Positions 1 to 64,000 of a stretch of 64,000 bases of DNA are shown in pieces. This DNA comes from Moorella sp. E308F (GTDB taxonomy: Bacteria > Bacillota > DSM-521 > Neomoorellales > Neomoorellaceae). The stretch spans positions 1-64,000 of the forward strand of contig NZ_BJKN01000004.1 in assembly GCF_006538365.1 (NCBI RefSeq), read 5' to 3'. The position numbers were made by a program, and so were the translations under genes. How positions within the stretch are numbered: the stretch's first letter is position 1; each line of letters opens with the position of its first letter. The notes below the pieces were generated by a model that was given only the letters and a program-made list of their open reading frames with translations, was not told where the DNA came from and searched no databases.

Positions 1-205
1 CCTTTTTTTCAAAAAACCCGCCCCCCCCCCCCCCCGCAATAAAAAACGTATAACCATCAAGGGTTTTATCAACAGTTCTCCACATGGGTATCCGATTTTT
101 AAAAACTATGTAATAATCACCAGTAATAGATTGCTTAATTGACATATAAGGTTTAAGATCAATGTTTTCGGCCCCTTTAGCACAAATAGGATCAATCTTT
201 CTCAT
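1..205 (-). CDS. Hypothetical protein, 3' end outside window
   Basis: The frame opens at an ATG (203-205) preceded by a good GGAGGAG ribosome binding site and stays open to the window edge (about 68 codons). The protein starts MRKIDPICAKGAENIDL and I recognise no family. Near the edge the gene crosses a run of 15 C (21-35), read as a glycine run. Any miscount in that run would change the reading frame, so the C-terminus is unreliable. Confidence 0.55.
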   Translation of the reverse strand, partial: MRKIDPICAKGAENIDLKPYMSIKQSITGDYYIVFKNRIPMWRTVDKTLDGYTFFIAGGGGGGFFEKK

Positions 206-236
206 TTGCTACTCCTCCTAATCAGAGCTTTAATGG

Positions 237-611
237 CTATGGTGCATTGTCTAATTGTTTTTCTATTAACTGCTTAAATTCCTCTTTTGTTATAAAGATT
301 TTTCCCCGATGATACAGCCGAGAAAAAACTGAAATAATTTTACCTGTATGAACCAAATCTTTAGGATTCTCTACTATTCCTTTTCCTTTGCATTTAGGGC
401 AATCTACAAGCTCTAAGTAACCTCCTTCTACACTATGGGTGTGGATAGCAACTTTACCGCCATGACAAGGTTCTAGTTCAATTGTCCAACCATCAGCATA
501 ATCCCTGTCTAAAATTTCTCCTTCATAACCACACCCAGGTTGTTTACATATTTTGTAATACTCATCACTACTAATACTTTTACGTTTACCTAATTCAGGA
601 AATCCCCACAT
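237..611 (-). CDS. Small zinc-knuckle protein of unknown function
   Basis: 124 residues. The start has an AAGGAGATG-type ribosome binding site. An N-terminal CKQPGCGYEG segment and a CPKCKGKG motif near residue 73 resemble the CxxCxGxG zinc knuckles of DnaJ, but only isolated knuckles are present and there is no J domain. It belongs to the run of short minus-strand accessory genes. A nucleic-acid or protein-binding role is only inferred from the zinc-site pattern. Confidence 0.7.
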   Translation of the reverse strand: MWGFPELGKRKSISSDEYYKICKQPGCGYEGEILDRDYADGWTIELEPCHGGKVAIHTHSVEGGYLELVDCPKCKGKGIVENPKDLVHTGKIISVFSRLYHRGKIFITKEEFKQLIEKQLDNAP

Positions 612-642
612 TTTAAAGCATCTCCTTTAGATAAGCTAAAAA

Positions 643-852
643 TTATTTTACATGAACCTTTTCTACTATGTATTCTTCTATAATTTCAATATCCCACGTT
701 CCATCATTTTTAAATTCCACAAGTCTATGATTAAGTTTAGGCCTACGACAGAGTAATTCACACCATATTTTTTTAGCTTCATCTTCTGTTTTATATACCC
801 CGCCCACTAACCACAAATTTTGCATAGAATGATATACCAAAATAAACCACAT
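643..852 (-). CDS. Hypothetical small protein
   Basis: 69 residues beginning MWFILVYHSMQNLWLVGGVY. The AGGGGA ribosome binding site lies inside the end of the upstream stop-interrupted gene, so the two are probably co-transcribed. The pattern of a hydrophobic strand followed by VYKTEDEAKK recalls the product at 1661-1870 (VYSTSQKADQV), so the two may be distant paralogues. Function unknown. Confidence 0.65.
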   Translation of the reverse strand: MWFILVYHSMQNLWLVGGVYKTEDEAKKIWCELLCRRPKLNHRLVEFKNDGTWDIEIIEEYIVEKVHVK

Positions 853-865
853 TTAAATTTATCCC

Positions 866-1087
866 CTAAAAACATTTTAGATTTTTATACTCCTTAGAGT
901 TTCGCTCTCCCCGCAAATAACCATCAGCTATATTCTCTATAGCTACATCAAAAAGCAGGCCCTTATTGTGGTTCTCACTATCTATAGCACCCTAATTAAG
1001 TAAACGTACTACTTCTTTAAAGAAAGCATCAGCTACCGCCGCCGCTCTCTCCTTGGCAATTTCTAAAGTTTCTTGTTTGTAAGACAA
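866..1087 (-). pseudogene. Small ORF interrupted in frame by TAG
   Basis: From a TTG start (1085-1087) with an AAGGAGG ribosome binding site, the frame reads 31 codons (LSYKQETLEIAKERAAAVAD...VVRLLN) to TAG at 992-994. It then continues open in the same frame for 41 more codons (GAIDSENHNKGLLFDV...) to TAG at 866-868. Both halves look protein-like. Either a nonsense mutation split a roughly 73-residue protein or the TAG is read through. TAG is used as a normal stop elsewhere in the window (for example by the large terminase), so mutation is the simpler reading. Confidence 0.5.
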
Positions 1088-1090
1088 ACT

Positions 1091-1306
1091 TTATGCCTCC
1101 TTTAATCGATCTAAATAGACATTTAATGGTGGTACATCCGCTTTAATCCCTTCACCACTACACCAAAGGGTGGCGAAGGGAATCATCTCCCTAAATTTCA
1201 AAGTGGCTTCATCGGAAGGAAAACCAAAGATCATTAATTTCCTGTCTGAATATAAACAACGGCCATTTAAGGCCGTTGCTAAAGTTTTTAGCGTTGTTCT
1301 ATCCAT
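1091..1306 (-). CDS. Hypothetical small protein
   Basis: 71 residues, MDRTTLKTLATALNGR..., with a central IFGFPSDEATLKF strand-helix pattern and a LWCSGEGIKADVPPLNVYL tail. A degraded second copy of the tail lies at 1540-1629, so the locus has been duplicated. AGGAGG lies about 12 bases before the ATG, slightly far. Function unknown. Confidence 0.6.
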   Translation of the reverse strand: MDRTTLKTLATALNGRCLYSDRKLMIFGFPSDEATLKFREMIPFATLWCSGEGIKADVPPLNVYLDRLKEA

Positions 1307-1331
1307 TTGTTATCCATACCTCCTAACCTTA

Positions 1332-1517
1332 TTAATCGGACAACAGTTCTCCCTTTACTTCAATACTGTCAGCAGAACCAAGAAACGAAGATGGATCATC
1401 TTGGTAAGATTCCACATCTAATTGTAACATCTTCGAGTAATCATCACAGTCTTTAGGATAAGATTTTGGATTAATTTCATAGGTCATGGTTGCTGTTAAG
1501 GTAATTTTAGCCTTCAT
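1332..1517 (-). CDS. Hypothetical small protein
   Basis: 61 residues starting MKAKITLTATMTYEINPKSY. The start at 1517 is preferred over one at 1556 because AAGGAGG sits 8 bases upstream of it. The alternating pattern (TLTATMTYEI ... ADSIEVKGEL) suggests a small beta-rich protein. I recognise no family. Confidence 0.65.
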   Translation of the reverse strand: MKAKITLTATMTYEINPKSYPKDCDDYSKMLQLDVESYQDDPSSFLGSADSIEVKGELLSD

Positions 1518-1539
1518 AGTTGTAGCCTCCTTGTTTAAT

Positions 1540-1629
1540 TTAATTATTATAGACATTTAGCGGAGATACATCCTCTTTGATCCTTCCGCCGCTACACCAA
1601 AGGGTAGCAAGCTGAAAGATTATTAAGTT
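1540..1629 (-). pseudogene. Remnant copy of the 1091-1306 gene
   Basis: A startless 29-codon frame reads IIFQLATLWCSGGRIKED and VSPLNVYNN, matching the C-terminal LWCSGEGIKADVPPLNVY of the neighbouring gene closely. A stop lies just before it (1630-1632). I read it as the decayed 3' end of a tandem duplicate. Confidence 0.6.
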
Positions 1630-1660
1630 CTAATGCTTCAATCACTGTTTTATCTCCTTT

Positions 1661-1870
1661 CTATGTGGATAGTGGGCTTTCTGAAACACACATTTGAAGA
1701 GGAAATTTATCAAGCTCATATTCTTCATACCAACCAAATGTAATGGTTTTATTTTTAACTAAAAAATCAACAACTTGATCAGCTTTTTGAGAGGTACTAT
1801 ATACTCCATACACCACATTACCCAAAGAGTTCTCTATATTAAAACCAAAAACAACGTAAATTTTCATCAT
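1661..1870 (-). CDS. Hypothetical small protein
   Basis: 69 residues, MMKIYVVFGFNIENSLGNVV... GGAGG is placed well for the second of two adjacent ATG codons. The short strand plus VYGVYSTSQKADQVVDFL resembles the product at 643-852. Function unknown. Confidence 0.6.
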   Translation of the reverse strand: MMKIYVVFGFNIENSLGNVVYGVYSTSQKADQVVDFLVKNKTITFGWYEEYELDKFPLQMCVSESPLST

Positions 1871-1884
1871 AACCTCCTATAGAA

Positions 1885-2256
1885 TTAGTAATTAGGGCTC
1901 CATTCCCAAATTGGAACTGTCACAAAATATTCTTCACCGCCCGCCTCCCTTGGTATATCTTTCCACCGCCAAACTTTCAACTGAATAGTTTCATTGGTCG
2001 GCTTTAATTCACTGACAGGAGTAGCAATTGTGCCAGGGCCACCTGAACACTCCACAAACTCAGAGCTTGTATTGTATTTTGAGCTTTTACCACGAAAACA
2101 AGACCAAACATTAAAGATAATTCTTACAGCATCTTTATACTCTTGATCTGTATAGCCCTCTATAATTCCTATCGCTCCCTTTTTCAACCCACCCCACTTC
2201 CAGGGGGCGGCTAATCTAACAACATCGCCACCACGAGGATATTTTTTATCGGTCAT
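1885..2256 (-). CDS. Hypothetical protein, small beta-rich
   Basis: 123 residues. The N-terminal stretch RGGDVVRLAAP...GLKKGAIGIIEGY looks like an SH3/KOW-style barrel (paired GD and KGAIGxI turns). The C-terminal part is WRWKDIPREAGGEEYF. This fold call is a guess from pattern only. It has an AGAGATT-type ribosome binding site and sits in the accessory run. Confidence 0.6.
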   Translation of the reverse strand: MTDKKYPRGGDVVRLAAPWKWGGLKKGAIGIIEGYTDQEYKDAVRIIFNVWSCFRGKSSKYNTSSEFVECSGGPGTIATPVSELKPTNETIQLKVWRWKDIPREAGGEEYFVTVPIWEWSPNY

Positions 2257-2322
2257 TTTTAATCTCTCCTACTGAGGTTGGACTAAAGCATATATCTTAT
2301 CAAAGATGGTAATACTCCCTGC

Positions 2323-2556
2323 TTATCCATCACATTCTTGAAGGTAATCATAAAAACGCTCGTACCCTGAATTTATCCAACCTAAAAGTTCTAGCGGCCT
2401 TTTTCAGGGTGGGGACGGACTTTTACAAGATAAAATTTTATTAGCGGCTAATTCAATTCGTTGAAGTATTGAAGGCGAAGGATTAAATTCTTGCGGTAAT
2501 AAATTATAAGCATAAATAAAGAGGCGCATCTCTTTAATTGCTTCTTTTAAGGTCAT
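2323..2556 (-). CDS. Hypothetical protein interrupted by in-frame TGA
   Basis: ATG at 2556 follows an AAGGAGG site. The 50-residue product MTLKEAIKEMRLFIYAYNLL...KSPSPP ends at TGA 2404-2406. Past the TGA the same frame remains open for 26 protein-like codons (KRPLELLGWINSGYERF...) to TAA at 2323-2325. The certain part is 2404-2556. The extension may be the lost C-terminus of an ancestral protein of about 77 residues. No function recognised. Confidence 0.5.
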
Positions 2557-2561
2557 TAATA

Positions 2562-2645
2562 TTACCTCCTTGTTACAAGAGTTACAAATAAATAATTCAA
2601 ACCTAGAAAAGATATTATGACAAGCATAGCCAATAGAATTTCCAT
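2562..2645 (-). CDS. Tiny membrane peptide (27 aa)
   Basis: MEILLAMLVIISFLGLNYLF followed by VTLVTRR: one strongly hydrophobic helix with a positively charged C-terminus, so the C-terminus is predicted to be cytoplasmic. AGAGGTG precedes the ATG. Its 3' end carries the ribosome binding site of the next gene, which implies coupled translation. It is one of several such peptides in this arm. Role unknown. Confidence 0.5.
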   Translation of the reverse strand: MEILLAMLVIISFLGLNYLFVTLVTRR

Positions 2646-2647
2646 TA

Positions 2648-2998
2648 TTACACCTCTGCCCTGATTTTCTTAAATCTTGTTAGAAGAGTAATCCAACACT
2701 CCTTACAACTTGCATCTCCACAATTTTCCACTAAACCATGTGTAAGAGGACAAGGAAGAGTAGGGGAAGATTGAACCTCCTGCAGAAATGCCCTAATTTT
2801 ATTGTAATATTCTTTATCTCGTATACGAATAATTAAAGAATCGAGAATACGGCTTCCACAAGAAGGACACGCAAACCAACACCCACCTATTTCTTCTACT
2901 AAAGGGGTAATAGAACCGTGACATATTTCTTGAGTGCTTTCATTCCAGGCGGCGGCAGGGTAGGCTTCACCACAATGAGGACATTGATATAAAATCAT
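2648..2998 (-). CDS. Double zinc-ribbon protein
   Basis: 116 residues. CPHCGEAYP near residue 6 and CPSCGSRIL near residue 44 form one or two treble-clef zinc sites. A second Cys-rich patch (CPLTHGLVENCGDASCKEC) follows toward the C-terminus. The gene lies two bases before the neighbouring upstream gene. Likely a nucleic-acid or protein adaptor, but nothing more specific can be said. Confidence 0.7.
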   Translation of the reverse strand: MILYQCPHCGEAYPAAAWNESTQEICHGSITPLVEEIGGCWFACPSCGSRILDSLIIRIRDKEYYNKIRAFLQEVQSSPTLPCPLTHGLVENCGDASCKECWITLLTRFKKIRAEV

Positions 2999-2999
2999 C

Positions 3000-3461
3000 T
3001 TAACCTACCTCCCGATAAGCGAAATACTCTCTGCCTCTATATAATATACGAATCTCCATCCCTAAGAAAAAAGAGTACCCATATAAATCAAGTACCTTAT
3101 CCACAAACTTATTAAATCCTACTACTTTATCTACAAAATTAACCAACTCAAAACTGTTATCTAGAAATACCCCCTCTTTAAGAGCAGGTATAGAAGAGAA
3201 AAGTATATCTCTATAACTCACAAGATTATTTTCTAATATTTCTTTTACAACCTGGAATCTTTCTTCATCAGTAAGAACTAGATATTCATAACCGTTAATC
3301 ATATAAGCAAAGTCAGGGAAGGTTAATTCCCTGACTTCATGTAAAGGAACGTTTAGATACCATGCTAGAGCCTGTTTTTTACTAACAGGTTGCCTTTTAT
3401 TTAGATAATGTCTTATTTTGCGGTAGAAGGATACAGAGGGTATTTCTTCTACAACCATCAT
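3000..3461 (-). CDS. Phage hypothetical protein with YLVLTDEE motif
   Basis: 153 residues with an AAGGAGCG ribosome binding site. An N-terminal helical KKQALAWYLNVPLHEV segment is followed by a YEYLVLTDEERFQVVKEIL segment of a kind I associate with uncharacterised proteins in phages of Gram-positive bacteria. Function unknown. Confidence 0.75.
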   Translation of the reverse strand: MMVVEEIPSVSFYRKIRHYLNKRQPVSKKQALAWYLNVPLHEVRELTFPDFAYMINGYEYLVLTDEERFQVVKEILENNLVSYRDILFSSIPALKEGVFLDNSFELVNFVDKVVGFNKFVDKVLDLYGYSFFLGMEIRILYRGREYFAYREVG

Positions 3462-3517
3462 AAATATTCGCTCCTTACTATAAAGTCCCCCAGGAGAGGG
3501 TGGAGGTGTGAATGGGT

Positions 3518-4168
3518 TTAGGCTTCCTTTAATACTCTAATTTTCTTAGGCACTAAAATTTCTTTTTCCTCAATGATATAATTTCTGCATATATCTATAA
3601 ACAGGTCACGAACTTCATCACATAATTTATCAAAACTCTGCACTAGTTTAACTCTATCTCTAAGGCTTTCCATATCCCAAACCTCAAAATCCTCATACAT
3701 ATCTACACCTTTTCCTGGATATGTGAAAATTTCTTTTGGTGGGGTTTTATAATTAACTCTTGCATAGGCCCCGCATCGTCCACATTGATTTTTGCCCTCA
3801 CTTGCAGGTTGAAAATTCTTCTGACCACAACGAGTACAATATGATTTATAACTTGAATACTTCCAGCCTCCTTGATATAAAACTAAATAGCCGCCACTAC
3901 GTCCATTAAAACCAACTTGCCACTGATAATCATGTTCTGCCGCCCAATCTTCAAGAAGGGAATTGATTTCAAAATAAACCTCATCCATATCCAACATATC
4001 CCAGGCTTTATTTTTAATATCTTCAGGAAGGTTTAGTTTATATATTTTGACACAATTAGCATAACTGGTAGCGTTATTCCAGCTATTCATGGTATGATAA
4101 CGGAAATGATTCCTTAAAAAGGAAATCATGGCTTCCCGATTTCTTTTATCTACTTCTTGATAAAACAT
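3518..4168 (-). CDS. Phage hypothetical protein with zinc ribbon
   Basis: 216 residues from the ATG at 4168, which has GAGAGGTG upstream (a GTG nine bases earlier is less well placed). The N-terminal half has HTMNSWNNATSYANCVK and VGFNGRSGGYLVLY, motifs I associate with uncharacterised phage accessory proteins. A CTRCG...CGRCG zinc ribbon lies near residues 115-135. Function unknown. It follows the terminator of the amidotransferase unit, so it probably starts a separate transcript. Confidence 0.75.
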   Translation of the reverse strand: MFYQEVDKRNREAMISFLRNHFRYHTMNSWNNATSYANCVKIYKLNLPEDIKNKAWDMLDMDEVYFEINSLLEDWAAEHDYQWQVGFNGRSGGYLVLYQGGWKYSSYKSYCTRCGQKNFQPASEGKNQCGRCGAYARVNYKTPPKEIFTYPGKGVDMYEDFEVWDMESLRDRVKLVQSFDKLCDEVRDLFIDICRNYIIEEKEILVPKKIRVLKEA

Positions 4169-4195
4169 AAAGAACACCTCTCTTAGTTAATAATG

Positions 4196-4224
4196 AAAAA
4201 CCCCGCCCAGTAGGAAGGGCGGGG
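4196..4224 (-). terminator. Intrinsic terminator of the amidoligase unit
   Basis: On the minus strand CCCCGCCC and GGGCGGGG form an 8-bp GC stem around an 8-base loop, followed by five T (4200-4196). It lies just downstream of the amidotransferase gene. Confidence 0.85.
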
Positions 4225-4233
4225 GTATAGGAA

Positions 4234-5271
4234 TTAAAGACGTACTAAATCCTCTTCTATATCCGCAACAAAACTTTTAAGGTCGCCTGTATATAAAGCA
4301 TCTTCAATATCCTCTAGTGTAAATCCCCACTCCAATAATTGTAAAACTTCTTCTTTAGATACACCCTGCTGATTAGCCATAGTACATAGCATATCAAAAT
4401 ATACATCATTATCAAATTCATAGCTTGTTACCATATTAGTAATTATAGATGTTGTTTGTTGTAATAAATTAACCTGCCGCGAAGACTTGGCAGGTTTCCA
4501 ATTTATTCTATACCAGGTTCTTTCCTGGGGTTTAAATTTATTAAATTTTAAAGTACCATCAGGACAAATAGTAATTATATCGCCTTGTTTGGGTTCGATT
4601 AATTCCATATCCACAATACCAGTTTTAAATTGATTAAAAATCCGCTCACTGGTTTTAGGCCACTCCAGCAAGGAGTTTACCAAAATCTTTTTAGTGCTGG
4701 CATACACATACAATTTTAAATCTGGAATGTGCATAATAGAAAAAGGAGAATCATTTTTAACGATATATAAATTATTATCTTGATCGAGCAAGGTAAAAGT
4801 AAACATACCTTCTACGGTTTCAGCCATTTCCCTAATACTATTCATATCAAATTTATTATATAGCTCCAGTAATTGAACGGCTACATAAGAATCAGTTTCT
4901 ATTTGAGTTTTAGGTAAACCATACTCAATTTTTAATTCCCTATCGTTATATAAAACGCCATTATGAGCTAAAGCAAACTTAATTCCACCAGCCCGCCCTA
5001 AAAATGGGTGGTTATTATAATTCTTTTTGGCACTACCTTGAGTAGTATGTCGTACATGACCCATTACAACCTTAGCATCTTTTGGAACTTTAAATTTAAA
5101 CCTGTAGGCACTTACCCCATTTTTTGAGATAACAACATTTTTATCTTGCACATAAGCGATTCCAGTCGCATCCATGCCTCTTTCTGTAGAATTGAGTCCT
5201 AAAATTTCCAATAAAGATTCAAAATTCATTTTATCCATTCCGTAATAACTAAAGCCAAATAATCCACACAT
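4234..5271 (-). CDS. Class II glutamine amidotransferase
   Basis: 345 residues. The start MCGLFGF exposes Cys2 as the N-terminal nucleophile of Ntn-type glutamine amidotransferases. Other family signatures are RGMDATG (31-37), GHVRHTTQGS (71-80), HNGVL (103-107) and ETDSY (125-129). Enzymes of this fold hydrolyse glutamine to ammonia. No sugar-isomerase, PRPP or asparagine-synthase partner domain follows, and the last 110 residues are unassigned. AAGGAGGA precedes the ATG. The upstream neighbour, 18 bases away, is an amidoligase-family protein, so the pair probably form or modify an amide bond together. The substrate is unknown. Confidence 0.9.
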   Translation of the reverse strand: MCGLFGFSYYGMDKMNFESLLEILGLNSTERGMDATGIAYVQDKNVVISKNGVSAYRFKFKVPKDAKVVMGHVRHTTQGSAKKNYNNHPFLGRAGGIKFALAHNGVLYNDRELKIEYGLPKTQIETDSYVAVQLLELYNKFDMNSIREMAETVEGMFTFTLLDQDNNLYIVKNDSPFSIMHIPDLKLYVYASTKKILVNSLLEWPKTSERIFNQFKTGIVDMELIEPKQGDIITICPDGTLKFNKFKPQERTWYRINWKPAKSSRQVNLLQQTTSIITNMVTSYEFDNDVYFDMLCTMANQQGVSKEEVLQLLEWGFTLEDIEDALYTGDLKSFVADIEEDLVRL

Positions 5272-5289
5272 TTTTTATCGTCCTCCTTG

Positions 5290-6651
5290 TTATGCTACTT
5301 CTAGATCAGATGCAGAAGCATCTAATAATTGATTTACAAACTTCCTAATCTCTTCAGCATCTCTTTCATCTAATTCAGGAATTATCTGATCAGCTTCCTT
5401 TAAATGTCGTGTAATCAAATAGGCTTTAAGTTCACCACTCACTCCTTCAATGAATTTTTCCCAAGTTAATTCTTGAATCTCATTGACAGGAGTGTTTATA
5501 GCCATCTTAACTAGTCGTTCTACAAACTGGAGGGTGGCAATAAAAGTCGTATACTTTAACGTTCCTCTAAATAACCTAATTTCAATAGTATTGTTATTTT
5601 CGAGATTAATAGCATAATATCTTCCGCTTCCTTTAGCTCTTTCTAAAATCTCTTCAGGTTTTGCTAAACCATAACGTTTAGCCCAACGGTCTAATTGAGA
5701 ATTAGTTCGTCGAGAAAATTTAACCATCTGATCCCAAAATCTTTCCACCAGAAATAACAGCTTCATGATATTAGTATCTTGTTCATCTTCGTTTTTACCA
5801 AATGCTTTACGACTCACATGAACATGCAATCCACAATTCCCATTATCGTGGGAAGTATAGCCCAACTTCTTAGCTTTTTCCATAATTTGTTTCCAAGGAA
5901 TGTAATTTATATGATATTCAAGGGTGGCGGGGTGAGAGACAATCTCTAAACCCCGTGAAAGTGATCCATCGTGTTTAATGTAAATATACTCATTATCTTC
6001 ATTGCCAACATCTAAAATTGCCTCAGCTTTATCTTGATACTCACCTCCACCATCAATTTCCAACTCCACTCCCAGAAACAACGAACCCTCTCCATAGAAA
6101 ATTGGAGAGGGTTTATAATTATAACTATGTATTACTCTTGACCTATGCTCTTCATAACAATTACGGCAATATATTTCATCATCATCATCTTCATTCATAT
6201 AAGTATAATCACTATGAATAATTCGACCACAATCACTACAACGATAATAACTTTCGTTAAAGCAATCCTCACAGATTTGAGTACCATAATCATCCGTCAA
6301 TACTTCATCATAGGGAACTGCTTCACCGCAGACATCACAAATTGCAAATCTTTCATTAAAACAATCAGGGCAGTATCCTTCACCGTCATAATAATAAGCA
6401 TCCTCTTGATATAAAATTTCATTACAAACTACACAAGAGGTAAATCTTTCACACCAACAATCGTTACAATATAATTTCCCATTTGCCCCTTCATTAGCTT
6501 CATCACGATAAATTACTTCATTACATCCATAGCAAATAACAAACAGATCATTATAGCAATCTTCACAAAAATAATCACCGTTAACTTCATAAGCCTCATC
6601 AAAATCAATTTCTATTTCACATTCAGCACAAAGAATCAGTTCATCAGACAT
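5290..6651 (-). CDS. Amidoligase-family enzyme with LIM-like zinc fingers
   Basis: 453 residues. Residues 8-165 contain ten CxxC pairs spaced like tandem LIM/treble-clef modules. The catalytic half resembles the phage amidoligase family (glutamine-synthetase-like COOH-NH2 ligases): GVELEID (194-200), KHDGSL (226-231), GLEIVSHP (234-241), CGLHVHVSR (273-281) and a late NTIEIRLFRGTLK. The family is predicted to join carboxylates to amines using ATP. The zinc array could dock a protein or nucleic-acid substrate. It shares a unit with the class II amidotransferase downstream. Family assignment is from motif memory; the reaction here is inferred. Confidence 0.85.
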   Translation of the reverse strand: MSDELILCAECEIEIDFDEAYEVNGDYFCEDCYNDLFVICYGCNEVIYRDEANEGANGKLYCNDCWCERFTSCVVCNEILYQEDAYYYDGEGYCPDCFNERFAICDVCGEAVPYDEVLTDDYGTQICEDCFNESYYRCSDCGRIIHSDYTYMNEDDDDEIYCRNCYEEHRSRVIHSYNYKPSPIFYGEGSLFLGVELEIDGGGEYQDKAEAILDVGNEDNEYIYIKHDGSLSRGLEIVSHPATLEYHINYIPWKQIMEKAKKLGYTSHDNGNCGLHVHVSRKAFGKNEDEQDTNIMKLLFLVERFWDQMVKFSRRTNSQLDRWAKRYGLAKPEEILERAKGSGRYYAINLENNNTIEIRLFRGTLKYTTFIATLQFVERLVKMAINTPVNEIQELTWEKFIEGVSGELKAYLITRHLKEADQIIPELDERDAEEIRKFVNQLLDASASDLEVA

Positions 6652-6654
6652 CTT

Positions 6655-6867
6655 TTACTCCTCCTTGAATTTAATGATTTTAATAAAATTATCTTCCCGC
6701 TCTAAGACAAAATCAGAGGAAAGACGTTCTTCCATAAAATCCATTATTTCCGTTAACATATCTTTTGGAGGCGGTGGGGGCGGCGAGGGAAGTTTTGTAG
6801 CTAAATTAAATACTATTGCCATGACAACAATAGCAAGAATTACAATAACCCTTTTCATTACCACCAT
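6655..6867 (-). CDS. Single-pass membrane protein with proline hinge
   Basis: 70 residues. A hydrophobic helix (about 5-23, VIVILAIVVMAIVF) is followed by PSPPPPPP and a charged tail. It resembles a signal anchor with a rigid linker. It ends three bases from the amidoligase start and may be the first gene of that unit. An alternative start is the ATG three codons downstream. It could be a spanin-like or anchoring peptide, but no lipobox is visible. Confidence 0.6.
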   Translation of the reverse strand: MVVMKRVIVILAIVVMAIVFNLATKLPSPPPPPPKDMLTEIMDFMEERLSSDFVLEREDNFIKIIKFKEE

Positions 6868-6976
6868 CCCATTTTGTTAAATTTTTATCTTTTAACAACT
6901 CTATGGTATATATAAGGATATATACTAATAGCTAGAAAAAAGCTATAAAATAAAACCTTATTAAATTGTAATTATT

Positions 6977-7022
6977 TAATTAAAAAGAGGGGGAGGCGGG
7001 GAGAAAAACTCACCCCGCCCTT
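6977..7022 (-). terminator. Possible hairpin terminator
   Basis: On the minus strand GGCGGGG pairs with CCCCGCC around a T-containing loop. A C-rich stretch and then TTTTT follow, so the U tract is displaced from the stem. It probably ends the transcript of the tiny membrane genes upstream. The remaining AT-rich sequence 6868-6976 should hold the amidoligase promoter, but no clear -35/-10 pair stands out. Confidence 0.4.
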
Positions 7023-7041
7023 TATATAGTGAGAGGAGGAG

Positions 7042-7122
7042 TTAACTTTGTAAATAACCAATTGCCAGCATAACAATATCCAGCACTACAAATCCAAAAC
7101 CAAGGAACCCAAGAGTCTCCAT
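7042..7122 (-). CDS. Tiny membrane peptide (26 aa)
   Basis: METLGFLGFGFVVLDIVMLA then IGYLQS: a single hydrophobic helix. AGGAG lies 7 bases before the ATG, within the end of the preceding tiny gene. Function unknown. Confidence 0.5.
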   Translation of the reverse strand: METLGFLGFGFVVLDIVMLAIGYLQS

Positions 7123-7132
7123 GATCTCACTC

Positions 7133-7204
7133 CTATTCAGGCATAACTGTAAGAAAAACAACCGCCATTACCAACCACATAACTAAAAAAGGAATACCGT
7201 ACAT
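7133..7204 (-). CDS. Tiny membrane peptide (23 aa)
   Basis: MYGIPFLVMWLVMAVVFLTV then MPE, entirely hydrophobic, with a strong AAGGAGG site upstream. It is immediately followed by the 26-residue peptide gene. The pair could act as membrane-active or regulatory peptides; this is inference only. Confidence 0.5.
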   Translation of the reverse strand: MYGIPFLVMWLVMAVVFLTVMPE

Positions 7205-7234
7205 AAGACAGCCTCCTTAATGGGATAAGGGGAG

Positions 7235-7552
7235 TTAAAACTCCTCACACTCCCAAAATCCAAAATCACTTCCATCACCAGGATGGCTTCCGAAATAACA
7301 ACCTTTAGGGGCAATTTCATCTAACGCATCAAATAAAGTCTCTAAAAGCCAATCAACATCTTCAGGACGCTCTTCGATAAAATCTTTAATAATTTCTAGA
7401 TCCCAATCTTTAGGCAAATTATATAATCTTAACAAGTTATTGGCTTGTTCAGGCCAGTAGTGTTCTAACAGATCGAGAAAACGAGGGATCAAGTCTTCAC
7501 TTCTCAGAGTTCCAGAAATAACCGAACCAGTGAAGTCAACAGGCTTTTTCAT
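7235..7552 (-). CDS. Hypothetical acidic protein
   Basis: 105 residues from the ATG at 7552, which has AAGGAGGAG at good spacing (an upstream in-frame start has none). Helical and acidic, with IPRFLDLLEHYWPEQANNLL and a C-terminal GSHPGDGSDFGFWECEEF. I recognise no family. Confidence 0.65.
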   Translation of the reverse strand: MKKPVDFTGSVISGTLRSEDLIPRFLDLLEHYWPEQANNLLRLYNLPKDWDLEIIKDFIEERPEDVDWLLETLFDALDEIAPKGCYFGSHPGDGSDFGFWECEEF

Positions 7553-7579
7553 TGGAAACTCCTCCTTTATTCCGCCCAC

Positions 7580-7749
7580 GGCGGCGGGCGAGGTTAATAT
7601 AAAGAGTTATTACTCTCCCTATAACCGTCTTATACAAAAACAGCTATAGGCAAAATAATACCTCCCATAGCAATTCCTTGGACATAGGGATAACTAGCCT
7701 AACAAGTTTCTCAGCAGGGTTACTGCCCTCTTTGAGCCCATATAGGGCT
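7580..7749. other. Short non-coding gap
   Basis: No convincing gene. A 12-codon minus-strand frame (MGGIILPIAVFV) is too short to support. From about 7660 the sequence becomes richer in G+C and CTAG tetramers, marking the edge of the atypical segment. Confidence 0.5.
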
Positions 7750-7923
7750 CTACTGGATCTGTATCATCCAGGGCAATTCCCTGGATCGATACGCCTGATC
7801 CAAAATAGTTTGAGCTTCTTGGCGACTCAAAGGGCTCCACCCCAAGTCGCCCATACCTAGCTCCCTAATTACAGCCAGGGCTTTTTCCAAACTAACTATA
7901 AACCTCTGGCCTTTCTTATACAT
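7750..7923 (-). CDS. Hypothetical small helical protein
   Basis: 57 residues starting MYKKGQRFIVSLEKALAVIR. The start at 7923 has a perfect AAGGAGG site; the open frame extends upstream without one. The C-terminal SRQEAQTILDQAYRSRELP is helical. A 7-bp hairpin (TCCAGGG/CCCTGGA) lies in its 3' end. Function unknown. Confidence 0.65.
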   Translation of the reverse strand: MYKKGQRFIVSLEKALAVIRELGMGDLGWSPLSRQEAQTILDQAYRSRELPWMIQIQ

Positions 7924-8861
7924 AAAAAGACCTCCTTTGGCCTTATATATAGGCTCAAAGAAGGCAGTAACAGTAAACGCTATCCACTTATGCGTAGCAT
8001 CCAGGAAGCGGATAGAGCCTACTAAACCTGCTGACTGGCATAGGATTTCCCCTTCGCACAATGCCAGCTATATTGATACAGCACTCTCCCGCTACCTCCC
8101 AATCCTAGCCTGGGGCGGGCGGGGTGAAGAACTATATCAATATAGAAAACCCATACTATATAAACACACACACATAAAAGACAGACTAAGAGTCCAAAAG
8201 ATATTCCTAGGATAAATAAAGAGAGAGCTAACTAATCTATATAACTCCAAGCGTAGCAAGGCAGTCATAAGGATTAATAAGCCCGCACTAATAGGAATCC
8301 TTGGACTCTTAGCCTGTCCCTAGTATGGAATTCCTGGTAAGCAGACTAAATCTGCAATAAGCAGACTAATATTAGTAAATTTAGCCTACCAATAGCAGGC
8401 CCGCCAATGGGCAAACTAATCCTGCTGATAGGTTGGTTTAACCTGCTAATAGCTAATCTGCTAACAGGCAGATCTAGCCTGCTTACCAAAGGAATTTGCT
8501 AGGCATCGCTATCCCTATGGCCTGGGCCTTCTGGTGCGGTTGCGAATTGGGCAGACTAATCCCGCAGAAAGCTAGTCGCCTGAGTAATTGGCAAACTGCT
8601 TGCGTAGCAAGGCAGTCACCAGTTATATTTCGCTACCACTAAGCAAAATTACGCTAGTTAATAGTATGTGTAAGAAAAACTCGGTGTCTATCGAAAACTA
8701 GCGAAAATTACTATAGTGACAGCGAAATCAAGCGGACTAACTCCTAGGATAGGATTAGTTCACCTAATTCTGCCGCTATAGCCAACCGCACATAATATAC
8801 ATTATGAGCGGTTTCTAGCTATTGGATTGTGAGCAGATAGGGAGCCAGTAGCTCCCTGGAA
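7924..8861. repeat. Hairpin-dense non-coding segment with recurring GCAGACTAAT units
   Basis: No gene is supportable in these 940 bases. Variants of GCAGACTAATCCTGC recur at about 8340, 8356, 8405, 8550 and 8733 (GCGGACTAACTCC), several as short inverted repeats (GCAGA-CTAAA-TCTGC, CAGGC-GCCTG, AGGTT-AACCT). The string GCGTAGCAAGGCAGTCA occurs at about 8250 and 8605. AGCGAAA or its complement occurs three times between 8627 and 8725. CTAG tetramers are abundant. The function could be an origin, a nest of small mobile palindromes, or structured RNA. Confidence 0.5.
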
Positions 8862-9278
8862 CTAGGCTGACTTGCTCATAAGTTGAGCCATAGCTTGCGC
8901 TATGGCCTGGGCGAGCATATTCGGATCTATGGCAGACTGGGCTGGTGCAGGAGTAGTCTCTTTCTTAGACTCCTGCTTAGTAGCCTTCTTAGGAGCAGAT
9001 TCCTTTTTCGCCTGCTCAGGCTTGAAGCCAATGGGCGGCTTGCATCCAGTCGCCTTGACGATATTCTGGATGCCTTCTGGCGTAGCCACAACATTAAGTT
9101 GAAAGCTAACACCCTGGAACTCTGGAGAGGTGAGCTTACTCCAGCCGTGGCTGGTGGCTACAAGATAACTCTTGCCTGTACTCGACAAGCTGGCAGTCTC
9201 TAATTGCGCCAGATCGACGGCAAGAATTAGCTTGCTTCCCTTGAAGCCTACGCGAATGTTCTCGATGTTTTTGGACAT
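8862..9278 (-). CDS. Hypothetical protein with low-complexity linker
   Basis: 138 residues with AGGAGGAG before the ATG. Residues 1-80 form a compact, probably beta-rich domain (VGFKGSKLILAVDLAQ ... FQLNVVATPEG). Residues 85-115 are a Lys/Ala/Glu/Pro linker, and the C-terminus is a repetitive Ala/Gln/Met helix (MLAQAIAQAMAQLM). A 7-bp hairpin (CCATAGC/GCTATGG) encodes part of that helix. I recognise no family. Confidence 0.7.
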   Translation of the reverse strand: MSKNIENIRVGFKGSKLILAVDLAQLETASLSSTGKSYLVATSHGWSKLTSPEFQGVSFQLNVVATPEGIQNIVKATGCKPPIGFKPEQAKKESAPKKATKQESKKETTPAPAQSAIDPNMLAQAIAQAMAQLMSKSA

Positions 9279-10000
9279 GATAAGACTCCTCCTCTAGATT
9301 TTTTGGGGCTACTGGAGCCCTATCTGCCCACAATCCGCCGCCAGAATCCCAGGCTGTCCCTACGATTCCTGCATTACCGATTCTTCCATGCAGTCCTTCT
9401 CTGGTACTAGGCCCGCATAATGCAAGAGGCTTTTCCACAGGCATAGACACTAGCCAAAATAAGGCCACAACTGCCACTCGATCATCCAGAAGCCACTCCA
9501 TGCATAGCATGGCAGGGACTCCTGTCCCTATGCACAGGAGAATCCTTATTCCGCTTAGGCCACGCCTGGGTAGTTATCCTACTGGCTTACCTTCCCAGGA
9601 GTCGGGACACTCCTTCATCCTGAACCGTTTTCCCGTAATGCGTAGCATTACGAGTCCACGATCCGATCAGGAGTCAATATGCAGTTATCAAAGACCAGGT
9701 TTTTCGCATGTCTTTGGTGCGTTGCACCGCCAACCGCAATGCCACAATAGCATGGCCGTGGCGATTGTGGAGAGGTTGGTGCAGATTAATTTTTTTAACC
9801 TCAAATTTTTTGGCGGCTCTTTTTGTTTCACTCCCCCCGATGCCTTGGAAATAAAGGCGTGGCCGTTTCGGGCGGCGGAGCATCATGATCCCTACAGGAA
9901 ATTTTTCAAAAATGTTATTGCGAGTAGGTAATACCTATACTGGAAAAACATTAAAGAAAAACAATTGCGCCTATCCTAAAATTAGGAAGGAGGGATTATT
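9279..10000. other. Non-coding segment with short three-base-loop hairpins
   Basis: No frame with a ribosome binding site is seen. Short stems recur: GGGAC-TCCT-GTCCC near 9514, GTAATGC-GTA-GCATTAC near 9636, GGTGC-GTT-GCACC near 9717, and a larger CCACAAT/ATTGTGG near 9744-9772. The last 60 bases are AT-rich and contain CTATACT (9935-9941) upstream of the gene at 10001, a possible -10 element. Confidence 0.45.
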
Positions 10001-10186
10001 ATGCGGCCTTGTATAGTGGGGTGGTTCTATGCGTTAAAATGGCTTATAAAAACTGGATTGGTTTTTAATTCAAAAACAAGAAAAATCCGTTGGAAATTTG
10101 GGCGAGAATTAATTAAACATAAGTATTTTTGGTACACAAGGCAAGAAAAATCTAAATACACAAAAATAGTGAAGAAATTAAATTAA
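10001..10186 (+). CDS. Small basic protein of unknown function
   Basis: 61 residues, MRPCIVGWFYALKWLIKTGL..., with many Lys/Arg and aromatic residues. A strong GGAAGGAGGG site precedes the ATG. It is the first gene of a plus-strand island inside the minus-strand arm. It could be DNA- or RNA-binding, judged by charge only. Confidence 0.6.
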   Translation: MRPCIVGWFYALKWLIKTGLVFNSKTRKIRWKFGRELIKHKYFWYTRQEKSKYTKIVKKLN

Positions 10187-10585
10187 GAATTACCAAGTTT
10201 ACAATACATCAAGAGAAGAAATGATTAAATTTTACATTAATGGGCTATACTTAAAGGTAACAGATCCCGTCACACCTCTGTTACCTCTAAAGCGTATCTC
10301 TATCTTACTAGTGGATAGAGATAGGTGGGTAATACGTGGCCCAGGGCGGGACAAGCAAATAAGCCACCTTGTTTATTGGGGTCGCATTTGCGGTCGGCAA
10401 GGTGGCATAAAAATTTTCATCTGCCCTCTTAAAAATGCTATATAACCCTTCGTATATGTACTATGAAAGGGGAAAACCAGTATAATAGCCATGCTGACGG
10501 CCCTAGAGTAAGCTGGGTGACGGGGAGGCGCGCACCCTGTCGGCTTGATGGATCAAAAATCCGCTGGTTTTCCCCAATTGGATAT

Positions 10586-10660
10586 ACAGGTGTAGCTCAA
10601 TGGTAGAGCGTCTGGCTGTTAACCAGATGGGTGTAGGTTCGAGTCCTACCACCTGTGCCA
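10586..10660 (+). tRNA. tRNA-Asn (anticodon GTT)
   Basis: Full cloverleaf: acceptor ACAGGTG/CACCTGT, D arm GCTC/GAGC with the GGTA loop, anticodon stem TCTGG/CCAGA around CTGTTAA (GTT), T arm GTAGG/CCTAC around TTCGAGT, discriminator G and an encoded CCA (10658-10660). It lies between two structured segments of the candidate large RNA. Confidence 0.97.
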
Positions 10661-11025
10661 ACTTGCCCTGCCTGCCTGAAAGCCTAAGTGCTACTTGGGT
10701 GACGTAGTGTAGGAAGGGTGGGGCATATATGAGTTAGCTAACTCCGAGGTGGGTCAAGGCATGAACCAGGGTGTTTCGGTGGCCTTGGCGAAAGGGTAAG
10801 AATAAATTGTTGTGGAGCTTTAGGCTCATTTTAATTAACTAATAAGGGTAGTCCGAGTAGGGGAGATATAAACCGACGGCACTGAAAGGACGTGTAGGAG
10901 TTACACTAACTCAGAAACACAAAATTATAAAAGGAGCAACGATTACATTAAATGGGGGCGTGGTAGGCACGCCGACGATGGGTTGGCTAGTTTGCGGGAA
11001 CCTAGCCCATTGCTCCCAAGATTAC

Positions 11026-11044
11026 AGCCCCATAAGGGGCTTTT
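11026..11044 (+). terminator. Intrinsic terminator of the structured-RNA region
   Basis: AGCCCC-ATAA-GGGGCT stem-loop followed by TTTT. It lies 20 bases before the next gene, so the upstream RNA is probably a discrete transcript. Confidence 0.8.
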
Positions 11045-11064
11045 AAATTTAAAGGAGGAAAAAT

Positions 11065-11211
11065 ATGAATGAATTATGCCAAGTTTGCATCAATCCATGT
11101 AAAAACAATAAACAAAAATTAACTCCTGATGGGTTAGATTGTAAAGAATGGTTTCCAACTAAAGAGTGGCTACAGAAAATGAATTTATATCCTTATTGGT
11201 GGGTGGATTAA
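11065..11211 (+). CDS. Cys-rich small protein
   Basis: 48 residues, MNELCQVCINPCKNNKQ...GLDCKEWFPTK, with an AAAGGAGG site. The CxxC, Cys, Cys spacing suggests a zinc or iron-sulphur knot. Similar arrangements appear in the products at 16264 and 63364. The stop abuts the next ATG. Confidence 0.6.
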   Translation: MNELCQVCINPCKNNKQKLTPDGLDCKEWFPTKEWLQKMNLYPYWWVD

Positions 11212-11364
11212 ATGCATAATTTATATAAATTAATGACAGTAATTGGAACGATATGGGCCATACTACCATTATTTTTTAATGTGGCAATTCTCAAAGTCTC
11301 TTTGCCAATGCTTTTGGCTTTCTATTTAATGTTATACATAGATTATTGGTTACATAATCAATGA
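11212..11364 (+). CDS. Small two-helix membrane protein
   Basis: 50 residues. Two hydrophobic stretches (VIGTIWAILPLFFNVAIL and LPMLLAFYLMLYIDYWL) suggest a hairpin membrane protein. It begins directly after the upstream stop, so translation is probably coupled. A holin-like role is possible from size and topology, but there is no other support. Confidence 0.55.
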   Translation: MHNLYKLMTVIGTIWAILPLFFNVAILKVSLPMLLAFYLMLYIDYWLHNQ

Positions 11365-11414
11365 ATTGTTTCTTTTCTCGCGCATGCCGCCGTATTAAAT
11401 TTGGGGGTATGTTA

Positions 11415-11762
11415 ATGAACGAAGAAAAAATAATAGAAAAACTTAATCGCCGCCAGCGGCAAATTTTGGTTCATTCGTTTTTATACTACAAACTTAATGA
11501 ATCAATAATCCCTGATCCTACTTATGATCAGTGGTGTATGGAATTAGTTGATTTGCAAGAACAATACCCTGAGCTGGCTAAGAAAACGGCTTATTATAAT
11601 ATCTGCCAGCATTTTGACCGCTCTGGTAGCGGTTTCTTTATTAAGAACTACCCGCCCGAAATAATTTCAACCGCATTTCATTTACTTTATCAACACTATA
11701 AGAAAAGAGATCTTGATTTACGGTTTGAAGATTTTATAGTGAGATATGGATACTATATATAA
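11415..11762 (+). CDS. LigA N-terminal-like (domain Ia) small protein
   Basis: 115 residues. RRQRQILVHSFLYYKLNES followed by DPTYDQWCMELVDLQEQYPE matches the helical domain Ia of NAD-dependent DNA ligases, where the YD...EL...YP motif helps bind NMN. The adenylation, OB, zinc and BRCT domains are absent. The start at 11415 has GGGGG seven bases upstream; an ATG at 11361 overlapping the previous stop is an alternative. It may be a regulator or an NAD-related binding protein. Phages carry stand-alone versions, but their role is unknown to me. Confidence 0.65.
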   Translation: MNEEKIIEKLNRRQRQILVHSFLYYKLNESIIPDPTYDQWCMELVDLQEQYPELAKKTAYYNICQHFDRSGSGFFIKNYPPEIISTAFHLLYQHYKKRDLDLRFEDFIVRYGYYI

Positions 11763-11838
11763 TTATATATTCAGTTGTTAGGCATACCGCAAATGTGTCT
11801 TTACAAGTTATTTATATCTTGTATCAACTTTTTTGTTG

Positions 11839-11860
11839 GGCCTTTACGGCCTTTTCTTTT
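11839..11860 (+). terminator. Weak plus-strand terminator
   Basis: GGCC-TTTAC-GGCC followed by TTTTCTTTTT. The stem is only 4 bp, but it is correctly placed after the LigA-like gene and faces the minus-strand terminator. Confidence 0.45.
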
Positions 11861-11866
11861 TGGTAT

Positions 11867-11897
11867 AAAAAAATGACTAGTAGGGCCACTAGTCATT
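11867..11897 (-). terminator. Intrinsic terminator of the 12.0-16.1 kb minus-strand arm
   Basis: On the minus strand AATGACTAGT and ACTAGTCATT form a 10-bp stem with a 6-base loop, running into seven T (11873-11867). It closes the converging minus-strand units. The rest of 11763-12016 is AT-rich and shows no gene. Confidence 0.8.
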
Positions 11898-12016
11898 AGG
11901 AGGAAAGTTTTCGTTAACTTGCATTTATATTATATGGTATTACCTACTAATAATGAAGAGGAAATATATGTTCGGGACAATAGTCCTCTGAATAAAACAA
12001 GTAATATACACTCCCA

Positions 12017-12307
12017 TTATTCGTTAATAGGTTGAATGACATAACCAAAGCGTTCTTTTCTAATTGATGCCTTTTCTTTTTTCAATTTCTCAACCCGATC
12101 CGCTTTTTCTTTATCAAGTACACCATCTGTAAAAAGAATACCTTCAGGATCTTCGCGGCAATCCCAAATTCCGCCCAATCTTGTAGTACCATCTTCTTCA
12201 ATTACAACTTCAAGAGCTAAACCAAGAGGATGAAAAAACTGCCGATTAACTTCCTGAAGAAAGCCAAATTCTCTAAACTCATTTAGATCCATTCTCTTAC
12301 GTCCCAT
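12017..12307 (-). CDS. Phage hypothetical protein (FFHPLGLALE type)
   Basis: 96 residues with AGGAGGTTA upstream. LNEFREFGFLQEVNRQFFHP then LGLALEVVIEEDG and GGIWDCREDPEGI form a compact pattern I associate with small uncharacterised proteins in many phages. The C-terminus is a charged helix. Function unknown. Confidence 0.75.
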   Translation of the reverse strand: MGRKRMDLNEFREFGFLQEVNRQFFHPLGLALEVVIEEDGTTRLGGIWDCREDPEGILFTDGVLDKEKADRVEKLKKEKASIRKERFGYVIQPINE

Positions 12308-12322
12308 TTTTATATTAACCTC

Positions 12323-12649
12323 CTAAACAATCTCTAATTCAACAATTTGATCCGTATCTTCCAAAACATGGACAAATATCCAACGTCCATCAGGAAGATG
12401 ACCGTGAGCAATAACCTCGGTATTATAATATTCTAGATCAATAAACCCTACAGTTTCACAATCGGAATGACCACAATCACAATAAGTTTTTACTTGCAAA
12501 TTTTCTATTTGACTAATAAACTTACTTGGATTTTCTTTTAATTTTTGACTGCTTTTTATACGACCCGCCGCACCATCTAAAAGAACTCCCAATAAAAGCT
12601 GTTTCTCTCGAAAAGTGAGGGGGCGAGGAGTATCAAGTTTCTTCATCAT
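12323..12649 (-). CDS. Hypothetical protein with CDCGHSDC motif
   Basis: 108 residues from the first of two adjacent ATG codons at 12649, just after the upstream stop. TYCDCGHSDCETVGFIDLEY provides a Cys/His cluster that could hold zinc, followed by beta-rich sequence ending LEDTDQIVELEIV. The upstream Shine-Dalgarno (TAGGTG) is modest. Function unknown. Confidence 0.6.
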   Translation of the reverse strand: MMKKLDTPRPLTFREKQLLLGVLLDGAAGRIKSSQKLKENPSKFISQIENLQVKTYCDCGHSDCETVGFIDLEYYNTEVIAHGHLPDGRWIFVHVLEDTDQIVELEIV

Positions 12650-12656
12650 CCAACAC

Positions 12657-12932
12657 CTACCAATCGCTAGTAGCAAAAATAAAAGGAGGACAAGTATCAG
12701 GTAAACTTTCTAACATTTCTTTAACAGTTAAAGTCACGCAAATACTTTGATTCATTGGTTCTTCTACAATATAATTATCTAAAAATTCTTCATATGTCTC
12801 ATAGAAATCCCTTAATTCTCTATAAACTTCCCACAACGCACATACATTTTCGTTGTAATATTGGATGGCCTGTTCTTTAGTTTTTGCCACCACTAACTCA
12901 TAGGGGCCATCCCCAAACCTGAACAGTTTCAT
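12657..12932 (-). CDS. Hypothetical protein
   Basis: 91 residues, MKLFRFGDGPYELVVAKTKE..., with a central acidic helical region (ELRDFYETYEEFLDNYIVEE). AGGGGGGAAG precedes the ATG and overlaps the end of the startless frame upstream. Function unknown. Confidence 0.65.
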   Translation of the reverse strand: MKLFRFGDGPYELVVAKTKEQAIQYYNENVCALWEVYRELRDFYETYEEFLDNYIVEEPMNQSICVTLTVKEMLESLPDTCPPFIFATSDW

Positions 12933-12933
12933 A

Positions 12934-13128
12934 TTACTTCCCCCCTAAAAAGTTTAACCAATGAGTTTTTTTATAAAGCCTACATTTTCCATTTGCTGTA
13001 TCCTCAAAGGTTGCATCTCTAAAACACGCATCCCGCCAATGAACGCATTGATATAAGAAAATTTCATAATCACTAACGTTAAAAGAATGAATATTTTGAA
13101 AATAACTTTCGGTAAATTTACTAATATG
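12934..13128 (-). pseudogene. Startless Cys-containing frame
   Basis: 64 open codons (ISKFTESYFQNIHSF...YQCVHWRDACF...GKCRLYKKTHWLN) contain no ATG, GTG or TTG. A stop sits at its 5' boundary (13129-13131). The sequence is protein-like and ends directly before the next gene. Either an indel separated it from its start or an ATT initiates. It overlaps the 3' end of the small membrane gene upstream by 8 bases in another frame. Confidence 0.45.
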
Positions 13129-13240
13129 TTACAGCGTAATATCCCGTAATATATCCTTTATACATTCTAACTTCAACAACTAAAATAAGGACTAACAATG
13201 ATGGCATCAAGTAATGTAAGATAATAACTAGAAAATCCAT
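13121..13240 (-). CDS. Small membrane protein (39 aa)
   Basis: MDFLVIILHYLMPSLLVLIL then VVEVRMYKGYITGYYAVTY: one transmembrane helix and a short basic/aromatic tail. GGAGG abuts the ATG, which is too close for a good ribosome binding site, so initiation may be weak or the gene partly decayed. Confidence 0.35.
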   Translation of the reverse strand: MDFLVIILHYLMPSLLVLILVVEVRMYKGYITGYYAVTY

Positions 13241-13267
13241 CCTCCATGCATTTAATACAAGTCAAAT

Positions 13268-13524
13268 CTATAAATCATCATCTGCGGATGGAAGTGCTTT
13301 TTGAATTATTACCTCATAGTCTGTAAATATTATCTCTAATGCCTCACCTTCTTAATGTTTTTAGGAATTACAACTCGACCAAGATCATTAAGACGCCTAT
13401 AAGCCCTTTCTTGCTCTATGTATTTTTTCTGAAGGTATTTCATAATGTGATGGACATCTGGATAAGCATCCATCGTTAAAACATAAAGGCTATTCCATAA
13501 AACTTCATAAGGATTTTGTGTCAA
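13268..13524 (-). pseudogene. Broken AbrB/SpoVT-type regulator
   Basis: The TTG-initiated frame ends ...RRLNDLGRVVIPKNIKKVRH, the first half of an AbrB swapped-hairpin domain, then stops at 13336. The second half (EGEALEIIFTDYEVIIQKAL) continues in another frame to 13268. About four residues expected between the halves are missing, as if a small deletion shifted the frame. The 40 residues before the AbrB motif are helical and unassigned. Translation of the 5' part is coupled to the preceding gene by a TTGA overlap. Confidence 0.65.
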
Positions 13525-13652
13525 TCGTCAAACCCCCTTATAAATAGTACATAAAGAATGTAGAATAAAGAAGCGAAAGCTCTTATACCTACATAAGCCG
13601 CGATAGGATAGACAATTATCTTATATAAAATATCAAATGTAGCATCACTCAT
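13521..13652 (-). CDS. Small membrane protein (43 aa)
   Basis: MSDATFDILYKIIVYPIAAY then VGIRAFASLFYILYVLFIRG: one long or two short hydrophobic helices. AAGGAGGG lies upstream at good spacing. It overlaps the start of the AbrB-like remnant by three bases (13522-13524). Role unknown. Confidence 0.6.
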   Translation of the reverse strand: MSDATFDILYKIIVYPIAAYVGIRAFASLFYILYVLFIRGFDD

Positions 13653-13712
13653 TAGATTAGTCCCTCCTTTATTTCACCTCCATTATAGCACTACATAATA
13701 AATATGGAAATA

Positions 13713-13817
13713 GGGGATGGGCCAGAATCGAACTGGCGGGCCTTGCTCAAGGGCACTAATCGTTCTTAGTGAAGCACGCTAAGAACGACTGTGGGTCACC
13801 TCCTCACCGCCATCCCC
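13713..13817 (-). tRNA. Atypical tRNA-like element, possibly type II
   Basis: Read on the minus strand. GGGGATGG and CCATCCCC can form an 8-bp acceptor. GCCAG-TTCGATT-CTGGC is a standard T arm. GGT/ACC gives a short D stem with a GG-containing loop. The anticodon arm is odd: CGTTCTTAG/CTAAGAACG makes 9 bp around CGTGCTTCA, centred on GCT (Ser). A short hairpin (CCTT/AAGG) could be the variable arm. Total 105 bases, longer than usual, with no encoded CCA. It overlaps the last codons of the gene at 13796. It may be a degenerate or expanded tRNA-Ser. Confidence 0.45.
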
Positions 13818-14017
13818 ATACTTTTATAAATAGAAGGCTTTTTCTCGTTACAATCAAATTCATGTAGGTTTATTTCATCTACATCAAAGGGGGCATATGG
13901 TGGTACTCCTATACAATCTATACATGGCTCATCTATTAAATCTGTTTTGGGACAGGCATGATTTTTTAAGCAAGTCAGACACTCACAATCCCCACACGTC
14001 TCAAATTCTACTAACAT
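13796..14017 (-). CDS. Cys-rich small protein
   Basis: 73 residues with a strong AAAGGAGG site. Eight Cys residues lie in the first 36 positions (CGDCECLTCLKNHACPK then CIDC) and one near residue 56, suggesting metal clusters. The last codons run into the tRNA-like element. Function unknown. Confidence 0.65.
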   Translation of the reverse strand: MLVEFETCGDCECLTCLKNHACPKTDLIDEPCIDCIGVPPYAPFDVDEINLHEFDCNEKKPSIYKSMGMAVRR

Positions 14018-14048
14018 AGATCTTTCCTCCTTTATTCTAAAAATTGAT

Positions 14049-14135
14049 CTAGTTCTTTTCTCTCCTTTTTTGCCATTCAGTGATAGCTATCAAAATAGGA
14101 TTGCTATTTTCCGTAAAACCATTATTAATGACCAT
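14049..14135 (-). CDS. Possible 28-residue peptide
   Basis: MVINNGFTENSNPILIAITE then WQKRREKN looks like a real helical peptide, but no ribosome binding site is visible. It could instead be the end of a decayed gene. Confidence 0.3.
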   Translation of the reverse strand: MVINNGFTENSNPILIAITEWQKRREKN

Positions 14136-14149
14136 TATACATTAAACGT

Positions 14150-14635
14150 TCAATTAGTGTATTCTTCAAGTATCTTATAAAACTCACTTGCTTTGATTTC
14201 TTGCATACCCACAGGACATTTTTCATCATAAAATGGGTCAATTGAGCAATAAACAGTACCATTTATATCAAATAATCTCGTTTTATATTTACCATATATA
14301 TTTTCAAAATAAAGTAATGGCGTTGGTTTAGGTAAAATTTTGAGGCCACTTTCTTCCACTGATTGTATCCACGCTTTACCGATTTTAGAGTTTTGTTTGA
14401 AAGGTCTTAGACCGTTCCCAATATCTTTCGATAAAAATTTATTAAACTTCTCTAAGTCTTCTTGGGTCGGTACGATATAAAGTAAACGTTGTGATGCATA
14501 ATATTCACGAGATATAATACCATGTTCAATCATAAATTTTTCAACGTGTTTAGCTACTTGCTTGCGATTTTCTTTCCATATAAAATAATCACTATATAAA
14601 CTCGATTTTTTAGTGACTATAAAATATTTTTCCAA
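14150..14635 (-). CDS. Hypothetical protein
   Basis: 161 residues from a TTG start with AAGGAGG seven bases upstream. The N-terminus MEKYFIVTKKSSLYSDYFIW is followed by a Lys-rich mixed alpha/beta sequence. I recognise no motif. It is a single gene between small Cys-rich and coiled-coil genes. Confidence 0.65.
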   Translation of the reverse strand: MEKYFIVTKKSSLYSDYFIWKENRKQVAKHVEKFMIEHGIISREYYASQRLLYIVPTQEDLEKFNKFLSKDIGNGLRPFKQNSKIGKAWIQSVEESGLKILPKPTPLLYFENIYGKYKTRLFDINGTVYCSIDPFYDEKCPVGMQEIKASEFYKILEEYTN

Positions 14636-14665
14636 CTTAATTCCTCCTTTGTATGCCGTTCATAT

Positions 14666-15013
14666 TCAAACATCTTTCTCTTCTTCCTCCAACTCGGACA
14701 GAGTCTTGGTTAATTCGGTATAAACTTCATACACTATGCAGGGCTCATCTTCGTCCATTATGGGATGTAACATTTTTATCACGTTTTTGGCCTCTTTTGC
14801 CGCCTCTACTACTGCTTCTAGTTTTGCCATTCGTTCTAGTAGGGCTTTCCCTACATCATTAGAAAGAACTCGCAATATATTTTCTTTAACTACCCAAGGC
14901 CATTTAATTTTTTCCCCATTATTTTGCAGTTTAAAATAAGGTAATGCTTGTTCTAATGCTTCCCTCATCGCCGCACATTGAGCTTCCAATTCTTCGTAAG
15001 TAGGTTTACTCAT
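14666..15013 (-). CDS. Coiled-coil protein, paralogue of its neighbour
   Basis: 115 residues. MSKPTYEELEAQCAAMREAL starts a long heptad helix. KLEAVVEAAKEAKNVIKML and the acidic LSELEEEEKDV end closely resemble parts of the upstream product. The start overlaps the upstream stop by 8 bases, so translation is coupled. Likely an oligomerising accessory protein. Confidence 0.65.
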   Translation of the reverse strand: MSKPTYEELEAQCAAMREALEQALPYFKLQNNGEKIKWPWVVKENILRVLSNDVGKALLERMAKLEAVVEAAKEAKNVIKMLHPIMDEDEPCIVYEVYTELTKTLSELEEEEKDV

Positions 15014-15503
15014 CTTTATCCTCCTCCTCTAAGTCGGCCAGGGCCGTATCAAGTTCCGCATTAATTTGTTCTATTTTCCTTATACTGTTCTTAATAAACT
15101 TAACTATATTTTTATCATCTACTCCGCTCATAGCATACTTAACTAAGGTTTCATGTTCTTCTTTTTCTAATCGTCTCTTTTTCTTTGCCGCTTCTACTAC
15201 AGCTTCAAGTTTTTGCATCTGTTTGTTTTGGTTTACAGCTTCTTTGATTTTTCTTATCAAGGCTTCTATTTCTTCTTTGGTAAAGAAGAAACCTTCAATA
15301 GTATATTTAATAGCAGAACTTAACTCGGTACAAACAATAGATGGTTTTTCTAAAAGAAAAAAGGCAAACGACTCAGCAAGTCTGTGTTTAATAATAGCTT
15401 CTAATTCTTTTGGATACCAGCAATAATCAAATTCGAGCCTACTTACCATATAGTTAGCTTCAAAATGAGCTTTATTTATTAGGTTCTTTACTTCTTGGTT
15501 CAT
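15006..15503 (-). CDS. Coiled-coil protein
   Basis: 165 residues with AGGAGG upstream. The C-terminal half is coiled-coil and includes KLEAVVEAAKKKRRLEKEE and ALADLEEEDKDE, shared with the downstream overlapping gene. The N-terminal 100 residues lack a counterpart there. Function unknown. Confidence 0.65.
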   Translation of the reverse strand: MNQEVKNLINKAHFEANYMVSRLEFDYCWYPKELEAIIKHRLAESFAFFLLEKPSIVCTELSSAIKYTIEGFFFTKEEIEALIRKIKEAVNQNKQMQKLEAVVEAAKKKRRLEKEEHETLVKYAMSGVDDKNIVKFIKNSIRKIEQINAELDTALADLEEEDKDE

Positions 15504-15514
15504 TACTTTACCTC

Positions 15515-16075
15515 CTATAAAATCCAGTCTATTATTGGTTGGCCTTTATAACCATGCTCCCAAACAAACCAAGCAAAACAAATCATTCCTTTATTTTTCA
15601 TCTTTATACCATTACGATTCATGCTCAATCGTTTACTAAAGACATAAACGTTTTTAAGGGGGGAGGACTTAAAAAATTTATAACGCCCCGCCCCCTCTAG
15701 AAATTGAAGTTTGAGAAGCATAGCTACCTTCCTTTCCGTACATTCCAACGCATGTTCAACAAACGCCTGAGCAAGTTTATATGGAGGGTTAGTTATGATA
15801 TTAGGAACTTTTTTATAAGAGTGTAGAAAATCTACACCGACATTACCATAACCATAATCATACAAATCTGTTGACCAAACAGTATAACCTTTTTCTTCTA
15901 AAACCTTACTGATCGCTCCGTCACCACAGGCTGGTTCCCAAATAAGACCTTCAAATTTTTCTTTTTGTAATAAAGAAATTGTCGCAAAGGATGGAGTCGG
16001 GTAAAAATCATGCTCTGGACGACCGTGACTAACGCCAATAATACTATGAGCTAATGAAATAGCTCGATCCTCCAT
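15515..16075 (-). CDS. Phage DNA N6-adenine methyltransferase-like protein
   Basis: 186 residues. WEPACGDGAIS is SAM-binding motif I, and TNPPYKLA is catalytic motif IV of amino-methyltransferases. The start at 16075 is preferred, with GGGAGAGGTG upstream; an in-frame start 18 bases earlier is possible. No target-recognition domain is obvious, which is common for short phage enzymes. It is the first gene of the leftward unit and could protect phage DNA from restriction. The terminal WFVWEHGYKGQP resembles other phage methyltransferase ends. Confidence 0.75.
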   Translation of the reverse strand: MEDRAISLAHSIIGVSHGRPEHDFYPTPSFATISLLQKEKFEGLIWEPACGDGAISKVLEEKGYTVWSTDLYDYGYGNVGVDFLHSYKKVPNIITNPPYKLAQAFVEHALECTERKVAMLLKLQFLEGAGRYKFFKSSPLKNVYVFSKRLSMNRNGIKMKNKGMICFAWFVWEHGYKGQPIIDWIL

Positions 16076-16166
16076 AGACACCTCTCCCAGCAAGCAGATA
16101 GTAAAACCAAATAATTTTTATCTCTAAACAGCATATACGAAGTCTTATAGTTAAAAGTTAAGAGGA

Positions 16167-16235
16167 CTAGAATAATATTCTAGGTATCGAGCAAAATTCT
16201 AGAGCTAAAATAAGCTACGTTTTGTTCTATTCTAA
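16167..16235. promoter_or_regulatory. Cluster of ATTCTAG half-sites in a divergent intergenic region
   Basis: CTAGAAT (16167-16173) and ATTCTAG (16177-16183) form an inverted repeat with a 3-base centre. ATTCTAG repeats at 16196-16202 and ATTCTAA at 16229-16235. The cluster lies between the leftward methyltransferase unit and the rightward packaging unit, as expected for an operator controlling both. No consensus -35/-10 pair stands out. Confidence 0.5.
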
Positions 16236-16263
16236 TTATGAATAAGGGAAGGAGGCGTAGTTC

Positions 16264-16497
16264 ATGGAAAACTACATAGAATATGTTGAACTATGTTACT
16301 GTGATACTTGTAAATATGCTCATAAATGCGCGAGATTGAATTATATTTATCAAAAACTCCAGGAATTAGAAGTAGAAGTTTTAGATAAATGGAAACTTAA
16401 TTTAGAAGTAGATTATCTGATCAATGATTGTGACCTTTATATGCCTAATCTTGAAAAAGTAACTATTATTGGAGAAGATGATAACTATGAGCGATGA
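16264..16497 (+). CDS. Cys-rich small protein
   Basis: 77 residues with a GAAGGAGG site. YCDTCKYAHKCARLNY plus a later Cys in LINDCDLY give a CxxC-x5-C...C pattern, also seen in the proteins at 11065 and 63364. Its last 11 bases overlap the small terminase start. Possibly a metal-binding protein; function unknown. Confidence 0.65.
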   Translation: MENYIEYVELCYCDTCKYAHKCARLNYIYQKLQELEVEVLDKWKLNLEVDYLINDCDLYMPNLEKVTIIGEDDNYER

Positions 16498-17089
16498 TAA
16501 AATTACGGTGGTTAGTCCGACAAACAAATCCAAGATTGTTAAATATAAATTAGAAGAAGACTGCGTTAACTTGCGGAAAAGTGGTCTTTCTTACCAGGAA
16601 ATTGCCGAAGAGTTAAACGCTTCAGGTAAAGTTCCTGAAGATGATCCTATTGACGAGTATGTTGTTATGCGTTTTTTAAAAAAAATTCCCCAAGTAACGA
16701 AACAACTTGTTAAAGAAGATAAAAAACGATTATTGCAGGTAGTCAATACCAACTTCGATATTCTTCATGAGATAAATACTTTGTTTGGTAAAACAAAAAG
16801 CCTCCTAGAAAATATGGAAGCTGACGCTTACGATAAAGGAAAATTAATTAATCCTTATCAGTTTAAAGCTATAGTTTCAGAGATGCGGGAAATGCTACGG
16901 CAAATGATGGAGATTCAAAAAGAGATGAATGATTATGAAAATGTAAGGATGTTTATGGAAATAGTTTTAGAAACTTTACAAAAAGAAGCTCCTGATAAGT
17001 TACCTATCATAGTAGAAAAACTGAAAATGGCTAAAGGAACGCAATGGTTTGCTAATCTACTGGAAACCAAGCGTTTAACTAATGATTAG
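16487..17089 (+). CDS. terS: Terminase small subunit (predicted)
   Basis: 200 residues from the ATG at 16487, which has GGAGAAG upstream; translation is coupled to the preceding gene. Residues 30-50 (LRKSGLSYQEIAEELNAS) form a helix-turn-helix, followed by a long helical region. DNA-recognising small terminase subunits have this layout, and position just before the large subunit supports the call. Sequence identity to a known TerS could not be checked. Confidence 0.65.
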   Translation: MSDDKITVVSPTNKSKIVKYKLEEDCVNLRKSGLSYQEIAEELNASGKVPEDDPIDEYVVMRFLKKIPQVTKQLVKEDKKRLLQVVNTNFDILHEINTLFGKTKSLLENMEADAYDKGKLINPYQFKAIVSEMREMLRQMMEIQKEMNDYENVRMFMEIVLETLQKEAPDKLPIIVEKLKMAKGTQWFANLLETKRLTND

Positions 17090-17099
17090 GGGTGTTTTT

Positions 17100-17648
17100 A
17101 TGAATAAAAGAATTGGTGAGGTAACTTTATATTGGGGAACAATGTTTGCTGGTAAAACGACTAGACTTATTCAAGATTTAAAACAGGCGGGAGAGGGGGC
17201 AATTTGTTTTAAACCCGCCACCGATACGAGATATAGTCATAATATATCGAAAACACATGACGGAGTTGAATTTCCTGTTATAACTATCAAACAAGCTAGT
17301 GATATTTTCCTTTTACTCGAACCGCATATTACTACCATAGGAATTGAGGAAGCATCTCTTTTTTACGATGATCCTACCCTTATCCCCACCATCATTACTC
17401 TGCGGGATATGGGTTATAACGTTATAATTACGGGTATAGATCGCAATTTAAAAGATGAACCTTTCTGTCAAATGCATAAAATAGCCGCTCTTGCTGATAA
17501 CTGTATTAAGCTCAGGGCTAAATGTGTGCAATGCGGACGGCCAGCATCTATGAATTACTTTAAAGGTAAAGATAAATCTAATCTTATTGGCGGGGCTGAC
17601 AAATGGGAACCCCTTTGCAGGTCGTGCTATATGGAAAGGAAAAGCTGA
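17100..17648 (+). CDS. tdk: Thymidine kinase (type II)
   Basis: 182 residues from the ATG at 17100 (AGGGGTG upstream). The Walker A loop GTMFAGKTT lies near residues 13-21 and the lid region is KPATDTRYS. GIEEASLF replaces the usual DE(A/G)QF-type Walker B, and GIDRNLKDEPF matches the family GxD pattern. A C-terminal CVQCG...CRSC zinc site is present. It phosphorylates thymidine to dTMP for phage DNA synthesis. Its position between the two terminase genes is unusual. Confidence 0.93.
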   Translation: MNKRIGEVTLYWGTMFAGKTTRLIQDLKQAGEGAICFKPATDTRYSHNISKTHDGVEFPVITIKQASDIFLLLEPHITTIGIEEASLFYDDPTLIPTIITLRDMGYNVIITGIDRNLKDEPFCQMHKIAALADNCIKLRAKCVQCGRPASMNYFKGKDKSNLIGGADKWEPLCRSCYMERKS

Positions 17649-17649
17649 A

Positions 17650-17886
17650 ATGAAGGAAATAAAATCAATCTTTTACTTAGTACAAATAGATGGCAAACTT
17701 TATAAAGCCGTAGCCATTTACGTTATTTGTGGTAAATGCCAATCATATTTAGAACTTAAAGAAGAAAAATTAGATTTAAAATCAGAATGGGCATATCAAT
17801 GTCCTTACTGTGGAGAAGTTTATTCCTCACCGTTTGTTTACCCAATTTTTAAGTATGAGCCTGCGGATGTGAGTAGTCATGAGTGA
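17650..17886 (+). CDS. Zinc-ribbon small protein
   Basis: 78 residues from the ATG one base after the thymidine kinase stop. CGKCQSYLELKE and CPYCGEVYSS are paired CxxC knuckles of a zinc ribbon. It overlaps the large terminase start by 8 bases. Possibly an accessory of packaging; role unknown. Confidence 0.65.
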   Translation: MKEIKSIFYLVQIDGKLYKAVAIYVICGKCQSYLELKEEKLDLKSEWAYQCPYCGEVYSSPFVYPIFKYEPADVSSHE

Positions 17887-19582
17887 CCTAACAACCTTGT
17901 TAGATGATTTTATTGAACTGGCAGGAAAGTATAATCCTGCCAGTGGTTTATGGCGAGAAAAACCTGTTGATTTACTTACTTTTTTTACATCTAAAGATTT
18001 TTTAGGAGAAAAACCATATCCAGGTAAACAAACAGAATTACTGGAAGCGGTTAATGAAATGCTATGGTGGAAATTAACTCGTGAAGAAGGAGTCTGCCGT
18101 GATACTTTAAAACAAGTAACCGAATGTACGGTATTATTCGGCAAAGGCTCAGGAAAAGATTTCCTGGCTTCTGGTATTTTAGCATATGTAGCTTATTTAC
18201 TATGCTGTATGAATGACCCCCACGCCACCTTTGGATTCGGACAAGATGAACCTATTGATTTAATTAATGTCGCTATAAATGCTTATCAAGCTAATAATGT
18301 ATTTTTTAAAAAATTAAAGGCACGTTTGCTTAATTGTCCTTGGTTTAAACGAGTTAATACTTACCCGAATAACTACAACGAATTTCAATTAACCAAAAAT
18401 CAGATTCGTTTTTATAAAAACATAACCGCCCACTCCGCCCATTCAGAAGCAGATAGTTTTGAAGGATTTAACCCCCTTGTAGTTATTTTTGATGAGATAG
18501 GTGGTTTTGAATATAAGAACGCTGAAAATTGTTATTCTACCCTGCGTTCTTCGGCTGTTTCACGGTTTAACGATAAAATGTTGTTGATATTTATTTCTTT
18601 CCCTCGTTCCCAGGATGATTTTATGATGAAAAAATATAATGAAGCAATCCAGAAAAAAGATCCTCAAGTATTTGCAATGAAAGGGAAGTCCTGGGAAGTT
18701 AATCCCAAAATTAAAAGAGAATCTTTAGAAAAAGACTATCAGACTGATCCTGAAGGAGCAAAAATAAAATATGAGTGCGAACCGCCTAAATACAGTCAAG
18801 GCTTATTTCAGTTCCCTGAAAAAATTGATGAAGTAGTAATGGTAGGCAAAAAAGCGCAGTGTCCCAACTTAATAGTGACTGAAAAAATAACTACAAGAAC
18901 TTTGCACAATGGCGAACAACGGCATTTTGTGGGCCTAGAATTATACAATCTAAATCTTGATCCTTCTTATGTTTACTATCTTGGTGGAGATGGAGGCGTA
19001 GAGACAGACAGTTATGTTATCTCTTTATTTCATGCTGAACCTGTTTTAATTACTGTGGTTGAAAATGGGGAGACATACGAAAAGTGGGTTAATAAACCTG
19101 TGGAAGATTTAATATTAGAATGGCGACCCAATAAAAAAGATAGACTACCAGTAGATCTGTTAAATGTAGCTGATATTTTGGAGCAAATATGTAAACAGGT
19201 TTATGTAAAAAAAGCCCTTTTTGATAAATTTAATTCAGCAGAGGTAGTACAGAGACTAATGAGTTACGGTGTAGAGGCTGAAGATAAGAACTGGAGCAAT
19301 CCTTTTCAAGTCCAAATTTATCAAAATTTAAAATCATTAATCTATACTAATCAGATAGCTCTTCTTGATCATACGCTAGATACAGATGATCGACTAAATG
19401 CCAACGAAGAATTAAAAGCAATTAAAATAATTAACGGCAATAAAATCGATCACGATCCTGGAAAGTCTAAAGACTATTCCGATGCACGGGCGGGGGCGGT
19501 ATGGGTATGTTCTACTGACGAACCTGTTCAGACAAAACACTTTAGTATGCCGATAATCGCAGGGGTAAAACGAAAAGGTTAG
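17879..19582 (+). CDS. terL: Terminase large subunit
   Basis: 567 residues. GKGSGKD (88-94) is Walker A and LVVIFDE (200-206) is Walker B of the packaging ATPase. The C-terminal nuclease shows GGDGGVETDS (about 373-382) and a later SKDYSDARAG, consistent with the RNase H-like acidic cluster. The enzyme cuts concatemeric DNA and pumps it through the portal. It starts inside the previous gene and ends in a terminator stem. Confidence 0.93.
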   Translation: MSDLTTLLDDFIELAGKYNPASGLWREKPVDLLTFFTSKDFLGEKPYPGKQTELLEAVNEMLWWKLTREEGVCRDTLKQVTECTVLFGKGSGKDFLASGILAYVAYLLCCMNDPHATFGFGQDEPIDLINVAINAYQANNVFFKKLKARLLNCPWFKRVNTYPNNYNEFQLTKNQIRFYKNITAHSAHSEADSFEGFNPLVVIFDEIGGFEYKNAENCYSTLRSSAVSRFNDKMLLIFISFPRSQDDFMMKKYNEAIQKKDPQVFAMKGKSWEVNPKIKRESLEKDYQTDPEGAKIKYECEPPKYSQGLFQFPEKIDEVVMVGKKAQCPNLIVTEKITTRTLHNGEQRHFVGLELYNLNLDPSYVYYLGGDGGVETDSYVISLFHAEPVLITVVENGETYEKWVNKPVEDLILEWRPNKKDRLPVDLLNVADILEQICKQVYVKKALFDKFNSAEVVQRLMSYGVEAEDKNWSNPFQVQIYQNLKSLIYTNQIALLDHTLDTDDRLNANEELKAIKIINGNKIDHDPGKSKDYSDARAGAVWVCSTDEPVQTKHFSMPIIAGVKRKG

Positions 19583-19608
19583 AGCTGTTTCAAAACAGCT
19601 CTTTTTTT
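19581..19608 (+). terminator. Intrinsic terminator after terL
   Basis: AGAGCTGTT-TCAA-AACAGCTCT, a 9-bp stem followed by TTTTTTT. The stem starts in the stop codon. Confidence 0.92.
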
Positions 19609-19991
19609 ATTTTCTAAGGTGGAACCATATAACTATAAATATATCGCTGTCTATTTTTCAAACTACAATTGTCTAAAAATCATACTTCAGTTGTCTAATT
19701 TTCATACTTCAGTCTCCTACTTTTTAGACACTAAGAATTATAATAGAAGAATTATAAAGAGAAGAATTATAGAGGATCTGGGGGAAGCTAACGCTTCCCA
19801 ACCCCTTTCTCCGCTGTTCAAAGAAGGCTATCGTTAGAACTAACCAATTACATGACCCCACCCCCTACCCCCTCCCCGCGAACCGTGAATTTTTGGACTG
19901 TAGCAGTGGAGTTAAGGAAAGTTTTAGATTTTGTTGTTTCCTTCTTAGTTTCGTCTAACCTAATTTGAGGTAATACTTAGGGGGAATAATA
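19609..19991. repeat. Non-coding leader with direct repeats
   Basis: No gene is seen. TGTCTA followed by an A/T stretch occurs at 19648, 19670 and 19692; the last two begin adjacent 22-base near-identical units ending CATACTTCAGT. An inverted TAGACA lies at 19725-19730. AAGAATTATA repeats at 19733, 19747 and 19762 with 14- to 15-base spacing. A GGGAAGC/GCTTCCC hairpin is at 19782-19799 and a C-rich tract at about 19854-19877. It looks like a regulatory region. Confidence 0.6.
19953..19963 (+). promoter_or_regulatory. GTCTA-type element upstream of the phosphoesterase gene
   Basis: GTCTAACCTAA lies 29 bases before the ATG. It matches elements found before other structural genes (22239, 29134, 55984, 57299). 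Possible phage promoter core. Confidence 0.4.
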
Positions 19992-20765
19992 ATGCGGCAG
20001 ATTTTATCAAAATATTCTGGTGAACACCAGTCTATTTTTATAGTTTTTATTGGTGATGTTCATTTTGGTAATAAGTATTTTAATCATTCTTACTTAGAAA
20101 ACGCTTTAAATTTCGTAGCCAGCCATCGGCAGCGGTGCCGTTTGGTGCTAATGGGAGATTTGTTAGAGGCGGCGACTAAAACTTCGGTGGGGCGGGCAGT
20201 GTACGATGAAAACTATCCTACGCAAAAGCAGTTTGAAAAGGCAGTAGAGACTTTTCTTCCTTTTGCTGAAAATATTGATTTAGTTTTAGAGGGTAATCAT
20301 GAAGAGCGCATTATTAAAGATACTTCTTTTGAGATTACGCAGGAGATGTGTCATAGGTGGGGGCGGATTGATGCTTATGGTAAATTCTCAGCAGTGGTCA
20401 ATTTTAATTTGAGTGGTGGTTTAACTTATTCCCTTTACGCATGGCATGGTGCTACTTCGAGTACTAGGGAGTCTGGAGCCATAAATGGGTTATTAGGGAT
20501 GAGGGAAAGGTGTGTAGCCCATATTTATGCTATGGGACATACTCATAAATTGTTAACTGTGCCGAAAAAGATTGTGGTTCCCAATCCCTCTCAAGAGAGG
20601 GTACAGGAAGTAGAACAGTTGTTTATTAATACTGGTTCTGCCTTGGATTATGGTGGCTATGGTGAACAAAAAGGTTTTAGCTTAGTGAAGGCGGGATTTG
20701 GGGCGGTGCAGATATTTGCTGATAAACGGAAGATGATTTTTCATAAGATTGAGGATTTAGTTTAG
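19992..20765 (+). CDS. Calcineurin-like metallophosphoesterase
   Basis: 257 residues. The metal-binding signatures appear in order: GDVH (21-24), GD (55-56), GNHE (101-104), WHG (151-153) and GHTH (182-185). The full set supports an active two-metal phosphoesterase acting on a phosphomonoester, phosphodiester or nucleotide. Phages sometimes place such enzymes near packaging genes. It begins the transcript after the terL terminator, with AGGGGGAA upstream. Substrate unknown. Confidence 0.88.
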   Translation: MRQILSKYSGEHQSIFIVFIGDVHFGNKYFNHSYLENALNFVASHRQRCRLVLMGDLLEAATKTSVGRAVYDENYPTQKQFEKAVETFLPFAENIDLVLEGNHEERIIKDTSFEITQEMCHRWGRIDAYGKFSAVVNFNLSGGLTYSLYAWHGATSSTRESGAINGLLGMRERCVAHIYAMGHTHKLLTVPKKIVVPNPSQERVQEVEQLFINTGSALDYGGYGEQKGFSLVKAGFGAVQIFADKRKMIFHKIEDLV

Positions 20766-20776
20766 GGGGTAAGAAA

Positions 20777-22234
20777 ATGCGAAAGAGGATAAGAGGTAGA
20801 TTGAAAGAGCGTCAAGTTATTTCTAATCAGTTAGCGACTAGCAATAATAATGTGCCGTCTGTATCTGATTTTGGCGGGGCGCGGACGACTATTCCTAGGT
20901 TTATGAATGGGGGCGGGGGTGCTTTTGGTGCTTTACCTAAGCGCACTCAACGGGATCTCGGTTTAGATGAACGCCGCTTTGTTAATTATTCTATTGATCA
21001 GTTGGTGGATATTCTTACTGATGTTCATCCTGATGTATCGTTTGCGTTATGGAATTTTTTACGCATTGGTAATAGTGGTTATACTATCTCAGTAAGAAGG
21101 TTGGGTTCGGGTAAACCTTATCCCCAGGCAGAACGGGATATTAAAGAATTTATTGATCGTTTATCAATGCCTAATATGAATCAATTTGAGAAATCACGGT
21201 CTTTCCATAAGGTTTTGAATCAACTTTTTTTGAGTGCGGTAACGCGTGGAGCGGTGGCACTAGAGTTGGTGTTATTACCAGGGGCAACTGATGTGGCTTT
21301 TTTGGCCCCTGTAGATCCTGCCACTATCGATTTTCAGTTTATTAATGATCGTTTTGTTCCTTTTCAGGATAATTTGAAGCGGTCTTTAGATGTGCCAACT
21401 TTTATTTATGAGGGCCTAGATGAGCGTATTGATGATCCTTATGGGCGTTCTCCCTTATTGGGAGCTCTTAGTATGGTGCTTTTTCAGTTGCAGGTTTTAA
21501 ATGATATAAAAGCAGTGGTGCATAATCAGGGTTATCCACGCTTGGATATTAAAGTTTTAGAAGAAGTTTTGTTAGCCAGGATGCCTATTGCTATCCGTAA
21601 TAATGAACAGTTAAAACAGGAGTGGTTAAATAATAAACTTAATGAAATTATTAAAATGTATAGCCAGTTAGAGCCAGATGATACTTTTGTTCACTTTGAT
21701 AGTATTGATATTGATATGGTTGGCGGTAAGGGTAGTGGCGGGGCAATGTTAGACCCACAGAAGTTAATGGAAGCTATAGATAATTTAATTATGAGCGGCT
21801 TAAAAACCTTATCAACAATTTTGGGGCGGCGGTCAACGGGTAATACTGAGAGTTTCGCCAAAATGGAGATTAAATTATATTTACAAGGTGTAAAAGCCAT
21901 ACAAGACTTAGTTGCTTCTGTTATGGTGAGGGCTTTAACGATTTTTCTTAACTTACGGGGTAAACAGGGTATTGTTGAGTTTAAGTTTAAGCCTGTAGAA
22001 ATTCGGACTGAACTTGAACAGGCTCAATTTCAGCAGATTGCTTTACAGAATTATGCTTATATGCGTGATCAGGGCTGGATTTCGCAAGAGGAGGCGGCGC
22101 AGATGGCCGTGGGCCATGCGCCTGTGGGTGAGCCTGATTGGGAACACCTTGGAAAAAGCACCATTACCAATAAAGATGGTTCTCCTACTAGTGGGCAGAA
22201 GGATGAAAAAGGAACTAGTGCTCCAAATAATTAA
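20777..22234 (+). CDS. Portal protein
   Basis: 485 residues. The start region is low-complexity. The middle carries HPDVSFALWNFLRIGNSGYT, APVDPATIDF, ERIDDPYGRSPLLGAL and TILGRRSTGNTESFAKMEI, the pattern of the phage portal wing and stem that forms the 12-fold ring at one vertex. Its place between terminase and prohead protease agrees. The C-terminus is a disordered Ser/Lys/Gly tail. Confidence 0.85.
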   Translation: MRKRIRGRLKERQVISNQLATSNNNVPSVSDFGGARTTIPRFMNGGGGAFGALPKRTQRDLGLDERRFVNYSIDQLVDILTDVHPDVSFALWNFLRIGNSGYTISVRRLGSGKPYPQAERDIKEFIDRLSMPNMNQFEKSRSFHKVLNQLFLSAVTRGAVALELVLLPGATDVAFLAPVDPATIDFQFINDRFVPFQDNLKRSLDVPTFIYEGLDERIDDPYGRSPLLGALSMVLFQLQVLNDIKAVVHNQGYPRLDIKVLEEVLLARMPIAIRNNEQLKQEWLNNKLNEIIKMYSQLEPDDTFVHFDSIDIDMVGGKGSGGAMLDPQKLMEAIDNLIMSGLKTLSTILGRRSTGNTESFAKMEIKLYLQGVKAIQDLVASVMVRALTIFLNLRGKQGIVEFKFKPVEIRTELEQAQFQQIALQNYAYMRDQGWISQEEAAQMAVGHAPVGEPDWEHLGKSTITNKDGSPTSGQKDEKGTSAPNN

Positions 22235-22238
22235 ATGT

Positions 22239-22249
22239 GTCTAAACTAG
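22239..22249 (+). promoter_or_regulatory. GTCTA-type element before the protease gene
   Basis: GTCTAAACTAG lies 19 bases before the ATG of the head protease. It belongs to the recurring element discussed in the findings. Confidence 0.35.
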
Positions 22250-22267
22250 GAAGGGAGTGGTGGTAAT

Positions 22268-24058
22268 ATGCCTGCTGAGAGTTATCATGATTTTCCTCTA
22301 TCTGATAATTATAATTGGGATGCTGACGCGGCGGAACTTGGGCTCAGGCGGTGGGCTTCCAGCGATGGAAGCGGTGATAAAGAAAAGATTGATTGGAATA
22401 AGTTAAAACAAGTCTATTTTTGGCATGAGGCGGGGGAATTATCTGATTTTGGGCAGTTAAAATTTCCTTACTGCCGTATAGAGGATGGGAGGCCGCATGT
22501 GGTGCATAATGCGGTGCAAAATGCTTTGGCAAGGATAGATGGTAGTACTATTCCTGAAAGGGATAAAGAGGAGGTGCGGCGAGTGGCTGAGAGACAAATG
22601 GCAAGATTTAATAGTGGTTCTTCTAATAATAGTGCTAGTGTGGTGGGGAGGCCAACTCCTGAGCAGTTAGCCAAGATTAATAGATTTTCTCTTCGCCCTC
22701 TTAGTGCGGAGGAAGTTTTTGTGTTTCCCGATATGATGATTGATAATCAGGAGACAGCATATAATACGGTTATGCATCCAAATATTCTTAACAAGTTTGT
22801 AGAAGATGCGAATAAAGGTATCGGGTTATTGATGAATCATAATCAGAGATCTCTTCCTGTAGGTCGTTCATTTGATTCTAAACTAGCGATAGAGCATAAT
22901 CCTGAAACAGGACAATATATCCATTCTGTTTACGGATATTTTTATATTGATTTAGGTAGGCAGACTGAGAGTGGTATGTCTACGGATGATATTGTTAAGG
23001 GAATAACTGCGGGTACGGTTTTTGATACTTCAATAGGTTTTAATGCTGATTCTTGGAAATGTTCTATTTGTGGTAATGATATAAGGGATTTCATGTCTTG
23101 TCCGCACATACCTGGGGAAAAGTATGTTGTTACTAGGGATGGTAAAGATGTTATTGAAAAGTGTATAGTAATTGTAGGCGAAGATGGTAAGGGAGAGTTA
23201 ATAGAAAACTCTTTGGTTTTTGCGGGGGCTTGTGATCGGGCGACAATAACTAAGGAGTTTTCAGCTAAAGGTGTTAATGATTTAGAAAAAGGTTCTAAAC
23301 TACACTTAGTTGATAATATTAAAAATATACCATTAAACGCAACTATCTATGGATATTACACTAAAGATGGCCCTGTTTTGTTTACTGATACTAGTGAGAG
23401 AACTAACGGGGCTGAGATTTTGAAAAGAAGGAGTGAAGAACAGGTGGAGTTAAAAGAATTGCAGGAGATTTTAGCGAGGTTTGGTATCCAGGCGGAAACA
23501 AAAGAGCAACTGGAGACTGAGTTGGCGGCAAAGGTAGCAGATGACAAAGTTGTGAGCTTAGAAACTGAATTAGCTCAGGTTAAAACTGAATTAGAGACGA
23601 TTAAGGAAGAGCTAGTAAAGAAGGATGAAATTATTACTGAATTGATGAAAGCTAATGAGGAACTTACGGAAAAAGCTGGTTTGGTAGAAACTTATCGTAT
23701 TGATTTGATAAATAAGGCCCTGGAGCTTGGGGTGCGGGCGCAGGGTAACGCTTTCCAGACTGAACTATTTAAGAAATTTCTTAATACACTCAGCATTGAT
23801 GAAATTAAAGAGGTTATTAAAGGATTTGAGGCAGAAGTGGCCGCCAAGTTTGAAGGTGCTAGGTTTACTGTGCCTTCTGATAGGACAATTAGGGCACGTA
23901 ATAATGAACCAAGTTCTCGCGATGATTTTGAAACTGAAGAAGAGTTTCGTACTTTTGTAGCTGAGAAAGCTGTAGAGTATGCCAAAGCTAACAATGTTTC
24001 TCTTGGTGAAGCAACTAAATTAATGTATAAAAAATTTGCTAAAGGCGGTGAAGAATAA
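22268..24058 (+). CDS. Prohead protease fused to scaffold
   Basis: 596 residues. Residues 1-115 form a helical domain with FPYCRIEDGRPHVVHNAVQN, resembling the DUF6582-like module in some phage proteases. Residues 145-345 form the protease core (GIGLLMNHNQRSLPVGRS near 184-201) with an inserted zinc knuckle CSICG...CPH (265-280). Residues about 390-480 are a Glu/Lys coiled coil typical of scaffold or delta domains. The enzyme would assemble the prohead and then remove the scaffold. Catalytic residues cannot be assigned with certainty. Confidence 0.8.
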   Translation: MPAESYHDFPLSDNYNWDADAAELGLRRWASSDGSGDKEKIDWNKLKQVYFWHEAGELSDFGQLKFPYCRIEDGRPHVVHNAVQNALARIDGSTIPERDKEEVRRVAERQMARFNSGSSNNSASVVGRPTPEQLAKINRFSLRPLSAEEVFVFPDMMIDNQETAYNTVMHPNILNKFVEDANKGIGLLMNHNQRSLPVGRSFDSKLAIEHNPETGQYIHSVYGYFYIDLGRQTESGMSTDDIVKGITAGTVFDTSIGFNADSWKCSICGNDIRDFMSCPHIPGEKYVVTRDGKDVIEKCIVIVGEDGKGELIENSLVFAGACDRATITKEFSAKGVNDLEKGSKLHLVDNIKNIPLNATIYGYYTKDGPVLFTDTSERTNGAEILKRRSEEQVELKELQEILARFGIQAETKEQLETELAAKVADDKVVSLETELAQVKTELETIKEELVKKDEIITELMKANEELTEKAGLVETYRIDLINKALELGVRAQGNAFQTELFKKFLNTLSIDEIKEVIKGFEAEVAAKFEGARFTVPSDRTIRARNNEPSSRDDFETEEEFRTFVAEKAVEYAKANNVSLGEATKLMYKKFAKGGEE

Positions 24059-24471
24059 TGGCTGGTCAGTACACGGGATTACAGAAAACTTATAAAATTA
24101 TGGATGCAGATGGGGTTGCTCTCTATCATGGTGTAACTTATGGTTCTAATAATGATGAATGTGTTAAACCCACTGTAGATAATGCTGTGCCCCTGGGGAT
24201 TGTGACTAATGACGAACGTGTTAATGATCCTTTGCGGGCAGGTGGTGATCAGACGGGGCGTAATGTAGCGGTTCAATTAGAAGGGATTGCAAATCTTCTG
24301 TTAGCTGAACCTGTAGCTTACGGTGGCCGTGTTATCTTGGGAGCTGGTGGTGTTGGCAAAGCCCTTCCGTCTACTCCTGGAACTTATAATGTTATAGGTT
24401 TTGCTGAAAAGAGTGGGGCGGCAGGAGATGTTATTCCTGTTCGCATGAAATACCATGTATTTACTGTTTAA
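24058..24471 (+). CDS. Head decoration protein
   Basis: 137 residues, beta-rich and glycine-rich (YHGVTYGSNNDECVKP, VAYGGRVILGAGGVGKAL). Size and position between protease/scaffold and major capsid fit capsid-stabilising decoration proteins. The ATG overlaps the upstream stop by one base. Confidence 0.7.
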   Translation: MAGQYTGLQKTYKIMDADGVALYHGVTYGSNNDECVKPTVDNAVPLGIVTNDERVNDPLRAGGDQTGRNVAVQLEGIANLLLAEPVAYGGRVILGAGGVGKALPSTPGTYNVIGFAEKSGAAGDVIPVRMKYHVFTV

Positions 24472-24496
24472 TTTAAGTGAAAAGGAGATGAGCTAG

Positions 24497-25459
24497 ATGC
24501 CTACTGTGCAGAAAGTTCATATAGATCAGGCATTAACAAATATTTCAATCGGATATAAAAATGAACAGTATATTGCTGATCAGATTTTCCTTCCTGTTCC
24601 TGTAGGTAAGCAGTCAGATAAATATTATGTTTATGGTAAAGAACGTTTTCGTCAAAATGATGACCGTAGGGCTCCTGGTACGGAAGCTAATGAAATTAAC
24701 TGGACTCTGTCGAATGATCAGTATTATTGTGAAGGACATGCTCTGCGTCATGCAATTCCTGATGAAGAACGCTCCAATGCTGATGATGAGTTCCAGCTTG
24801 AAGCCGATGCTACGGAACTGGTAACGGAAGGTATCCTTTTGAATAAGGAAGTAGATGCCGCCAGCAAACTGCTGGATGCAAGTAATTACGATCCTGGGCT
24901 TTCTATGACTCTTGGTAGTGCAGGTGCCCCTGCAAAGTGGAGTGACTTCACTAATTCTGATCCGCTTAAGGACGTAGCAAAAGCTAAAGAAGCTATTCAT
25001 AAGAAATCGGGTTTGCGGGCAAATACTCTGATTCTTGCGGAGCCTGTGTTTAATGTTCTCCAGATGCATCCGAAGCTGGTGGATATTATTAAATACGTCC
25101 AGCGTGGTATTGTGACTATGGATTTGATGGCGGCGGCTTTTGGGGTAGAAAAAATTCTGGTTGGTTCTGCTCTGAAGTCTACAGCTATGAATCCTGGACA
25201 GGAAGATATTTTAGCTTATATTTGGGGTAATGCCGCTATTCTAGCTTATATCCCGCCCCGTCCTGGAAAAAAGATTCCTGCCTTGGGTTATTCCTTTATG
25301 TGGAATAAAGATGGGCAGGGGGCCGTGCAGGTACGTCAATGGTATGAGCAGGGCCGTAGGGCAACCATCATTGAAGCTGAACGTTGGTATGATCAGAAGA
25401 TTGTTTCTTCGGTGGCTGGCTTCTTGTTTGCGGATTGTGTCACCCCGCTGTCTAATTAA
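24497..25459 (+). CDS. Major capsid protein
   Basis: 320 residues. It follows the protease and decoration genes, has its own AAGGAGATG ribosome binding site, and is closed by a strong terminator. The N-terminal region VHIDQALTNISIGYKNEQYI then FLPVPVGKQSDKYYVYGKE and the later ANTLILAEPVFNVLQMHP match the pattern of HK97-fold capsid proteins with an E-loop and P-domain helix. There is no long N-terminal delta domain, consistent with a separate scaffold. Confidence 0.85.
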   Translation: MPTVQKVHIDQALTNISIGYKNEQYIADQIFLPVPVGKQSDKYYVYGKERFRQNDDRRAPGTEANEINWTLSNDQYYCEGHALRHAIPDEERSNADDEFQLEADATELVTEGILLNKEVDAASKLLDASNYDPGLSMTLGSAGAPAKWSDFTNSDPLKDVAKAKEAIHKKSGLRANTLILAEPVFNVLQMHPKLVDIIKYVQRGIVTMDLMAAAFGVEKILVGSALKSTAMNPGQEDILAYIWGNAAILAYIPPRPGKKIPALGYSFMWNKDGQGAVQVRQWYEQGRRATIIEAERWYDQKIVSSVAGFLFADCVTPLSN

Positions 25460-25492
25460 TTAGTTTTATTGGATAAATTTTATTAAGTAACG

Positions 25493-25535
25493 GGTCGCTA
25501 CTGTGGGCCTGTATCGGCCCGTAGCGACCTTTTTT
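25493..25535 (+). terminator. Intrinsic terminator after major capsid gene
   Basis: GGTCGCTAC pairs with GTAGCGACC, with an inner GGGCC/GGCCC stem, followed by TTTTTT. Confidence 0.93.
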
Positions 25536-25551
25536 ATAGGAGGGATAAGTG

Positions 25552-25881
25552 ATGGCTAAGAAAATGAAAAAAGAAGGTGTTGAAGAAATCTTTAATCAGA
25601 TACAAGAAGGGATTGAAGAAGAAAAAAGTTTAGAGGAAGTTTCGGTACGAGAGGTTAAACTGGGAGTATCAGAACTTCTAGTGGTGGATATTTTACCCGA
25701 AGTACGGCAGGTTGTAGTAGAAAATCTTGGGGGCGGCGATGTGTATGTAGATCCGAAGGCTATTGCCTTTACTCCTGATAAATGTGTTGCTCCTGGTGGG
25801 AAAGTTGTATTTGAGGGTGTGAAAAAAGTATTTTTGGAGGCAACTAGTCGGCCTGTGGTGAAGATTTCCCAGTTTAAGTAG
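25552..25881 (+). CDS. Putative head-associated protein
   Basis: 109 residues from the ATG at 25552 (AGGAGGG upstream). The N-terminus is charged and helical (KKMKKEGVEEIFNQIQEG), and the C-terminal half is beta-rich (QVVVENLGGGDVYVDPKAI...). Position suggests a minor head or head-fibre component. Confidence 0.55.
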   Translation: MAKKMKKEGVEEIFNQIQEGIEEEKSLEEVSVREVKLGVSELLVVDILPEVRQVVVENLGGGDVYVDPKAIAFTPDKCVAPGGKVVFEGVKKVFLEATSRPVVKISQFK

Positions 25882-25892
25882 GGGGCGATAGT

Positions 25893-26315
25893 ATGGATAT
25901 TCTTACTGAAGGATATGAAGATTTGGTTCGTTCCCGATTTGGTGTAGATGACAGTGATTTACCCAACCAAGCTATTAACTCTCCATTAATTGCTGGTTTG
26001 GCAGAAGTAGTAGTAAAAAAGAGAGTGCCTGATTATGCGGCGGCGAGTGAGGAAGATAAGTTATACTTGCAAAATGCAGTAATCGCTTATATTTGTTATC
26101 TATTAGCCCCCTCCATGCCGATGCGGGTAAATGTAGAAGTTCAAACGTTGGATACTCGCTGGAAGAAAGGAAAGGTAGATTGGACGCAGGCGGCTAAAGA
26201 TTTTTTAAATGACTTTGAGTTTTTTTTGTCCCAAATAACGTCTGTATCTGTAGTAATAGCTGACAGTCCTATTTGCGGATTAATTTCAGGTACACGAGAG
26301 CCAATTGGGACTTAG
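25893..26315 (+). CDS. Head-tail connector (adaptor) protein
   Basis: 140 residues, mostly helical: YEDLVRSRFGVDDSDLPNQA then EEDKLYLQNAVIAYICYLL. This resembles gp6/gp15-type adaptors that bind below the portal, and the position after the capsid genes agrees. The last 20 residues are of another character. The next gene starts immediately. Confidence 0.65.
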   Translation: MDILTEGYEDLVRSRFGVDDSDLPNQAINSPLIAGLAEVVVKKRVPDYAAASEEDKLYLQNAVIAYICYLLAPSMPMRVNVEVQTLDTRWKKGKVDWTQAAKDFLNDFEFFLSQITSVSVVIADSPICGLISGTREPIGT

Positions 26316-26939
26316 GTGGTGGCTGGAGTGATACAAGGTAAACGAAAGATAATCTTGAAAGAAGGGGTTCCCGTAGAAGTAATTTCGGTTTTGGGTGGGG
26401 AAGTGCAAACAACAATAGCTTTAGTAGGTAGGGCGAGTAAACAGTTTAATAATACTGCTTCCTTGGAAAGTCATAGACGGGGGCATTTTTTGCCTGAAAT
26501 AACTGTAGACAGTGGTTATATTATTCACAATTTGGTTACTGATGATTATTATATTGTTGTTTCTACTTACGATGAAGTAATAGAAAATCAAAAAGCGGCT
26601 ACTGTCGCCCACATGGTTAGGTCTAATGGGGTTATTGATGTGAGTGGAGAGGTAGAGGTTGCTGATGAGAATGGTAACATTAAAAAGCTGGCTCAAATTA
26701 AATATGCTGATTTGCGGGTATATGCTCAGGGTATTACTTTTGATTTAATGCAGTATCAGCCAGGATTCTTTGCTGATAGCAAGTTTATTCTTTATGCTCC
26801 TGGTGTGGATATAAATATCCTTGATCGGATTGTATTTAAAGTAGGAGGGCGGCAGATACCTTTAAAAGTAACTACAACTGATTATATTAGTTATCCTGGT
26901 CTGGTGTTGATACAGGTTCATGCGGAAACGAGGCGATAA
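26316..26939 (+). CDS. Head-tail joining protein (predicted)
   Basis: 207 residues with a GTG start directly after the upstream stop and no separate ribosome binding site, implying coupling. Beta-rich, with DSGYIIHNLVTDDYYIVVST, typical of head-closure or stopper proteins that judge minor tail and head fit. Assigned by position and fold pattern only. Confidence 0.5.
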   Translation: MVAGVIQGKRKIILKEGVPVEVISVLGGEVQTTIALVGRASKQFNNTASLESHRRGHFLPEITVDSGYIIHNLVTDDYYIVVSTYDEVIENQKAATVAHMVRSNGVIDVSGEVEVADENGNIKKLAQIKYADLRVYAQGITFDLMQYQPGFFADSKFILYAPGVDINILDRIVFKVGGRQIPLKVTTTDYISYPGLVLIQVHAETRR

Positions 26940-26941
26940 AT

Positions 26942-27640
26942 ATGGGCCGTAGAAGTAATAGTTCTTATTTGATGTGGTTTGATCTAAACAGTTATTTACA
27001 TGATTTAGATCAGGCTTTAAAACCTGCTTTACGCCAGATTAGGGATCTTTTGGTGCAGGAAGCTAAACAAGCGGCAAATAGACTGCCTTTTAAAGATAGT
27101 CCTGTCAGGTTGGCGGGAGGCGGTGTTACTAGTGATCGTAAAAGGAAGCAGGCTTTAATAAATTCAATTGTTGGGGATAAGGTAAGTGAGTACCGTTATT
27201 ATGTTTTGCGTACTGCAGTAAAAGCAATGGTTAATAATTTCAAGAACTCTCACATTGGTATTTACTATGAGTTTGGTACAGGTGAAGCTGGTGATGATAT
27301 TCCTCCAAAATGGCGTGATTTAGAAGATCCAAACCCTGCTAGGACAGGGAAAAAGATTGTGTCTCGTGGTCGAGATGTGATGTATCGGTCTGGCCGTGTT
27401 CCTGGTGTATGGCGGGATATGGGTGGTAATATGCGGATAACTGGTTCTCGTTATGCGGGGGGTAGTGGCCCAAAGTTTAGAGAATATATTGGTGAAGATA
27501 TACTTGCTTATTATTGGTTTAGAAATGCTACGACTCATTTAAATGAAGAGGCATTACGAATTTTAAAAGAAGCTGTTAAAAAGGTGCATCCTGGTAAGTA
27601 TTTATCTTTACGCCCTGTTTTTGTGTTGGGTAAGGATTAG
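26942..27640 (+). CDS. HK97 gp10-like tail component
   Basis: 232 residues. The helical N-terminus has a conserved-looking HIGIYYEFGTGEAG motif around residue 101, similar to the YYEFGT pattern of tail-completion (neck) proteins. The C-terminal region has ATTHLNEEALRILKEAVKK, also typical. It sits between stopper and tail terminator. Confidence 0.65.
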   Translation: MGRRSNSSYLMWFDLNSYLHDLDQALKPALRQIRDLLVQEAKQAANRLPFKDSPVRLAGGGVTSDRKRKQALINSIVGDKVSEYRYYVLRTAVKAMVNNFKNSHIGIYYEFGTGEAGDDIPPKWRDLEDPNPARTGKKIVSRGRDVMYRSGRVPGVWRDMGGNMRITGSRYAGGSGPKFREYIGEDILAYYWFRNATTHLNEEALRILKEAVKKVHPGKYLSLRPVFVLGKD

Positions 27641-27652
27641 GGAGGTGGGGTT

Positions 27653-28090
27653 GTGTCAGTTGTTAATTTATATAATGGAATTTATAGGGTATTGGCTAAT
27701 GATGAACAGATATTAAATTATTTGGGGTTATCGTCAGCTTCTACTAATCTTGAAAAAGCTAAACATATCCAGAAAAGGTCAAAACCCCAGGATTTGGTGC
27801 AAAACCTTCCTTTAATAACTTTTTATTCTCCTGGGGGGTTTCGTGATAGTATTAATGATTATGTTTATGGTTCACGTTTTTTCTTTGATATTTATACCAG
27901 TGATGATGTAGAATTGGCCCAAAACATAGCGCAGAGAATATTAGATCTTTTTGAGGGTGAGATTCCTCCCTGGATGGGTGTGGAGAATTTTACCTGTCGG
28001 TTTGAGGATGGTCATGAGAGTGCTGTCGATCTTGCTAATATATACTGTTTTACTATTGAGGTAATAATGTTTATCTCCTTAGCCAAGTAG
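27653..28090 (+). CDS. Tail terminator protein (predicted)
   Basis: 145 residues with a GTG start behind GGGAGGTGGGG. YNGIYRVLANDEQILNYLG, LPLITFYSPGGFRDS and YGSRFFFDIYTSDD fit the alpha/beta fold of phage tail terminators that cap the growing tail tube. The gene precedes the tube protein, as usual. Confidence 0.65.
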   Translation: MSVVNLYNGIYRVLANDEQILNYLGLSSASTNLEKAKHIQKRSKPQDLVQNLPLITFYSPGGFRDSINDYVYGSRFFFDIYTSDDVELAQNIAQRILDLFEGEIPPWMGVENFTCRFEDGHESAVDLANIYCFTIEVIMFISLAK

Positions 28091-28125
28091 CTTGTTAAAC
28101 ATTAAAGAAGTTCGTCTAATCTATT

Positions 28126-28154
28126 TTCGTAGGTAAAGTTGATTGTACTATAAT
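28126..28154 (+). promoter_or_regulatory. Promoter before tail tube gene
   Basis: TTCGTA and a perfect TATAAT (28149-28154) are 17 bases apart. A GTCTAATCTA element lies immediately upstream (28114-28123). It would drive the abundant tube protein. Confidence 0.55.
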
Positions 28155-28194
28155 TGAAAATTAAATAATCTAAATAGTTAAGGAGTGACTAGAG

Positions 28195-29013
28195 ATGGCG
28201 AAGAAGATGATTATTAAAGGCGTGGGTACGTTTATGGCAAAACGCCTTGCCAAGAATGGTGGTATTGAAGTAATTACCCTGGGTACTTTGCAGAATTTGC
28301 GGATTAATTTTAATACTGAAATTGAAGATATTTTTGGCGGTGATGGGCTTTTCCCCATTGATAATCTTGTCAGGTCTAAAACGATTGAAATTACGGCTAC
28401 GGATGCCAAGTTTGATCTGGCCGCTTTGCAGTTGATGATGGGTTCCAGCATCAGGGAGGGAGTTAGTGAGACTCTGTGGGTTTTAGGTGAAGGTCAGACT
28501 GTTGCGGAGAAGATTGGTACGGTTACTGTTGGTTTTGTAGATTTGGATTTTGCATCTACTCTGGCTCCTGATCCTTCCTTTAGTGTGCGATTGAAGGATA
28601 CTAATAAACTTTTGACTCAGGTGCCTTATGCGGCGGATACTGCTCCTGAAGCTGACGAGTTTATGTTTGATGCGACTTCTAAGCAGTTGATTTTTAATCC
28701 CTCTCTTAAAGGGATGGATGTGGTAATTAATTATAAACGGCAGGATACTAATGTAGATGTTGCCGATATTTTGGTAGATGAGGTTCCTTTCCCTGTAAGT
28801 GTGGTTCATCACGGTTCGTTCCTACAAAAAGATGGTACTTATGCAGGTATCGAGACAGAATTGTATGCTTGCAGGGCGCGGGGTACGTTTGCTATTGATA
28901 CTCAGCGGGCGGCGGCTTCGGCCAGTGAGGTGTCGCTAGTAGTTATTGATCCTGAACGAGCTGATGGGAAGCTGGGTTCTGTGAAACTATATGCGGCTAC
29001 TTCGCATGTTTAA
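28195..29013 (+). CDS. Major tail (tube) protein
   Basis: 272 residues. IFGGDGLFPIDNLVRSKTIE followed by ITATDAKFDLAALQLMMGSS is a pattern I associate with tail tube proteins of phages from Gram-positive hosts. It has its own promoter and terminator, consistent with a high-copy product. Position between tail terminator and chaperones agrees. Confidence 0.8.
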   Translation: MAKKMIIKGVGTFMAKRLAKNGGIEVITLGTLQNLRINFNTEIEDIFGGDGLFPIDNLVRSKTIEITATDAKFDLAALQLMMGSSIREGVSETLWVLGEGQTVAEKIGTVTVGFVDLDFASTLAPDPSFSVRLKDTNKLLTQVPYAADTAPEADEFMFDATSKQLIFNPSLKGMDVVINYKRQDTNVDVADILVDEVPFPVSVVHHGSFLQKDGTYAGIETELYACRARGTFAIDTQRAAASASEVSLVVIDPERADGKLGSVKLYAATSHV

Positions 29014-29021
29014 TTGTGGTT

Positions 29022-29090
29022 AAAACTGGCAAGGTAATGAGTGGAAGCTAGGTTTCCCCCTGCCTAGTCCTTGCCTTGCCAGTTTTTCTT
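29022..29090 (+). terminator. Intrinsic terminator after tail tube gene
   Basis: AAAACTGGCAAGG pairs with CCTTGCCAGTTTT over 13 bp, with an inner CTAGG/CCTAG stem. The stem runs into a T-rich TTTTTCTTT tail. Confidence 0.85.
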
Positions 29091-29133
29091 TAGGGGGTTT
29101 GTATAACAAATTAAAGAAAAAATATGACGAAAT

Positions 29134-29143
29134 GTCTATATTA
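29134..29143 (+). promoter_or_regulatory. GTCTA-type element before tail chaperone gene
   Basis: GTCTATATTA lies 31 bases before the ATG and directly after the tube terminator. TATAGT follows at 29146-29151 and may be a -10 box. Confidence 0.4.
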
Positions 29144-29174
29144 AATATAGTAAGGATAGAAGGGGGATTACATA

Positions 29175-29612
29175 ATGACGAAAGAAGAAAAAGAGCTGTT
29201 AGAAAAAGAACATGCAAGTAAAATGAACGCTCAAGCAGTAGAAAGGATAAAACAGGAAGCTCTAACTCAGGTGGAGGCGGAACGAATAGAGGCTGTATTT
29301 TTTGAAGATGATGCAGAAATTATGTTGCGAGATGGTAAGAAATACAAAATTCCTCCTGCCAGCTTGAGAGATGCAAGGAAATTAATGAAATTATTACGGT
29401 CGGTGAATGTAGATGCTATTATTTTAAATTTTGTACCTACGGATGACCCGCAAATAGATCAAAAGCGGGAACAGGATTTATTTGATATTTTATTACTGGC
29501 TTTTAAGTATTATCCTCATATTGATCGTGAATATCTTGACAGGTATGTGGATTTGGATACAGCCCGTAAGATAATAGATATTTTAATTGGGTTGAATGGT
29601 TTAAAAAAATAG
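29175..29612 (+). CDS. Tail assembly chaperone (short form)
   Basis: 145 residues, highly charged N-terminus (KEEKELLEKEHASK) then LRDGKKYKIPPASLRDARKL. It sits directly between tube and tape-measure genes, like lambda gpG and its homologues. It ends ...NGLKK at TAG within a slippery sequence, so ribosomes can continue in the -1 frame (see next entry). Confidence 0.85.
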   Translation: MTKEEKELLEKEHASKMNAQAVERIKQEALTQVEAERIEAVFFEDDAEIMLRDGKKYKIPPASLRDARKLMKLLRSVNVDAIILNFVPTDDPQIDQKREQDLFDILLLAFKYYPHIDREYLDRYVDLDTARKIIDILIGLNGLKK

Positions 29613-29944
29613 AGCGGCGGGAGGGGGAGGATATTGAGGGAACAGAGATAAGGGATGAAGAAACAGACGAGCCTGTTCATTGGGGTGAGGTTTTCTTTAT
29701 TTTACACAAACATTGCCATCTTAATAAGTGGGAAATATGGAATTATACTCTCCCGCAAATTGTGGAGTTAATGAAGGCGGTAAATAGATATATTCGTTTT
29801 GAAGTGGAAACTAGGATGGCTCCATTAGGCATATTTGGGGGGCTTGGAGAGGATACAGTAATAAATAAAGATGTAGATAATGAGTACCAAGAAGCTACAG
29901 AAGAGGATATTATGGCGTTCGCCAGGGCTCTTGGTGGCGGTTAG
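29175..29944 (+). CDS. Tail assembly chaperone, -1 frameshift fusion
   Basis: At 29600-29609 the reading GGT-TTA-AAA-AAA-TAG provides T-TTA-AAA and A-AAA-AAA heptamers. A -1 slip bypasses the stop and continues IERREGEDIEGTEIRDEET... to TAG at 29944, adding about 110 residues with HWGEVFFILHKHCHLNKWE. No ribosome binding site serves this region alone. This is the gpG/gpGT arrangement used to load the tape measure. The fusion level is unknown. Confidence 0.8.
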
Positions 29945-29983
29945 ACCGTTCTGGCTAAACTAAGGTCAGGACGGTATTTTTTT
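29945..29983 (+). terminator. Intrinsic terminator before tape-measure gene
   Basis: ACCGTTCTG pairs with CAGGACGGT (one G-T pair), followed by ATTTTTTT. It would reduce transcription into the tape-measure gene. Confidence 0.85.
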
Positions 29984-30001
29984 GTAAGAAGGTGATAAAG
30001 G

Positions 30002-33000
30002 ATGACTGATCAAATCATAAGCGGAGAAGATTATTCTTTAAAGACACAGATATTAATGGATTTTTCTAGTGCAATTAAAGAAGCAGGAGCTTTTGCAGAT
30101 CAAGTTTCGGATATTGCTACTGCTTTTAGCAATATGTCAAGAGATGTAAAAAATATTAATCTTAAAGTGGCTGATTTAATTAAAGCGGAAATTACTAAGT
30201 GGAATGAGAGCGCGTTATTTGGTAATAAGTTTGATATTGGCAAGACTATTAAAGAAAAAGTGGAGAGGGCTATTGCAACTAATATTGCGAAACGTGATGT
30301 CACTATTACAGGTGGGGCGGGTGAACCGATTCAATTTGCTTTACGTGATAGTGACGTAAGGAAGATAAATACAAAAGTAACGAAAGCCATTCAAGAAGCT
30401 CTTTCTAAATTAGAAATTCAGCCCTTTAATTTACCTGCTTTTCAATTGACGGATCGCCATACAAAACAAATTCAAGCGGAATTTGTTAATAAATTATCGC
30501 AGGCGATAAATGAAGGCATAAATTTTGTTTGGGAGGGGGATAAAAAAAAGAGTTTTTCCCTGACAGTAACTTCGGAGAATATGCAGGCTATGCTGGACGC
30601 CTTTAAGACGAAGTTTTTGTCTTTAATTTCTAATCCTGCCTTTTTTACGTTTGCTGATGTTGAACCTGTAAAAATTGATGTCAGTAAAATGACTGCGGTG
30701 TTAAATAAGATAAGGGATTCTCTAGGTGATATAGATAAGCATTTAAATATTGATTTTGAAGAGTTGCGGAAGCTACCTAATATTGATAAGTCCCTAGCAA
30801 AATTTAGGGAGCATATTCAGATTGTAGTGGCGGAGATTGCTGATATAAATAAGAAAATCAGCGGTCTTTCTACTGGTGTTGATGTGGGCGGGCTCCAGCA
30901 GGTGGGCCAGCAGATTGCGACTTTACGGACGACAATTATTACTAAAATTGGGCAATTATTAAAGGAAATTACTCAACAGGTGGCGACTATACCCGCAGGC
31001 ACTATTGAACAGGCTAAGTACCAGGCGGCTATTGGCAATATTGGCGTGGTATTGAATAACTATGTCCTGGCTCAGATTGATGGGATTATGAAATCGCTGT
31101 TGACGGCGGCGGGGGCGCAACTTGTGAAAGTGCAGGGGAAGGATGTTTATGTAGCTGGTATGAAGCAGTTACAGGAGCGTTTGGTGGCCGCTACTAAGGA
31201 GGCTTTGAAGGGAATTGATTTTAGTAAGTTGGGGATAGATGTAGCCCCTCTACAAAAAATGTTGGATGATTGGAGTGATTCTATAGCTAAAGCCTTACAA
31301 GAGCGGGTGGTGGGGTCGGTAACAAAACTTACTGATGCAATTTTAAGGCTTCAAGGAAGTATAGAGATAAATGTATTTAATTTTATCAATGATTTGGAAA
31401 AGGGTGTGGAAGAATGGTTTAAAAGTCATTCTGATTATAGTGGAATGATACGAGGACAAGATATAGTTGATTATCTTATACCTCGTGTGCAACAAGGTAT
31501 TTTAGATATAATTACCAGTATGGTTCCTGTTTTTGATGCTGGGAAAAAGATACAGGTAACAATACCGTCTGAAGTAATAGAAAAAATCCAAGAAAGTATA
31601 TACGATGTAGTGTTGCAAGAAATAAAGTTAGTGCAAACTACTCCTAAACAGGGTACTAAAAGTGGCATCCAAGAGTTAATTAAGAAGGAGACGGAGAAAC
31701 TAGCGCAACTCCTTATAGAGAGAGCACGGAATATTTTTACGGCCTTAATAGAAGGGGTGTCGGCGGGGAGTTTTATGGTTCTTTCTGCCGAAGAACAGGC
31801 CCAGGTGCAGGCTGGTTTACAGAAGAGTGCGAGAGAAATTATTAATAGTTATCTAGTTGCTCTTCAGAGGGGTTTGGGGACACTAGTAGTTTCGCAGGAG
31901 GTTATCTATCACGTTCAGAGTGAAATGCAACAAGCCGTTGATAAGGCGGTGCAGAAGGTAAAGTTCGAGGTAGGTGAGTTTACTTTAGATATAAATAGCA
32001 TCATTAAAAAAGTGGTTAAAATTGTTGAGGATGCATTGAAGAAAAGTTTAGCTACTTTAGATGTAGGTGTGCCGCAGTGGAATTTAAATATTAATTCTCT
32101 TATTATCCAACCCATTCAACAGGGGTTGCGGCGTTTGTTTGTCGATTTAGGGAAAGAGATAAAGGAACAGTTGGCTATTTCTGTTAAAGGGGAAAATATG
32201 GTAGCACCCGTTAATTTTACGGAGTTATTAATGCCTGTGAATAAGGTTATTAATAATTATTTGCGTGATTATATTAAAACCGTTGTAGGGGTTATAAAAT
32301 CTACGGATAGGATGGCTTCTTTCCAGGCGGTAACTGGTGCTTTGCATCCTGAAGTGCGGCGGGCACTAGCGGCTGAAGCTGAAATGTCGGTGCGGGCGTT
32401 CCAGCGGGCTAATCCCCTGCTTCAGGGAGAAGAGTTCTTGCAAAAAATTATGCGTGAGAATATTAATGCTATCTTTAAGCGTTTCCATGCTGTTTTAACG
32501 AAGAGTGCTACGCAGATTGTAAAAGAATATCAGCAAGCATTGGGAGAAGTGGAAGTAAAGCCTAACTTGGAGGCAGTTTGGGACTTAACACGGAAAATGA
32601 CAGCTTTGCAAGACGCTATTGCGAAAAAAGTAAAGGAGTTGCTGGATGCTCAATTTAAGGCTTTAATGACTGAGATTAAGGAATTAAAGTTATACCCTGC
32701 TAGTATCGGTGCTTATGTTCCTCCTGCTTCTGTTAGACGCAGTGTTGAGAGTACAGCTCGTGGGATGGCTCGTTCTGTGAGTAGTGGACGGGGTGCTTTC
32801 CCTGTCCAGGAAAGGGTTTATGCGGCACCTTATTCCAATATTTTTAGTGAGGGCAGGGGCAGATCGCGTTATATTACTCCTGGTGGAGATACACGGACTT
32901 TTGTGGGTTCAGTAATCAATACGATGCGGTATATTACAGCAGGTATGTTAATGGGTATTCCGATGGGTCTGGTGTATAGTGCTTGGGAATCGGCGCGGCA

Positions 33001-36000
33001 GTTTGATTATGATTTGAAGAAGGCCGAAACTAATCTTTTAGCTAAAGAAGAGAATATTTTAAAATTGGCGGAAGAAAGGGTTAAACTTCGTTATGAGCAA
33101 GCGAGTCGTTTGGGGGATTATGGTATTACTGCCCGACAGTATAATAATGAGGTGGAACGCAGGCGTCTGGTAGAGGAAGAAGTGGCACGGATTCGTAATC
33201 TGGCGGGTCGTGGGGCGGTACGGCCTTTACAGGACATTGCTTTAAATTTCGGTATTAATCAAGAAGAGATGGGAAGAGTATGGGAAATTACCACTAGGCG
33301 GGTGGATAATCCTTATGAGGCTTTAAGTCTTTCTAGGAGTGCGGCGAAGATTTACGCCTATGAGCGAGAGGAATTAACGCCTGAAGAGGCCGCTAAAGGC
33401 ATGGAAGCAATTGCCTCTCAGTGGGGTTTGCGCGGGCAGGATATGGATCGTGTCGCTAATATGCTGATTAAAGCAGGTTTGTTATCTCAGGCTTCGGTGA
33501 AAGATTTGTTGCAGGCCCAGGCACGGTCTGGTATTACTTTTGCTCAAAATATGCCTGGGATTCCCAAGAGCGAAGCCTTGGCAACTTCCCTGGTGTTGCA
33601 GTCGCTTTTTACTCAAACTACGGCACGTACAGGTAGTGAGGCAGGCACTTTCTGGCGGACTGTTTTTGAAGCTCCTTTTAGAGCAAACGAAGCAAAGTTT
33701 TTGGAGCAAATGGCGGAGAGTAATCCTGCCCTGGCAATGCTGTCTCCATTTAAGAAAATTAAGCAGGATGATGGGACTTATAGGCGTATTCAAAAAACTG
33801 GGTTGGAGATGTTTTTAGATATTGTGGAGGCGGCTAGGAAATTGGACGATCAGAGTAGGATTGAATTATTAAATAAGGTGTATAAAACCAGGTATACGGC
33901 TAGTGCTGAGGCGATCCAGGCTTTAATAGAAGATATAGATAAATTGACAGGTTATCCTGACTTACGGTCGTACATTAAAGATGTGGAGAATGTTACTCCT
34001 GAAGAGGCTTTTCAGGCTATTGCAGGAAAGATGGATACCTATGAGTTTCAGCGTCAGCGTGCGTTGACTATGTGGCAAATATCAACGTTTGGAGTCTTTG
34101 AGAGTCTAAAACCACAGTTTAGTTCTTTAATAACTTATTTAACGGCTTTTTTACGGGTTATTCGAGATAACGCTGACAAAGTAGCTAGTGTATTGTCCAT
34201 TGTTAGTAAGATTGCAGTGGGGTTAGGTATAAAGTTTTTTATGGGTAAAGGTCAAAGTTTTGTAGATAGGTTTAATCAGCGACAGCTACAAAAATCCTAT
34301 GCTACCAATATGGGTTGGTTGGAAGAAGAAGCCTATATTCAAAGGCTTAAAAAGTTATCTGTAATGGATGAAATGGCTTATTGGGAACGGCAAGGGAGAG
34401 AAATTGAGATTGAAAAGACTAAGCTGGCTACTCCTATTAGTAAAGCTAAACGCCGACAAGATATTGTAAAAAATAGATTAGAGCAGGCTAAACATATTTA
34501 TAATGAAATGCTGGCGGAGGGGGCAGATTCTAGTCAATTGGCTTTACAGCAACAAAGAATAGATAAGTTGCAAAAAGCCTACGATCATTTTACGCAAACT
34601 TTGGATAAATATAATAATATAATGGCGGAATTGGAGGCGAAGCAGGCTGGTTATAATCGTCAAATAGAAAAATTAACTCAGGAGATGGCAGAAGTAGATA
34701 AGGAAGCGGTTGATTTACAAAAACGAATGGTTTTATTAGATACGGCTTTTGCGGATATGGGTTTGCGTGGTAAGCAGGTGATCTCTGCCTACCATCTTTT
34801 GAGTAAGGAATTTAAGACAGGAGCAATGGACATTGAGCGGTTTGAGAGAGCTTTACAGGAATTAGCAAGGGTATCAGGACTTTCAGAAGGGAGATTAAAT
34901 TCTTTACGCCAGGACGTGGATGCTCTGGTGAAGGAATTTAAAGAGGGCAAGATGACAGCCGAGGCTTTTTCCCGCGAGATCAGGCAGTTAGAGCGCAATT
35001 ACCGCCTCGGTGATTTGGGAGCGATTGAGGGTAAAGCGGTAGCTGAATTAAAGGGTGTTAATTTACTTGATGCTGTAATTGCAGGTTCTTTGTTTGGTAA
35101 ACAGATGCGCCAGCCGCAAACGGCCCAGGCCATGCTTGGAGAAATCGGAGGGCAGGCGGGTAGCGCATACGCTAAATACGCTGGTATTTTGGCGGGTATT
35201 CCCCTTCTGGCTAAGATGGGCGGCTTTTTGGGTAATTTGTTCGGTAAAGGTAAAGCTCTAGTTACGGGGGAAGGAGCTATTGCTAAAGGTATAGGAACGT
35301 TGGGTCGTGTTGGTGGTAAGATAGCGGGCAAGCTGAGTATTGGTGGTAAGTTTTTAGGTGGCCCCATAGGGTGGGGCCTAGCGGCGATGGAAATACTAGG
35401 TAATCCCCTAGCTTCCAGTATTTTATCTCCTGGGGAGCGGTTGCAGGAAGAGGCCAATCAAGAGGAGCAAATGATTAAACGTTTCCAGAATATAAGGGAT
35501 GCAGGCTGGTTGCCGAAGATTGTTTTTGGTGCTTTTGAGGCTATTAATACTCTTACGGGAGGTCTTTCGCGTCTATTTGGTGGTACTACCCCTTCTTTTA
35601 GTGAATATGGACAGGCGTGGAAGGCTCTGTTATCAGGGGAGGATGATTTACAAACTTACTTAACGGAACGGTTAGGAGTAGCGCAGAAAAAAGGGCGTGC
35701 GTTAGCTTTAATACAAGAAGAACAGGAGCGGTATTTACGTGAGAATCCGACATTAGATTTAAACGGTGATGGTTTGCGGGAAGATACTTCTAAGACAGAT
35801 TGGCGTGAGGTAACTTCCTTTGAAGAAGGACAGCAAATGCTGTCATTGATCAATGAACGGTTGAATATGAAACTGGCCGAGTTAAACTCGGAGTTTGAGA
35901 TTAAAAAATCGGAGTTACTGCGGGCTGGTTTTAGAGAAGATTCTGATCGTTTACGGAATTTAATGGCAGGGTTTCTTCGTTCTAATATTGAAGCGTTAGA

Positions 36001-36742
36001 GGAAGCAGTAAAACAGATTCAAGAAAGGAAGAGGTTATTAGAGGAAGCTAATCCTAACACTTATAAGGATAATGAGGCGTGGCAGGCCCTACATTTGGCG
36101 GAATTGCAACATCAGGCTACTATTGCTCAACAGCGGTTGCAACTTTCGCAGACAGAATTTTCCGAAGTAGATGAGATTACGAGTAAACTGGAACGGGAAC
36201 GTCAGCTTATTCAGGCGGAGTATAGTATTAAGCGAGGGAAAGCGATTTTAGGGGGAGCGCAGGAAGATTCGTGGACGGTTCGCTCTATAGAGCGGGCACA
36301 AGTAGAGCAGGAGAATAGGAAGATTGCTACAGCTATTACCGAATTGCAGAATTTAATGCAGAGGTATGCTGAAGGAGATGCGCGGCGGGAGCAGATATGG
36401 TTACAGATAAAACAATTACAAGCAGAATCTACAGATAATTTGGTTAAAATTAGAAAAGCTCTACCGTCTCAGGGTACATTTAATCTGCCCCCTGAAATTA
36501 AACCGTTAACCTACTGGGAGGCTAAAACCTTAACGAATAATTATCGTAATATGACTTACCGTCAAGGTGATGTGATTGTAAATCTAAATATTGATAATAT
36601 GAGTGGTTCACCTAGCGATGTTCAAAAAATATCAGAAGTGGTAGCGAAAACAATAAGAGATACCCAGGCTGGTTTGACTGGTTTGTTGTGGCAACAGGTG
36701 AAAAGCGGTATTGGCAGTAATTATCGGCCTTTACTACCGTAA
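30002..36742 (+). CDS. Tape-measure protein
   Basis: 2246 residues, mostly alpha-helical coiled coil, in the standard position after the chaperones. Hydrophobic stretches appear near residue 975 (YITAGMLMGIPMGLVYSAW), 1395 (VASVLSIVSKIAVGLGIKFF) and 1720 (YAGILAGIPLLAKMGGFLG); these may insert in the host membrane during DNA entry. No peptidase or lysozyme motif was seen. By the usual ruler of about 1.5 angstrom per residue it predicts a tail near 0.34 micrometre. Confidence 0.92.
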   Translation: MTDQIISGEDYSLKTQILMDFSSAIKEAGAFADQVSDIATAFSNMSRDVKNINLKVADLIKAEITKWNESALFGNKFDIGKTIKEKVERAIATNIAKRDVTITGGAGEPIQFALRDSDVRKINTKVTKAIQEALSKLEIQPFNLPAFQLTDRHTKQIQAEFVNKLSQAINEGINFVWEGDKKKSFSLTVTSENMQAMLDAFKTKFLSLISNPAFFTFADVEPVKIDVSKMTAVLNKIRDSLGDIDKHLNIDFEELRKLPNIDKSLAKFREHIQIVVAEIADINKKISGLSTGVDVGGLQQVGQQIATLRTTIITKIGQLLKEITQQVATIPAGTIEQAKYQAAIGNIGVVLNNYVLAQIDGIMKSLLTAAGAQLVKVQGKDVYVAGMKQLQERLVAATKEALKGIDFSKLGIDVAPLQKMLDDWSDSIAKALQERVVGSVTKLTDAILRLQGSIEINVFNFINDLEKGVEEWFKSHSDYSGMIRGQDIVDYLIPRVQQGILDIITSMVPVFDAGKKIQVTIPSEVIEKIQESIYDVVLQEIKLVQTTPKQGTKSGIQELIKKETEKLAQLLIERARNIFTALIEGVSAGSFMVLSAEEQAQVQAGLQKSAREIINSYLVALQRGLGTLVVSQEVIYHVQSEMQQAVDKAVQKVKFEVGEFTLDINSIIKKVVKIVEDALKKSLATLDVGVPQWNLNINSLIIQPIQQGLRRLFVDLGKEIKEQLAISVKGENMVAPVNFTELLMPVNKVINNYLRDYIKTVVGVIKSTDRMASFQAVTGALHPEVRRALAAEAEMSVRAFQRANPLLQGEEFLQKIMRENINAIFKRFHAVLTKSATQIVKEYQQALGEVEVKPNLEAVWDLTRKMTALQDAIAKKVKELLDAQFKALMTEIKELKLYPASIGAYVPPASVRRSVESTARGMARSVSSGRGAFPVQERVYAAPYSNIFSEGRGRSRYITPGGDTRTFVGSVINTMRYITAGMLMGIPMGLVYSAWESARQFDYDLKKAETNLLAKEENILKLAEERVKLRYEQASRLGDYGITARQYNNEVERRRLVEEEVARIRNLAGRGAVRPLQDIALNFGINQEEMGRVWEITTRRVDNPYEALSLSRSAAKIYAYEREELTPEEAAKGMEAIASQWGLRGQDMDRVANMLIKAGLLSQASVKDLLQAQARSGITFAQNMPGIPKSEALATSLVLQSLFTQTTARTGSEAGTFWRTVFEAPFRANEAKFLEQMAESNPALAMLSPFKKIKQDDGTYRRIQKTGLEMFLDIVEAARKLDDQSRIELLNKVYKTRYTASAEAIQALIEDIDKLTGYPDLRSYIKDVENVTPEEAFQAIAGKMDTYEFQRQRALTMWQISTFGVFESLKPQFSSLITYLTAFLRVIRDNADKVASVLSIVSKIAVGLGIKFFMGKGQSFVDRFNQRQLQKSYATNMGWLEEEAYIQRLKKLSVMDEMAYWERQGREIEIEKTKLATPISKAKRRQDIVKNRLEQAKHIYNEMLAEGADSSQLALQQQRIDKLQKAYDHFTQTLDKYNNIMAELEAKQAGYNRQIEKLTQEMAEVDKEAVDLQKRMVLLDTAFADMGLRGKQVISAYHLLSKEFKTGAMDIERFERALQELARVSGLSEGRLNSLRQDVDALVKEFKEGKMTAEAFSREIRQLERNYRLGDLGAIEGKAVAELKGVNLLDAVIAGSLFGKQMRQPQTAQAMLGEIGGQAGSAYAKYAGILAGIPLLAKMGGFLGNLFGKGKALVTGEGAIAKGIGTLGRVGGKIAGKLSIGGKFLGGPIGWGLAAMEILGNPLASSILSPGERLQEEANQEEQMIKRFQNIRDAGWLPKIVFGAFEAINTLTGGLSRLFGGTTPSFSEYGQAWKALLSGEDDLQTYLTERLGVAQKKGRALALIQEEQERYLRENPTLDLNGDGLREDTSKTDWREVTSFEEGQQMLSLINERLNMKLAELNSEFEIKKSELLRAGFREDSDRLRNLMAGFLRSNIEALEEAVKQIQERKRLLEEANPNTYKDNEAWQALHLAELQHQATIAQQRLQLSQTEFSEVDEITSKLERERQLIQAEYSIKRGKAILGGAQEDSWTVRSIERAQVEQENRKIATAITELQNLMQRYAEGDARREQIWLQIKQLQAESTDNLVKIRKALPSQGTFNLPPEIKPLTYWEAKTLTNNYRNMTYRQGDVIVNLNIDNMSGSPSDVQKISEVVAKTIRDTQAGLTGLLWQQVKSGIGSNYRPLLP

Positions 36743-36754
36743 GGAGGCTTTATT

Positions 36755-37366
36755 ATGACGCAACAATATCCATTTGGTTCGGCGAAGGATCGTTATAAAA
36801 AGAGGCTATTTGTAGATATGGGATTTGGTTATCAGGAGGTGGGGGCGCGATTAATTGAGCCCTATTCACCTCCTGTTCCTCAATTTAATGTTAAAGAGTT
36901 GACAGTTATTAATGGGCCTTCTCATATTCAAAATATGGGTATTTCTAGTTATAAAGCGCAGATAACGTTGTTGTTTGATGATAAAGAAGCCTATACTGAA
37001 TATCTCACTTATTGTGGTTGGACGCATAAATTTTATGATGAAAAGGGACATTTATACCTAGGTAGTGTTACTAGTATGAAGGTTTCGGTGTATGAAGCTA
37101 ATAGGCGGTATAAAGTAGAATTGGATATGATTTTAGTCAAAAAAGATGAATATGATCGTAAAAATAGGTTTAAGTACCAAGATATTGAAGGGCATTGGGC
37201 ACAGACGGAAATTGAAGAGATGGCTAATCTGGGTTTATTAGCAGTAATGACGAGGGATAACCAACCTATTCTTTATTTTCGACCTGATGCCTATGTAACC
37301 AGGGCTGAATTTATAGCCTTTTTAAATCGGACAAGGAGATTATTAGAACAAAGTATTAGGGAATAG
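36755..37366 (+). CDS. Distal-tail-like protein with C-terminal SLH domain
   Basis: 203 residues. Residues 1-130 are beta-rich, with ELTVINGPSHIQNMGISSYK and YKVELDMILVKKDEY, at the position of the Dit hub protein. Residues about 139-196 form an SLH module: KYQDIEGHWAQTEIEEMANL, then FRPDAYVTRAEFIAFLNR. SLH modules bind secondary cell-wall polymer in S-layer-bearing Gram-positive bacteria. The combination suggests the tail tip docks to the host wall. AAGGAGG precedes the ATG. Confidence 0.8.
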   Translation: MTQQYPFGSAKDRYKKRLFVDMGFGYQEVGARLIEPYSPPVPQFNVKELTVINGPSHIQNMGISSYKAQITLLFDDKEAYTEYLTYCGWTHKFYDEKGHLYLGSVTSMKVSVYEANRRYKVELDMILVKKDEYDRKNRFKYQDIEGHWAQTEIEEMANLGLLAVMTRDNQPILYFRPDAYVTRAEFIAFLNRTRRLLEQSIRE

Positions 37367-37387
37367 GTCTTTCCTACCTATTCCTTT

Positions 37388-37398
37388 ACCTATACTAA
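37388..37398 (+). promoter_or_regulatory. CTATACTA element before SLH tail gene
   Basis: ACCTATACTAA lies 17 bases before the GTG start and resembles the elements at 55984 and 57299. Confidence 0.3.
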
Positions 37399-37414
37399 AG
37401 GTGAGGTGATAGTC

Positions 37415-38800
37415 GTGAAAAAGTGGGTTGATGTTAATGAGGGTGACTGGTTTTATCAGGAAATTATGGAGGCATCGCGGATTGAATTAGAGGATGGTAA
37501 GCCATTTGTGTCAGGTATTCCTTATAATGCTTTTAAGGCGGGGGCTCCTTATATTTATGAAGAACATATAGCCACCGAGGGACAGAAGGTTTTTTCGTTA
37601 TCACAAAAAATAGTTCCCACGATAGATAATCCTTTATATGTCTTTATAGATGGGGTACAGACTGTATATGAGAAAGTAGAGGATAATGCTTCAGGGACTT
37701 CAGATGTGACTTTGTATGGGGCTCCTAGAGCGGGGGCGGTAGTGTCTTTTACTAGTTGGGGTATACCTGAGACTGATAAATTTGGTAAACCTACACCACC
37801 TTATACTGGTTATTATCCGAAGTATACTCTAAGTAGAGCTAGTAATTATGTTTATGATAAATTTAATCGGTATTATCAAGAGTATGTTTATGTTTTTGGT
37901 AGGTATTTGCGGCGGGCACCTGTTCCTGATGAGGAGTGGAGTGATCCTTCTATTTGGGAACAGGTAGTTCAAAAGTATATTGGTTATGACACAGATATTT
38001 ATTGTATAACCCCCACAGGGACAGTCTATATGCCGTATAATTTTAATAATGTAACTTGTACGATTGTTTATACAACACAAGAACCGTGGGGGTTAAAGCA
38101 GAATACTGAGCAGTTTAAGCCGACTTCTCCTATGGTTTATTATAATAATAGGTTTTTTCCTAATGCTTATATTACGAGAGCGGAGGCTTATGTTCTCATC
38201 AACCGTTTAAGGAAAACTTTTTATAGTCGTTTTACAGATTTAGAACCTCCTGGTTCTCGTTTGGAGCAGACGATTGTTGCTTATGAAGGGCAGACGGTTT
38301 TTAGGTTGAATGGTACTTATCCTGCGGGGAAAGAAAAGTTGCTAGTTAAAGTAAATGGTGTTAATAAAGAGGCTGGGGTAGATTATCAGGAAACGGATGC
38401 TCATACGGTTACTTTTAATACAGGTTTGCACGAAGGGGATCAGGTTTATTTCTTTTATGAGAAAACGGTAAGCACTAGGTTTGCGGATGTAGGGGTTCCT
38501 ACGAGTATGGTTATCCTAGGTACAGGAGAAGTTATTAAGGAAACAGATTGGTGGACGCAAGATATATTAGCGATGGAAGATGAGGTTATACGCAGTACGG
38601 GTCAACCTTTAATAAGCGGTATTTTATGTTCTTATTTTGATGCTAATGGCAATGTAGTTGTGGATGATATGTATAATCCTTTAGAGGGTACTAGCCAACC
38701 TAAGTTGATGTTTATGCCTGATTCTTTGTTGACACGGGCTGAAGCAGTTACTTTTTTAAATCGTTTTCGCAAGTGGGCGTTGGAGCGATTTAAGTATTAG
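37415..38800 (+). CDS. Tail-tip protein with split SLH modules
   Basis: 461 residues from the GTG at 37415 (AAGGTGAGGTG upstream). WVDVNEGDWFYQEIMEAS opens one SLH module, whose second half (FFPNAYITRAEAYVLINRLR) comes only after a large insert. A further module is RFADVGVP...ETDWWTQDILAM with MPDSLLTRAEAVTFLNRFR. Two inserts carry a fibre-type domain (EGQKVFSLSQ...VFIDGVQTVY and EGQTVFRLNG...VKVNGVNKEAG). Presumably binds the wall polymer of the host. Strong SLH signal; exact boundaries uncertain. Confidence 0.8.
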   Translation: MKKWVDVNEGDWFYQEIMEASRIELEDGKPFVSGIPYNAFKAGAPYIYEEHIATEGQKVFSLSQKIVPTIDNPLYVFIDGVQTVYEKVEDNASGTSDVTLYGAPRAGAVVSFTSWGIPETDKFGKPTPPYTGYYPKYTLSRASNYVYDKFNRYYQEYVYVFGRYLRRAPVPDEEWSDPSIWEQVVQKYIGYDTDIYCITPTGTVYMPYNFNNVTCTIVYTTQEPWGLKQNTEQFKPTSPMVYYNNRFFPNAYITRAEAYVLINRLRKTFYSRFTDLEPPGSRLEQTIVAYEGQTVFRLNGTYPAGKEKLLVKVNGVNKEAGVDYQETDAHTVTFNTGLHEGDQVYFFYEKTVSTRFADVGVPTSMVILGTGEVIKETDWWTQDILAMEDEVIRSTGQPLISGILCSYFDANGNVVVDDMYNPLEGTSQPKLMFMPDSLLTRAEAVTFLNRFRKWALERFKY

Positions 38801-38813
38801 GTGGTGAGTGAGG

Positions 38814-41800
38814 ATGCAACCCATATCAGAGGAATTAAGAAAAATATTGGCAAAGAGATTAAAGGTTAGTAGCTATGAGCGTCCTACTTACAGGGTAGAG
38901 GTAGATCGGTTAGTTTTTATACCTGGGCGGGTGGAAGAAATTCAATCTTTGGCTGAGGATTATCAATTAACAAAAGAAGTAGTACGGACATGGATTGATC
39001 CATCTTCCACTGTTTCTTCTTATATTACGACTGCGGAGGCGGTGTTTCCTCTCCCTGGGCGAACATTAAATGATGTTACCTGCGCTTTTGGGGCCAGGGG
39101 ATATAACGGGCATAGCGGCCTGGATATAGCGGCTGATGTGGGTGAGACGGTGGTGGCCGCCTGGGGTGGTAAGGTAAAGCGAATTGAACGCTGGGATTAT
39201 GAGTCTTACGGACATTGGGTGGAAATTTTGCATGAGGGTGGTATTATCACTCGTTATGCTCATTTAAGTGAGATTTTTGTTAATGTAGGAGATAATGTTA
39301 ATCAAGGTCAGGCTATAGGTAAAGCAGGTAATACAGGTAATGTATGGTTTAGTGGTCATAAGGTTACAGGTAGTTACAATGATCCAAATTCTGAGCGGGC
39401 GCGGGGGCTAGGTTCACACTTACATTTTGAAATATGTTTACCTAACGGTAAAGGTGATATTTATGCTGTAGACCCTGTTCCTTATTTAAATGGTAGCAAG
39501 AAATTATCTTTATCTTCAGGTAATACTGGTGATGGTGTAACTGTAGGGGAGACTTATACAGGTTTACCTGGGGAAGTACGGTTGGATGAACAGTTTGTAA
39601 AACGGGATTGGTACACTGATCCCCGTTACAATTTAGATGCTAATTTCCAAATTTATTCATCATATGACGGAGAGGTACAAAGGTTTGTCTTTGATCCTAA
39701 TACGGTTTCGGAAGATGTTACGGTAGGTTTTAATATTGAGGTGGATATGCAGAGAGCAGGGTTTATGGATTTAAGTTATATGGCTTCTTTGTCTGAGGGG
39801 GATCAGCTTAGAGTTTATGAAAATGGTAATTTAGTGCGGCGGGTGACGGAGTTTAGTGGGGTTGAAGAAGAGTTAAAGGGTATTGCTGTTCCCCAAGGGA
39901 AGAATATAATTAGAATTGAAGTTTTTTGGAAACGGGGTTCGCGGTTGCAAACTTTAGCTTTAAAACATATTCTTATTCAAGAATTAATTGTGCAAGCTCT
40001 AGCTAGAGGTGATAAAACAATAGATAATTTTGATCCGACGAGGGATTTGCCAGGGTCTTCTGTGGCTACTGGTTATTGGGATGTTATGACTATAGATAGT
40101 TTTGTGTTTAATGAGCAACCAGAAAAAGTAAGTTTGCAGGTAGGTCAATTTGTATATATGGATACTTTAACTTTGGATAATGTTCAGAGTATTGAAATAG
40201 ATAGTCAGTTTGATATGGAGGCGGCGGAGGCGCAAATAACGATTTCTAACCCTGATGGTTATTACAGTCCTGATTATAACCCTTATTTATTTCCTGAGTT
40301 ATATAAGGATTCGCCGTTCTCATATTGGACTAATGGTGGTTTTCATGTTGGGGTTTTAAGTGAAAATACCCCGATTCGGATTTATTTAGGTTATGGTATG
40401 AATTTAATGCGGGTGTTTACAGGATTAATTGATCGGGTAGACATGACTGCTGATGGGAATATGACAATATATTGTCGTGATAGGTATAAAAAGATAATGG
40501 ACAAAGTGCTAACGGAGACTAAGCAATATCCTCGTGAGATTGACCCCGCTAATCCGCTAACTAATGCCTCTTGGCGCGATCAGATTATTGCCGCCGCTAA
40601 AAAACATGCGGCGGCGGTTGGCGTCGATTATAAATTCTTATTAGCTATCGCACAACAAGAAACTGCGATGGGTACACAAGGATGGGGGCGGCCTGAGCAG
40701 GGAGGTTATGTTCTTGGCTATGGGTGTTATAGTTCTTCTTACGCTGATCCAGCTTATGCAGGAATTGAAAAGCAGATGTATTATGGAGCCAAACGTATGG
40801 TAGATGCTTTGCGGAGTCGAGGTTTTCAGGTAGATTCCTGGGATGATGTAGAATATTTTCGTTTAGGGGGAGATTTGGGAACAGGATATACCTGGACTTC
40901 AGATGAGAATTGGACTAATAATGTTTGGAGTATTTATAATGAAATAAAAGCTAATCCATCCCAGTGGGATACTAATTATACAGAAAGTGCTTCGGGTACA
41001 GATGATAGCCAGAAAACGGCTTGGCTAAAATCGGCTGTAGTGCAAGATTTAGTAGCCCATGCAGGGATGTTTGGTTGGCGGGCTACTGATGAGGATAGGC
41101 AGTATCCTGATGCAATTATTGAAGAGACTTATTTAATAGAGGTAGATCAAAAACATGGGTATGTTGTAAAGGCGGGGTCAAGTGAAGGAGAATTTATTAC
41201 GGTGCCTATTTCTTCTATACCCACCCCCCAGGGCTGGTTAAATCCCTTTGTAGAAGCCTATGGGAAAAAATTTGAGGCTTATCGTTACAAAGTATCGGAT
41301 TGTATTAATGAAGTAATTGGGGATCTTAATTATCGTTCTTATTGTGATCGTTACGGCACCTATCGCTTAGAACAGCTAAGATTGGATAAGCCTGTTGTGG
41401 CTGAATTTACCGAAAACGAGAATTTACTTACTATCGCAAAGACTGTGGATTTTTCGCGAGCACGTAGCCATTTAGTTATTATTGATGCTGATGGTCGCGC
41501 GGAAAATTTTATTGATAAGGAGATTTTATTGGAGTTAAAAGGAGAGTTGCGGACTGCGGTAATTAGCGTGGGGTGGGCAAAATCTTCGGAAGCGAAAAAA
41601 CAAGTAGCATTACGGGCCTTTTTTGACATGAAGCGGTTGTGCCGTACTTTACAGGTATCTATAGTTGGAAATCCAGCCTTAGATATTTTAGATCGTATAT
41701 TAGTAGTGGATAAACATACTACTACTCGTTCAGTCTATACTATTAAAGGTATTAGGACTAGTTTTTCTAAGGATACAGGTTATATTCAAATTATTGATTT

Positions 41801-41834
41801 AATGTGGTCTGCCGCTGATGGGACGGTGGTATAA
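38814..41834 (+). CDS. Tail hub protein with M23 peptidase and glycosidase-like domain
   Basis: 1006 residues from the ATG at 38814. Residues about 75-225 are a zinc M23 endopeptidase (GHSGLD near 99-104, HLHFE near 202-206). Residues about 445-560 resemble the baseplate hub fold (VQSIEIDSQFDMEAAEAQIT, RIYLGYGMNLMRVFTGLIDR). Residues about 590-710 have FLLAIAQQETAMGTQGWG, a lysozyme/glucosaminidase-like helix with a candidate catalytic Glu. The hub fold resumes after this insert. It would cut both peptide and glycan of peptidoglycan during entry. It overlaps the next gene by one base. Confidence 0.85.
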   Translation: MQPISEELRKILAKRLKVSSYERPTYRVEVDRLVFIPGRVEEIQSLAEDYQLTKEVVRTWIDPSSTVSSYITTAEAVFPLPGRTLNDVTCAFGARGYNGHSGLDIAADVGETVVAAWGGKVKRIERWDYESYGHWVEILHEGGIITRYAHLSEIFVNVGDNVNQGQAIGKAGNTGNVWFSGHKVTGSYNDPNSERARGLGSHLHFEICLPNGKGDIYAVDPVPYLNGSKKLSLSSGNTGDGVTVGETYTGLPGEVRLDEQFVKRDWYTDPRYNLDANFQIYSSYDGEVQRFVFDPNTVSEDVTVGFNIEVDMQRAGFMDLSYMASLSEGDQLRVYENGNLVRRVTEFSGVEEELKGIAVPQGKNIIRIEVFWKRGSRLQTLALKHILIQELIVQALARGDKTIDNFDPTRDLPGSSVATGYWDVMTIDSFVFNEQPEKVSLQVGQFVYMDTLTLDNVQSIEIDSQFDMEAAEAQITISNPDGYYSPDYNPYLFPELYKDSPFSYWTNGGFHVGVLSENTPIRIYLGYGMNLMRVFTGLIDRVDMTADGNMTIYCRDRYKKIMDKVLTETKQYPREIDPANPLTNASWRDQIIAAAKKHAAAVGVDYKFLLAIAQQETAMGTQGWGRPEQGGYVLGYGCYSSSYADPAYAGIEKQMYYGAKRMVDALRSRGFQVDSWDDVEYFRLGGDLGTGYTWTSDENWTNNVWSIYNEIKANPSQWDTNYTESASGTDDSQKTAWLKSAVVQDLVAHAGMFGWRATDEDRQYPDAIIEETYLIEVDQKHGYVVKAGSSEGEFITVPISSIPTPQGWLNPFVEAYGKKFEAYRYKVSDCINEVIGDLNYRSYCDRYGTYRLEQLRLDKPVVAEFTENENLLTIAKTVDFSRARSHLVIIDADGRAENFIDKEILLELKGELRTAVISVGWAKSSEAKKQVALRAFFDMKRLCRTLQVSIVGNPALDILDRILVVDKHTTTRSVYTIKGIRTSFSKDTGYIQIIDLMWSAADGTVV

Positions 41835-42241
41835 TGGCGGGCGTAACCCATGATTATTTGATTTATCCTATACTGGAATTAATCCACAATGAAATTAGGA
41901 AAATAAATTCTAGTGAAGATAGTGTGGGTGACATTGCGGCTATTACTTTACATCGTGACCATCCTGCAGATCAAGATAAGGTTACAGCGGTTGACTTTGT
42001 TTATGATGATGGACGTACGACTAGTGTTTATCTTCAATATGGTTCAGAGGATGCTTCAACCTATCCCGTGGGAATAACTCCCGATAGCTTAGACTATACT
42101 TATTACTTAATGTGGCGATTGACGGGGGTTATCCTTTCTAATTTTGATCCTTCAGGAAACCTTTTGAGTAGGTATCGGATAGGTTTGCTTTATGATGCGA
42201 AAGGTTTATTGGTAGGAACTGAAGTGAATCGATTAGGGTAG
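41834..42241 (+). CDS. Putative tail protein
   Basis: 135 residues, MAGVTHDYLIYPILELIHNE..., with a beta-rich middle (YDDGRTTSVYLQYGSEDAST). The start overlaps the hub stop. Position suggests a minor baseplate or fibre adaptor. Confidence 0.6.
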   Translation: MAGVTHDYLIYPILELIHNEIRKINSSEDSVGDIAAITLHRDHPADQDKVTAVDFVYDDGRTTSVYLQYGSEDASTYPVGITPDSLDYTYYLMWRLTGVILSNFDPSGNLLSRYRIGLLYDAKGLLVGTEVNRLG

Positions 42242-42253
42242 GGGGGTGACAGC

Positions 42254-42661
42254 ATGTTTCAGGTTACTTATCCTGTTGGTGGAGTAATTGATAAAGTAAG
42301 GGAACTTCCTTACCCTCATTTTTCTAAGTTAACTATTCCTTATATACGAGGGCGGCGGTTGGATATTCCTGAAGCGACAGGGGTATATTCGGATACCTAT
42401 TCTTTACCTTTTAAAACGGAGTTTTTATCTATTGCTATAGCTTGTAGTCAGTATTGTGTTGATGATTATTGGGAGTTGACCATTGGGCAGGATAAAATCT
42501 GTGAGACTATTTATACTAAGGAATTACCAGAGAGTGTAAGTATGGGTAATAGTTTTGGGATTGTGTTTCCTATAGCGGCTAATACACCGTTGAAGTTTGA
42601 TTTTTATAATAATAGTGGTAAGGCGAAGCAGGTTTGGTATAATATAAAGTTTTTACGGTAA
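42254..42661 (+). CDS. Putative tail protein
   Basis: 135 residues, beta-rich, with DYWELTIGQDKICETIY and a C-terminal IAANTPLKFDFYNNSGKAKQ. This looks like a small jelly-roll fibre domain. It lies in a tight tail-fibre cluster. Confidence 0.6.
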   Translation: MFQVTYPVGGVIDKVRELPYPHFSKLTIPYIRGRRLDIPEATGVYSDTYSLPFKTEFLSIAIACSQYCVDDYWELTIGQDKICETIYTKELPESVSMGNSFGIVFPIAANTPLKFDFYNNSGKAKQVWYNIKFLR

Positions 42662-42675
42662 GGGGGGCGGTATAG

Positions 42676-44463
42676 TTGCCAGCAGATCAAGTGGCTTGGG
42701 TAGAAGGGGCGGCAGAGGCGGAGAATATTATTACTGCTTTAGTGGATAGCATCGTTAGTGCTACTATACCTTATGAAATAAATAAATGGCAGAAGGTTTT
42801 TAGTAGTGATGCGTATATATGGGTAACGTATAATGAAAATTTTAGAGATAATATACAAGGTATATATAAACATACTGATGGGAATTTATATCCCGTATAT
42901 AAGGTGGGTACAATAAATACTATTAGTAGTAATAATTTAGAATTATGCGATACAGATGGCTATGTGTGGGAAGTAAATTCAAATAATGAAAGGACTGGTA
43001 AAAAGTTTCAGGTAAAAGCTGTTACTTATGTGGATGCGAATGGGGTTTCTCACACTTTACAGGTAACGGGACTGTTGTTAGTAAATGTACTTGATTCTAC
43101 GGAACCGACGGTGGGGGCTAGGTGTTATATTGTTGAGCAGGTACGGCAGGAATTGGATGGAAGTTATAAAGCTGATCCAGAATGGAATGAATTTAAGATT
43201 GTGGCAGAAATGCCTTCTGATTGGAATTATTTACTAACGAGAGATCGGGTACTTTTGTATAATTATTATGGTTCGTATACTTATTTATATAAACCTCCTG
43301 TTTATAGATTTACTGAGAGATATTATACTGCGGATATAAATATTAGTGATAAGGTAGAAGTTTTAAAAATTACTCCTGATCCACCTACAGGATTAACAGC
43401 TAAGAATTTTTATGTAATGTTTAAACATCCTATTGGGCAATATAATTATTTTGATGTTTTATATGGAGAGGGTTTTTTAGGCACGCCTAGTAGCGGCGAT
43501 CCAACTTTAACTTATAAAGATATTTGTGATGTGACGACAGTAGGAAAAGGGAAAACTCCCGTAATTATAGATCAGAAAAAAGCCGAGGCTATGTATAAGC
43601 AGTGGAATGATCCTCAACAAGAAAAGGTTTTTGTGCCGCCTTCTTTTTCCTGGGAGGTGCGATATGGAAGGGAAGTAGTAAGTCCTCCTGCTCACTATTT
43701 TTATGGTTGTAATACTAGTGTGTCAGGGATCGGTTTAGTGTCAAGACGACCAGAGTATCAAGTTAATTATTATCTTTCTATAAATAATAGAAGAATAGCT
43801 ATGATAATTGAAGGCGACCCTGTGCCTGATAGAGAGGGATATTACAGAAGTTTTGGTTATATCGGGCCTATAATTTCTTTTAGTAGTAATGATTACACCA
43901 ATAACTTTGCCGTTACGGTAGGGATGGGGGAATTAAATAAAGACAAGACAGGGTTTGTTTTACAGGACATTGATCAAAATAATAATCCTTTATATACACA
44001 ATATGGGGATTATGCTTCTAATGGTATGTATTCAGTATCTATGTTAAGTACAAAAAGTGGTAGTACGTTATTTCAAGCATTTTATCCATCTTTTAACACT
44101 CCATTACCAAATTATCATGGCGGTTCAATTCCTTCTGGCTTGTATAATCTATTGATAGCGGAAGATTTTTTACAGGCTTCTAGGTGGACAGGAAAATTTC
44201 ATGCGAGCCCAATTTATTTATATCATCAATATGAAGGGTATAGAGGGTATTTGGATGGTGTTTTAGCAATTAGTCCTTACAATCTTACTCATTTAGATGA
44301 ACTAGAGTTTGATACAGGAGAACCTAAAGATCCTGCTAATCCAGAAGTTGGGAATTGGATAGAGGTTTATAAGTTTGTGCGGTTGTTAAGTCCTATTAAT
44401 TTTATGTTGCGATCAGCAAATCCCAATGATATGATGCTTGCAATTTTAAAAGAGGTCAGGTAG
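42676..44463 (+). CDS. Tail protein, paralogue of the next gene
   Basis: 595 residues from a TTG start behind AAGGGGGGCGG. Its last 300 residues match the next protein: a shared FQAF/QKHYP region, ASRWTGKFHASPIYLYHQYE, GYRGYLDGV and a terminal MMLAILKEVR. The N-terminal 250 residues are unique. Probably a fibre or baseplate periphery protein. No enzyme motif. Confidence 0.75.
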   Translation: MPADQVAWVEGAAEAENIITALVDSIVSATIPYEINKWQKVFSSDAYIWVTYNENFRDNIQGIYKHTDGNLYPVYKVGTINTISSNNLELCDTDGYVWEVNSNNERTGKKFQVKAVTYVDANGVSHTLQVTGLLLVNVLDSTEPTVGARCYIVEQVRQELDGSYKADPEWNEFKIVAEMPSDWNYLLTRDRVLLYNYYGSYTYLYKPPVYRFTERYYTADINISDKVEVLKITPDPPTGLTAKNFYVMFKHPIGQYNYFDVLYGEGFLGTPSSGDPTLTYKDICDVTTVGKGKTPVIIDQKKAEAMYKQWNDPQQEKVFVPPSFSWEVRYGREVVSPPAHYFYGCNTSVSGIGLVSRRPEYQVNYYLSINNRRIAMIIEGDPVPDREGYYRSFGYIGPIISFSSNDYTNNFAVTVGMGELNKDKTGFVLQDIDQNNNPLYTQYGDYASNGMYSVSMLSTKSGSTLFQAFYPSFNTPLPNYHGGSIPSGLYNLLIAEDFLQASRWTGKFHASPIYLYHQYEGYRGYLDGVLAISPYNLTHLDELEFDTGEPKDPANPEVGNWIEVYKFVRLLSPINFMLRSANPNDMMLAILKEVR

Positions 44464-44477
44464 GGAGGTAATAATTT

Positions 44478-45557
44478 ATGGCAGATTTTAAATATGTAGA
44501 AACAATTACAAAGTCCCAGGATTTACTTAACACTATTAAAGAAATTTTAACTTTTACTAGTTACCCTTTTGACGCTATGCACGGAGAAACAGAGGTAGCT
44601 AATACTTGGATTATAAAAGAAGAAATTACTGATGTAGCAACAGGTAAAATAAAAGAATTAACAGTACAAGGAAAGACAGCTATTGGTTCAACTACTGTAA
44701 GAAATAAAGATTTTTATGTAAGATTTAAGTTAAATGGTTTTAGTGATGTAAGTAAACATAGTTCAATGACTGTTCAACTTTTAGATGAGTTTAATCCTAC
44801 TAATAATAGTTATGGTGTTAACGGCTATCCTGTGCTTTATGAGTGGGCGCAAGAGAATTATTCTAATTCAGATCGGGATTTTAATTCTCCAGTATATTTA
44901 TACGCAACTATAAGTAATAATAGGATTGCTATGGTTCTAGTAGCTGATCCTGCTATTAATTTTAATGATTATCGAAAATCATTCCTTTATATTGGGGCAA
45001 TTCAACCATTTAAGTTCAATGAGGATGATGTAGATGGTAATATTTTGTTGACGGCGGGGGCGTATAGAAAAGAGCCTAGTTATACTGAAATAGCTATTAA
45101 TAATCCTGATTATTATTTTGGTGAGTTTACAGCTACGGGCAATAATAATTTCCAAATGTTAAAAACAAAAACAGGTATTTTATTTCAAAAGCATTATCCT
45201 GCTTTTATCACTCAGGCCCCTCCCCCTGGAAGTGCTTATGTTGATTCTCAAGTAGGGGATACTGGCGTAAAATTAGAATCACAAGGATTTCAAGCCTCTC
45301 GGTGGACAGGTAAGTATCATATGAGCCCGATTTATGTATACCATCCTTATGAAGGGTATCGCGGTCAATTAGATGGATGTGTGGCCGTTACTAAACATAA
45401 TATTCTTCATCTGGATGAGTTAGTGGTAGATGTAGAAGGGAAGCCGTGGACACAGGAAGTATATCGTTTTTATGATATAAATACTGAGCAATGTTTTACA
45501 AAACATTCAGCGAATATAAATATGGGGTTGGCGGTATTAAAAGAAGTACGGTATTAA
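44478..45557 (+). CDS. Tail protein, paralogue of the previous gene
   Basis: 359 residues behind AGGGAGG. It shares ASRWTGKYHMSPIYVYHPYE, GYRGQLDGC and the terminal MGLAVLKEVRY with its upstream neighbour, so the two arose by tandem duplication. The shared core is probably the receptor- or structure-forming domain. Confidence 0.75.
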   Translation: MADFKYVETITKSQDLLNTIKEILTFTSYPFDAMHGETEVANTWIIKEEITDVATGKIKELTVQGKTAIGSTTVRNKDFYVRFKLNGFSDVSKHSSMTVQLLDEFNPTNNSYGVNGYPVLYEWAQENYSNSDRDFNSPVYLYATISNNRIAMVLVADPAINFNDYRKSFLYIGAIQPFKFNEDDVDGNILLTAGAYRKEPSYTEIAINNPDYYFGEFTATGNNNFQMLKTKTGILFQKHYPAFITQAPPPGSAYVDSQVGDTGVKLESQGFQASRWTGKYHMSPIYVYHPYEGYRGQLDGCVAVTKHNILHLDELVVDVEGKPWTQEVYRFYDINTEQCFTKHSANINMGLAVLKEVRY

Positions 45558-45577
45558 GTGCTTGCGTAAGGTGGTGG

Positions 45578-45612
45578 GGAATTTCAGGTATCAATTCTGA
45601 AATTCCTTTTTT
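45578..45612 (+). terminator. Intrinsic terminator
   Basis: GGAATTTCAG pairs with CTGAAATTCC (10 bp), followed by six T. Confidence 0.88.
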
Positions 45613-45629
45613 GTTGTGGGGTGAGAGAG

Positions 45630-47654
45630 TTGTCACTTATGACTATTTCTAATGTATATAACTGTAGAGTGTTAGATTTAAATCAATGTCGAGAGACTTT
45701 TTCAGTTGTCGTAGCTATTTATAATAATTTCCATCAAGATAGTTATTATTTTAAATATATACCTTATAGCAGATATAGTAGTATTGTGATGATGGATTAT
45801 CTTTTGGGGAGGAAGGAAATTGTTGATGGTTCATTAATGGCGGAAGTTGCGGCGGTATTAAAAACTGATCTTCCTGGACAAGAAATAGTGTTAATAACAG
45901 GAGATAAGCAGGATATAATCTCAGAGATTACTTTGATAGATGTTGGTTATAAAGAAAGTCAGTCTACTAGTGAGGTATTAGAAGGGTGGGGAGTTAGAGA
46001 ACCTTTATCGGTTGGTGAGGTAAAAAAGAATTTTTTAACTGGTTATGTAGAGGAAGAGAGTGCTATAAGCAATGATTTTGTAACTGGATTGCTTATAATT
46101 CATAAGCATCCTTTAACTATTGATAGGGATTTTCTTTCTTATTATCGTTATGATAGTCACGATTTAATAATAAATTTTAAGTCTGTGGAGGGGCAATCTC
46201 TTAAACGAGATTTAATTGTAACTAGGGATCTTATTTCTTTTGATAGAAAAATAATGCGTGATTTAAACCTAACTAATGACGTAAAGTCGAGGCGATTTAC
46301 CTTAAAGGAAATTGTTCCTAGTTTTTTCATTTCAGGGGGACGTGAAAAAGATAAGAATTTATTTATTGTCGATACGGTCAACGGTGAGCGGTGGTTAATA
46401 AATGGTAAGATAATACCTGTAGAGTTTTTAAAGGGTGGGAGACAGGACGGAGGCCATTTTTTATATGTGCCTGACCATCTTTTAGGTGGTTTTTTATATC
46501 GCATGGCTGTCCTTTTAGAAGGAGTATTGGGTACTAAAAGTAGTTTTAATGGGATAGTGGAGGCAGGTTGGAAGGAAGGCATATCTGGGGGAAAAGGAGT
46601 GTTTGCTGATATTAAAGCTCTTTTAGGTAAGAAGGAAGATGAATATGGAGCAACCCTTTTATACGAACAGGAATTTAGTATTTTAGATAGGGTAAGATTA
46701 GGGTTTGTGGAAGAGGTTATGAAAAAATTGGCGGAGGTAGATAATCAAAAAGCGGCTGTTTCTTTGGTGGATTTGTTGTTGACGGAACGTATATGGCAAG
46801 GATTGGCAGAAGGGGATTTTGATATTATCACAGCAATTCTAGAAAAAGGAAGAAAGGCTCTTATAAATAAAGAGGTTATAACAGGAGTTTCAGAGGAAAG
46901 GTATGCTAAGACAAATATAATTATTCCTGTAGCTTTAAGACAGGAGCTACCGTCAATTATTTACAGTTCTACAGTGGCAGAAAAAGATCCTTTGCCTCTA
47001 ATAGAAGAAAAAGGGTTAATAGCTCTCAAAAAGCCAGGGGAGGCTTCTGAAATTAAACTAGGGTTAGGACAAGGCCTAGTTTATGATTATACTAATGATA
47101 TAGTTGATTTAGGAATGAATCCTGAATTTTGGGTAGGCGGGTTTGGTGTACCTGAAGAGTATAATCCGCTTGATCCTTTAAATCCTTATTATCCGTGGGC
47201 TGATGAAGTTTTTCGCATTGATCAAGGTATTTGGCAACCTGTGGAGGCGGAAGGATGGGAATATGATCCTACTACTAGAGGTTTTATTAATAGCTCGCAG
47301 ATAGAAAGATGTGGATTAGTGTATAGGGATATAAATAGTGATGGTTATATTTTCTGGACTAGTTTTAAAGTAACGGGTTCAGGAGATGATGGTGTAGGAA
47401 TTATTTTTAATTACGTTGATGAAAATAATTATTATAAATTTATTATTAATGGTGGAGATGCAGATTATAGCCTGAGTATGGCGAAACCGATGCAGTTGTA
47501 TAAAGTAATAAGTGGGGTTACGGTGCCCGTTGGGTCGCCGATGGAACCCTTCCCTTGGATAAGGGATAGATGGTATACAATTAAAGTGATCGTAAATGAT
47601 AATCGTATTAGTCTTTATGTAAATAATAAACTAGAGTATGATTTTGTAGAGTAG
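45630..47654 (+). CDS. Tail fibre protein with C-terminal lectin-like domain
   Basis: About 674 residues. A TTG start at 45630 with GGGGTGAG upstream is chosen; a GTG at 45621 and an ATG at 45639 are alternatives. Most of the protein is unassigned. Residues about 540-675 (WTSFKVTGSGDDGVGIIFNY ... WYTIKVIVNDNRISLYVNN) resemble a concanavalin-A/laminin-G-like sugar-binding fold. The domain seems cut short at its end. Confidence 0.7.
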   Translation: MSLMTISNVYNCRVLDLNQCRETFSVVVAIYNNFHQDSYYFKYIPYSRYSSIVMMDYLLGRKEIVDGSLMAEVAAVLKTDLPGQEIVLITGDKQDIISEITLIDVGYKESQSTSEVLEGWGVREPLSVGEVKKNFLTGYVEEESAISNDFVTGLLIIHKHPLTIDRDFLSYYRYDSHDLIINFKSVEGQSLKRDLIVTRDLISFDRKIMRDLNLTNDVKSRRFTLKEIVPSFFISGGREKDKNLFIVDTVNGERWLINGKIIPVEFLKGGRQDGGHFLYVPDHLLGGFLYRMAVLLEGVLGTKSSFNGIVEAGWKEGISGGKGVFADIKALLGKKEDEYGATLLYEQEFSILDRVRLGFVEEVMKKLAEVDNQKAAVSLVDLLLTERIWQGLAEGDFDIITAILEKGRKALINKEVITGVSEERYAKTNIIIPVALRQELPSIIYSSTVAEKDPLPLIEEKGLIALKKPGEASEIKLGLGQGLVYDYTNDIVDLGMNPEFWVGGFGVPEEYNPLDPLNPYYPWADEVFRIDQGIWQPVEAEGWEYDPTTRGFINSSQIERCGLVYRDINSDGYIFWTSFKVTGSGDDGVGIIFNYVDENNYYKFIINGGDADYSLSMAKPMQLYKVISGVTVPVGSPMEPFPWIRDRWYTIKVIVNDNRISLYVNNKLEYDFVE

Positions 47655-47666
47655 GGGGTAATTTAG

Positions 47667-50600
47667 GTGTCTAAAACCTTTGGTATCCTTACAGAAGGAC
47701 AAAAAGATGTAATGTTTGCCAATATGGGAGCGGCTTTAATTAATAATGATGCAATAAATAATCCTGGTAATCCTGTTGGCCCTAATTTTCCAAGGGCTAT
47801 AGGACGTTTGCCTGGGTATCAGAATCCCATTTTAGGTGATCCTGGGCGGGGGCGTATTGGACGTTGGCAGTTTGTTAAGTATGATTCTTTACAGAATGTT
47901 ATTGATCAGGTTATAGAGCATTATGTAGAAAATAAGGATTGGTATAGTAGGGTGCGGTGTCGTGAGGCATTGTGGAATATGTATCGTCGCTTAGAGTGGT
48001 GGGTGCGGCAACAGGTAGATCCAAGTAAAAATGATTATCAACGAGCTTTGCTTTATATAAAAGATTGTATAGCCAAGATCCTTGATCCTGGAGAAATGGA
48101 GTTAAAGGAAGTATTTGAGGAGTATTTTAATGATCAAAATAATATATCTTCTCAAGTAGTGACTTCTCCTGGGTGGGAGTGGGAAGATTTATGGACTACT
48201 TATAATGGGGGTTCTGGAGACGGTGTAATGATAGTTCGTAATAAAGAGGGGGCTTATACTTTAGATGTTACAGGTATTTCTCTCCCTCGTGGGGGAAAGG
48301 TATTATTTGAATATGGTGGTGCATTTAAGGGTAATGATAAGATAGAGTTAATTGTAAACGGTAAAAGTATGTGGACAGGCAACACTTCTACTCGTACAGC
48401 CAGGGGTATTGATGTGGAAGTAGAGCTTCCTCCTAATACCAGTGAGCTAAAGTGGGTTTATACTTGCGGTTTTTCTTTAGAGGAACATTTTGGCTGGGTA
48501 GATAGTATTAGGATATTTTCTAATGAGTACGCTTATGGGGCTGATTTTAGCACCGAATTAGATGCGGGGCTTACTTATAGTGACGGTTGGTATGATGATA
48601 AGGGCGCGGCCACGGTTACAGTGGCCCCCTCCACTACGGAAACTATTACTAAATCTTTTGCTTTTTTGAGTAAGGGTTATGTTATTTTCAGCTTCGCGGC
48701 TAGTTTAGGGGCGGGAGGGAGAATTTATCTAAAAATAGATGGCGATGAGGTTTGGTCTTATAGTCAAACAGGAGGTAGTGATTTAAGTTTTAGGGATGTG
48801 CGAATTAATGTAGCTCCAGGATTTCATGATTTTGAGTGGGGGGTAGTAGGGGGGTCAGTTCCGAGTACAGTCAGAATAAAAAATATTGAAATGGTGGAGT
48901 TAGTAAGTAATGAGGAAATAACAAAAATGACTCCTTACTGTCCTGCGCCTTATTTTCATTATTTTGATGCTGATTATTTTAATCATTTTGATGGAAGCAT
49001 TATTGAGCGGCCTACTTTTGATATGCGGACTTTACCGCTCTCAAATGATTTCCCTGCATTTTTTAGGTGGGTATCTTCTACAGAAGATCAAGAATGGGTA
49101 GTAGTTCATTCGGTAGGGGCTAATGAGCAAGCAGGTACAGAAAATATTTTAAAATTAGATTTAGGGATATTATCTTTTGGTAATTCTTCTAAGATCACTT
49201 TTAATTGGCGTTTTAAACAGAGGGGTTTTATTCGGTTTAAGTATTTAGCTAGTGTGGATAAAGGTAATGGTTTGGTTTTCTTTATTAATGGTGAACAAGT
49301 GGGGGGCGAGTGGAGCCAGAGTAACGATTGGCAAGAAGTTAGTTTTAATGTATATCCTGGACAAACTTATAAATTTGATTGGTTGGTACGCAAGCAGTCG
49401 GCTAAGGATTGGGGTTATAATGCTGTTTATATAAAGGATATTGAGTGTGTGGAGACTATTAGAACGGCAGATCCTCCTACTCCGCCAGATTTTGATACTT
49501 TAGGAACGAAGGCATTAGAGGATGGACGTTATGAGTGGGTGACTTACTCGAAACAATCGGTGGTAAGAAGTAGGATGGGGGGTGATCAGCCTCTTGAAGA
49601 AGCTAGGGTCAGAAAGCTAGTATTTAATTTAGATAATGAATGTGATGGGGAGATTTCTTATTCTTACAAGTTGGATACAGAAACACCTTTTCCTGAGCAT
49701 ACACAGGAAAACATCTTTTCAGATAACTTTCAGACACCGAATCAGCACGGAGAAAGTGTTCATGGTAGTTCAGTTGATGCTCAATATGATTCTAATTGGG
49801 TTTTAAATGGAGAGGAGTCGACTGCAACTGCGGATGGGGCAAAGATTGTTTATAAGATAAAGGTTGCTCCTGAAGCAACATTAGATTTACATGGTATATT
49901 TGAACTTGAACCACCAGATCGGGTTATTGATCATTATGAGGAACAGTTAGTTCCTGTCGCTTTTTCTGGTAGCAGTCGTTGGGTGGCAGACGGTAGCTGT
50001 TACACGATTAATAATATTACAGCAGGGATTTGGAGCATGTCTACTTCAGTTAATATGCCTAATGATGGCTATTTTGAATTTGATTTTAGTCACGATTTGC
50101 GGCCTACGGAAAAGTTTCGGGTGGTTGTAAATGGGATAGTTGTTTTGGATTCTAAGGGTTTAAGGGCAGGAGATCATATTCGTATTAACCTTAAAGCAGG
50201 TAATAATCAAATTGAATTTAAGATTATTGATTCTTATACAGAACAGCCACTCCATGAAGATTATAGCGTTACTTATAATTATGGTAATTATAGTAGTGGG
50301 GAACCTCAGCATTTTGTAACTCAGTTGGGAAATAAAGTGGAATTAACTCGTTATTGGGATGTGGGGGACGGAAGAGCTTATACAAATCGTGATGGAGATT
50401 ATATTATATATAATATTTCTCTTAATCCTGGTGCTAAATTCAGTTTGCATGAAAACGCTATTTTCCATACGGCTCCAGTGTATGAGGGGGAAGGTAGAGA
50501 AATCTTTAGAGAAGATTTTAATATTAGGGGAGGAGTACATTCTCCAGCTATAAGTTTTAGCGGTCATTGGGAATGGGTAGATTTATGGGCCGAAGAATTT

Positions 50601-52973
50601 TTAGGTGGGCCTGATCCTAATGTTGTGCATGATGGTGTATTTAGAGTACGAAATGCGGATGGTACAACTAATACAGTTTATTTGAGCATTAATTTGGCGG
50701 CACCTGGAAGTATATCGTTTGAGTATGGAGCAAATCTGGGTGATTATGAAACCTTTCAGCTTTGGGATGGAGATGTTTTAATTTGGAGCGGTGATTCTAC
50801 TTCGGATAGTCACGTCACTGTTCCATTAGGCCCTGGATACCATTCTTTACGGTGGGTATACCAAGATTTAGGAGGTACGACTTATACAAAACCTCCAACT
50901 GAAGAAAATCCAGGTTCTTCTAATTTACCTGCTAAAGAAGAATGGTGGTCGGCAGGAAATCAAGTTCATCCTATAAATTATAGCTATAAGTTTAAAGAAA
51001 TTTATACGCCAAGAAAAACTTATTTAAATTGGTGGGCTGGAGATGATTCACAGATATTTTATTGGAATGGTCAAGCAGTTTCACAGGGGACAGATATTGA
51101 TGGGGCGACTATAACGCGAGATATAACTACTCCTGAATATGCATCGGTTACGTTAACTGAGAGATTGAAAATTTATCCAGGGAGTAAATCTTACTATAAT
51201 GAAGCAAGGTGGGAAGATGTTCCTATTACTGGAAGAGGAAATATTCTTTTATTAGCTAATGAGGGAACAACTTCGACAGGATGTCGGCCTGCTTTTGCAT
51301 CTATCTCAATTATCGGTAAAACTGAAATTCGTTTCTCTTATAATACCTTCTTAACTTATTATGATGCGGGAGTAGGGAATTTTAATTCTCGTTATCATAG
51401 TGGGCCACGTGGAGCTTTTTGTTTTTATATTATACCTTTTGATGCTATTAAACCTATAGATTTGGATTGGTTTGATACTGATAAGTTTTATCAATATAGA
51501 CGATTTATTGTTTATGACAACAGAACAAATTACTCTTATCGTACCGCTTTAGAAGGAGATGGTATATATTATCTAGTATGGGTTGTAGTAGATTTGTGGG
51601 AAGATACCAATTATGTTTATGCTAATAACGCACTATGGTATTATGGAGCCCGAATATTATCACTACAAAAGAAGGTTAATGGTTATTATGTAGAGGGATA
51701 TGATGATACTTATGTAGAATTTAAAGTGGTAGATGTAGCTAAAAATGTAGTGTTAAGTCAGAAAAATTTTTCGTGGGCAGAAGGTTATATACCTGTTAGT
51801 TATACTATTGCTCCTGGTGTAGCTGTTAGAATTTATTATACTTTACGAAAAGGGAAAGGTACAGAAGGGGGTATTAATGGAACAGGTGGAGCTTTTACAT
51901 TATCGCAAGGAAGTTTTGCTGAGTATTGGGGTTCATATGGTCGAGATGTAAATGATAATTATTACAGTATTTCTCCTTACAATGAAATTCCTGATCCTCC
52001 ACCACCGATACAGGTGGGAATAAGTTCAGATGATTCATGGGTTTGGTTAGATGCTATTCGAGTGGTTGAATCTGATAGTAGTTATACCGATGCTCGTTTA
52101 GATGTTATAGTGAAAGATGATGATACAGGTGCCATAATAACGAATCATAGTTATGATGCTAATGATGCTTTAAAGCAGAGTATCGCAGAAGAAATAGTTA
52201 ATAATTCAAATAGCAAAAAGACTTATACATTAATAATGCGTTTTCGTGGCGATGGTGGAGTTTATTTAAATAAAGGTGGCTTTACTATTACTGAAACAAA
52301 ACCCGTGCCACCTAGTTATGCTAAATTTTGCAATGTAAAAGTGGTGCAAAGAGTTCCTATTTGGATGGGTGGCCCTGATGGAAGTAAGTTGCATGTAACT
52401 ATCTATGATGAAGCGACCAATGCTGTGGTAGATAGTTGGACAACTGATTATAATGGAATATCGGATTATCCTTCTAGGTATTCTAATTTTACTCTTTCGC
52501 CATACTCTAATTATAGAGTGGAAGTAGTAACTGAACAACATGGTACAGTTAGTTCAGTGACAGGAAAAAAGTATTTAACTACTTTCTATGTTCATGAATT
52601 TAAAGCAATAGAAAACTGGACTCATGTACCGAATACGTTTAGTTCAAAATTAGAATTTTATATTGATGGGATTTTGAAAGCAGTTCATGAACAATCAGGA
52701 GGTTACTATACGGTTTCTTTTCCTGTAACGAAAGGTAAGCATGAATTTAAATGGGTGTTTGTAGGGGGTAGTTCAGAAAGAAATTGGGATTATGCCCAAC
52801 TAGATTGGATAAGATTGACGAATTGGATATGTGATCGTGTTTATTTGGTGCCTTATTGTGAGCCTGGGGGTGGCGATAAGTGTATTGAAGCGTTAATAAG
52901 ATGTTTGCTTAGTGTAGTTCAAAACAGGCCCCAGGGTTGTGTAGTTGGAAAGCGAATATGGTTGTTCACATAG
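47667..52973 (+). CDS. Large tail fibre with tandem carbohydrate-binding-like modules
   Basis: 1768 residues from a GTG start. After a helical 160-residue head, a jelly-roll-like module recurs, for example GGKVLFEYGGAFKGNDKIEL, SKITFNWRFKQRGFIRFKYL, APGSISFEYGANLGDYETFQ, each followed by a strand pair such as WSG...HSLRWVY and a final tryptophan-rich strand. The pattern resembles carbohydrate-binding modules of large phage fibres and surface glycosidases. Near the C-terminus CEPGGGDKCIEALIRCL forms a Cys-containing cap. Likely the main host-binding fibre. Confidence 0.75.
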   Translation: MSKTFGILTEGQKDVMFANMGAALINNDAINNPGNPVGPNFPRAIGRLPGYQNPILGDPGRGRIGRWQFVKYDSLQNVIDQVIEHYVENKDWYSRVRCREALWNMYRRLEWWVRQQVDPSKNDYQRALLYIKDCIAKILDPGEMELKEVFEEYFNDQNNISSQVVTSPGWEWEDLWTTYNGGSGDGVMIVRNKEGAYTLDVTGISLPRGGKVLFEYGGAFKGNDKIELIVNGKSMWTGNTSTRTARGIDVEVELPPNTSELKWVYTCGFSLEEHFGWVDSIRIFSNEYAYGADFSTELDAGLTYSDGWYDDKGAATVTVAPSTTETITKSFAFLSKGYVIFSFAASLGAGGRIYLKIDGDEVWSYSQTGGSDLSFRDVRINVAPGFHDFEWGVVGGSVPSTVRIKNIEMVELVSNEEITKMTPYCPAPYFHYFDADYFNHFDGSIIERPTFDMRTLPLSNDFPAFFRWVSSTEDQEWVVVHSVGANEQAGTENILKLDLGILSFGNSSKITFNWRFKQRGFIRFKYLASVDKGNGLVFFINGEQVGGEWSQSNDWQEVSFNVYPGQTYKFDWLVRKQSAKDWGYNAVYIKDIECVETIRTADPPTPPDFDTLGTKALEDGRYEWVTYSKQSVVRSRMGGDQPLEEARVRKLVFNLDNECDGEISYSYKLDTETPFPEHTQENIFSDNFQTPNQHGESVHGSSVDAQYDSNWVLNGEESTATADGAKIVYKIKVAPEATLDLHGIFELEPPDRVIDHYEEQLVPVAFSGSSRWVADGSCYTINNITAGIWSMSTSVNMPNDGYFEFDFSHDLRPTEKFRVVVNGIVVLDSKGLRAGDHIRINLKAGNNQIEFKIIDSYTEQPLHEDYSVTYNYGNYSSGEPQHFVTQLGNKVELTRYWDVGDGRAYTNRDGDYIIYNISLNPGAKFSLHENAIFHTAPVYEGEGREIFREDFNIRGGVHSPAISFSGHWEWVDLWAEEFLGGPDPNVVHDGVFRVRNADGTTNTVYLSINLAAPGSISFEYGANLGDYETFQLWDGDVLIWSGDSTSDSHVTVPLGPGYHSLRWVYQDLGGTTYTKPPTEENPGSSNLPAKEEWWSAGNQVHPINYSYKFKEIYTPRKTYLNWWAGDDSQIFYWNGQAVSQGTDIDGATITRDITTPEYASVTLTERLKIYPGSKSYYNEARWEDVPITGRGNILLLANEGTTSTGCRPAFASISIIGKTEIRFSYNTFLTYYDAGVGNFNSRYHSGPRGAFCFYIIPFDAIKPIDLDWFDTDKFYQYRRFIVYDNRTNYSYRTALEGDGIYYLVWVVVDLWEDTNYVYANNALWYYGARILSLQKKVNGYYVEGYDDTYVEFKVVDVAKNVVLSQKNFSWAEGYIPVSYTIAPGVAVRIYYTLRKGKGTEGGINGTGGAFTLSQGSFAEYWGSYGRDVNDNYYSISPYNEIPDPPPPIQVGISSDDSWVWLDAIRVVESDSSYTDARLDVIVKDDDTGAIITNHSYDANDALKQSIAEEIVNNSNSKKTYTLIMRFRGDGGVYLNKGGFTITETKPVPPSYAKFCNVKVVQRVPIWMGGPDGSKLHVTIYDEATNAVVDSWTTDYNGISDYPSRYSNFTLSPYSNYRVEVVTEQHGTVSSVTGKKYLTTFYVHEFKAIENWTHVPNTFSSKLEFYIDGILKAVHEQSGGYYTVSFPVTKGKHEFKWVFVGGSSERNWDYAQLDWIRLTNWICDRVYLVPYCEPGGGDKCIEALIRCLLSVVQNRPQGCVVGKRIWLFT

Positions 52974-52986
52974 GGTGGTGAGCTAA

Positions 52987-54123
52987 GTGGCATTGATGGT
53001 TTTAAAGCAAAAAGGATTAATTTATGAGGATGATTTTACTAATACATCTTTAGATGCTAGTTGGGAGGTAAATCCTAATGATTTAAGTCGTTATTCTTTA
53101 ACAGAGGTTGGGGGGTCGCTCCGATTAAAGCATGGGGTTGACCCCGTATATTTATTTTTTACTCCTTTAACTAACATACCTCAATTTGTTTTTGATATGA
53201 AGAATATTTATAACCCTACTATTGACGGTGATGTGGGTGGATTAGTGGTGTATGCCGATACTATGGATTATATTTCTTTAGAAGAATATTATGATGCTGT
53301 TTTAGGGGTAACTAAAACTTATCCTTGGTTACGTTTGGTAAGAGAATATAATATTTATCAGGCTTATTGGTCTGAAGATGGGTATATCTGGAATTTTATT
53401 GGTACCCAGCAAATTGATAGAGAAGCACCTAAAATTGGTTGTTTTTTAAGGGGGACTGAGGGTGAACCTTTAGATATTGATTATATCCGTATATGTTCTA
53501 GTATTTATTTTACGGTTTCTGATCTTGTGGAGGGAACGCGGGTAGATTTATTAGATACGAACAATAATATTCTCGAAACTAGAGTTTGTCCAAAAGGTAG
53601 TACCAGAGTAGTTTTTAATTTAGTTAAATACGGAATCCCTTTTCCTTGTAAGTTTCAAATTACTACTGCTAATGGGGATATTTTTATTGATGATACGGTT
53701 TATACAGTGTGGGGTGGGGATGAGTATGCGTTTAAGCCATCTCCTTTAGATCTCTATTATATAAATGCTCAAGGTATGGAGGTTAAGATAGATCCTGGTT
53801 TAGAAGAGTTTTTAGGGTATCTTAATTCAGGTGGTTATCTTTACAAAGATATAAAAATGTTGGCAAAAAATAGTATGATGCACGGTGAAGTAAGTAATAT
53901 TACTGTAAAAGTTATTAGTTATAAAGATCCTGATGATTATCTTTTAGTCCAAGTAGCAAATGATGTAAATGGGATTCCTGATCAGTTTGGGGAACAAATA
54001 AATCTTCCTAATATAGGGGCAGGGGGAACGGCTATTTTTTGGTTACGTGTTAATAGACCGTCTGATGAGACAGGCTCAGAGATTTATTTTGGTTTGGATG
54101 TAGGTTCTGCTTATAGTTATTAG
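52987..54123 (+). CDS. Tail fibre protein with lectin-like domain
   Basis: 378 residues from a GTG start. IYEDDFTNTSLDASWEVNPN begins a concanavalin-A/LamG-like fold that runs to about residue 175 (WLRLVREYNIYQAYWSEDGY, IDYIRIC). Two further beta domains follow. Probably binds host surface glycans. Confidence 0.75.
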   Translation: MALMVLKQKGLIYEDDFTNTSLDASWEVNPNDLSRYSLTEVGGSLRLKHGVDPVYLFFTPLTNIPQFVFDMKNIYNPTIDGDVGGLVVYADTMDYISLEEYYDAVLGVTKTYPWLRLVREYNIYQAYWSEDGYIWNFIGTQQIDREAPKIGCFLRGTEGEPLDIDYIRICSSIYFTVSDLVEGTRVDLLDTNNNILETRVCPKGSTRVVFNLVKYGIPFPCKFQITTANGDIFIDDTVYTVWGGDEYAFKPSPLDLYYINAQGMEVKIDPGLEEFLGYLNSGGYLYKDIKMLAKNSMMHGEVSNITVKVISYKDPDDYLLVQVANDVNGIPDQFGEQINLPNIGAGGTAIFWLRVNRPSDETGSEIYFGLDVGSAYSY

Positions 54124-54137
54124 AGAGGTGTTGTAAC

Positions 54138-55010
54138 ATGAGTTGGGCAACTTATGAGGTATCAGAGAAAGAATTTAAAGATTTAGTAGAATACGGGATA
54201 CCCATTAAAGTACCAGTGGATGTTTTAGAGGCTAATTGTGGTGTAGAGGTACGAACTATTAGGGGAGGTTTTATAAACGCGATTTATGATGCGAATTTAG
54301 GAGCTATAAGAAAATTAAATAGTTATAACCCCATTTATAAGGAAATACCTAACAGGGAATTAATGTTATATAATGATTATCTTCAAAATGAGAAGATAAC
54401 AACGATTGTAGTAGACGGCTTTTTTGGAACAGGGAAAACGGCTACAGTATGTTCACATCTTGTTCCTGGTCTATTGGCTGAGTTGGAGGGTGGTAAAGGT
54501 ATTCCTGTTGCTTATCTAACAAAACCTCACGAAAGCCTGGGCCGCACTTATGGACACTTACCTGGAAATTTAGCAGAAAAGTCTAAAGAAGAGTTTACGT
54601 CTTTTTTTCAGTATTTTGAGCGGTTTGGGCACCCCTTTTTAGTAGAAAGACTAACAGGAGAAGATGGTTCTGGTTGTAGATTACTGAATATTATGGTATT
54701 TGAATATTTGCGGGGGCGGGATATAGATAGAGGTTGGATTATTCTTGATGAGGCACAAAATACAGATCGTAAAGAAATGGTTTCTTTTATTAGTCGGGTG
54801 GGAGATGGCGCAAAGTTGATAATTCTTGGAGATTCTACCGCTACGCAAATTGATAAACGAAATAATGACAGTGAAAATAATGGATTAAGTTTTGCTAAAG
54901 AGATTTTTAGAGGTAAAAAATATGCAGGAATAGTGACTTTACAAAGTACGAAACATATTTTACGGGGTCAGCGAGTAAGAGATGTTTATTTAGCTCTTCG
55001 CAATAGTTAG
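54138..55010 (+). CDS. phoH: PhoH-like ATPase
   Basis: 290 residues. Near residue 97 GFFGTGKTA is Walker A, and about residue 209 ILDEAQNTDRKEM is the PhoH Walker B motif, followed by GDSTATQID (usual form GDxxQxD). PhoH proteins are P-loop NTPases related to superfamily 1 helicases and are frequent in phages, where their role is not settled. It lies inside the tail-fibre cluster and is co-oriented with it, an unusual place. Confidence 0.88.
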   Translation: MSWATYEVSEKEFKDLVEYGIPIKVPVDVLEANCGVEVRTIRGGFINAIYDANLGAIRKLNSYNPIYKEIPNRELMLYNDYLQNEKITTIVVDGFFGTGKTATVCSHLVPGLLAELEGGKGIPVAYLTKPHESLGRTYGHLPGNLAEKSKEEFTSFFQYFERFGHPFLVERLTGEDGSGCRLLNIMVFEYLRGRDIDRGWIILDEAQNTDRKEMVSFISRVGDGAKLIILGDSTATQIDKRNNDSENNGLSFAKEIFRGKKYAGIVTLQSTKHILRGQRVRDVYLALRNS

Positions 55011-55021
55011 GGGGATGAGTG

Positions 55022-55978
55022 ATGGCAGTTAGATTTAGTCGTCAGGGGACTAATACAAATATACAAGATCATAATGAGTTACTAAATCGAGGGATTAGAA
55101 CTCATGAGGAAATAGACCAGTATCTAGCGGAAATAGATGCGGCTAGGGGAAGTTATGCTTCTTTAAAAGAAAGGCTGGATTTTATTGAAGGTGCTGTATA
55201 CCCTGTAATACAACATATCATCGTTGATGAAACTTATTTGTCTCAAAACGATGGGTTAACTATAACGATTAACCCTCCATATATTGTGGGTAAAAATTAT
55301 TTAGATGTCTTTTATAATGGTCAGTTTTTACGAGCTGGCGGCGGGTATGAGGAAGTCGATAACTTTACTATTAAATTAAATTTAGGTGTAGGAGATGCTG
55401 GCCAGCCGATAACCTTGGCCGTGGGGGATGAAATAGTTATTAGGAATTGGGCCAGTAGTTATCCTGCGACAGGGGGTATGGGGGTTTATGAAAACCTTAA
55501 ATTATTAAGTTTGGAAGATGAAATTGAAAAGGCCCGCCAATATCAATCTGCTGATATTAGTTACACATCATTAGATGAACGGTTGGATTACTTGCAAGCT
55601 AAAGCAGAAGCTAGTAATGAAAGGGTTATTGTTTTTGTTATTCCTGGTAGGATTTCAGCAGGGGAGCAAAAGGTGGAAATAAGATTTCCTTTTAATGGGG
55701 TAATAACAGGAGTGACTGCTTCTTGTCGGGTGCCAGGGAGCACTCCTTCAACTATTCAGGTAGAGAAAATATCAGAAGCAGATTATGATAATAATCTCAA
55801 TAGTTGGGTAAATATATTGTCGCAGGCTTTAACTTTACCTTCTGGTAAGAAGATTAGTAGTTATGATTATGTAATAGGAATAAACCAAGTGACGCAGGGT
55901 GATTATTTTCGTTTGAATATAATAGAGGTAGGAAACGGTATTGAAGATTTGACTGTAGAAATAATTATTAACTGTTAA
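55022..55978 (+). CDS. Structural (fibre) protein
   Basis: 318 residues from the ATG at 55022 with GGGGGATGAG upstream. It has an N-terminal helical segment (EIDQYLAEIDAARGSYASLK) and a fibre domain (YLDVFYNGQFLRAGGGYEEV), also present in other tail proteins of this phage. A C-terminal beta domain (ITGVTASCRVPGSTPS) resembles a small phage tail-tip module. Confidence 0.7.
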   Translation: MAVRFSRQGTNTNIQDHNELLNRGIRTHEEIDQYLAEIDAARGSYASLKERLDFIEGAVYPVIQHIIVDETYLSQNDGLTITINPPYIVGKNYLDVFYNGQFLRAGGGYEEVDNFTIKLNLGVGDAGQPITLAVGDEIVIRNWASSYPATGGMGVYENLKLLSLEDEIEKARQYQSADISYTSLDERLDYLQAKAEASNERVIVFVIPGRISAGEQKVEIRFPFNGVITGVTASCRVPGSTPSTIQVEKISEADYDNNLNSWVNILSQALTLPSGKKISSYDYVIGINQVTQGDYFRLNIIEVGNGIEDLTVEIIINC

Positions 55979-55983
55979 TAAGT

Positions 55984-55994
55984 GTCTATACTAG
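55984..55994 (+). promoter_or_regulatory. GTCTATACTAG element
   Basis: Six bases after the upstream stop and 33 bases before the next ATG. TATACT within it matches a -10 box except for one base; no -35 is apparent. Confidence 0.45.
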
Positions 55995-56027
55995 TGTTGT
56001 ATAAATTAGGAAGGGAAGGTGAAAATA

Positions 56028-57254
56028 ATGGCTGGTACTCAAGGTATTGCAACTATTCGCGGCGAGCAAATTCGGGCTAAAACTTTACGAGATAGCCATT
56101 TTGATGAGAACTTTAAGATCAATGAGAACAAGATAGATATTCAGTGGTTAAATCATAAAGAAATCCTAGAAGCCACAAAGGTTGATGTATTTGTTCAGAT
56201 TAATAATAAGGATGTTTCTAATTTAAGTGAGATTGATCTTACGCTTGATATTGGTTCGCGCCCCATAGCTACCGATCTTCAGACAGAGGGTGTTGTATTA
56301 GATCAGAAAGTTGTAATTAGGAAAGCAGGGACGGAAGATACAGCTATTCTTGATGCTGATGGTGATCGTGTCTACGGTCGTTTGGAGTATGATGCGGTTA
56401 ATAATAAATTTATTTTGAAATTCTATAGTATGGTTGGAGGTACGGAAACGGCCTTCACCATGCCCGCTAATACTAGCATTGACTTGAAGTATGTTTTACG
56501 GACTAACCTTTCCATAATTCCCGTCGATGCTATCTTGAACGGTGGGTCAGGGTTTATAGAAGGTGCTACCGATGCTAAGGCTTATATGAATCTTCAACAG
56601 TTAATGAAGGATCTTTATGGGCCTAGCGGGACTTTAGATAATGACGGTAATGCGAACTTGGTAAAGTCGGTAGTACAGCAGATTGCTGATGAAGTTACCG
56701 CCCGCCAGGAAGCTGATCAGGCTATTAGGGATGATCTTGCGGCTACAACGGGGGCAGGTATGGTTGGGGTTATTACTGATCCCAATTATACTGGATTGAA
56801 TGTTCAGCAAGTATTGTCTGATTTAGCTTCTCGGATTAAGGGTATAGAGACAGGTAGTAGTACAGAAGTAATAGATACCCATACTAGGGATGCTAATTCG
56901 GCTAATGGTTATTTTGTTGCAAAAACTGTGTCCTCTTTAGAGGAGCGGTTGGTAGATATTGAAACTGTAGCCGATGCCCAATTTAAAGATAATGCTACAC
57001 GGTTGATGAAACTGGAAACTGAAGATGATCGTTATGCTTATGAGGCTACGGGTGGGGAAATGAGTGTAAACTTACCTAGCGGTAAAAAAGCTAAACCCAA
57101 TACTTTGTTTATGTCTTTAAATGGTGCTTTGCAGGCTCCTGGTATTAACTATGAAGAAATTAAAGATGTTGATCAAAATATTATAGGAGTGAATTTTGCG
57201 CCTCAGACATTAAATGCTGGCGATGTAGTAATGATGTGGTGGAAAAACGTTTAA
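56028..57254 (+). CDS. Structural (fibre) protein
   Basis: 408 residues from the ATG at 56028 (GGAAGGGAAGG upstream). The beginning GTQGIATIRGEQIRAKTLRD, a central coiled region, and a C-terminal fibre domain (FMSLNGALQAPGINYEE, LNAGDVVMMWWK) suggest a trimeric fibre protein. Flanked by a promoter-like element and a terminator, so probably made in quantity. Confidence 0.75.
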   Translation: MAGTQGIATIRGEQIRAKTLRDSHFDENFKINENKIDIQWLNHKEILEATKVDVFVQINNKDVSNLSEIDLTLDIGSRPIATDLQTEGVVLDQKVVIRKAGTEDTAILDADGDRVYGRLEYDAVNNKFILKFYSMVGGTETAFTMPANTSIDLKYVLRTNLSIIPVDAILNGGSGFIEGATDAKAYMNLQQLMKDLYGPSGTLDNDGNANLVKSVVQQIADEVTARQEADQAIRDDLAATTGAGMVGVITDPNYTGLNVQQVLSDLASRIKGIETGSSTEVIDTHTRDANSANGYFVAKTVSSLEERLVDIETVADAQFKDNATRLMKLETEDDRYAYEATGGEMSVNLPSGKKAKPNTLFMSLNGALQAPGINYEEIKDVDQNIIGVNFAPQTLNAGDVVMMWWKNV

Positions 57255-57268
57255 AATTGTTTTTGATG

Positions 57269-57297
57269 GCCCCCTAAAGAGGGGGCTTATTTTCTTT
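57269..57297 (+). terminator. Intrinsic terminator
   Basis: GCCCCCT-AAAG-AGGGGGC followed by TTATTTTCTTT. Confidence 0.88.
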
Positions 57298-57298
57298 A

Positions 57299-57309
57299 GT
57301 CTATACTAA
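57299..57309 (+). promoter_or_regulatory. GTCTATACTAA element
   Basis: Directly after the preceding terminator and 34 bases before the next ATG. It is nearly identical to the element at 55984. Confidence 0.45.
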
Positions 57310-57343
57310 TCCTAGATCTTAATCCTAGGAAGGAGTGTTATTA

Positions 57344-57862
57344 ATGCCATCACCGATTGTTTCTTGGTATAGCCGTGATAATACTACGCAAATTACCAAG
57401 TGGGATATAGGGACTGTGGATGCAGGCTCTATTTCTGCTGATTTTGGAGTTTTAATCTGGAATAATCGCGGAGGTACTACAGATGTTTCAGATATGCAGG
57501 ATTGTACTATTACTACTAAAGATAGTCTGGGCGGAAATTCGGGTGAGTTAGTTGTTAATAAGTGGATAGAGGTAAAAGTAGACACCTTAAACGAAACTAC
57601 ATTTACTCCTATAGGAGGAAATACGACTCATCCTATTAGAACTACAGGCAGTACCACTAATGCTGATGGTACTTTTACGCCTGGGGTAGCCCCCCATATT
57701 AGTGATACTGGTAGTGTAGATATTTTAGGGGTTAAAAATGATGGTACAAAAACTAATGCGGCTGGCAATTTTGTAGAGGTTACACTTCATGCTAATGTAC
57801 CTTCGACCGCTAGTGCAGGGGTAGTTAATTTCTTAACTCGTGTAGCGTATAAGTATGTGTAA
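57344..57862 (+). CDS. Beta-rich structural protein
   Basis: 172 residues from the ATG at 57344 (AGGAAGGAGTG upstream). ITKWDIGTVDAGSISADFGV and LIWNNRGGTTDVSDMQDCTI fit an immunoglobulin-like or beta-sandwich virion protein. It has its own promoter-like element, so it may be an abundant decoration or tail-tip protein. Confidence 0.65.
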   Translation: MPSPIVSWYSRDNTTQITKWDIGTVDAGSISADFGVLIWNNRGGTTDVSDMQDCTITTKDSLGGNSGELVVNKWIEVKVDTLNETTFTPIGGNTTHPIRTTGSTTNADGTFTPGVAPHISDTGSVDILGVKNDGTKTNAAGNFVEVTLHANVPSTASAGVVNFLTRVAYKYV

Positions 57863-57871
57863 TATAAATAC

Positions 57872-57899
57872 TCCAATACAATGGGGGTAATATAAATGG
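57872..57899 (+). promoter_or_regulatory. Repeated CCAATACAATGG leader (copy 1)
   Basis: CCAATACAATGG (57873-57884) is followed by a purine-rich ribosome binding site and TATAAATGG across the ATG at 57896. The same arrangement recurs at 58984-59011 with only a few differences. Confidence 0.45.
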
Positions 57900-58324
57900 G
57901 AATAAATAAAGGACTTTTTTCTTCGGCTTCAGATGAATGGGAAACTCCTCAAGAACTTTTTGATCAGCTTAATGAGGAGTTTCATTTTGATCTTGATCCC
58001 TGTGCCACCCCCCAAAATGCTAAATGTGCCCAATTTTTTACTAAGAAGGAAAATGGATTAAAGCAGGATTGGTTTGGAACTGTTTTTATGAATCCCCCTT
58101 ATGGGCGTGAAATTAAGCAATGGGTACAGAAGGCGTATGAAGAAGCGGAGAAGGGGTGTACTGTGGTGTGTCTATTACCAGCCAGGACGGATACATCTTG
58201 GTTTCACGATTATTGTTTAAAAGGAGAGATCCGCTTTCTTCGGGGACGGTTGAAGTTTGGTAGTGCAAAAAATAGCGCACCTTTTCCTAGTATGATTGTA
58301 ATTTTTAGGAAGAAAGCGGCTTAG
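57896..58324 (+). CDS. Phage DNA N6-adenine methyltransferase (Dam-type)
   Basis: 142 residues. DEWETPQELFDQLNEEFHF, LDPCATPQNAKC, FMNPPYGREIKQWV (catalytic NPPY) and the C-terminal GRLKFGSAKNSAPFPSMIV are the phage N6-adenine methyltransferase pattern. It would methylate adenine in phage DNA, perhaps against host restriction. It is unrelated in detail to the methyltransferase at 15515. Confidence 0.9.
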   Translation: MGINKGLFSSASDEWETPQELFDQLNEEFHFDLDPCATPQNAKCAQFFTKKENGLKQDWFGTVFMNPPYGREIKQWVQKAYEEAEKGCTVVCLLPARTDTSWFHDYCLKGEIRFLRGRLKFGSAKNSAPFPSMIVIFRKKAA

Positions 58325-58343
58325 GAATGTCGCTTTCTTTTCA
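58310..58343 (+). terminator. Possible terminator overlapping the methyltransferase stop
   Basis: AAGAAAGCG pairs with CGCTTTCTT over 9 bp with a 12-base loop, followed by TTC. The T tract is short. Confidence 0.5.
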
Positions 58344-58363
58344 TTCTCTGAGGGGGTTTTAGG

Positions 58364-58960
58364 ATGAGTATTTTTAATGGGCGGCGGGTTAGTCCTGTTA
58401 GTCAGGATTTTATTTGGGTAGCAGAGTATGCAGACGGTAGTAATATCGCAGAATTTGATTTACTAACCCGAAAGGAAAATAGTTTTTATAGTATTCAGCG
58501 TGATAAATTAATTCGTTTTGGTTTAATTGGACATGGTATGGGATTATATTATGAAGTGCCTGGAGGAATTTTTAAGTTAAATGGTCGTATGATCGAATTA
58601 ATTTATAAAACGAAGGTAAGAGAATATTATTTAACAGGCCACTCCAAAATGTATAATGATATTATTACTTACAAGGATGCGGAAGCGGTTTTGAAGTTAG
58701 ACGGAACGACACAAAGTAATATTACACAATTTAATTTTGGTTATAAGCAAGAATTGGAGTTTGAGGATGGGCTAAAATTTAATTTGCGGGTGTTATGTAA
58801 AATTCCTTATAACCGACCTGTTTATATGAATATCAGGTTGGTAGCTAATAAAGAGATATGTGGTTTTTTACACATTAAAAGAAACGGTTTGGTGTGTGAC
58901 GTATTTGAAGCCCCCCTTCGTAAGGGAGTAGGTGGCGAATTAAATTGGGTAGTAAGGTAA
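58364..58960 (+). CDS. Phage hypothetical protein
   Basis: 198 residues. FIWVAEYADGSNIAEFDLLT and SIQRDKLIRFGLIGHGMGL are a pattern I associate with uncharacterised phage proteins encoded near structural genes. Function unknown. Confidence 0.7.
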   Translation: MSIFNGRRVSPVSQDFIWVAEYADGSNIAEFDLLTRKENSFYSIQRDKLIRFGLIGHGMGLYYEVPGGIFKLNGRMIELIYKTKVREYYLTGHSKMYNDIITYKDAEAVLKLDGTTQSNITQFNFGYKQELEFEDGLKFNLRVLCKIPYNRPVYMNIRLVANKEICGFLHIKRNGLVCDVFEAPLRKGVGGELNWVVR

Positions 58961-58983
58961 ATTGCGAGGGGATGGGGCGGGGT

Positions 58984-59011
58984 TCCAATACAATGGAAGT
59001 GATATAAATGG
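58984..59011 (+). promoter_or_regulatory. Repeated CCAATACAATGG leader (copy 2)
   Basis: CCAATACAATGG (58985-58996) sits 11 bases before the ATG at 59008, the same distance as in copy 1. Confidence 0.45.
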
Positions 59012-60756
59012 ACAATTTACAAAGTAGAATTATTCTTTTGGCCCGTAATAGGATGATGGGGCGGGCGATTTTAGAGAAACTGCGAGAATTTGATTTATCT
59101 TCCACCATTAGACTTAGAATAAATAATGACTTACAGGGTAAAATTGGGATAAATCCTCATAGTAGAATGGTGGGTGTGGCTGAAGTTATTCAGCCGCCTA
59201 CTACAAAAGAAATTTTTGCCCCTGTAGCTGATGCTTTTATTCGTGATGGTGTTCCGAAGCTAAACTATGGTGTTGAAGAAGATATATTTATAGGTCGAAG
59301 TGGTGGGGGGGAAGTTTTTCGTTCTTTTATCAGATTTGATATAAGCACTTTACCTCCAGGCCAGATAATTAAGAGAGCAGAACTGGTTTTATATCCTGCT
59401 TCTACTAATTATACTAATGAATTAGGTCTTTATGAAATTGGTAGTTCATGGAATGAATACTCAGTAACGTGGGATAATCAGCCTAGTAACTTGGATTTAG
59501 TTGGTGTTTTTAATAGTGGAATTAATGAAACTATTACGGTTGATGTTACTGATATAGTCACATCCTGGTATAAACAAACTAAAGTAAATAATGGTTTGCT
59601 TATTAAAGCCTTAGATGAAACTAATGCTGTTATTGCTCGTTATTATGCAAGGGAAAGTTATCTTCCGCCTCAGTTAGTTGTTTATTATTACAATCCAAGT
59701 ATACAGATGAGCGTGGGGCGGGGTAATTTAGCTGGTACTATTATTGTTAAAAAGGAAGAAAGTAATGATTTAATAAGCGAAATACAGGTTAAGAGTTATT
59801 GGGGTAAAAGTGAACTACCTGCTAAGTTAAATGTGTCTGATCCAACTTCTTTGGATTGCACTATTAGAGTTAATAAACCTAATCTTATATCGTCAATTAA
59901 TGTAATTTATACTACTAAAGATAACCTGGAATCAACTGTCAAAGTTGCTTTAAAATCTGCTGTAGATTGTCTCGCTTTTATAGCTGTTTCGAGAGATTTT
60001 ATATCGGGTAATATTAATGTGCCTCACCACAATGACTTAATGGCGGCAATTACAGTTCGGAGTGGTGCAGTGAGTGATTTATTAGGCTGGGCGGGGATAA
60101 GTAGATCTGTTCTAAATGGTATTATTGAAGTACCGAATAGAAATGATCTTCACAGTACAGTAGTGGTATACAATCTAACGGGGTATAATACGCCTAGTCA
60201 AATTTGGGTTCCTTTAAGATATAACATTCCTGCTCGATTAGAAGTTATAGGGGCCAGTAAATTACTAAGTAGTATAATTGTTGTTTCAGGATTTATAGCT
60301 TCTACTATTACTGTTATTAGAAAAGAAAGTAGTGATCTAGCTGGCCAGGTTACTGTTAGGTATGCCTCATATGAAGAGACTGTTTCAAGTTTGAGTGTAC
60401 GACATAGTAGTTATGATGATGTTTCTTCTAGTTTGGTAGTATATATTGTTGGTGAAAAAGATTTATTAGGAGTATTATCTGTTAGAGGTACTTCTAATCT
60501 AGAGAGTTTTATAATTATAAAACAGGAATCTTACAAAGATTTAATAGGTTATGTTCAACCTATTTACCATAATGACGTTGAATCTGAAGTTGTTGTCAAG
60601 CAATTAGCTTCTACAGATTTGGATAGTATTCTTTTAAGTAGAAGGGCTGATGGTCGTGAGCTTCCTGGGGTTATCTTATCACGAGTAAAATTTGCTAATG
60701 ATTTACAAGCAGAAATTTATGTTTTTCGCTTTGGAGCTTACGCCTTTATAATGTAA
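59008..60756 (+). CDS. Fibre protein with DNRLRE-like domain and tandem repeats
   Basis: 582 residues. Residues about 70-230 (PVADAFIRDGVPKLNYG, FRSFIRFDISTLPPGQIIKR, VTWDNQPSN, VDVTDIVTSWYK) match the DNRLRE/CBM96-type beta sandwich found in surface proteins. From about residue 240 to the end, a degenerate unit of about 22 residues repeats (a strand followed by Asp-Leu, e.g. KDNLESTVKVAL, HNDLMAAITVRSG, RNDLHSTVVVYN), probably forming a long beta stack. Likely an appendage or fibre. Confidence 0.75.
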   Translation: MDNLQSRIILLARNRMMGRAILEKLREFDLSSTIRLRINNDLQGKIGINPHSRMVGVAEVIQPPTTKEIFAPVADAFIRDGVPKLNYGVEEDIFIGRSGGGEVFRSFIRFDISTLPPGQIIKRAELVLYPASTNYTNELGLYEIGSSWNEYSVTWDNQPSNLDLVGVFNSGINETITVDVTDIVTSWYKQTKVNNGLLIKALDETNAVIARYYARESYLPPQLVVYYYNPSIQMSVGRGNLAGTIIVKKEESNDLISEIQVKSYWGKSELPAKLNVSDPTSLDCTIRVNKPNLISSINVIYTTKDNLESTVKVALKSAVDCLAFIAVSRDFISGNINVPHHNDLMAAITVRSGAVSDLLGWAGISRSVLNGIIEVPNRNDLHSTVVVYNLTGYNTPSQIWVPLRYNIPARLEVIGASKLLSSIIVVSGFIASTITVIRKESSDLAGQVTVRYASYEETVSSLSVRHSSYDDVSSSLVVYIVGEKDLLGVLSVRGTSNLESFIIIKQESYKDLIGYVQPIYHNDVESEVVVKQLASTDLDSILLSRRADGRELPGVILSRVKFANDLQAEIYVFRFGAYAFIM

Positions 60757-60778
60757 GGGGTAGTTTAACTACCCCTTA
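60754..60778. terminator. Palindrome shared by two convergent stops
   Basis: TAAGGGGTAG-TTTAA-CTACCCCTTA contains the stop codons of both converging genes. No long T tract follows on either strand, so it may be a weak bidirectional terminator or an RNA-stability hairpin. Confidence 0.6.
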
Positions 60779-61342
60779 CACTTCTCTGATTTCTAAATTA
60801 ATGCGGTATTGAATCCCACTTTCATCTAGAGCGGCACTTAATTTCATAAGTTTGTCAATTAGGTTCTTACCTTCATATTCTCCCCGAAGAATTAAGATAA
60901 ACTTATCTGATGGTTCTGTTTCACTGGTATCGGGTTGATAGATTTCTAATTGATGAGCTTTTTTATAGGTAGTTTTTCTACGGGTGCTTCCTACAGGCAG
61001 ATTAAGTTCACGTACTATATTATAAAATTTTCCTTTAGATATGCCCCATATTTTAATTATTTCTTCAGCACTTTTCTCTTCCCGCCATTTTTGTAGGACT
61101 TCGGCTTGTTTTTCTCGGTTTAGTTGTTGAAATTCATCAAAAGAAAGTATTTCATCATACATAGAGTAAATTCGCACCTCACTCGGTTGAGTATATTTTT
61201 GGGCTTCTTCACCTTGTAATAATTCAAAAGGCATGTAAATGCGACCAGTTTTTCCTGTACGAGAGGCTCGACCGTGAACACCTGTAGCGGCTCGTTTTTG
61301 TTCACGTTGTTCTTCTTTCAGTAATTTTTCTATTTCATTCAT
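60776..61342 (-). CDS. Helix-turn-helix protein, possible regulator
   Basis: 188 residues. A basic N-terminus (KRAATGVHGRASRTGKTGRI) is followed by SAEEIIKIWGISKGKFYNIV, a helix-turn-helix-like segment near residues 91-110. The C-terminal region FILILRGEYEGKNLIDKLMK looks like an alpha/beta dimerisation domain. It overlaps the recombinase gene by 8 bases in one operon, suggesting control of lysogeny or integration. No closer family recognised. Confidence 0.65.
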   Translation of the reverse strand: MNEIEKLLKEEQREQKRAATGVHGRASRTGKTGRIYMPFELLQGEEAQKYTQPSEVRIYSMYDEILSFDEFQQLNREKQAEVLQKWREEKSAEEIIKIWGISKGKFYNIVRELNLPVGSTRRKTTYKKAHQLEIYQPDTSETEPSDKFILILRGEYEGKNLIDKLMKLSAALDESGIQYRINLEIREV

Positions 61343-62186
61343 TAGACACCTTCTCCCTAGCGTGTGGGTGGAAGCGGAGATATTCTAGTCGATTTCGGGT
61401 ATTACTAACTTTAGTATATAAATTAGTGGTATTGGGGCTGGCGTGACCAGCTAAGTCTTGAATGACTTTTAATTCAGCGCCCGCTTTGTATAAGTGACTA
61501 CAAAACGAGTGACGAAATTTGTGGGGGGTGATGTTTTCTTGTTTTATTTTTTGTGCCCACTTTTTTACTATGTCATTGACTTGACGGGTGGATAGGTGGT
61601 TATTTTTACGGCCTGGAAAAAGCCATTTACTATTGTGAGTTTGTATAAGTTCTTTGATAAGCATTAAGATTTTAGGATAGAGAGGAATAATTCGTTCCTT
61701 ATTACCTTTACCAATCACTCTAAGACTACCTTCTTGAAGGTCTATATCACTAATTTTAATATTGACGAGTTCTTCTCTTCTTATTCCTGTAGCATACAAA
61801 ATTTCCATGATAGTTCTATCTCTTAGGTTGTCTGGAGCATTAATAAGTTTTTCTATTGTTTGTTCGTCTATAGGATGGGGCAGTCGTTGTTCTGTTTTTG
61901 CTGTTTCTATGAGGGCGGCAGGGTTTTGGTCTATAATACCTTTACGAAGCATTACATTAAAAAAGGTTTTAATCGCGGATAATTTTCTATTAGCGGTGGC
62001 GACTGAGACTCCTTTCATATGTAGATTCACGAGAAAAGCTGAAATGTCGTCGGGAACAATTTTTTCAGGTGTTTTGTTTATAAATCGGAAAAACTGTTGA
62101 ATATCAGAGAGATATGCACTAACTGTGTTATGAGAAAAGTTTTTTTCTATTTCAAGGTAAAGTTGAAATTTCTCTAGGTAGTTCAA
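61335..62186 (-). CDS. Tyrosine recombinase (XerC/D-like integrase)
   Basis: 283 residues from a TTG start with GGAGGG upstream. The SAM-like N-terminal domain (YLEIEKNFSHNTVSAYLSDI) is followed by the catalytic domain with R136, K160, H222, R225, H248 and Tyr257 in NLYTKV. All catalytic residues are present. At 283 residues it is nearer in length to XerC/D than to most phage integrases, so it could integrate at a host dif-type site or resolve multimers. No att site was identified. Confidence 0.9.
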   Translation of the reverse strand: MNYLEKFQLYLEIEKNFSHNTVSAYLSDIQQFFRFINKTPEKIVPDDISAFLVNLHMKGVSVATANRKLSAIKTFFNVMLRKGIIDQNPAALIETAKTEQRLPHPIDEQTIEKLINAPDNLRDRTIMEILYATGIRREELVNIKISDIDLQEGSLRVIGKGNKERIIPLYPKILMLIKELIQTHNSKWLFPGRKNNHLSTRQVNDIVKKWAQKIKQENITPHKFRHSFCSHLYKAGAELKVIQDLAGHASPNTTNLYTKVSNTRNRLEYLRFHPHAREKVSNE

Positions 62187-62206
62187 ATGACATCCCTCCT
62201 TCTGTA

Positions 62207-62235
62207 ATTGTAAAGCCTGGTTTAACCTATGTCAA
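62207..62235 (-). promoter_or_regulatory. Sigma-A type promoter of the integrase operon
   Basis: On the minus strand TTGACA (62235-62230) and TACAAT (62212-62207) are separated by exactly 17 bases. The transcript would begin a few bases before the ribosome binding site of the recombinase. Confidence 0.8.
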
Positions 62236-62305
62236 TAGAAATTTTGCAGGTGGTACTTAATTTTCAAGAAGAAGGTTCGTATAAAATTCATAGGGGGTTA
62301 GTTTT

Positions 62306-63355
62306 ATGGACTTGTTTGATGTTCGATTTGCGTCTACGGAAAAAGAGTTTATTTATAATTTCGGTGTTAATCGTGGTCATTCTCTTTCTTATGCTAAGGT
62401 AAACAGGTGTTTGTTTTTATCGGATGCCGCGAAACAGTTGTACCATAGTTTATGTGACTATGCTTATGGTGAAAGAAAAGACTGCTACCCTAGTCAGGCC
62501 CTTTTACGATTGGGGTTGGGGTGGAGTAAACAAACTCTTAGTAATCACTTAAAAGAGTTAGAAAAAATGGGTTTTATTACTATAGAAAAAGAAGGGTTTG
62601 GAAAACCAGCTAAGTATAACCTGCAAGAACTTCATAAAATACCTGCTTTATATCATTCGGAAATTATTTACTCTATTCGTCCCACTAGTACAGAGGAACT
62701 GGAAAAGTTTTATACGGCGGTGGTGGAGTATAAAAAATCAGATCTTTGTAGAGAAATTATGGATTCGGCTAATCCGCTGGCTTATATGGAACAAATAAAA
62801 TTGTGGTTTAAAACTTTTTTGGGGTTAGATAATACAAGTAATTCCTCTGAAGAAGAAAAAGTAGAAGAAGTGAAGGATAAATCCTCTAAAAGTAATAAAG
62901 TGAAGTTAACAACACCTAAAGTTTTTAAAGTTGATCCATTAATCCAAGAAGAAAATCTTATAATCTCTAAAAAGAAACGGCGGAGATTGAGCTATAAAGA
63001 AATTGATGTGGAAGATTGGAATACTAATCATTTTGTGGCTTATTTTGAGGATCTTTATTGGGAAAAGTATCATGCTCCTTATATAACCACTAAAGCTGAT
63101 CGGGGGGCGATGAAACGGCTTTTAAATAGTGGTAAAAGTAAAGCGATGCTTAAACAACATATTGAGAATTTCATTTCTCTTGATTTCTTTGAGGCTCCGA
63201 CAATAACTAGTTTCAGTTCCAGTTATGTGCAGGCTGTTTTGGATACTTATTTAAGTACAAGAAGATTGCCTACATTTAAGCGAAAGAGTAATCATGGCGG
63301 GAAGATTAATGAAGAATGGGCGCGGGGTTTGGATGAATTAATGGATAGTGATTAG
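62306..63355 (+). CDS. Winged-helix replication initiator (predicted)
   Basis: 349 residues. Residues 30-110 contain FLSDAAKQLYHSLCDYAYGE and GWSKQTLSNHLKELEKMGFI, a winged helix like those of plasmid and phage initiators. A Lys/Ser-rich linker and a C-terminal helical domain (AYFEDLYWEKYHAPYITTKA) follow. The next gene is a DnaC-like loader, supporting a role in starting phage replication. Confidence 0.75.
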   Translation: MDLFDVRFASTEKEFIYNFGVNRGHSLSYAKVNRCLFLSDAAKQLYHSLCDYAYGERKDCYPSQALLRLGLGWSKQTLSNHLKELEKMGFITIEKEGFGKPAKYNLQELHKIPALYHSEIIYSIRPTSTEELEKFYTAVVEYKKSDLCREIMDSANPLAYMEQIKLWFKTFLGLDNTSNSSEEEKVEEVKDKSSKSNKVKLTTPKVFKVDPLIQEENLIISKKKRRRLSYKEIDVEDWNTNHFVAYFEDLYWEKYHAPYITTKADRGAMKRLLNSGKSKAMLKQHIENFISLDFFEAPTITSFSSSYVQAVLDTYLSTRRLPTFKRKSNHGGKINEEWARGLDELMDSD

Positions 63356-63363
63356 GGGGGTTA

Positions 63364-64000
63364 ATGATGCCGCCTTATACAGAATGTGAGAATTGTGTTG
63401 CGACAGGTTTTTGTAAAGCTTATTCGGGGGAAGTGGTTTTAACTAATAAAAAAAACTGGTGTAGTGCCCGTTTTAGGCTTTATAAGGCTTTAAAGTTAGC
63501 ACAAATACCGATTGAGTATTGGCGTGCTAATCTTACCAACTATATTTTAGATAAAGATAACGAGAAGGTTTACCAAAAGATAAAACCTAAATTGGGTAAT
63601 ATTGTGGAAGAAGTTAAGCGAGGATTTAATTTATTTTTCTATAGCGATAAATTCGGGACGGGAAAGACTTACCATGCGGCCATGTTTCTTAACCACTATA
63701 TTTACAAGGTGTGCTTAACTAGGGAGTTCGATTTTGAAACCCCACCTGCTTTATTTGTAGTTTATCCAGACTTAATGGATAAATTGCGGATGTATAAGGA
63801 TGAGATGCAGGATTACTTGACGTGGGTAAAAGAGGTTCCCTTAGTGCTTTTTGATGATATTGGAGCTGGAACAATGACTGATTTTACTCGTGAACAGACT
63901 TATTTGATCTTGAATCATCGCTTTAATAATCGACTATCCACCATTATTACTTCTAATCTATCCCTTTCAAAATTGGGTCAAGATACTGCCTTGGGTGAAC
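63364..64000 (+). CDS. DnaC/DnaI-like helicase loader, truncated by window end
   Basis: The open frame runs off the right edge after about 212 codons. Cys residues near the N-terminus (CENCVATGFCKAY, then Cys in WCSARF) suggest a zinc site as in DnaI. SDKFGTGKTY is Walker A, VLFDDIGAG is Walker B, and ITSNLS is sensor 1 of an AAA+ ATPase. It would place the replicative helicase on DNA opened by the upstream initiator. Two adjacent ATG codons (63364 and 63367) could start it. Confidence 0.85.
   Translation, partial: MMPPYTECENCVATGFCKAYSGEVVLTNKKNWCSARFRLYKALKLAQIPIEYWRANLTNYILDKDNEKVYQKIKPKLGNIVEEVKRGFNLFFYSDKFGTGKTYHAAMFLNHYIYKVCLTREFDFETPPALFVVYPDLMDKLRMYKDEMQDYLTWVKEVPLVLFDDIGAGTMTDFTREQTYLILNHRFNNRLSTIITSNLSLSKLGQDTALGE

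Follow-up and report, generated by a model that had tools for sequence, protein, structure and literature searches.

The window analysed here comprises 64,000 nucleotides of Moorella sp. E308F (positions 1 to 64,000 of the forward strand of contig NZ_BJKN01000004.1, NCBI RefSeq assembly GCF_006538365.1). The whole contig is 103,282 bases long and carries phage genes for a terminase, a portal, a major head protein, tail proteins and an integrase; the last of these is a tyrosine integrase at 61335–62186 on the reverse strand (-). The phage forms a contig of its own (G000:C4), and a search of the 103,282 bases for a terminal repeat found none. Its G+C content is 37.5%, compared with 44–65% in the host loci that were read. 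The contig could be a plasmid prophage or may be a misplaced contig. The left arm contains two adjacent genes (4234–6651, -), one encoding a class-II glutamine amidotransferase domain and the other an Amidoligase_2 domain together with a LIM-like zinc domain.

The tail genes of interest lie on the forward strand (+). The tape measure protein (30002–36742, +; 2246 aa; Pfam PhageMin_Tail, 4.4e-10) is followed by two consecutive proteins, here termed P1 (36755–37366, +; 203 aa) and P2 (37406–38800, +; 464 aa), and these by the tail hub (38808–41834, +; 1008 aa), which has an M23 peptidase domain at residues 101–210 (Pfam Peptidase_M23, 1.2e-22). P1 occupies the Dit position and ends in a single C-terminal S-layer-homology (SLH) module, the type with which bacteria fasten their own surface coat to a wall sugar; the protein matches PHROG 32188 (phrog_32188) at 4.8e-43 over residues 1–202. 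P2 consists of a split SLH module, beta modules and a further SLH module and matches PHROG 29574 (phrog_29574) at 1.3e-37 in two stretches, of which the best covers residues 4–279. Both PHROGs are without an assigned function. Further along the tail region, two consecutive virion proteins (42676–44463 and 44478–45557, +) both match PHROG 11431 and look like paralogues, and past the tail genes a 582-residue protein with a CBM96 carbohydrate-binding domain (59008–60756, +) is a candidate second adhesin.

The first-pass annotation had described three TRAE-type SLH signatures in these two proteins, and its coordinates match exactly. The motifs lie at residues 182–185 of P1 and at residues 257–260 and 443–446 of P2. 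SLH1 (37169–37354, +; P1 residues 139–200; TRAE at 37298–37309) was assigned from Pfam, from hhalign and from a match to Sap. SLH2 is divided into a first half (37418–37540, +; P2 residues 5–45), placed by alignment position and hhalign, in which Trp15 of P2 corresponds to SLH-Trp13 and Gly37 to SLH-Gly29, and a second half (38141–38233, +; P2 residues 246–276; TRAE at 38174–38185) with a predicted helix at 258–276. Between the halves lies an insert of about 200 residues (37541–38140, +). The splitting of one module by a large insert, also described in that annotation, holds and is conserved in the aligned homologues; fibre-type beta strands are predicted in the insert, and Foldseek alignments to fibre proteins are weak. 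A second beta module (38252–38461, +; P2 residues 283–352), identified by alignment and predicted strands, precedes SLH3 (38468–38794, +; P2 residues 355–463; TRAE at 38732–38743), which contains hairpin insertions and was assigned from predicted helices and hhalign.

SLH1 was recognized by the Pfam SLH profile (PF00395) at E = 4e-6 and 27.2 bits, the cut-off being 20.8. P2 alone reached 16.1 bits, under the same 20.8 cut-off, and SLH2 and SLH3 stayed under it even after splicing, so that a plain Pfam search upholds the first module and misses the other two. The modules were therefore compared one by one with hhalign, using a phage-family profile for each module against 47 SLH rows taken from bacterial proteins of the host genome and its relatives. 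The resulting probabilities were 98.9% for SLH1, 94.8% for spliced SLH2 and 97.1% for SLH3 with its hairpin removed; a control of 200 random splices of the insert gave a maximum of 5.3%. Among the P1 homologues, 34 of 36 match Pfam SLH at E <= 0.01. Queries of the PDB by phmmer with either protein returned nothing useful; the P1-family profile retrieved Bacillus anthracis Sap at E = 3.5e-7.

Structures of both proteins were predicted with AlphaFold2 (mean pLDDT 91 for P2 and 74.5 for P1). Helices are predicted at residues 150–158 and 183–202 of P1 and at residues 17–23 and 258–276 and 384–390 and 444–463 of P2, so that each of the three modules has a short helix past the conserved Trp and a long core helix that begins at TRAE. 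In SpaA and Sap the short and long SLH helices lie at equivalent places (PMC6081394). That the signatures arose by chance or mark an unrelated helical repeat is hardly credible: this would agree with the position of P2 beneath the Pfam cut-off, but the module profiles score far above random splices, the motifs are kept across about 60 loci, helices are predicted at the SLH positions and the P1 profile finds Sap. Chance occurrence of TRAE was rejected by the splice control and had already been refuted for SLH1. We regard it as near-certain that all three are true SLH modules.

The N-terminal domain of P1 (36755–37159, +; residues 1–135) has a tail-tube/distal-tail fold according to Foldseek, with matches to the monocin tip, the lambda tube and tip, the E217 baseplate and the lactococcal p2 baseplate at probabilities of 0.9–1.0 but TM-scores of only 0.3–0.45. 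The gene lies between those of the tape measure and the hub, and the N-terminal fold is tube-like; there is thus a strong case that P1 is a Dit-like protein placed at the tail tip. Dit proteins with added carbohydrate-binding modules are known. P1 resembles them in its tube-like N-terminal domain, its Dit position and a potentially sugar-binding module at the C-terminus, and differs in that this module is an SLH module. For P2, Foldseek gave weak alignments to T7-like adaptor and half-fibre proteins; the search with the whole protein is dominated by the beta modules and is therefore no test of SLH2 or SLH3.

The arrangement of one SLH module in the first protein and two in the second was found in about 60 loci, mostly in phages and prophages of Brevibacillus and Paenibacillus. 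Relatives of P1 and P2 occur in Brevibacillus phages Jenst and SecTim467, in Bacillus phage EZ-2018a, in 36 bacterial genomes (Brevibacillus, Paenibacillus, Aneurinibacillus, Bacillus, Anaerovirgula, Desulfocucumis and one metagenome bin), in IMG/VR contigs, some of which are identical to phages of the other sets, and on one Paenibacillus peoriae plasmid. A single-sequence search of IMG/VR with P2 gave no match; an alignment-based search found P2 relatives there. When annotated phages were surveyed by means of an SLH consensus, Jenst itself was missed; the count is thus too low and cannot serve as an estimate of rarity. The gene order tape measure–P1–P2–hub recurs in the loci of relatives that were read, and in the aligned relatives, Jenst included, P1 has one module and P2 has two, with SLH2 split. 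An exception is the P2 relative of an IMG/VR contig (IMGVR_UViG_3300017973_000001; L088, 409–1878), whose two TRAE motifs have decayed to ERWR and DKAS. In an Anaerovirgula-type prophage (L019, 8637–9522) a stretch of about 880 bases, which holds a small ORF, separates the P1 gene from that of P2; elsewhere the two are adjacent.

Jenst gp155/gp154/gp153 (NC_028805) lie in the same tape measure–P1–P2–M23 hub block, as do the corresponding genes of SecTim467 and EZ-2018a, and gp155 is 39.7% identical to P1. Jenst differs from the window in having an SLH3 without Gly29 and in lacking the beta module between SLH2 and SLH3, which by alignment is missing from its whole clade. RefSeq names gp155 'S-layer homology domain-containing protein'. 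The P1 relative of Jenst carries a different label in GenBank, 'putative glycoside hydrolase family 18' (KT151955 JENST_36), which was rejected, as Pfam finds SLH only.

In SpaA the main ligand pocket draws Arg43 from SLH1, Gly29 from SLH2 and Trp13 from SLH3, Gly29 serving a backbone flip that the ligand requires (PMC6081394). In an alignment of 53 phage rows, Arg43 of SLH1 is invariant, 47 rows retain G at Gly29 of SLH2, and a single row departs from W or F at Trp13 of SLH3. Gly29 is absent from SLH1 throughout; in SLH3 it is present in the clade of the window and absent from the Jenst clade. The modules of the window accordingly have Trp and Arg in all three and Gly29 in SLH2 and SLH3 only, the same pattern as in Paenibacillus alvei SlhA, which was inferred to have two working pockets (PMC6081394). 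The Anaerovirgula phages (L019/L035) count against a sugar-binding pocket: their hosts have csaB, yet Gly29 of SLH2 is replaced by Ser, though SLH3 keeps Gly29.

The three-SLH anchors of Sap, SpaA and SlhA share with the phage proteins three modules with Trp13 and TRAE, and Gly29 in two of the three. There a single host surface protein carries the modules in tandem, whereas in the phage they are split 1+2 over two proteins and one of them is opened by an insert. The first-pass annotation saw the three signatures but not that they make up one set divided over two proteins, which is of greater interest. Judged from residue correspondence, the SpaA rule would assign one residue of the main pocket to P1 and two to P2; taken together with the 1+2 split, such a rule would mean that the main pocket forms only if P1 and P2 join.

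The pyruvyl transferase CsaB makes the SLH ligand, and its gene was sought in the hosts. The genome of the window has csaB (337 bits) and 28 SLH matches, P1 itself among them. Over the 36 host genomes csaB exceeds the cut-off in 33, compared with 215 of 299 sampled genomes in the comparison set; this association of the family with csaB is judged to be confounded by taxonomy. Two hosts were set aside from the comparison below: a metagenome bin whose sole SLH match is the phage protein (G007), and a genome with 117 SLH matches in which csaB is broken into several frames (L045).

In B. pumilus no csaB exceeds the cut-off, and apart from the phage protein nothing matches SLH; genome G431 gave neither a csaB hit over the cut-off nor an SLH match. 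The phage contig of G431 and the IMG/VR contig of L106 are both 123,902 bases long. In the phages of B. pumilus and G431, Gly29 of SLH2 has become Pro, the motif of SLH3 reads TKAE and that of SLH1 reads SRAQ or TRAQ; in the B. pumilus phage the Arg of the SLH2 TRAE is changed to Lys as well. A sister phage of the same clade and of similar branch length (L052), in csaB-positive B. chungangensis, keeps all of the residues. Ligand sites changed at four of seven positions in the B. pumilus phage against six of 62 other conserved sites (p = 0.007), at three of seven against nine of 62 in L106 (p = 0.095), which is less clear, and at none of seven against seven of 62 in L052. The decay of the pocket in hosts that lack csaB is one evolutionary event, or at most two. 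These phages still have the SLH fold and the SLH1 Arg. Retention of the fold suggests a structural part for the modules, and decay of the pocket suggests a sugar-binding part in the other phages.

The reading that we favour, and that is probably correct, is that P1 and P2 form a composite two-protein SLH spindle at the tail tip with pyruvylated wall polymer as its ligand. The Dit-like P1 ring would end in arms formed by SLH1, each joining SLH2 and SLH3 of P2 in a three-prong spindle of the kind found in S-layer proteins. Each spindle would fix P2 to P1, and so to the tail, and would bind the pyruvylated end sugar of the secondary cell wall polymer of the host; once bound, it would hold the M23-bearing hub at the peptidoglycan. 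Since the wall polymer sits under the S-layer, an SLH spindle is more likely to act as a wall-level second receptor than in first contact, for which the large proteins encoded downstream (45621–52973) may serve. The two-protein spindle, its binding of sugar and its use as a second receptor are inferences; binding of wall polymer through such a spindle is likely. Binding of the tail to wall polymer in the manner of the host S-layer, as the first-pass annotation had proposed, is plausible and has indirect support, in that the ligand residues are kept, nearly all hosts have csaB and the pocket has decayed where csaB is lacking. A narrower proposal, that the pocket is completed only at the P1–P2 interface, so that a single joint serves both tail-tip assembly and recognition of the host wall, is more tentative and falls somewhat short of an even chance.

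The structural part could also be the only one, the modules acting as an assembly clamp that, through the SLH tendency to trimerize, fixes P2 to the Dit-like ring as an adhesin platform, with no role for sugar. The fold and the SLH1 Arg that persist in phages of hosts without csaB and SLH proteins would fit this, as would trimerization of an SLH endolysin through its SLH domain (PMC12285257); such a clamp by itself would leave unexplained why Gly29 of SLH2 is so widely kept and disappears chiefly from phages whose hosts lack csaB, and why the ligand sites of the B. pumilus phage changed more than other conserved sites, and we consider it unlikely, although it is the strongest competitor. Lys in the motifs of the phages from csaB-lacking hosts preserves a positive charge, so that their ligand may have changed rather than been lost. 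Extended to the whole family, this would mean that the modules bind the wall through another ligand, either a different anionic sugar or peptidoglycan; the SLH domain of the endolysin LysBT1 has been reported on Gram-negative cell surfaces too (PMC12285257). The presence of csaB in almost all hosts and the retention of the classic ligand residues make this improbable, more so than a clamp, and favour the composite spindle on pyruvylated polymer.

Use of SLH by a phage protein has a precedent in LysBT1, an SLH endolysin of a Brevibacillus thermoruber prophage in which host binding needs the Arg of TRAE (PMC12285257). It differs from P1 and P2, which are tail parts, in being a lysis enzyme with one SLH module that forms homotrimers. 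According to the 2025 paper on LysBT1, no other SLH endolysin had previously been reported (PMC12285257). Amidase or endolysin genes that overlap SLH matches were also seen in Moorella phage MTATph1 (L026, 14428–15171) and Paenibacillus phage Pd_22F (MZ092003, 28161–28274). Infection by AP50c requires csaB (PMC3545897), and so does infection by Thrax1/2 (PMC9703825). These phages thus resemble the proposed system in depending on csaB for infection, and differ in that their authors invoke S-layer proteins or an intact S-layer (PMC3545897, PMC9703825); with P1 and P2 as protein queries, the phage collection yielded no phages of the AP50c or Thrax1/2 type. The SLH label of Jenst gp155 in RefSeq and the published SLH endolysin are already known. 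The open-access papers searched, which leave most subscription papers outside and so give weak evidence of novelty, yielded no paper on SLH modules in tail tips.

If the composite spindle is right, the phage exploits the anchor of the host's own coat as a device for recognition of the wall, through a binding site shared by two tail proteins, and PHROGs 32188 and 29574 gain a testable role. Its target would be a polymer modification whose loss would cost the host its S-layer, and the spindle would provide one molecular route to csaB-dependent infection.
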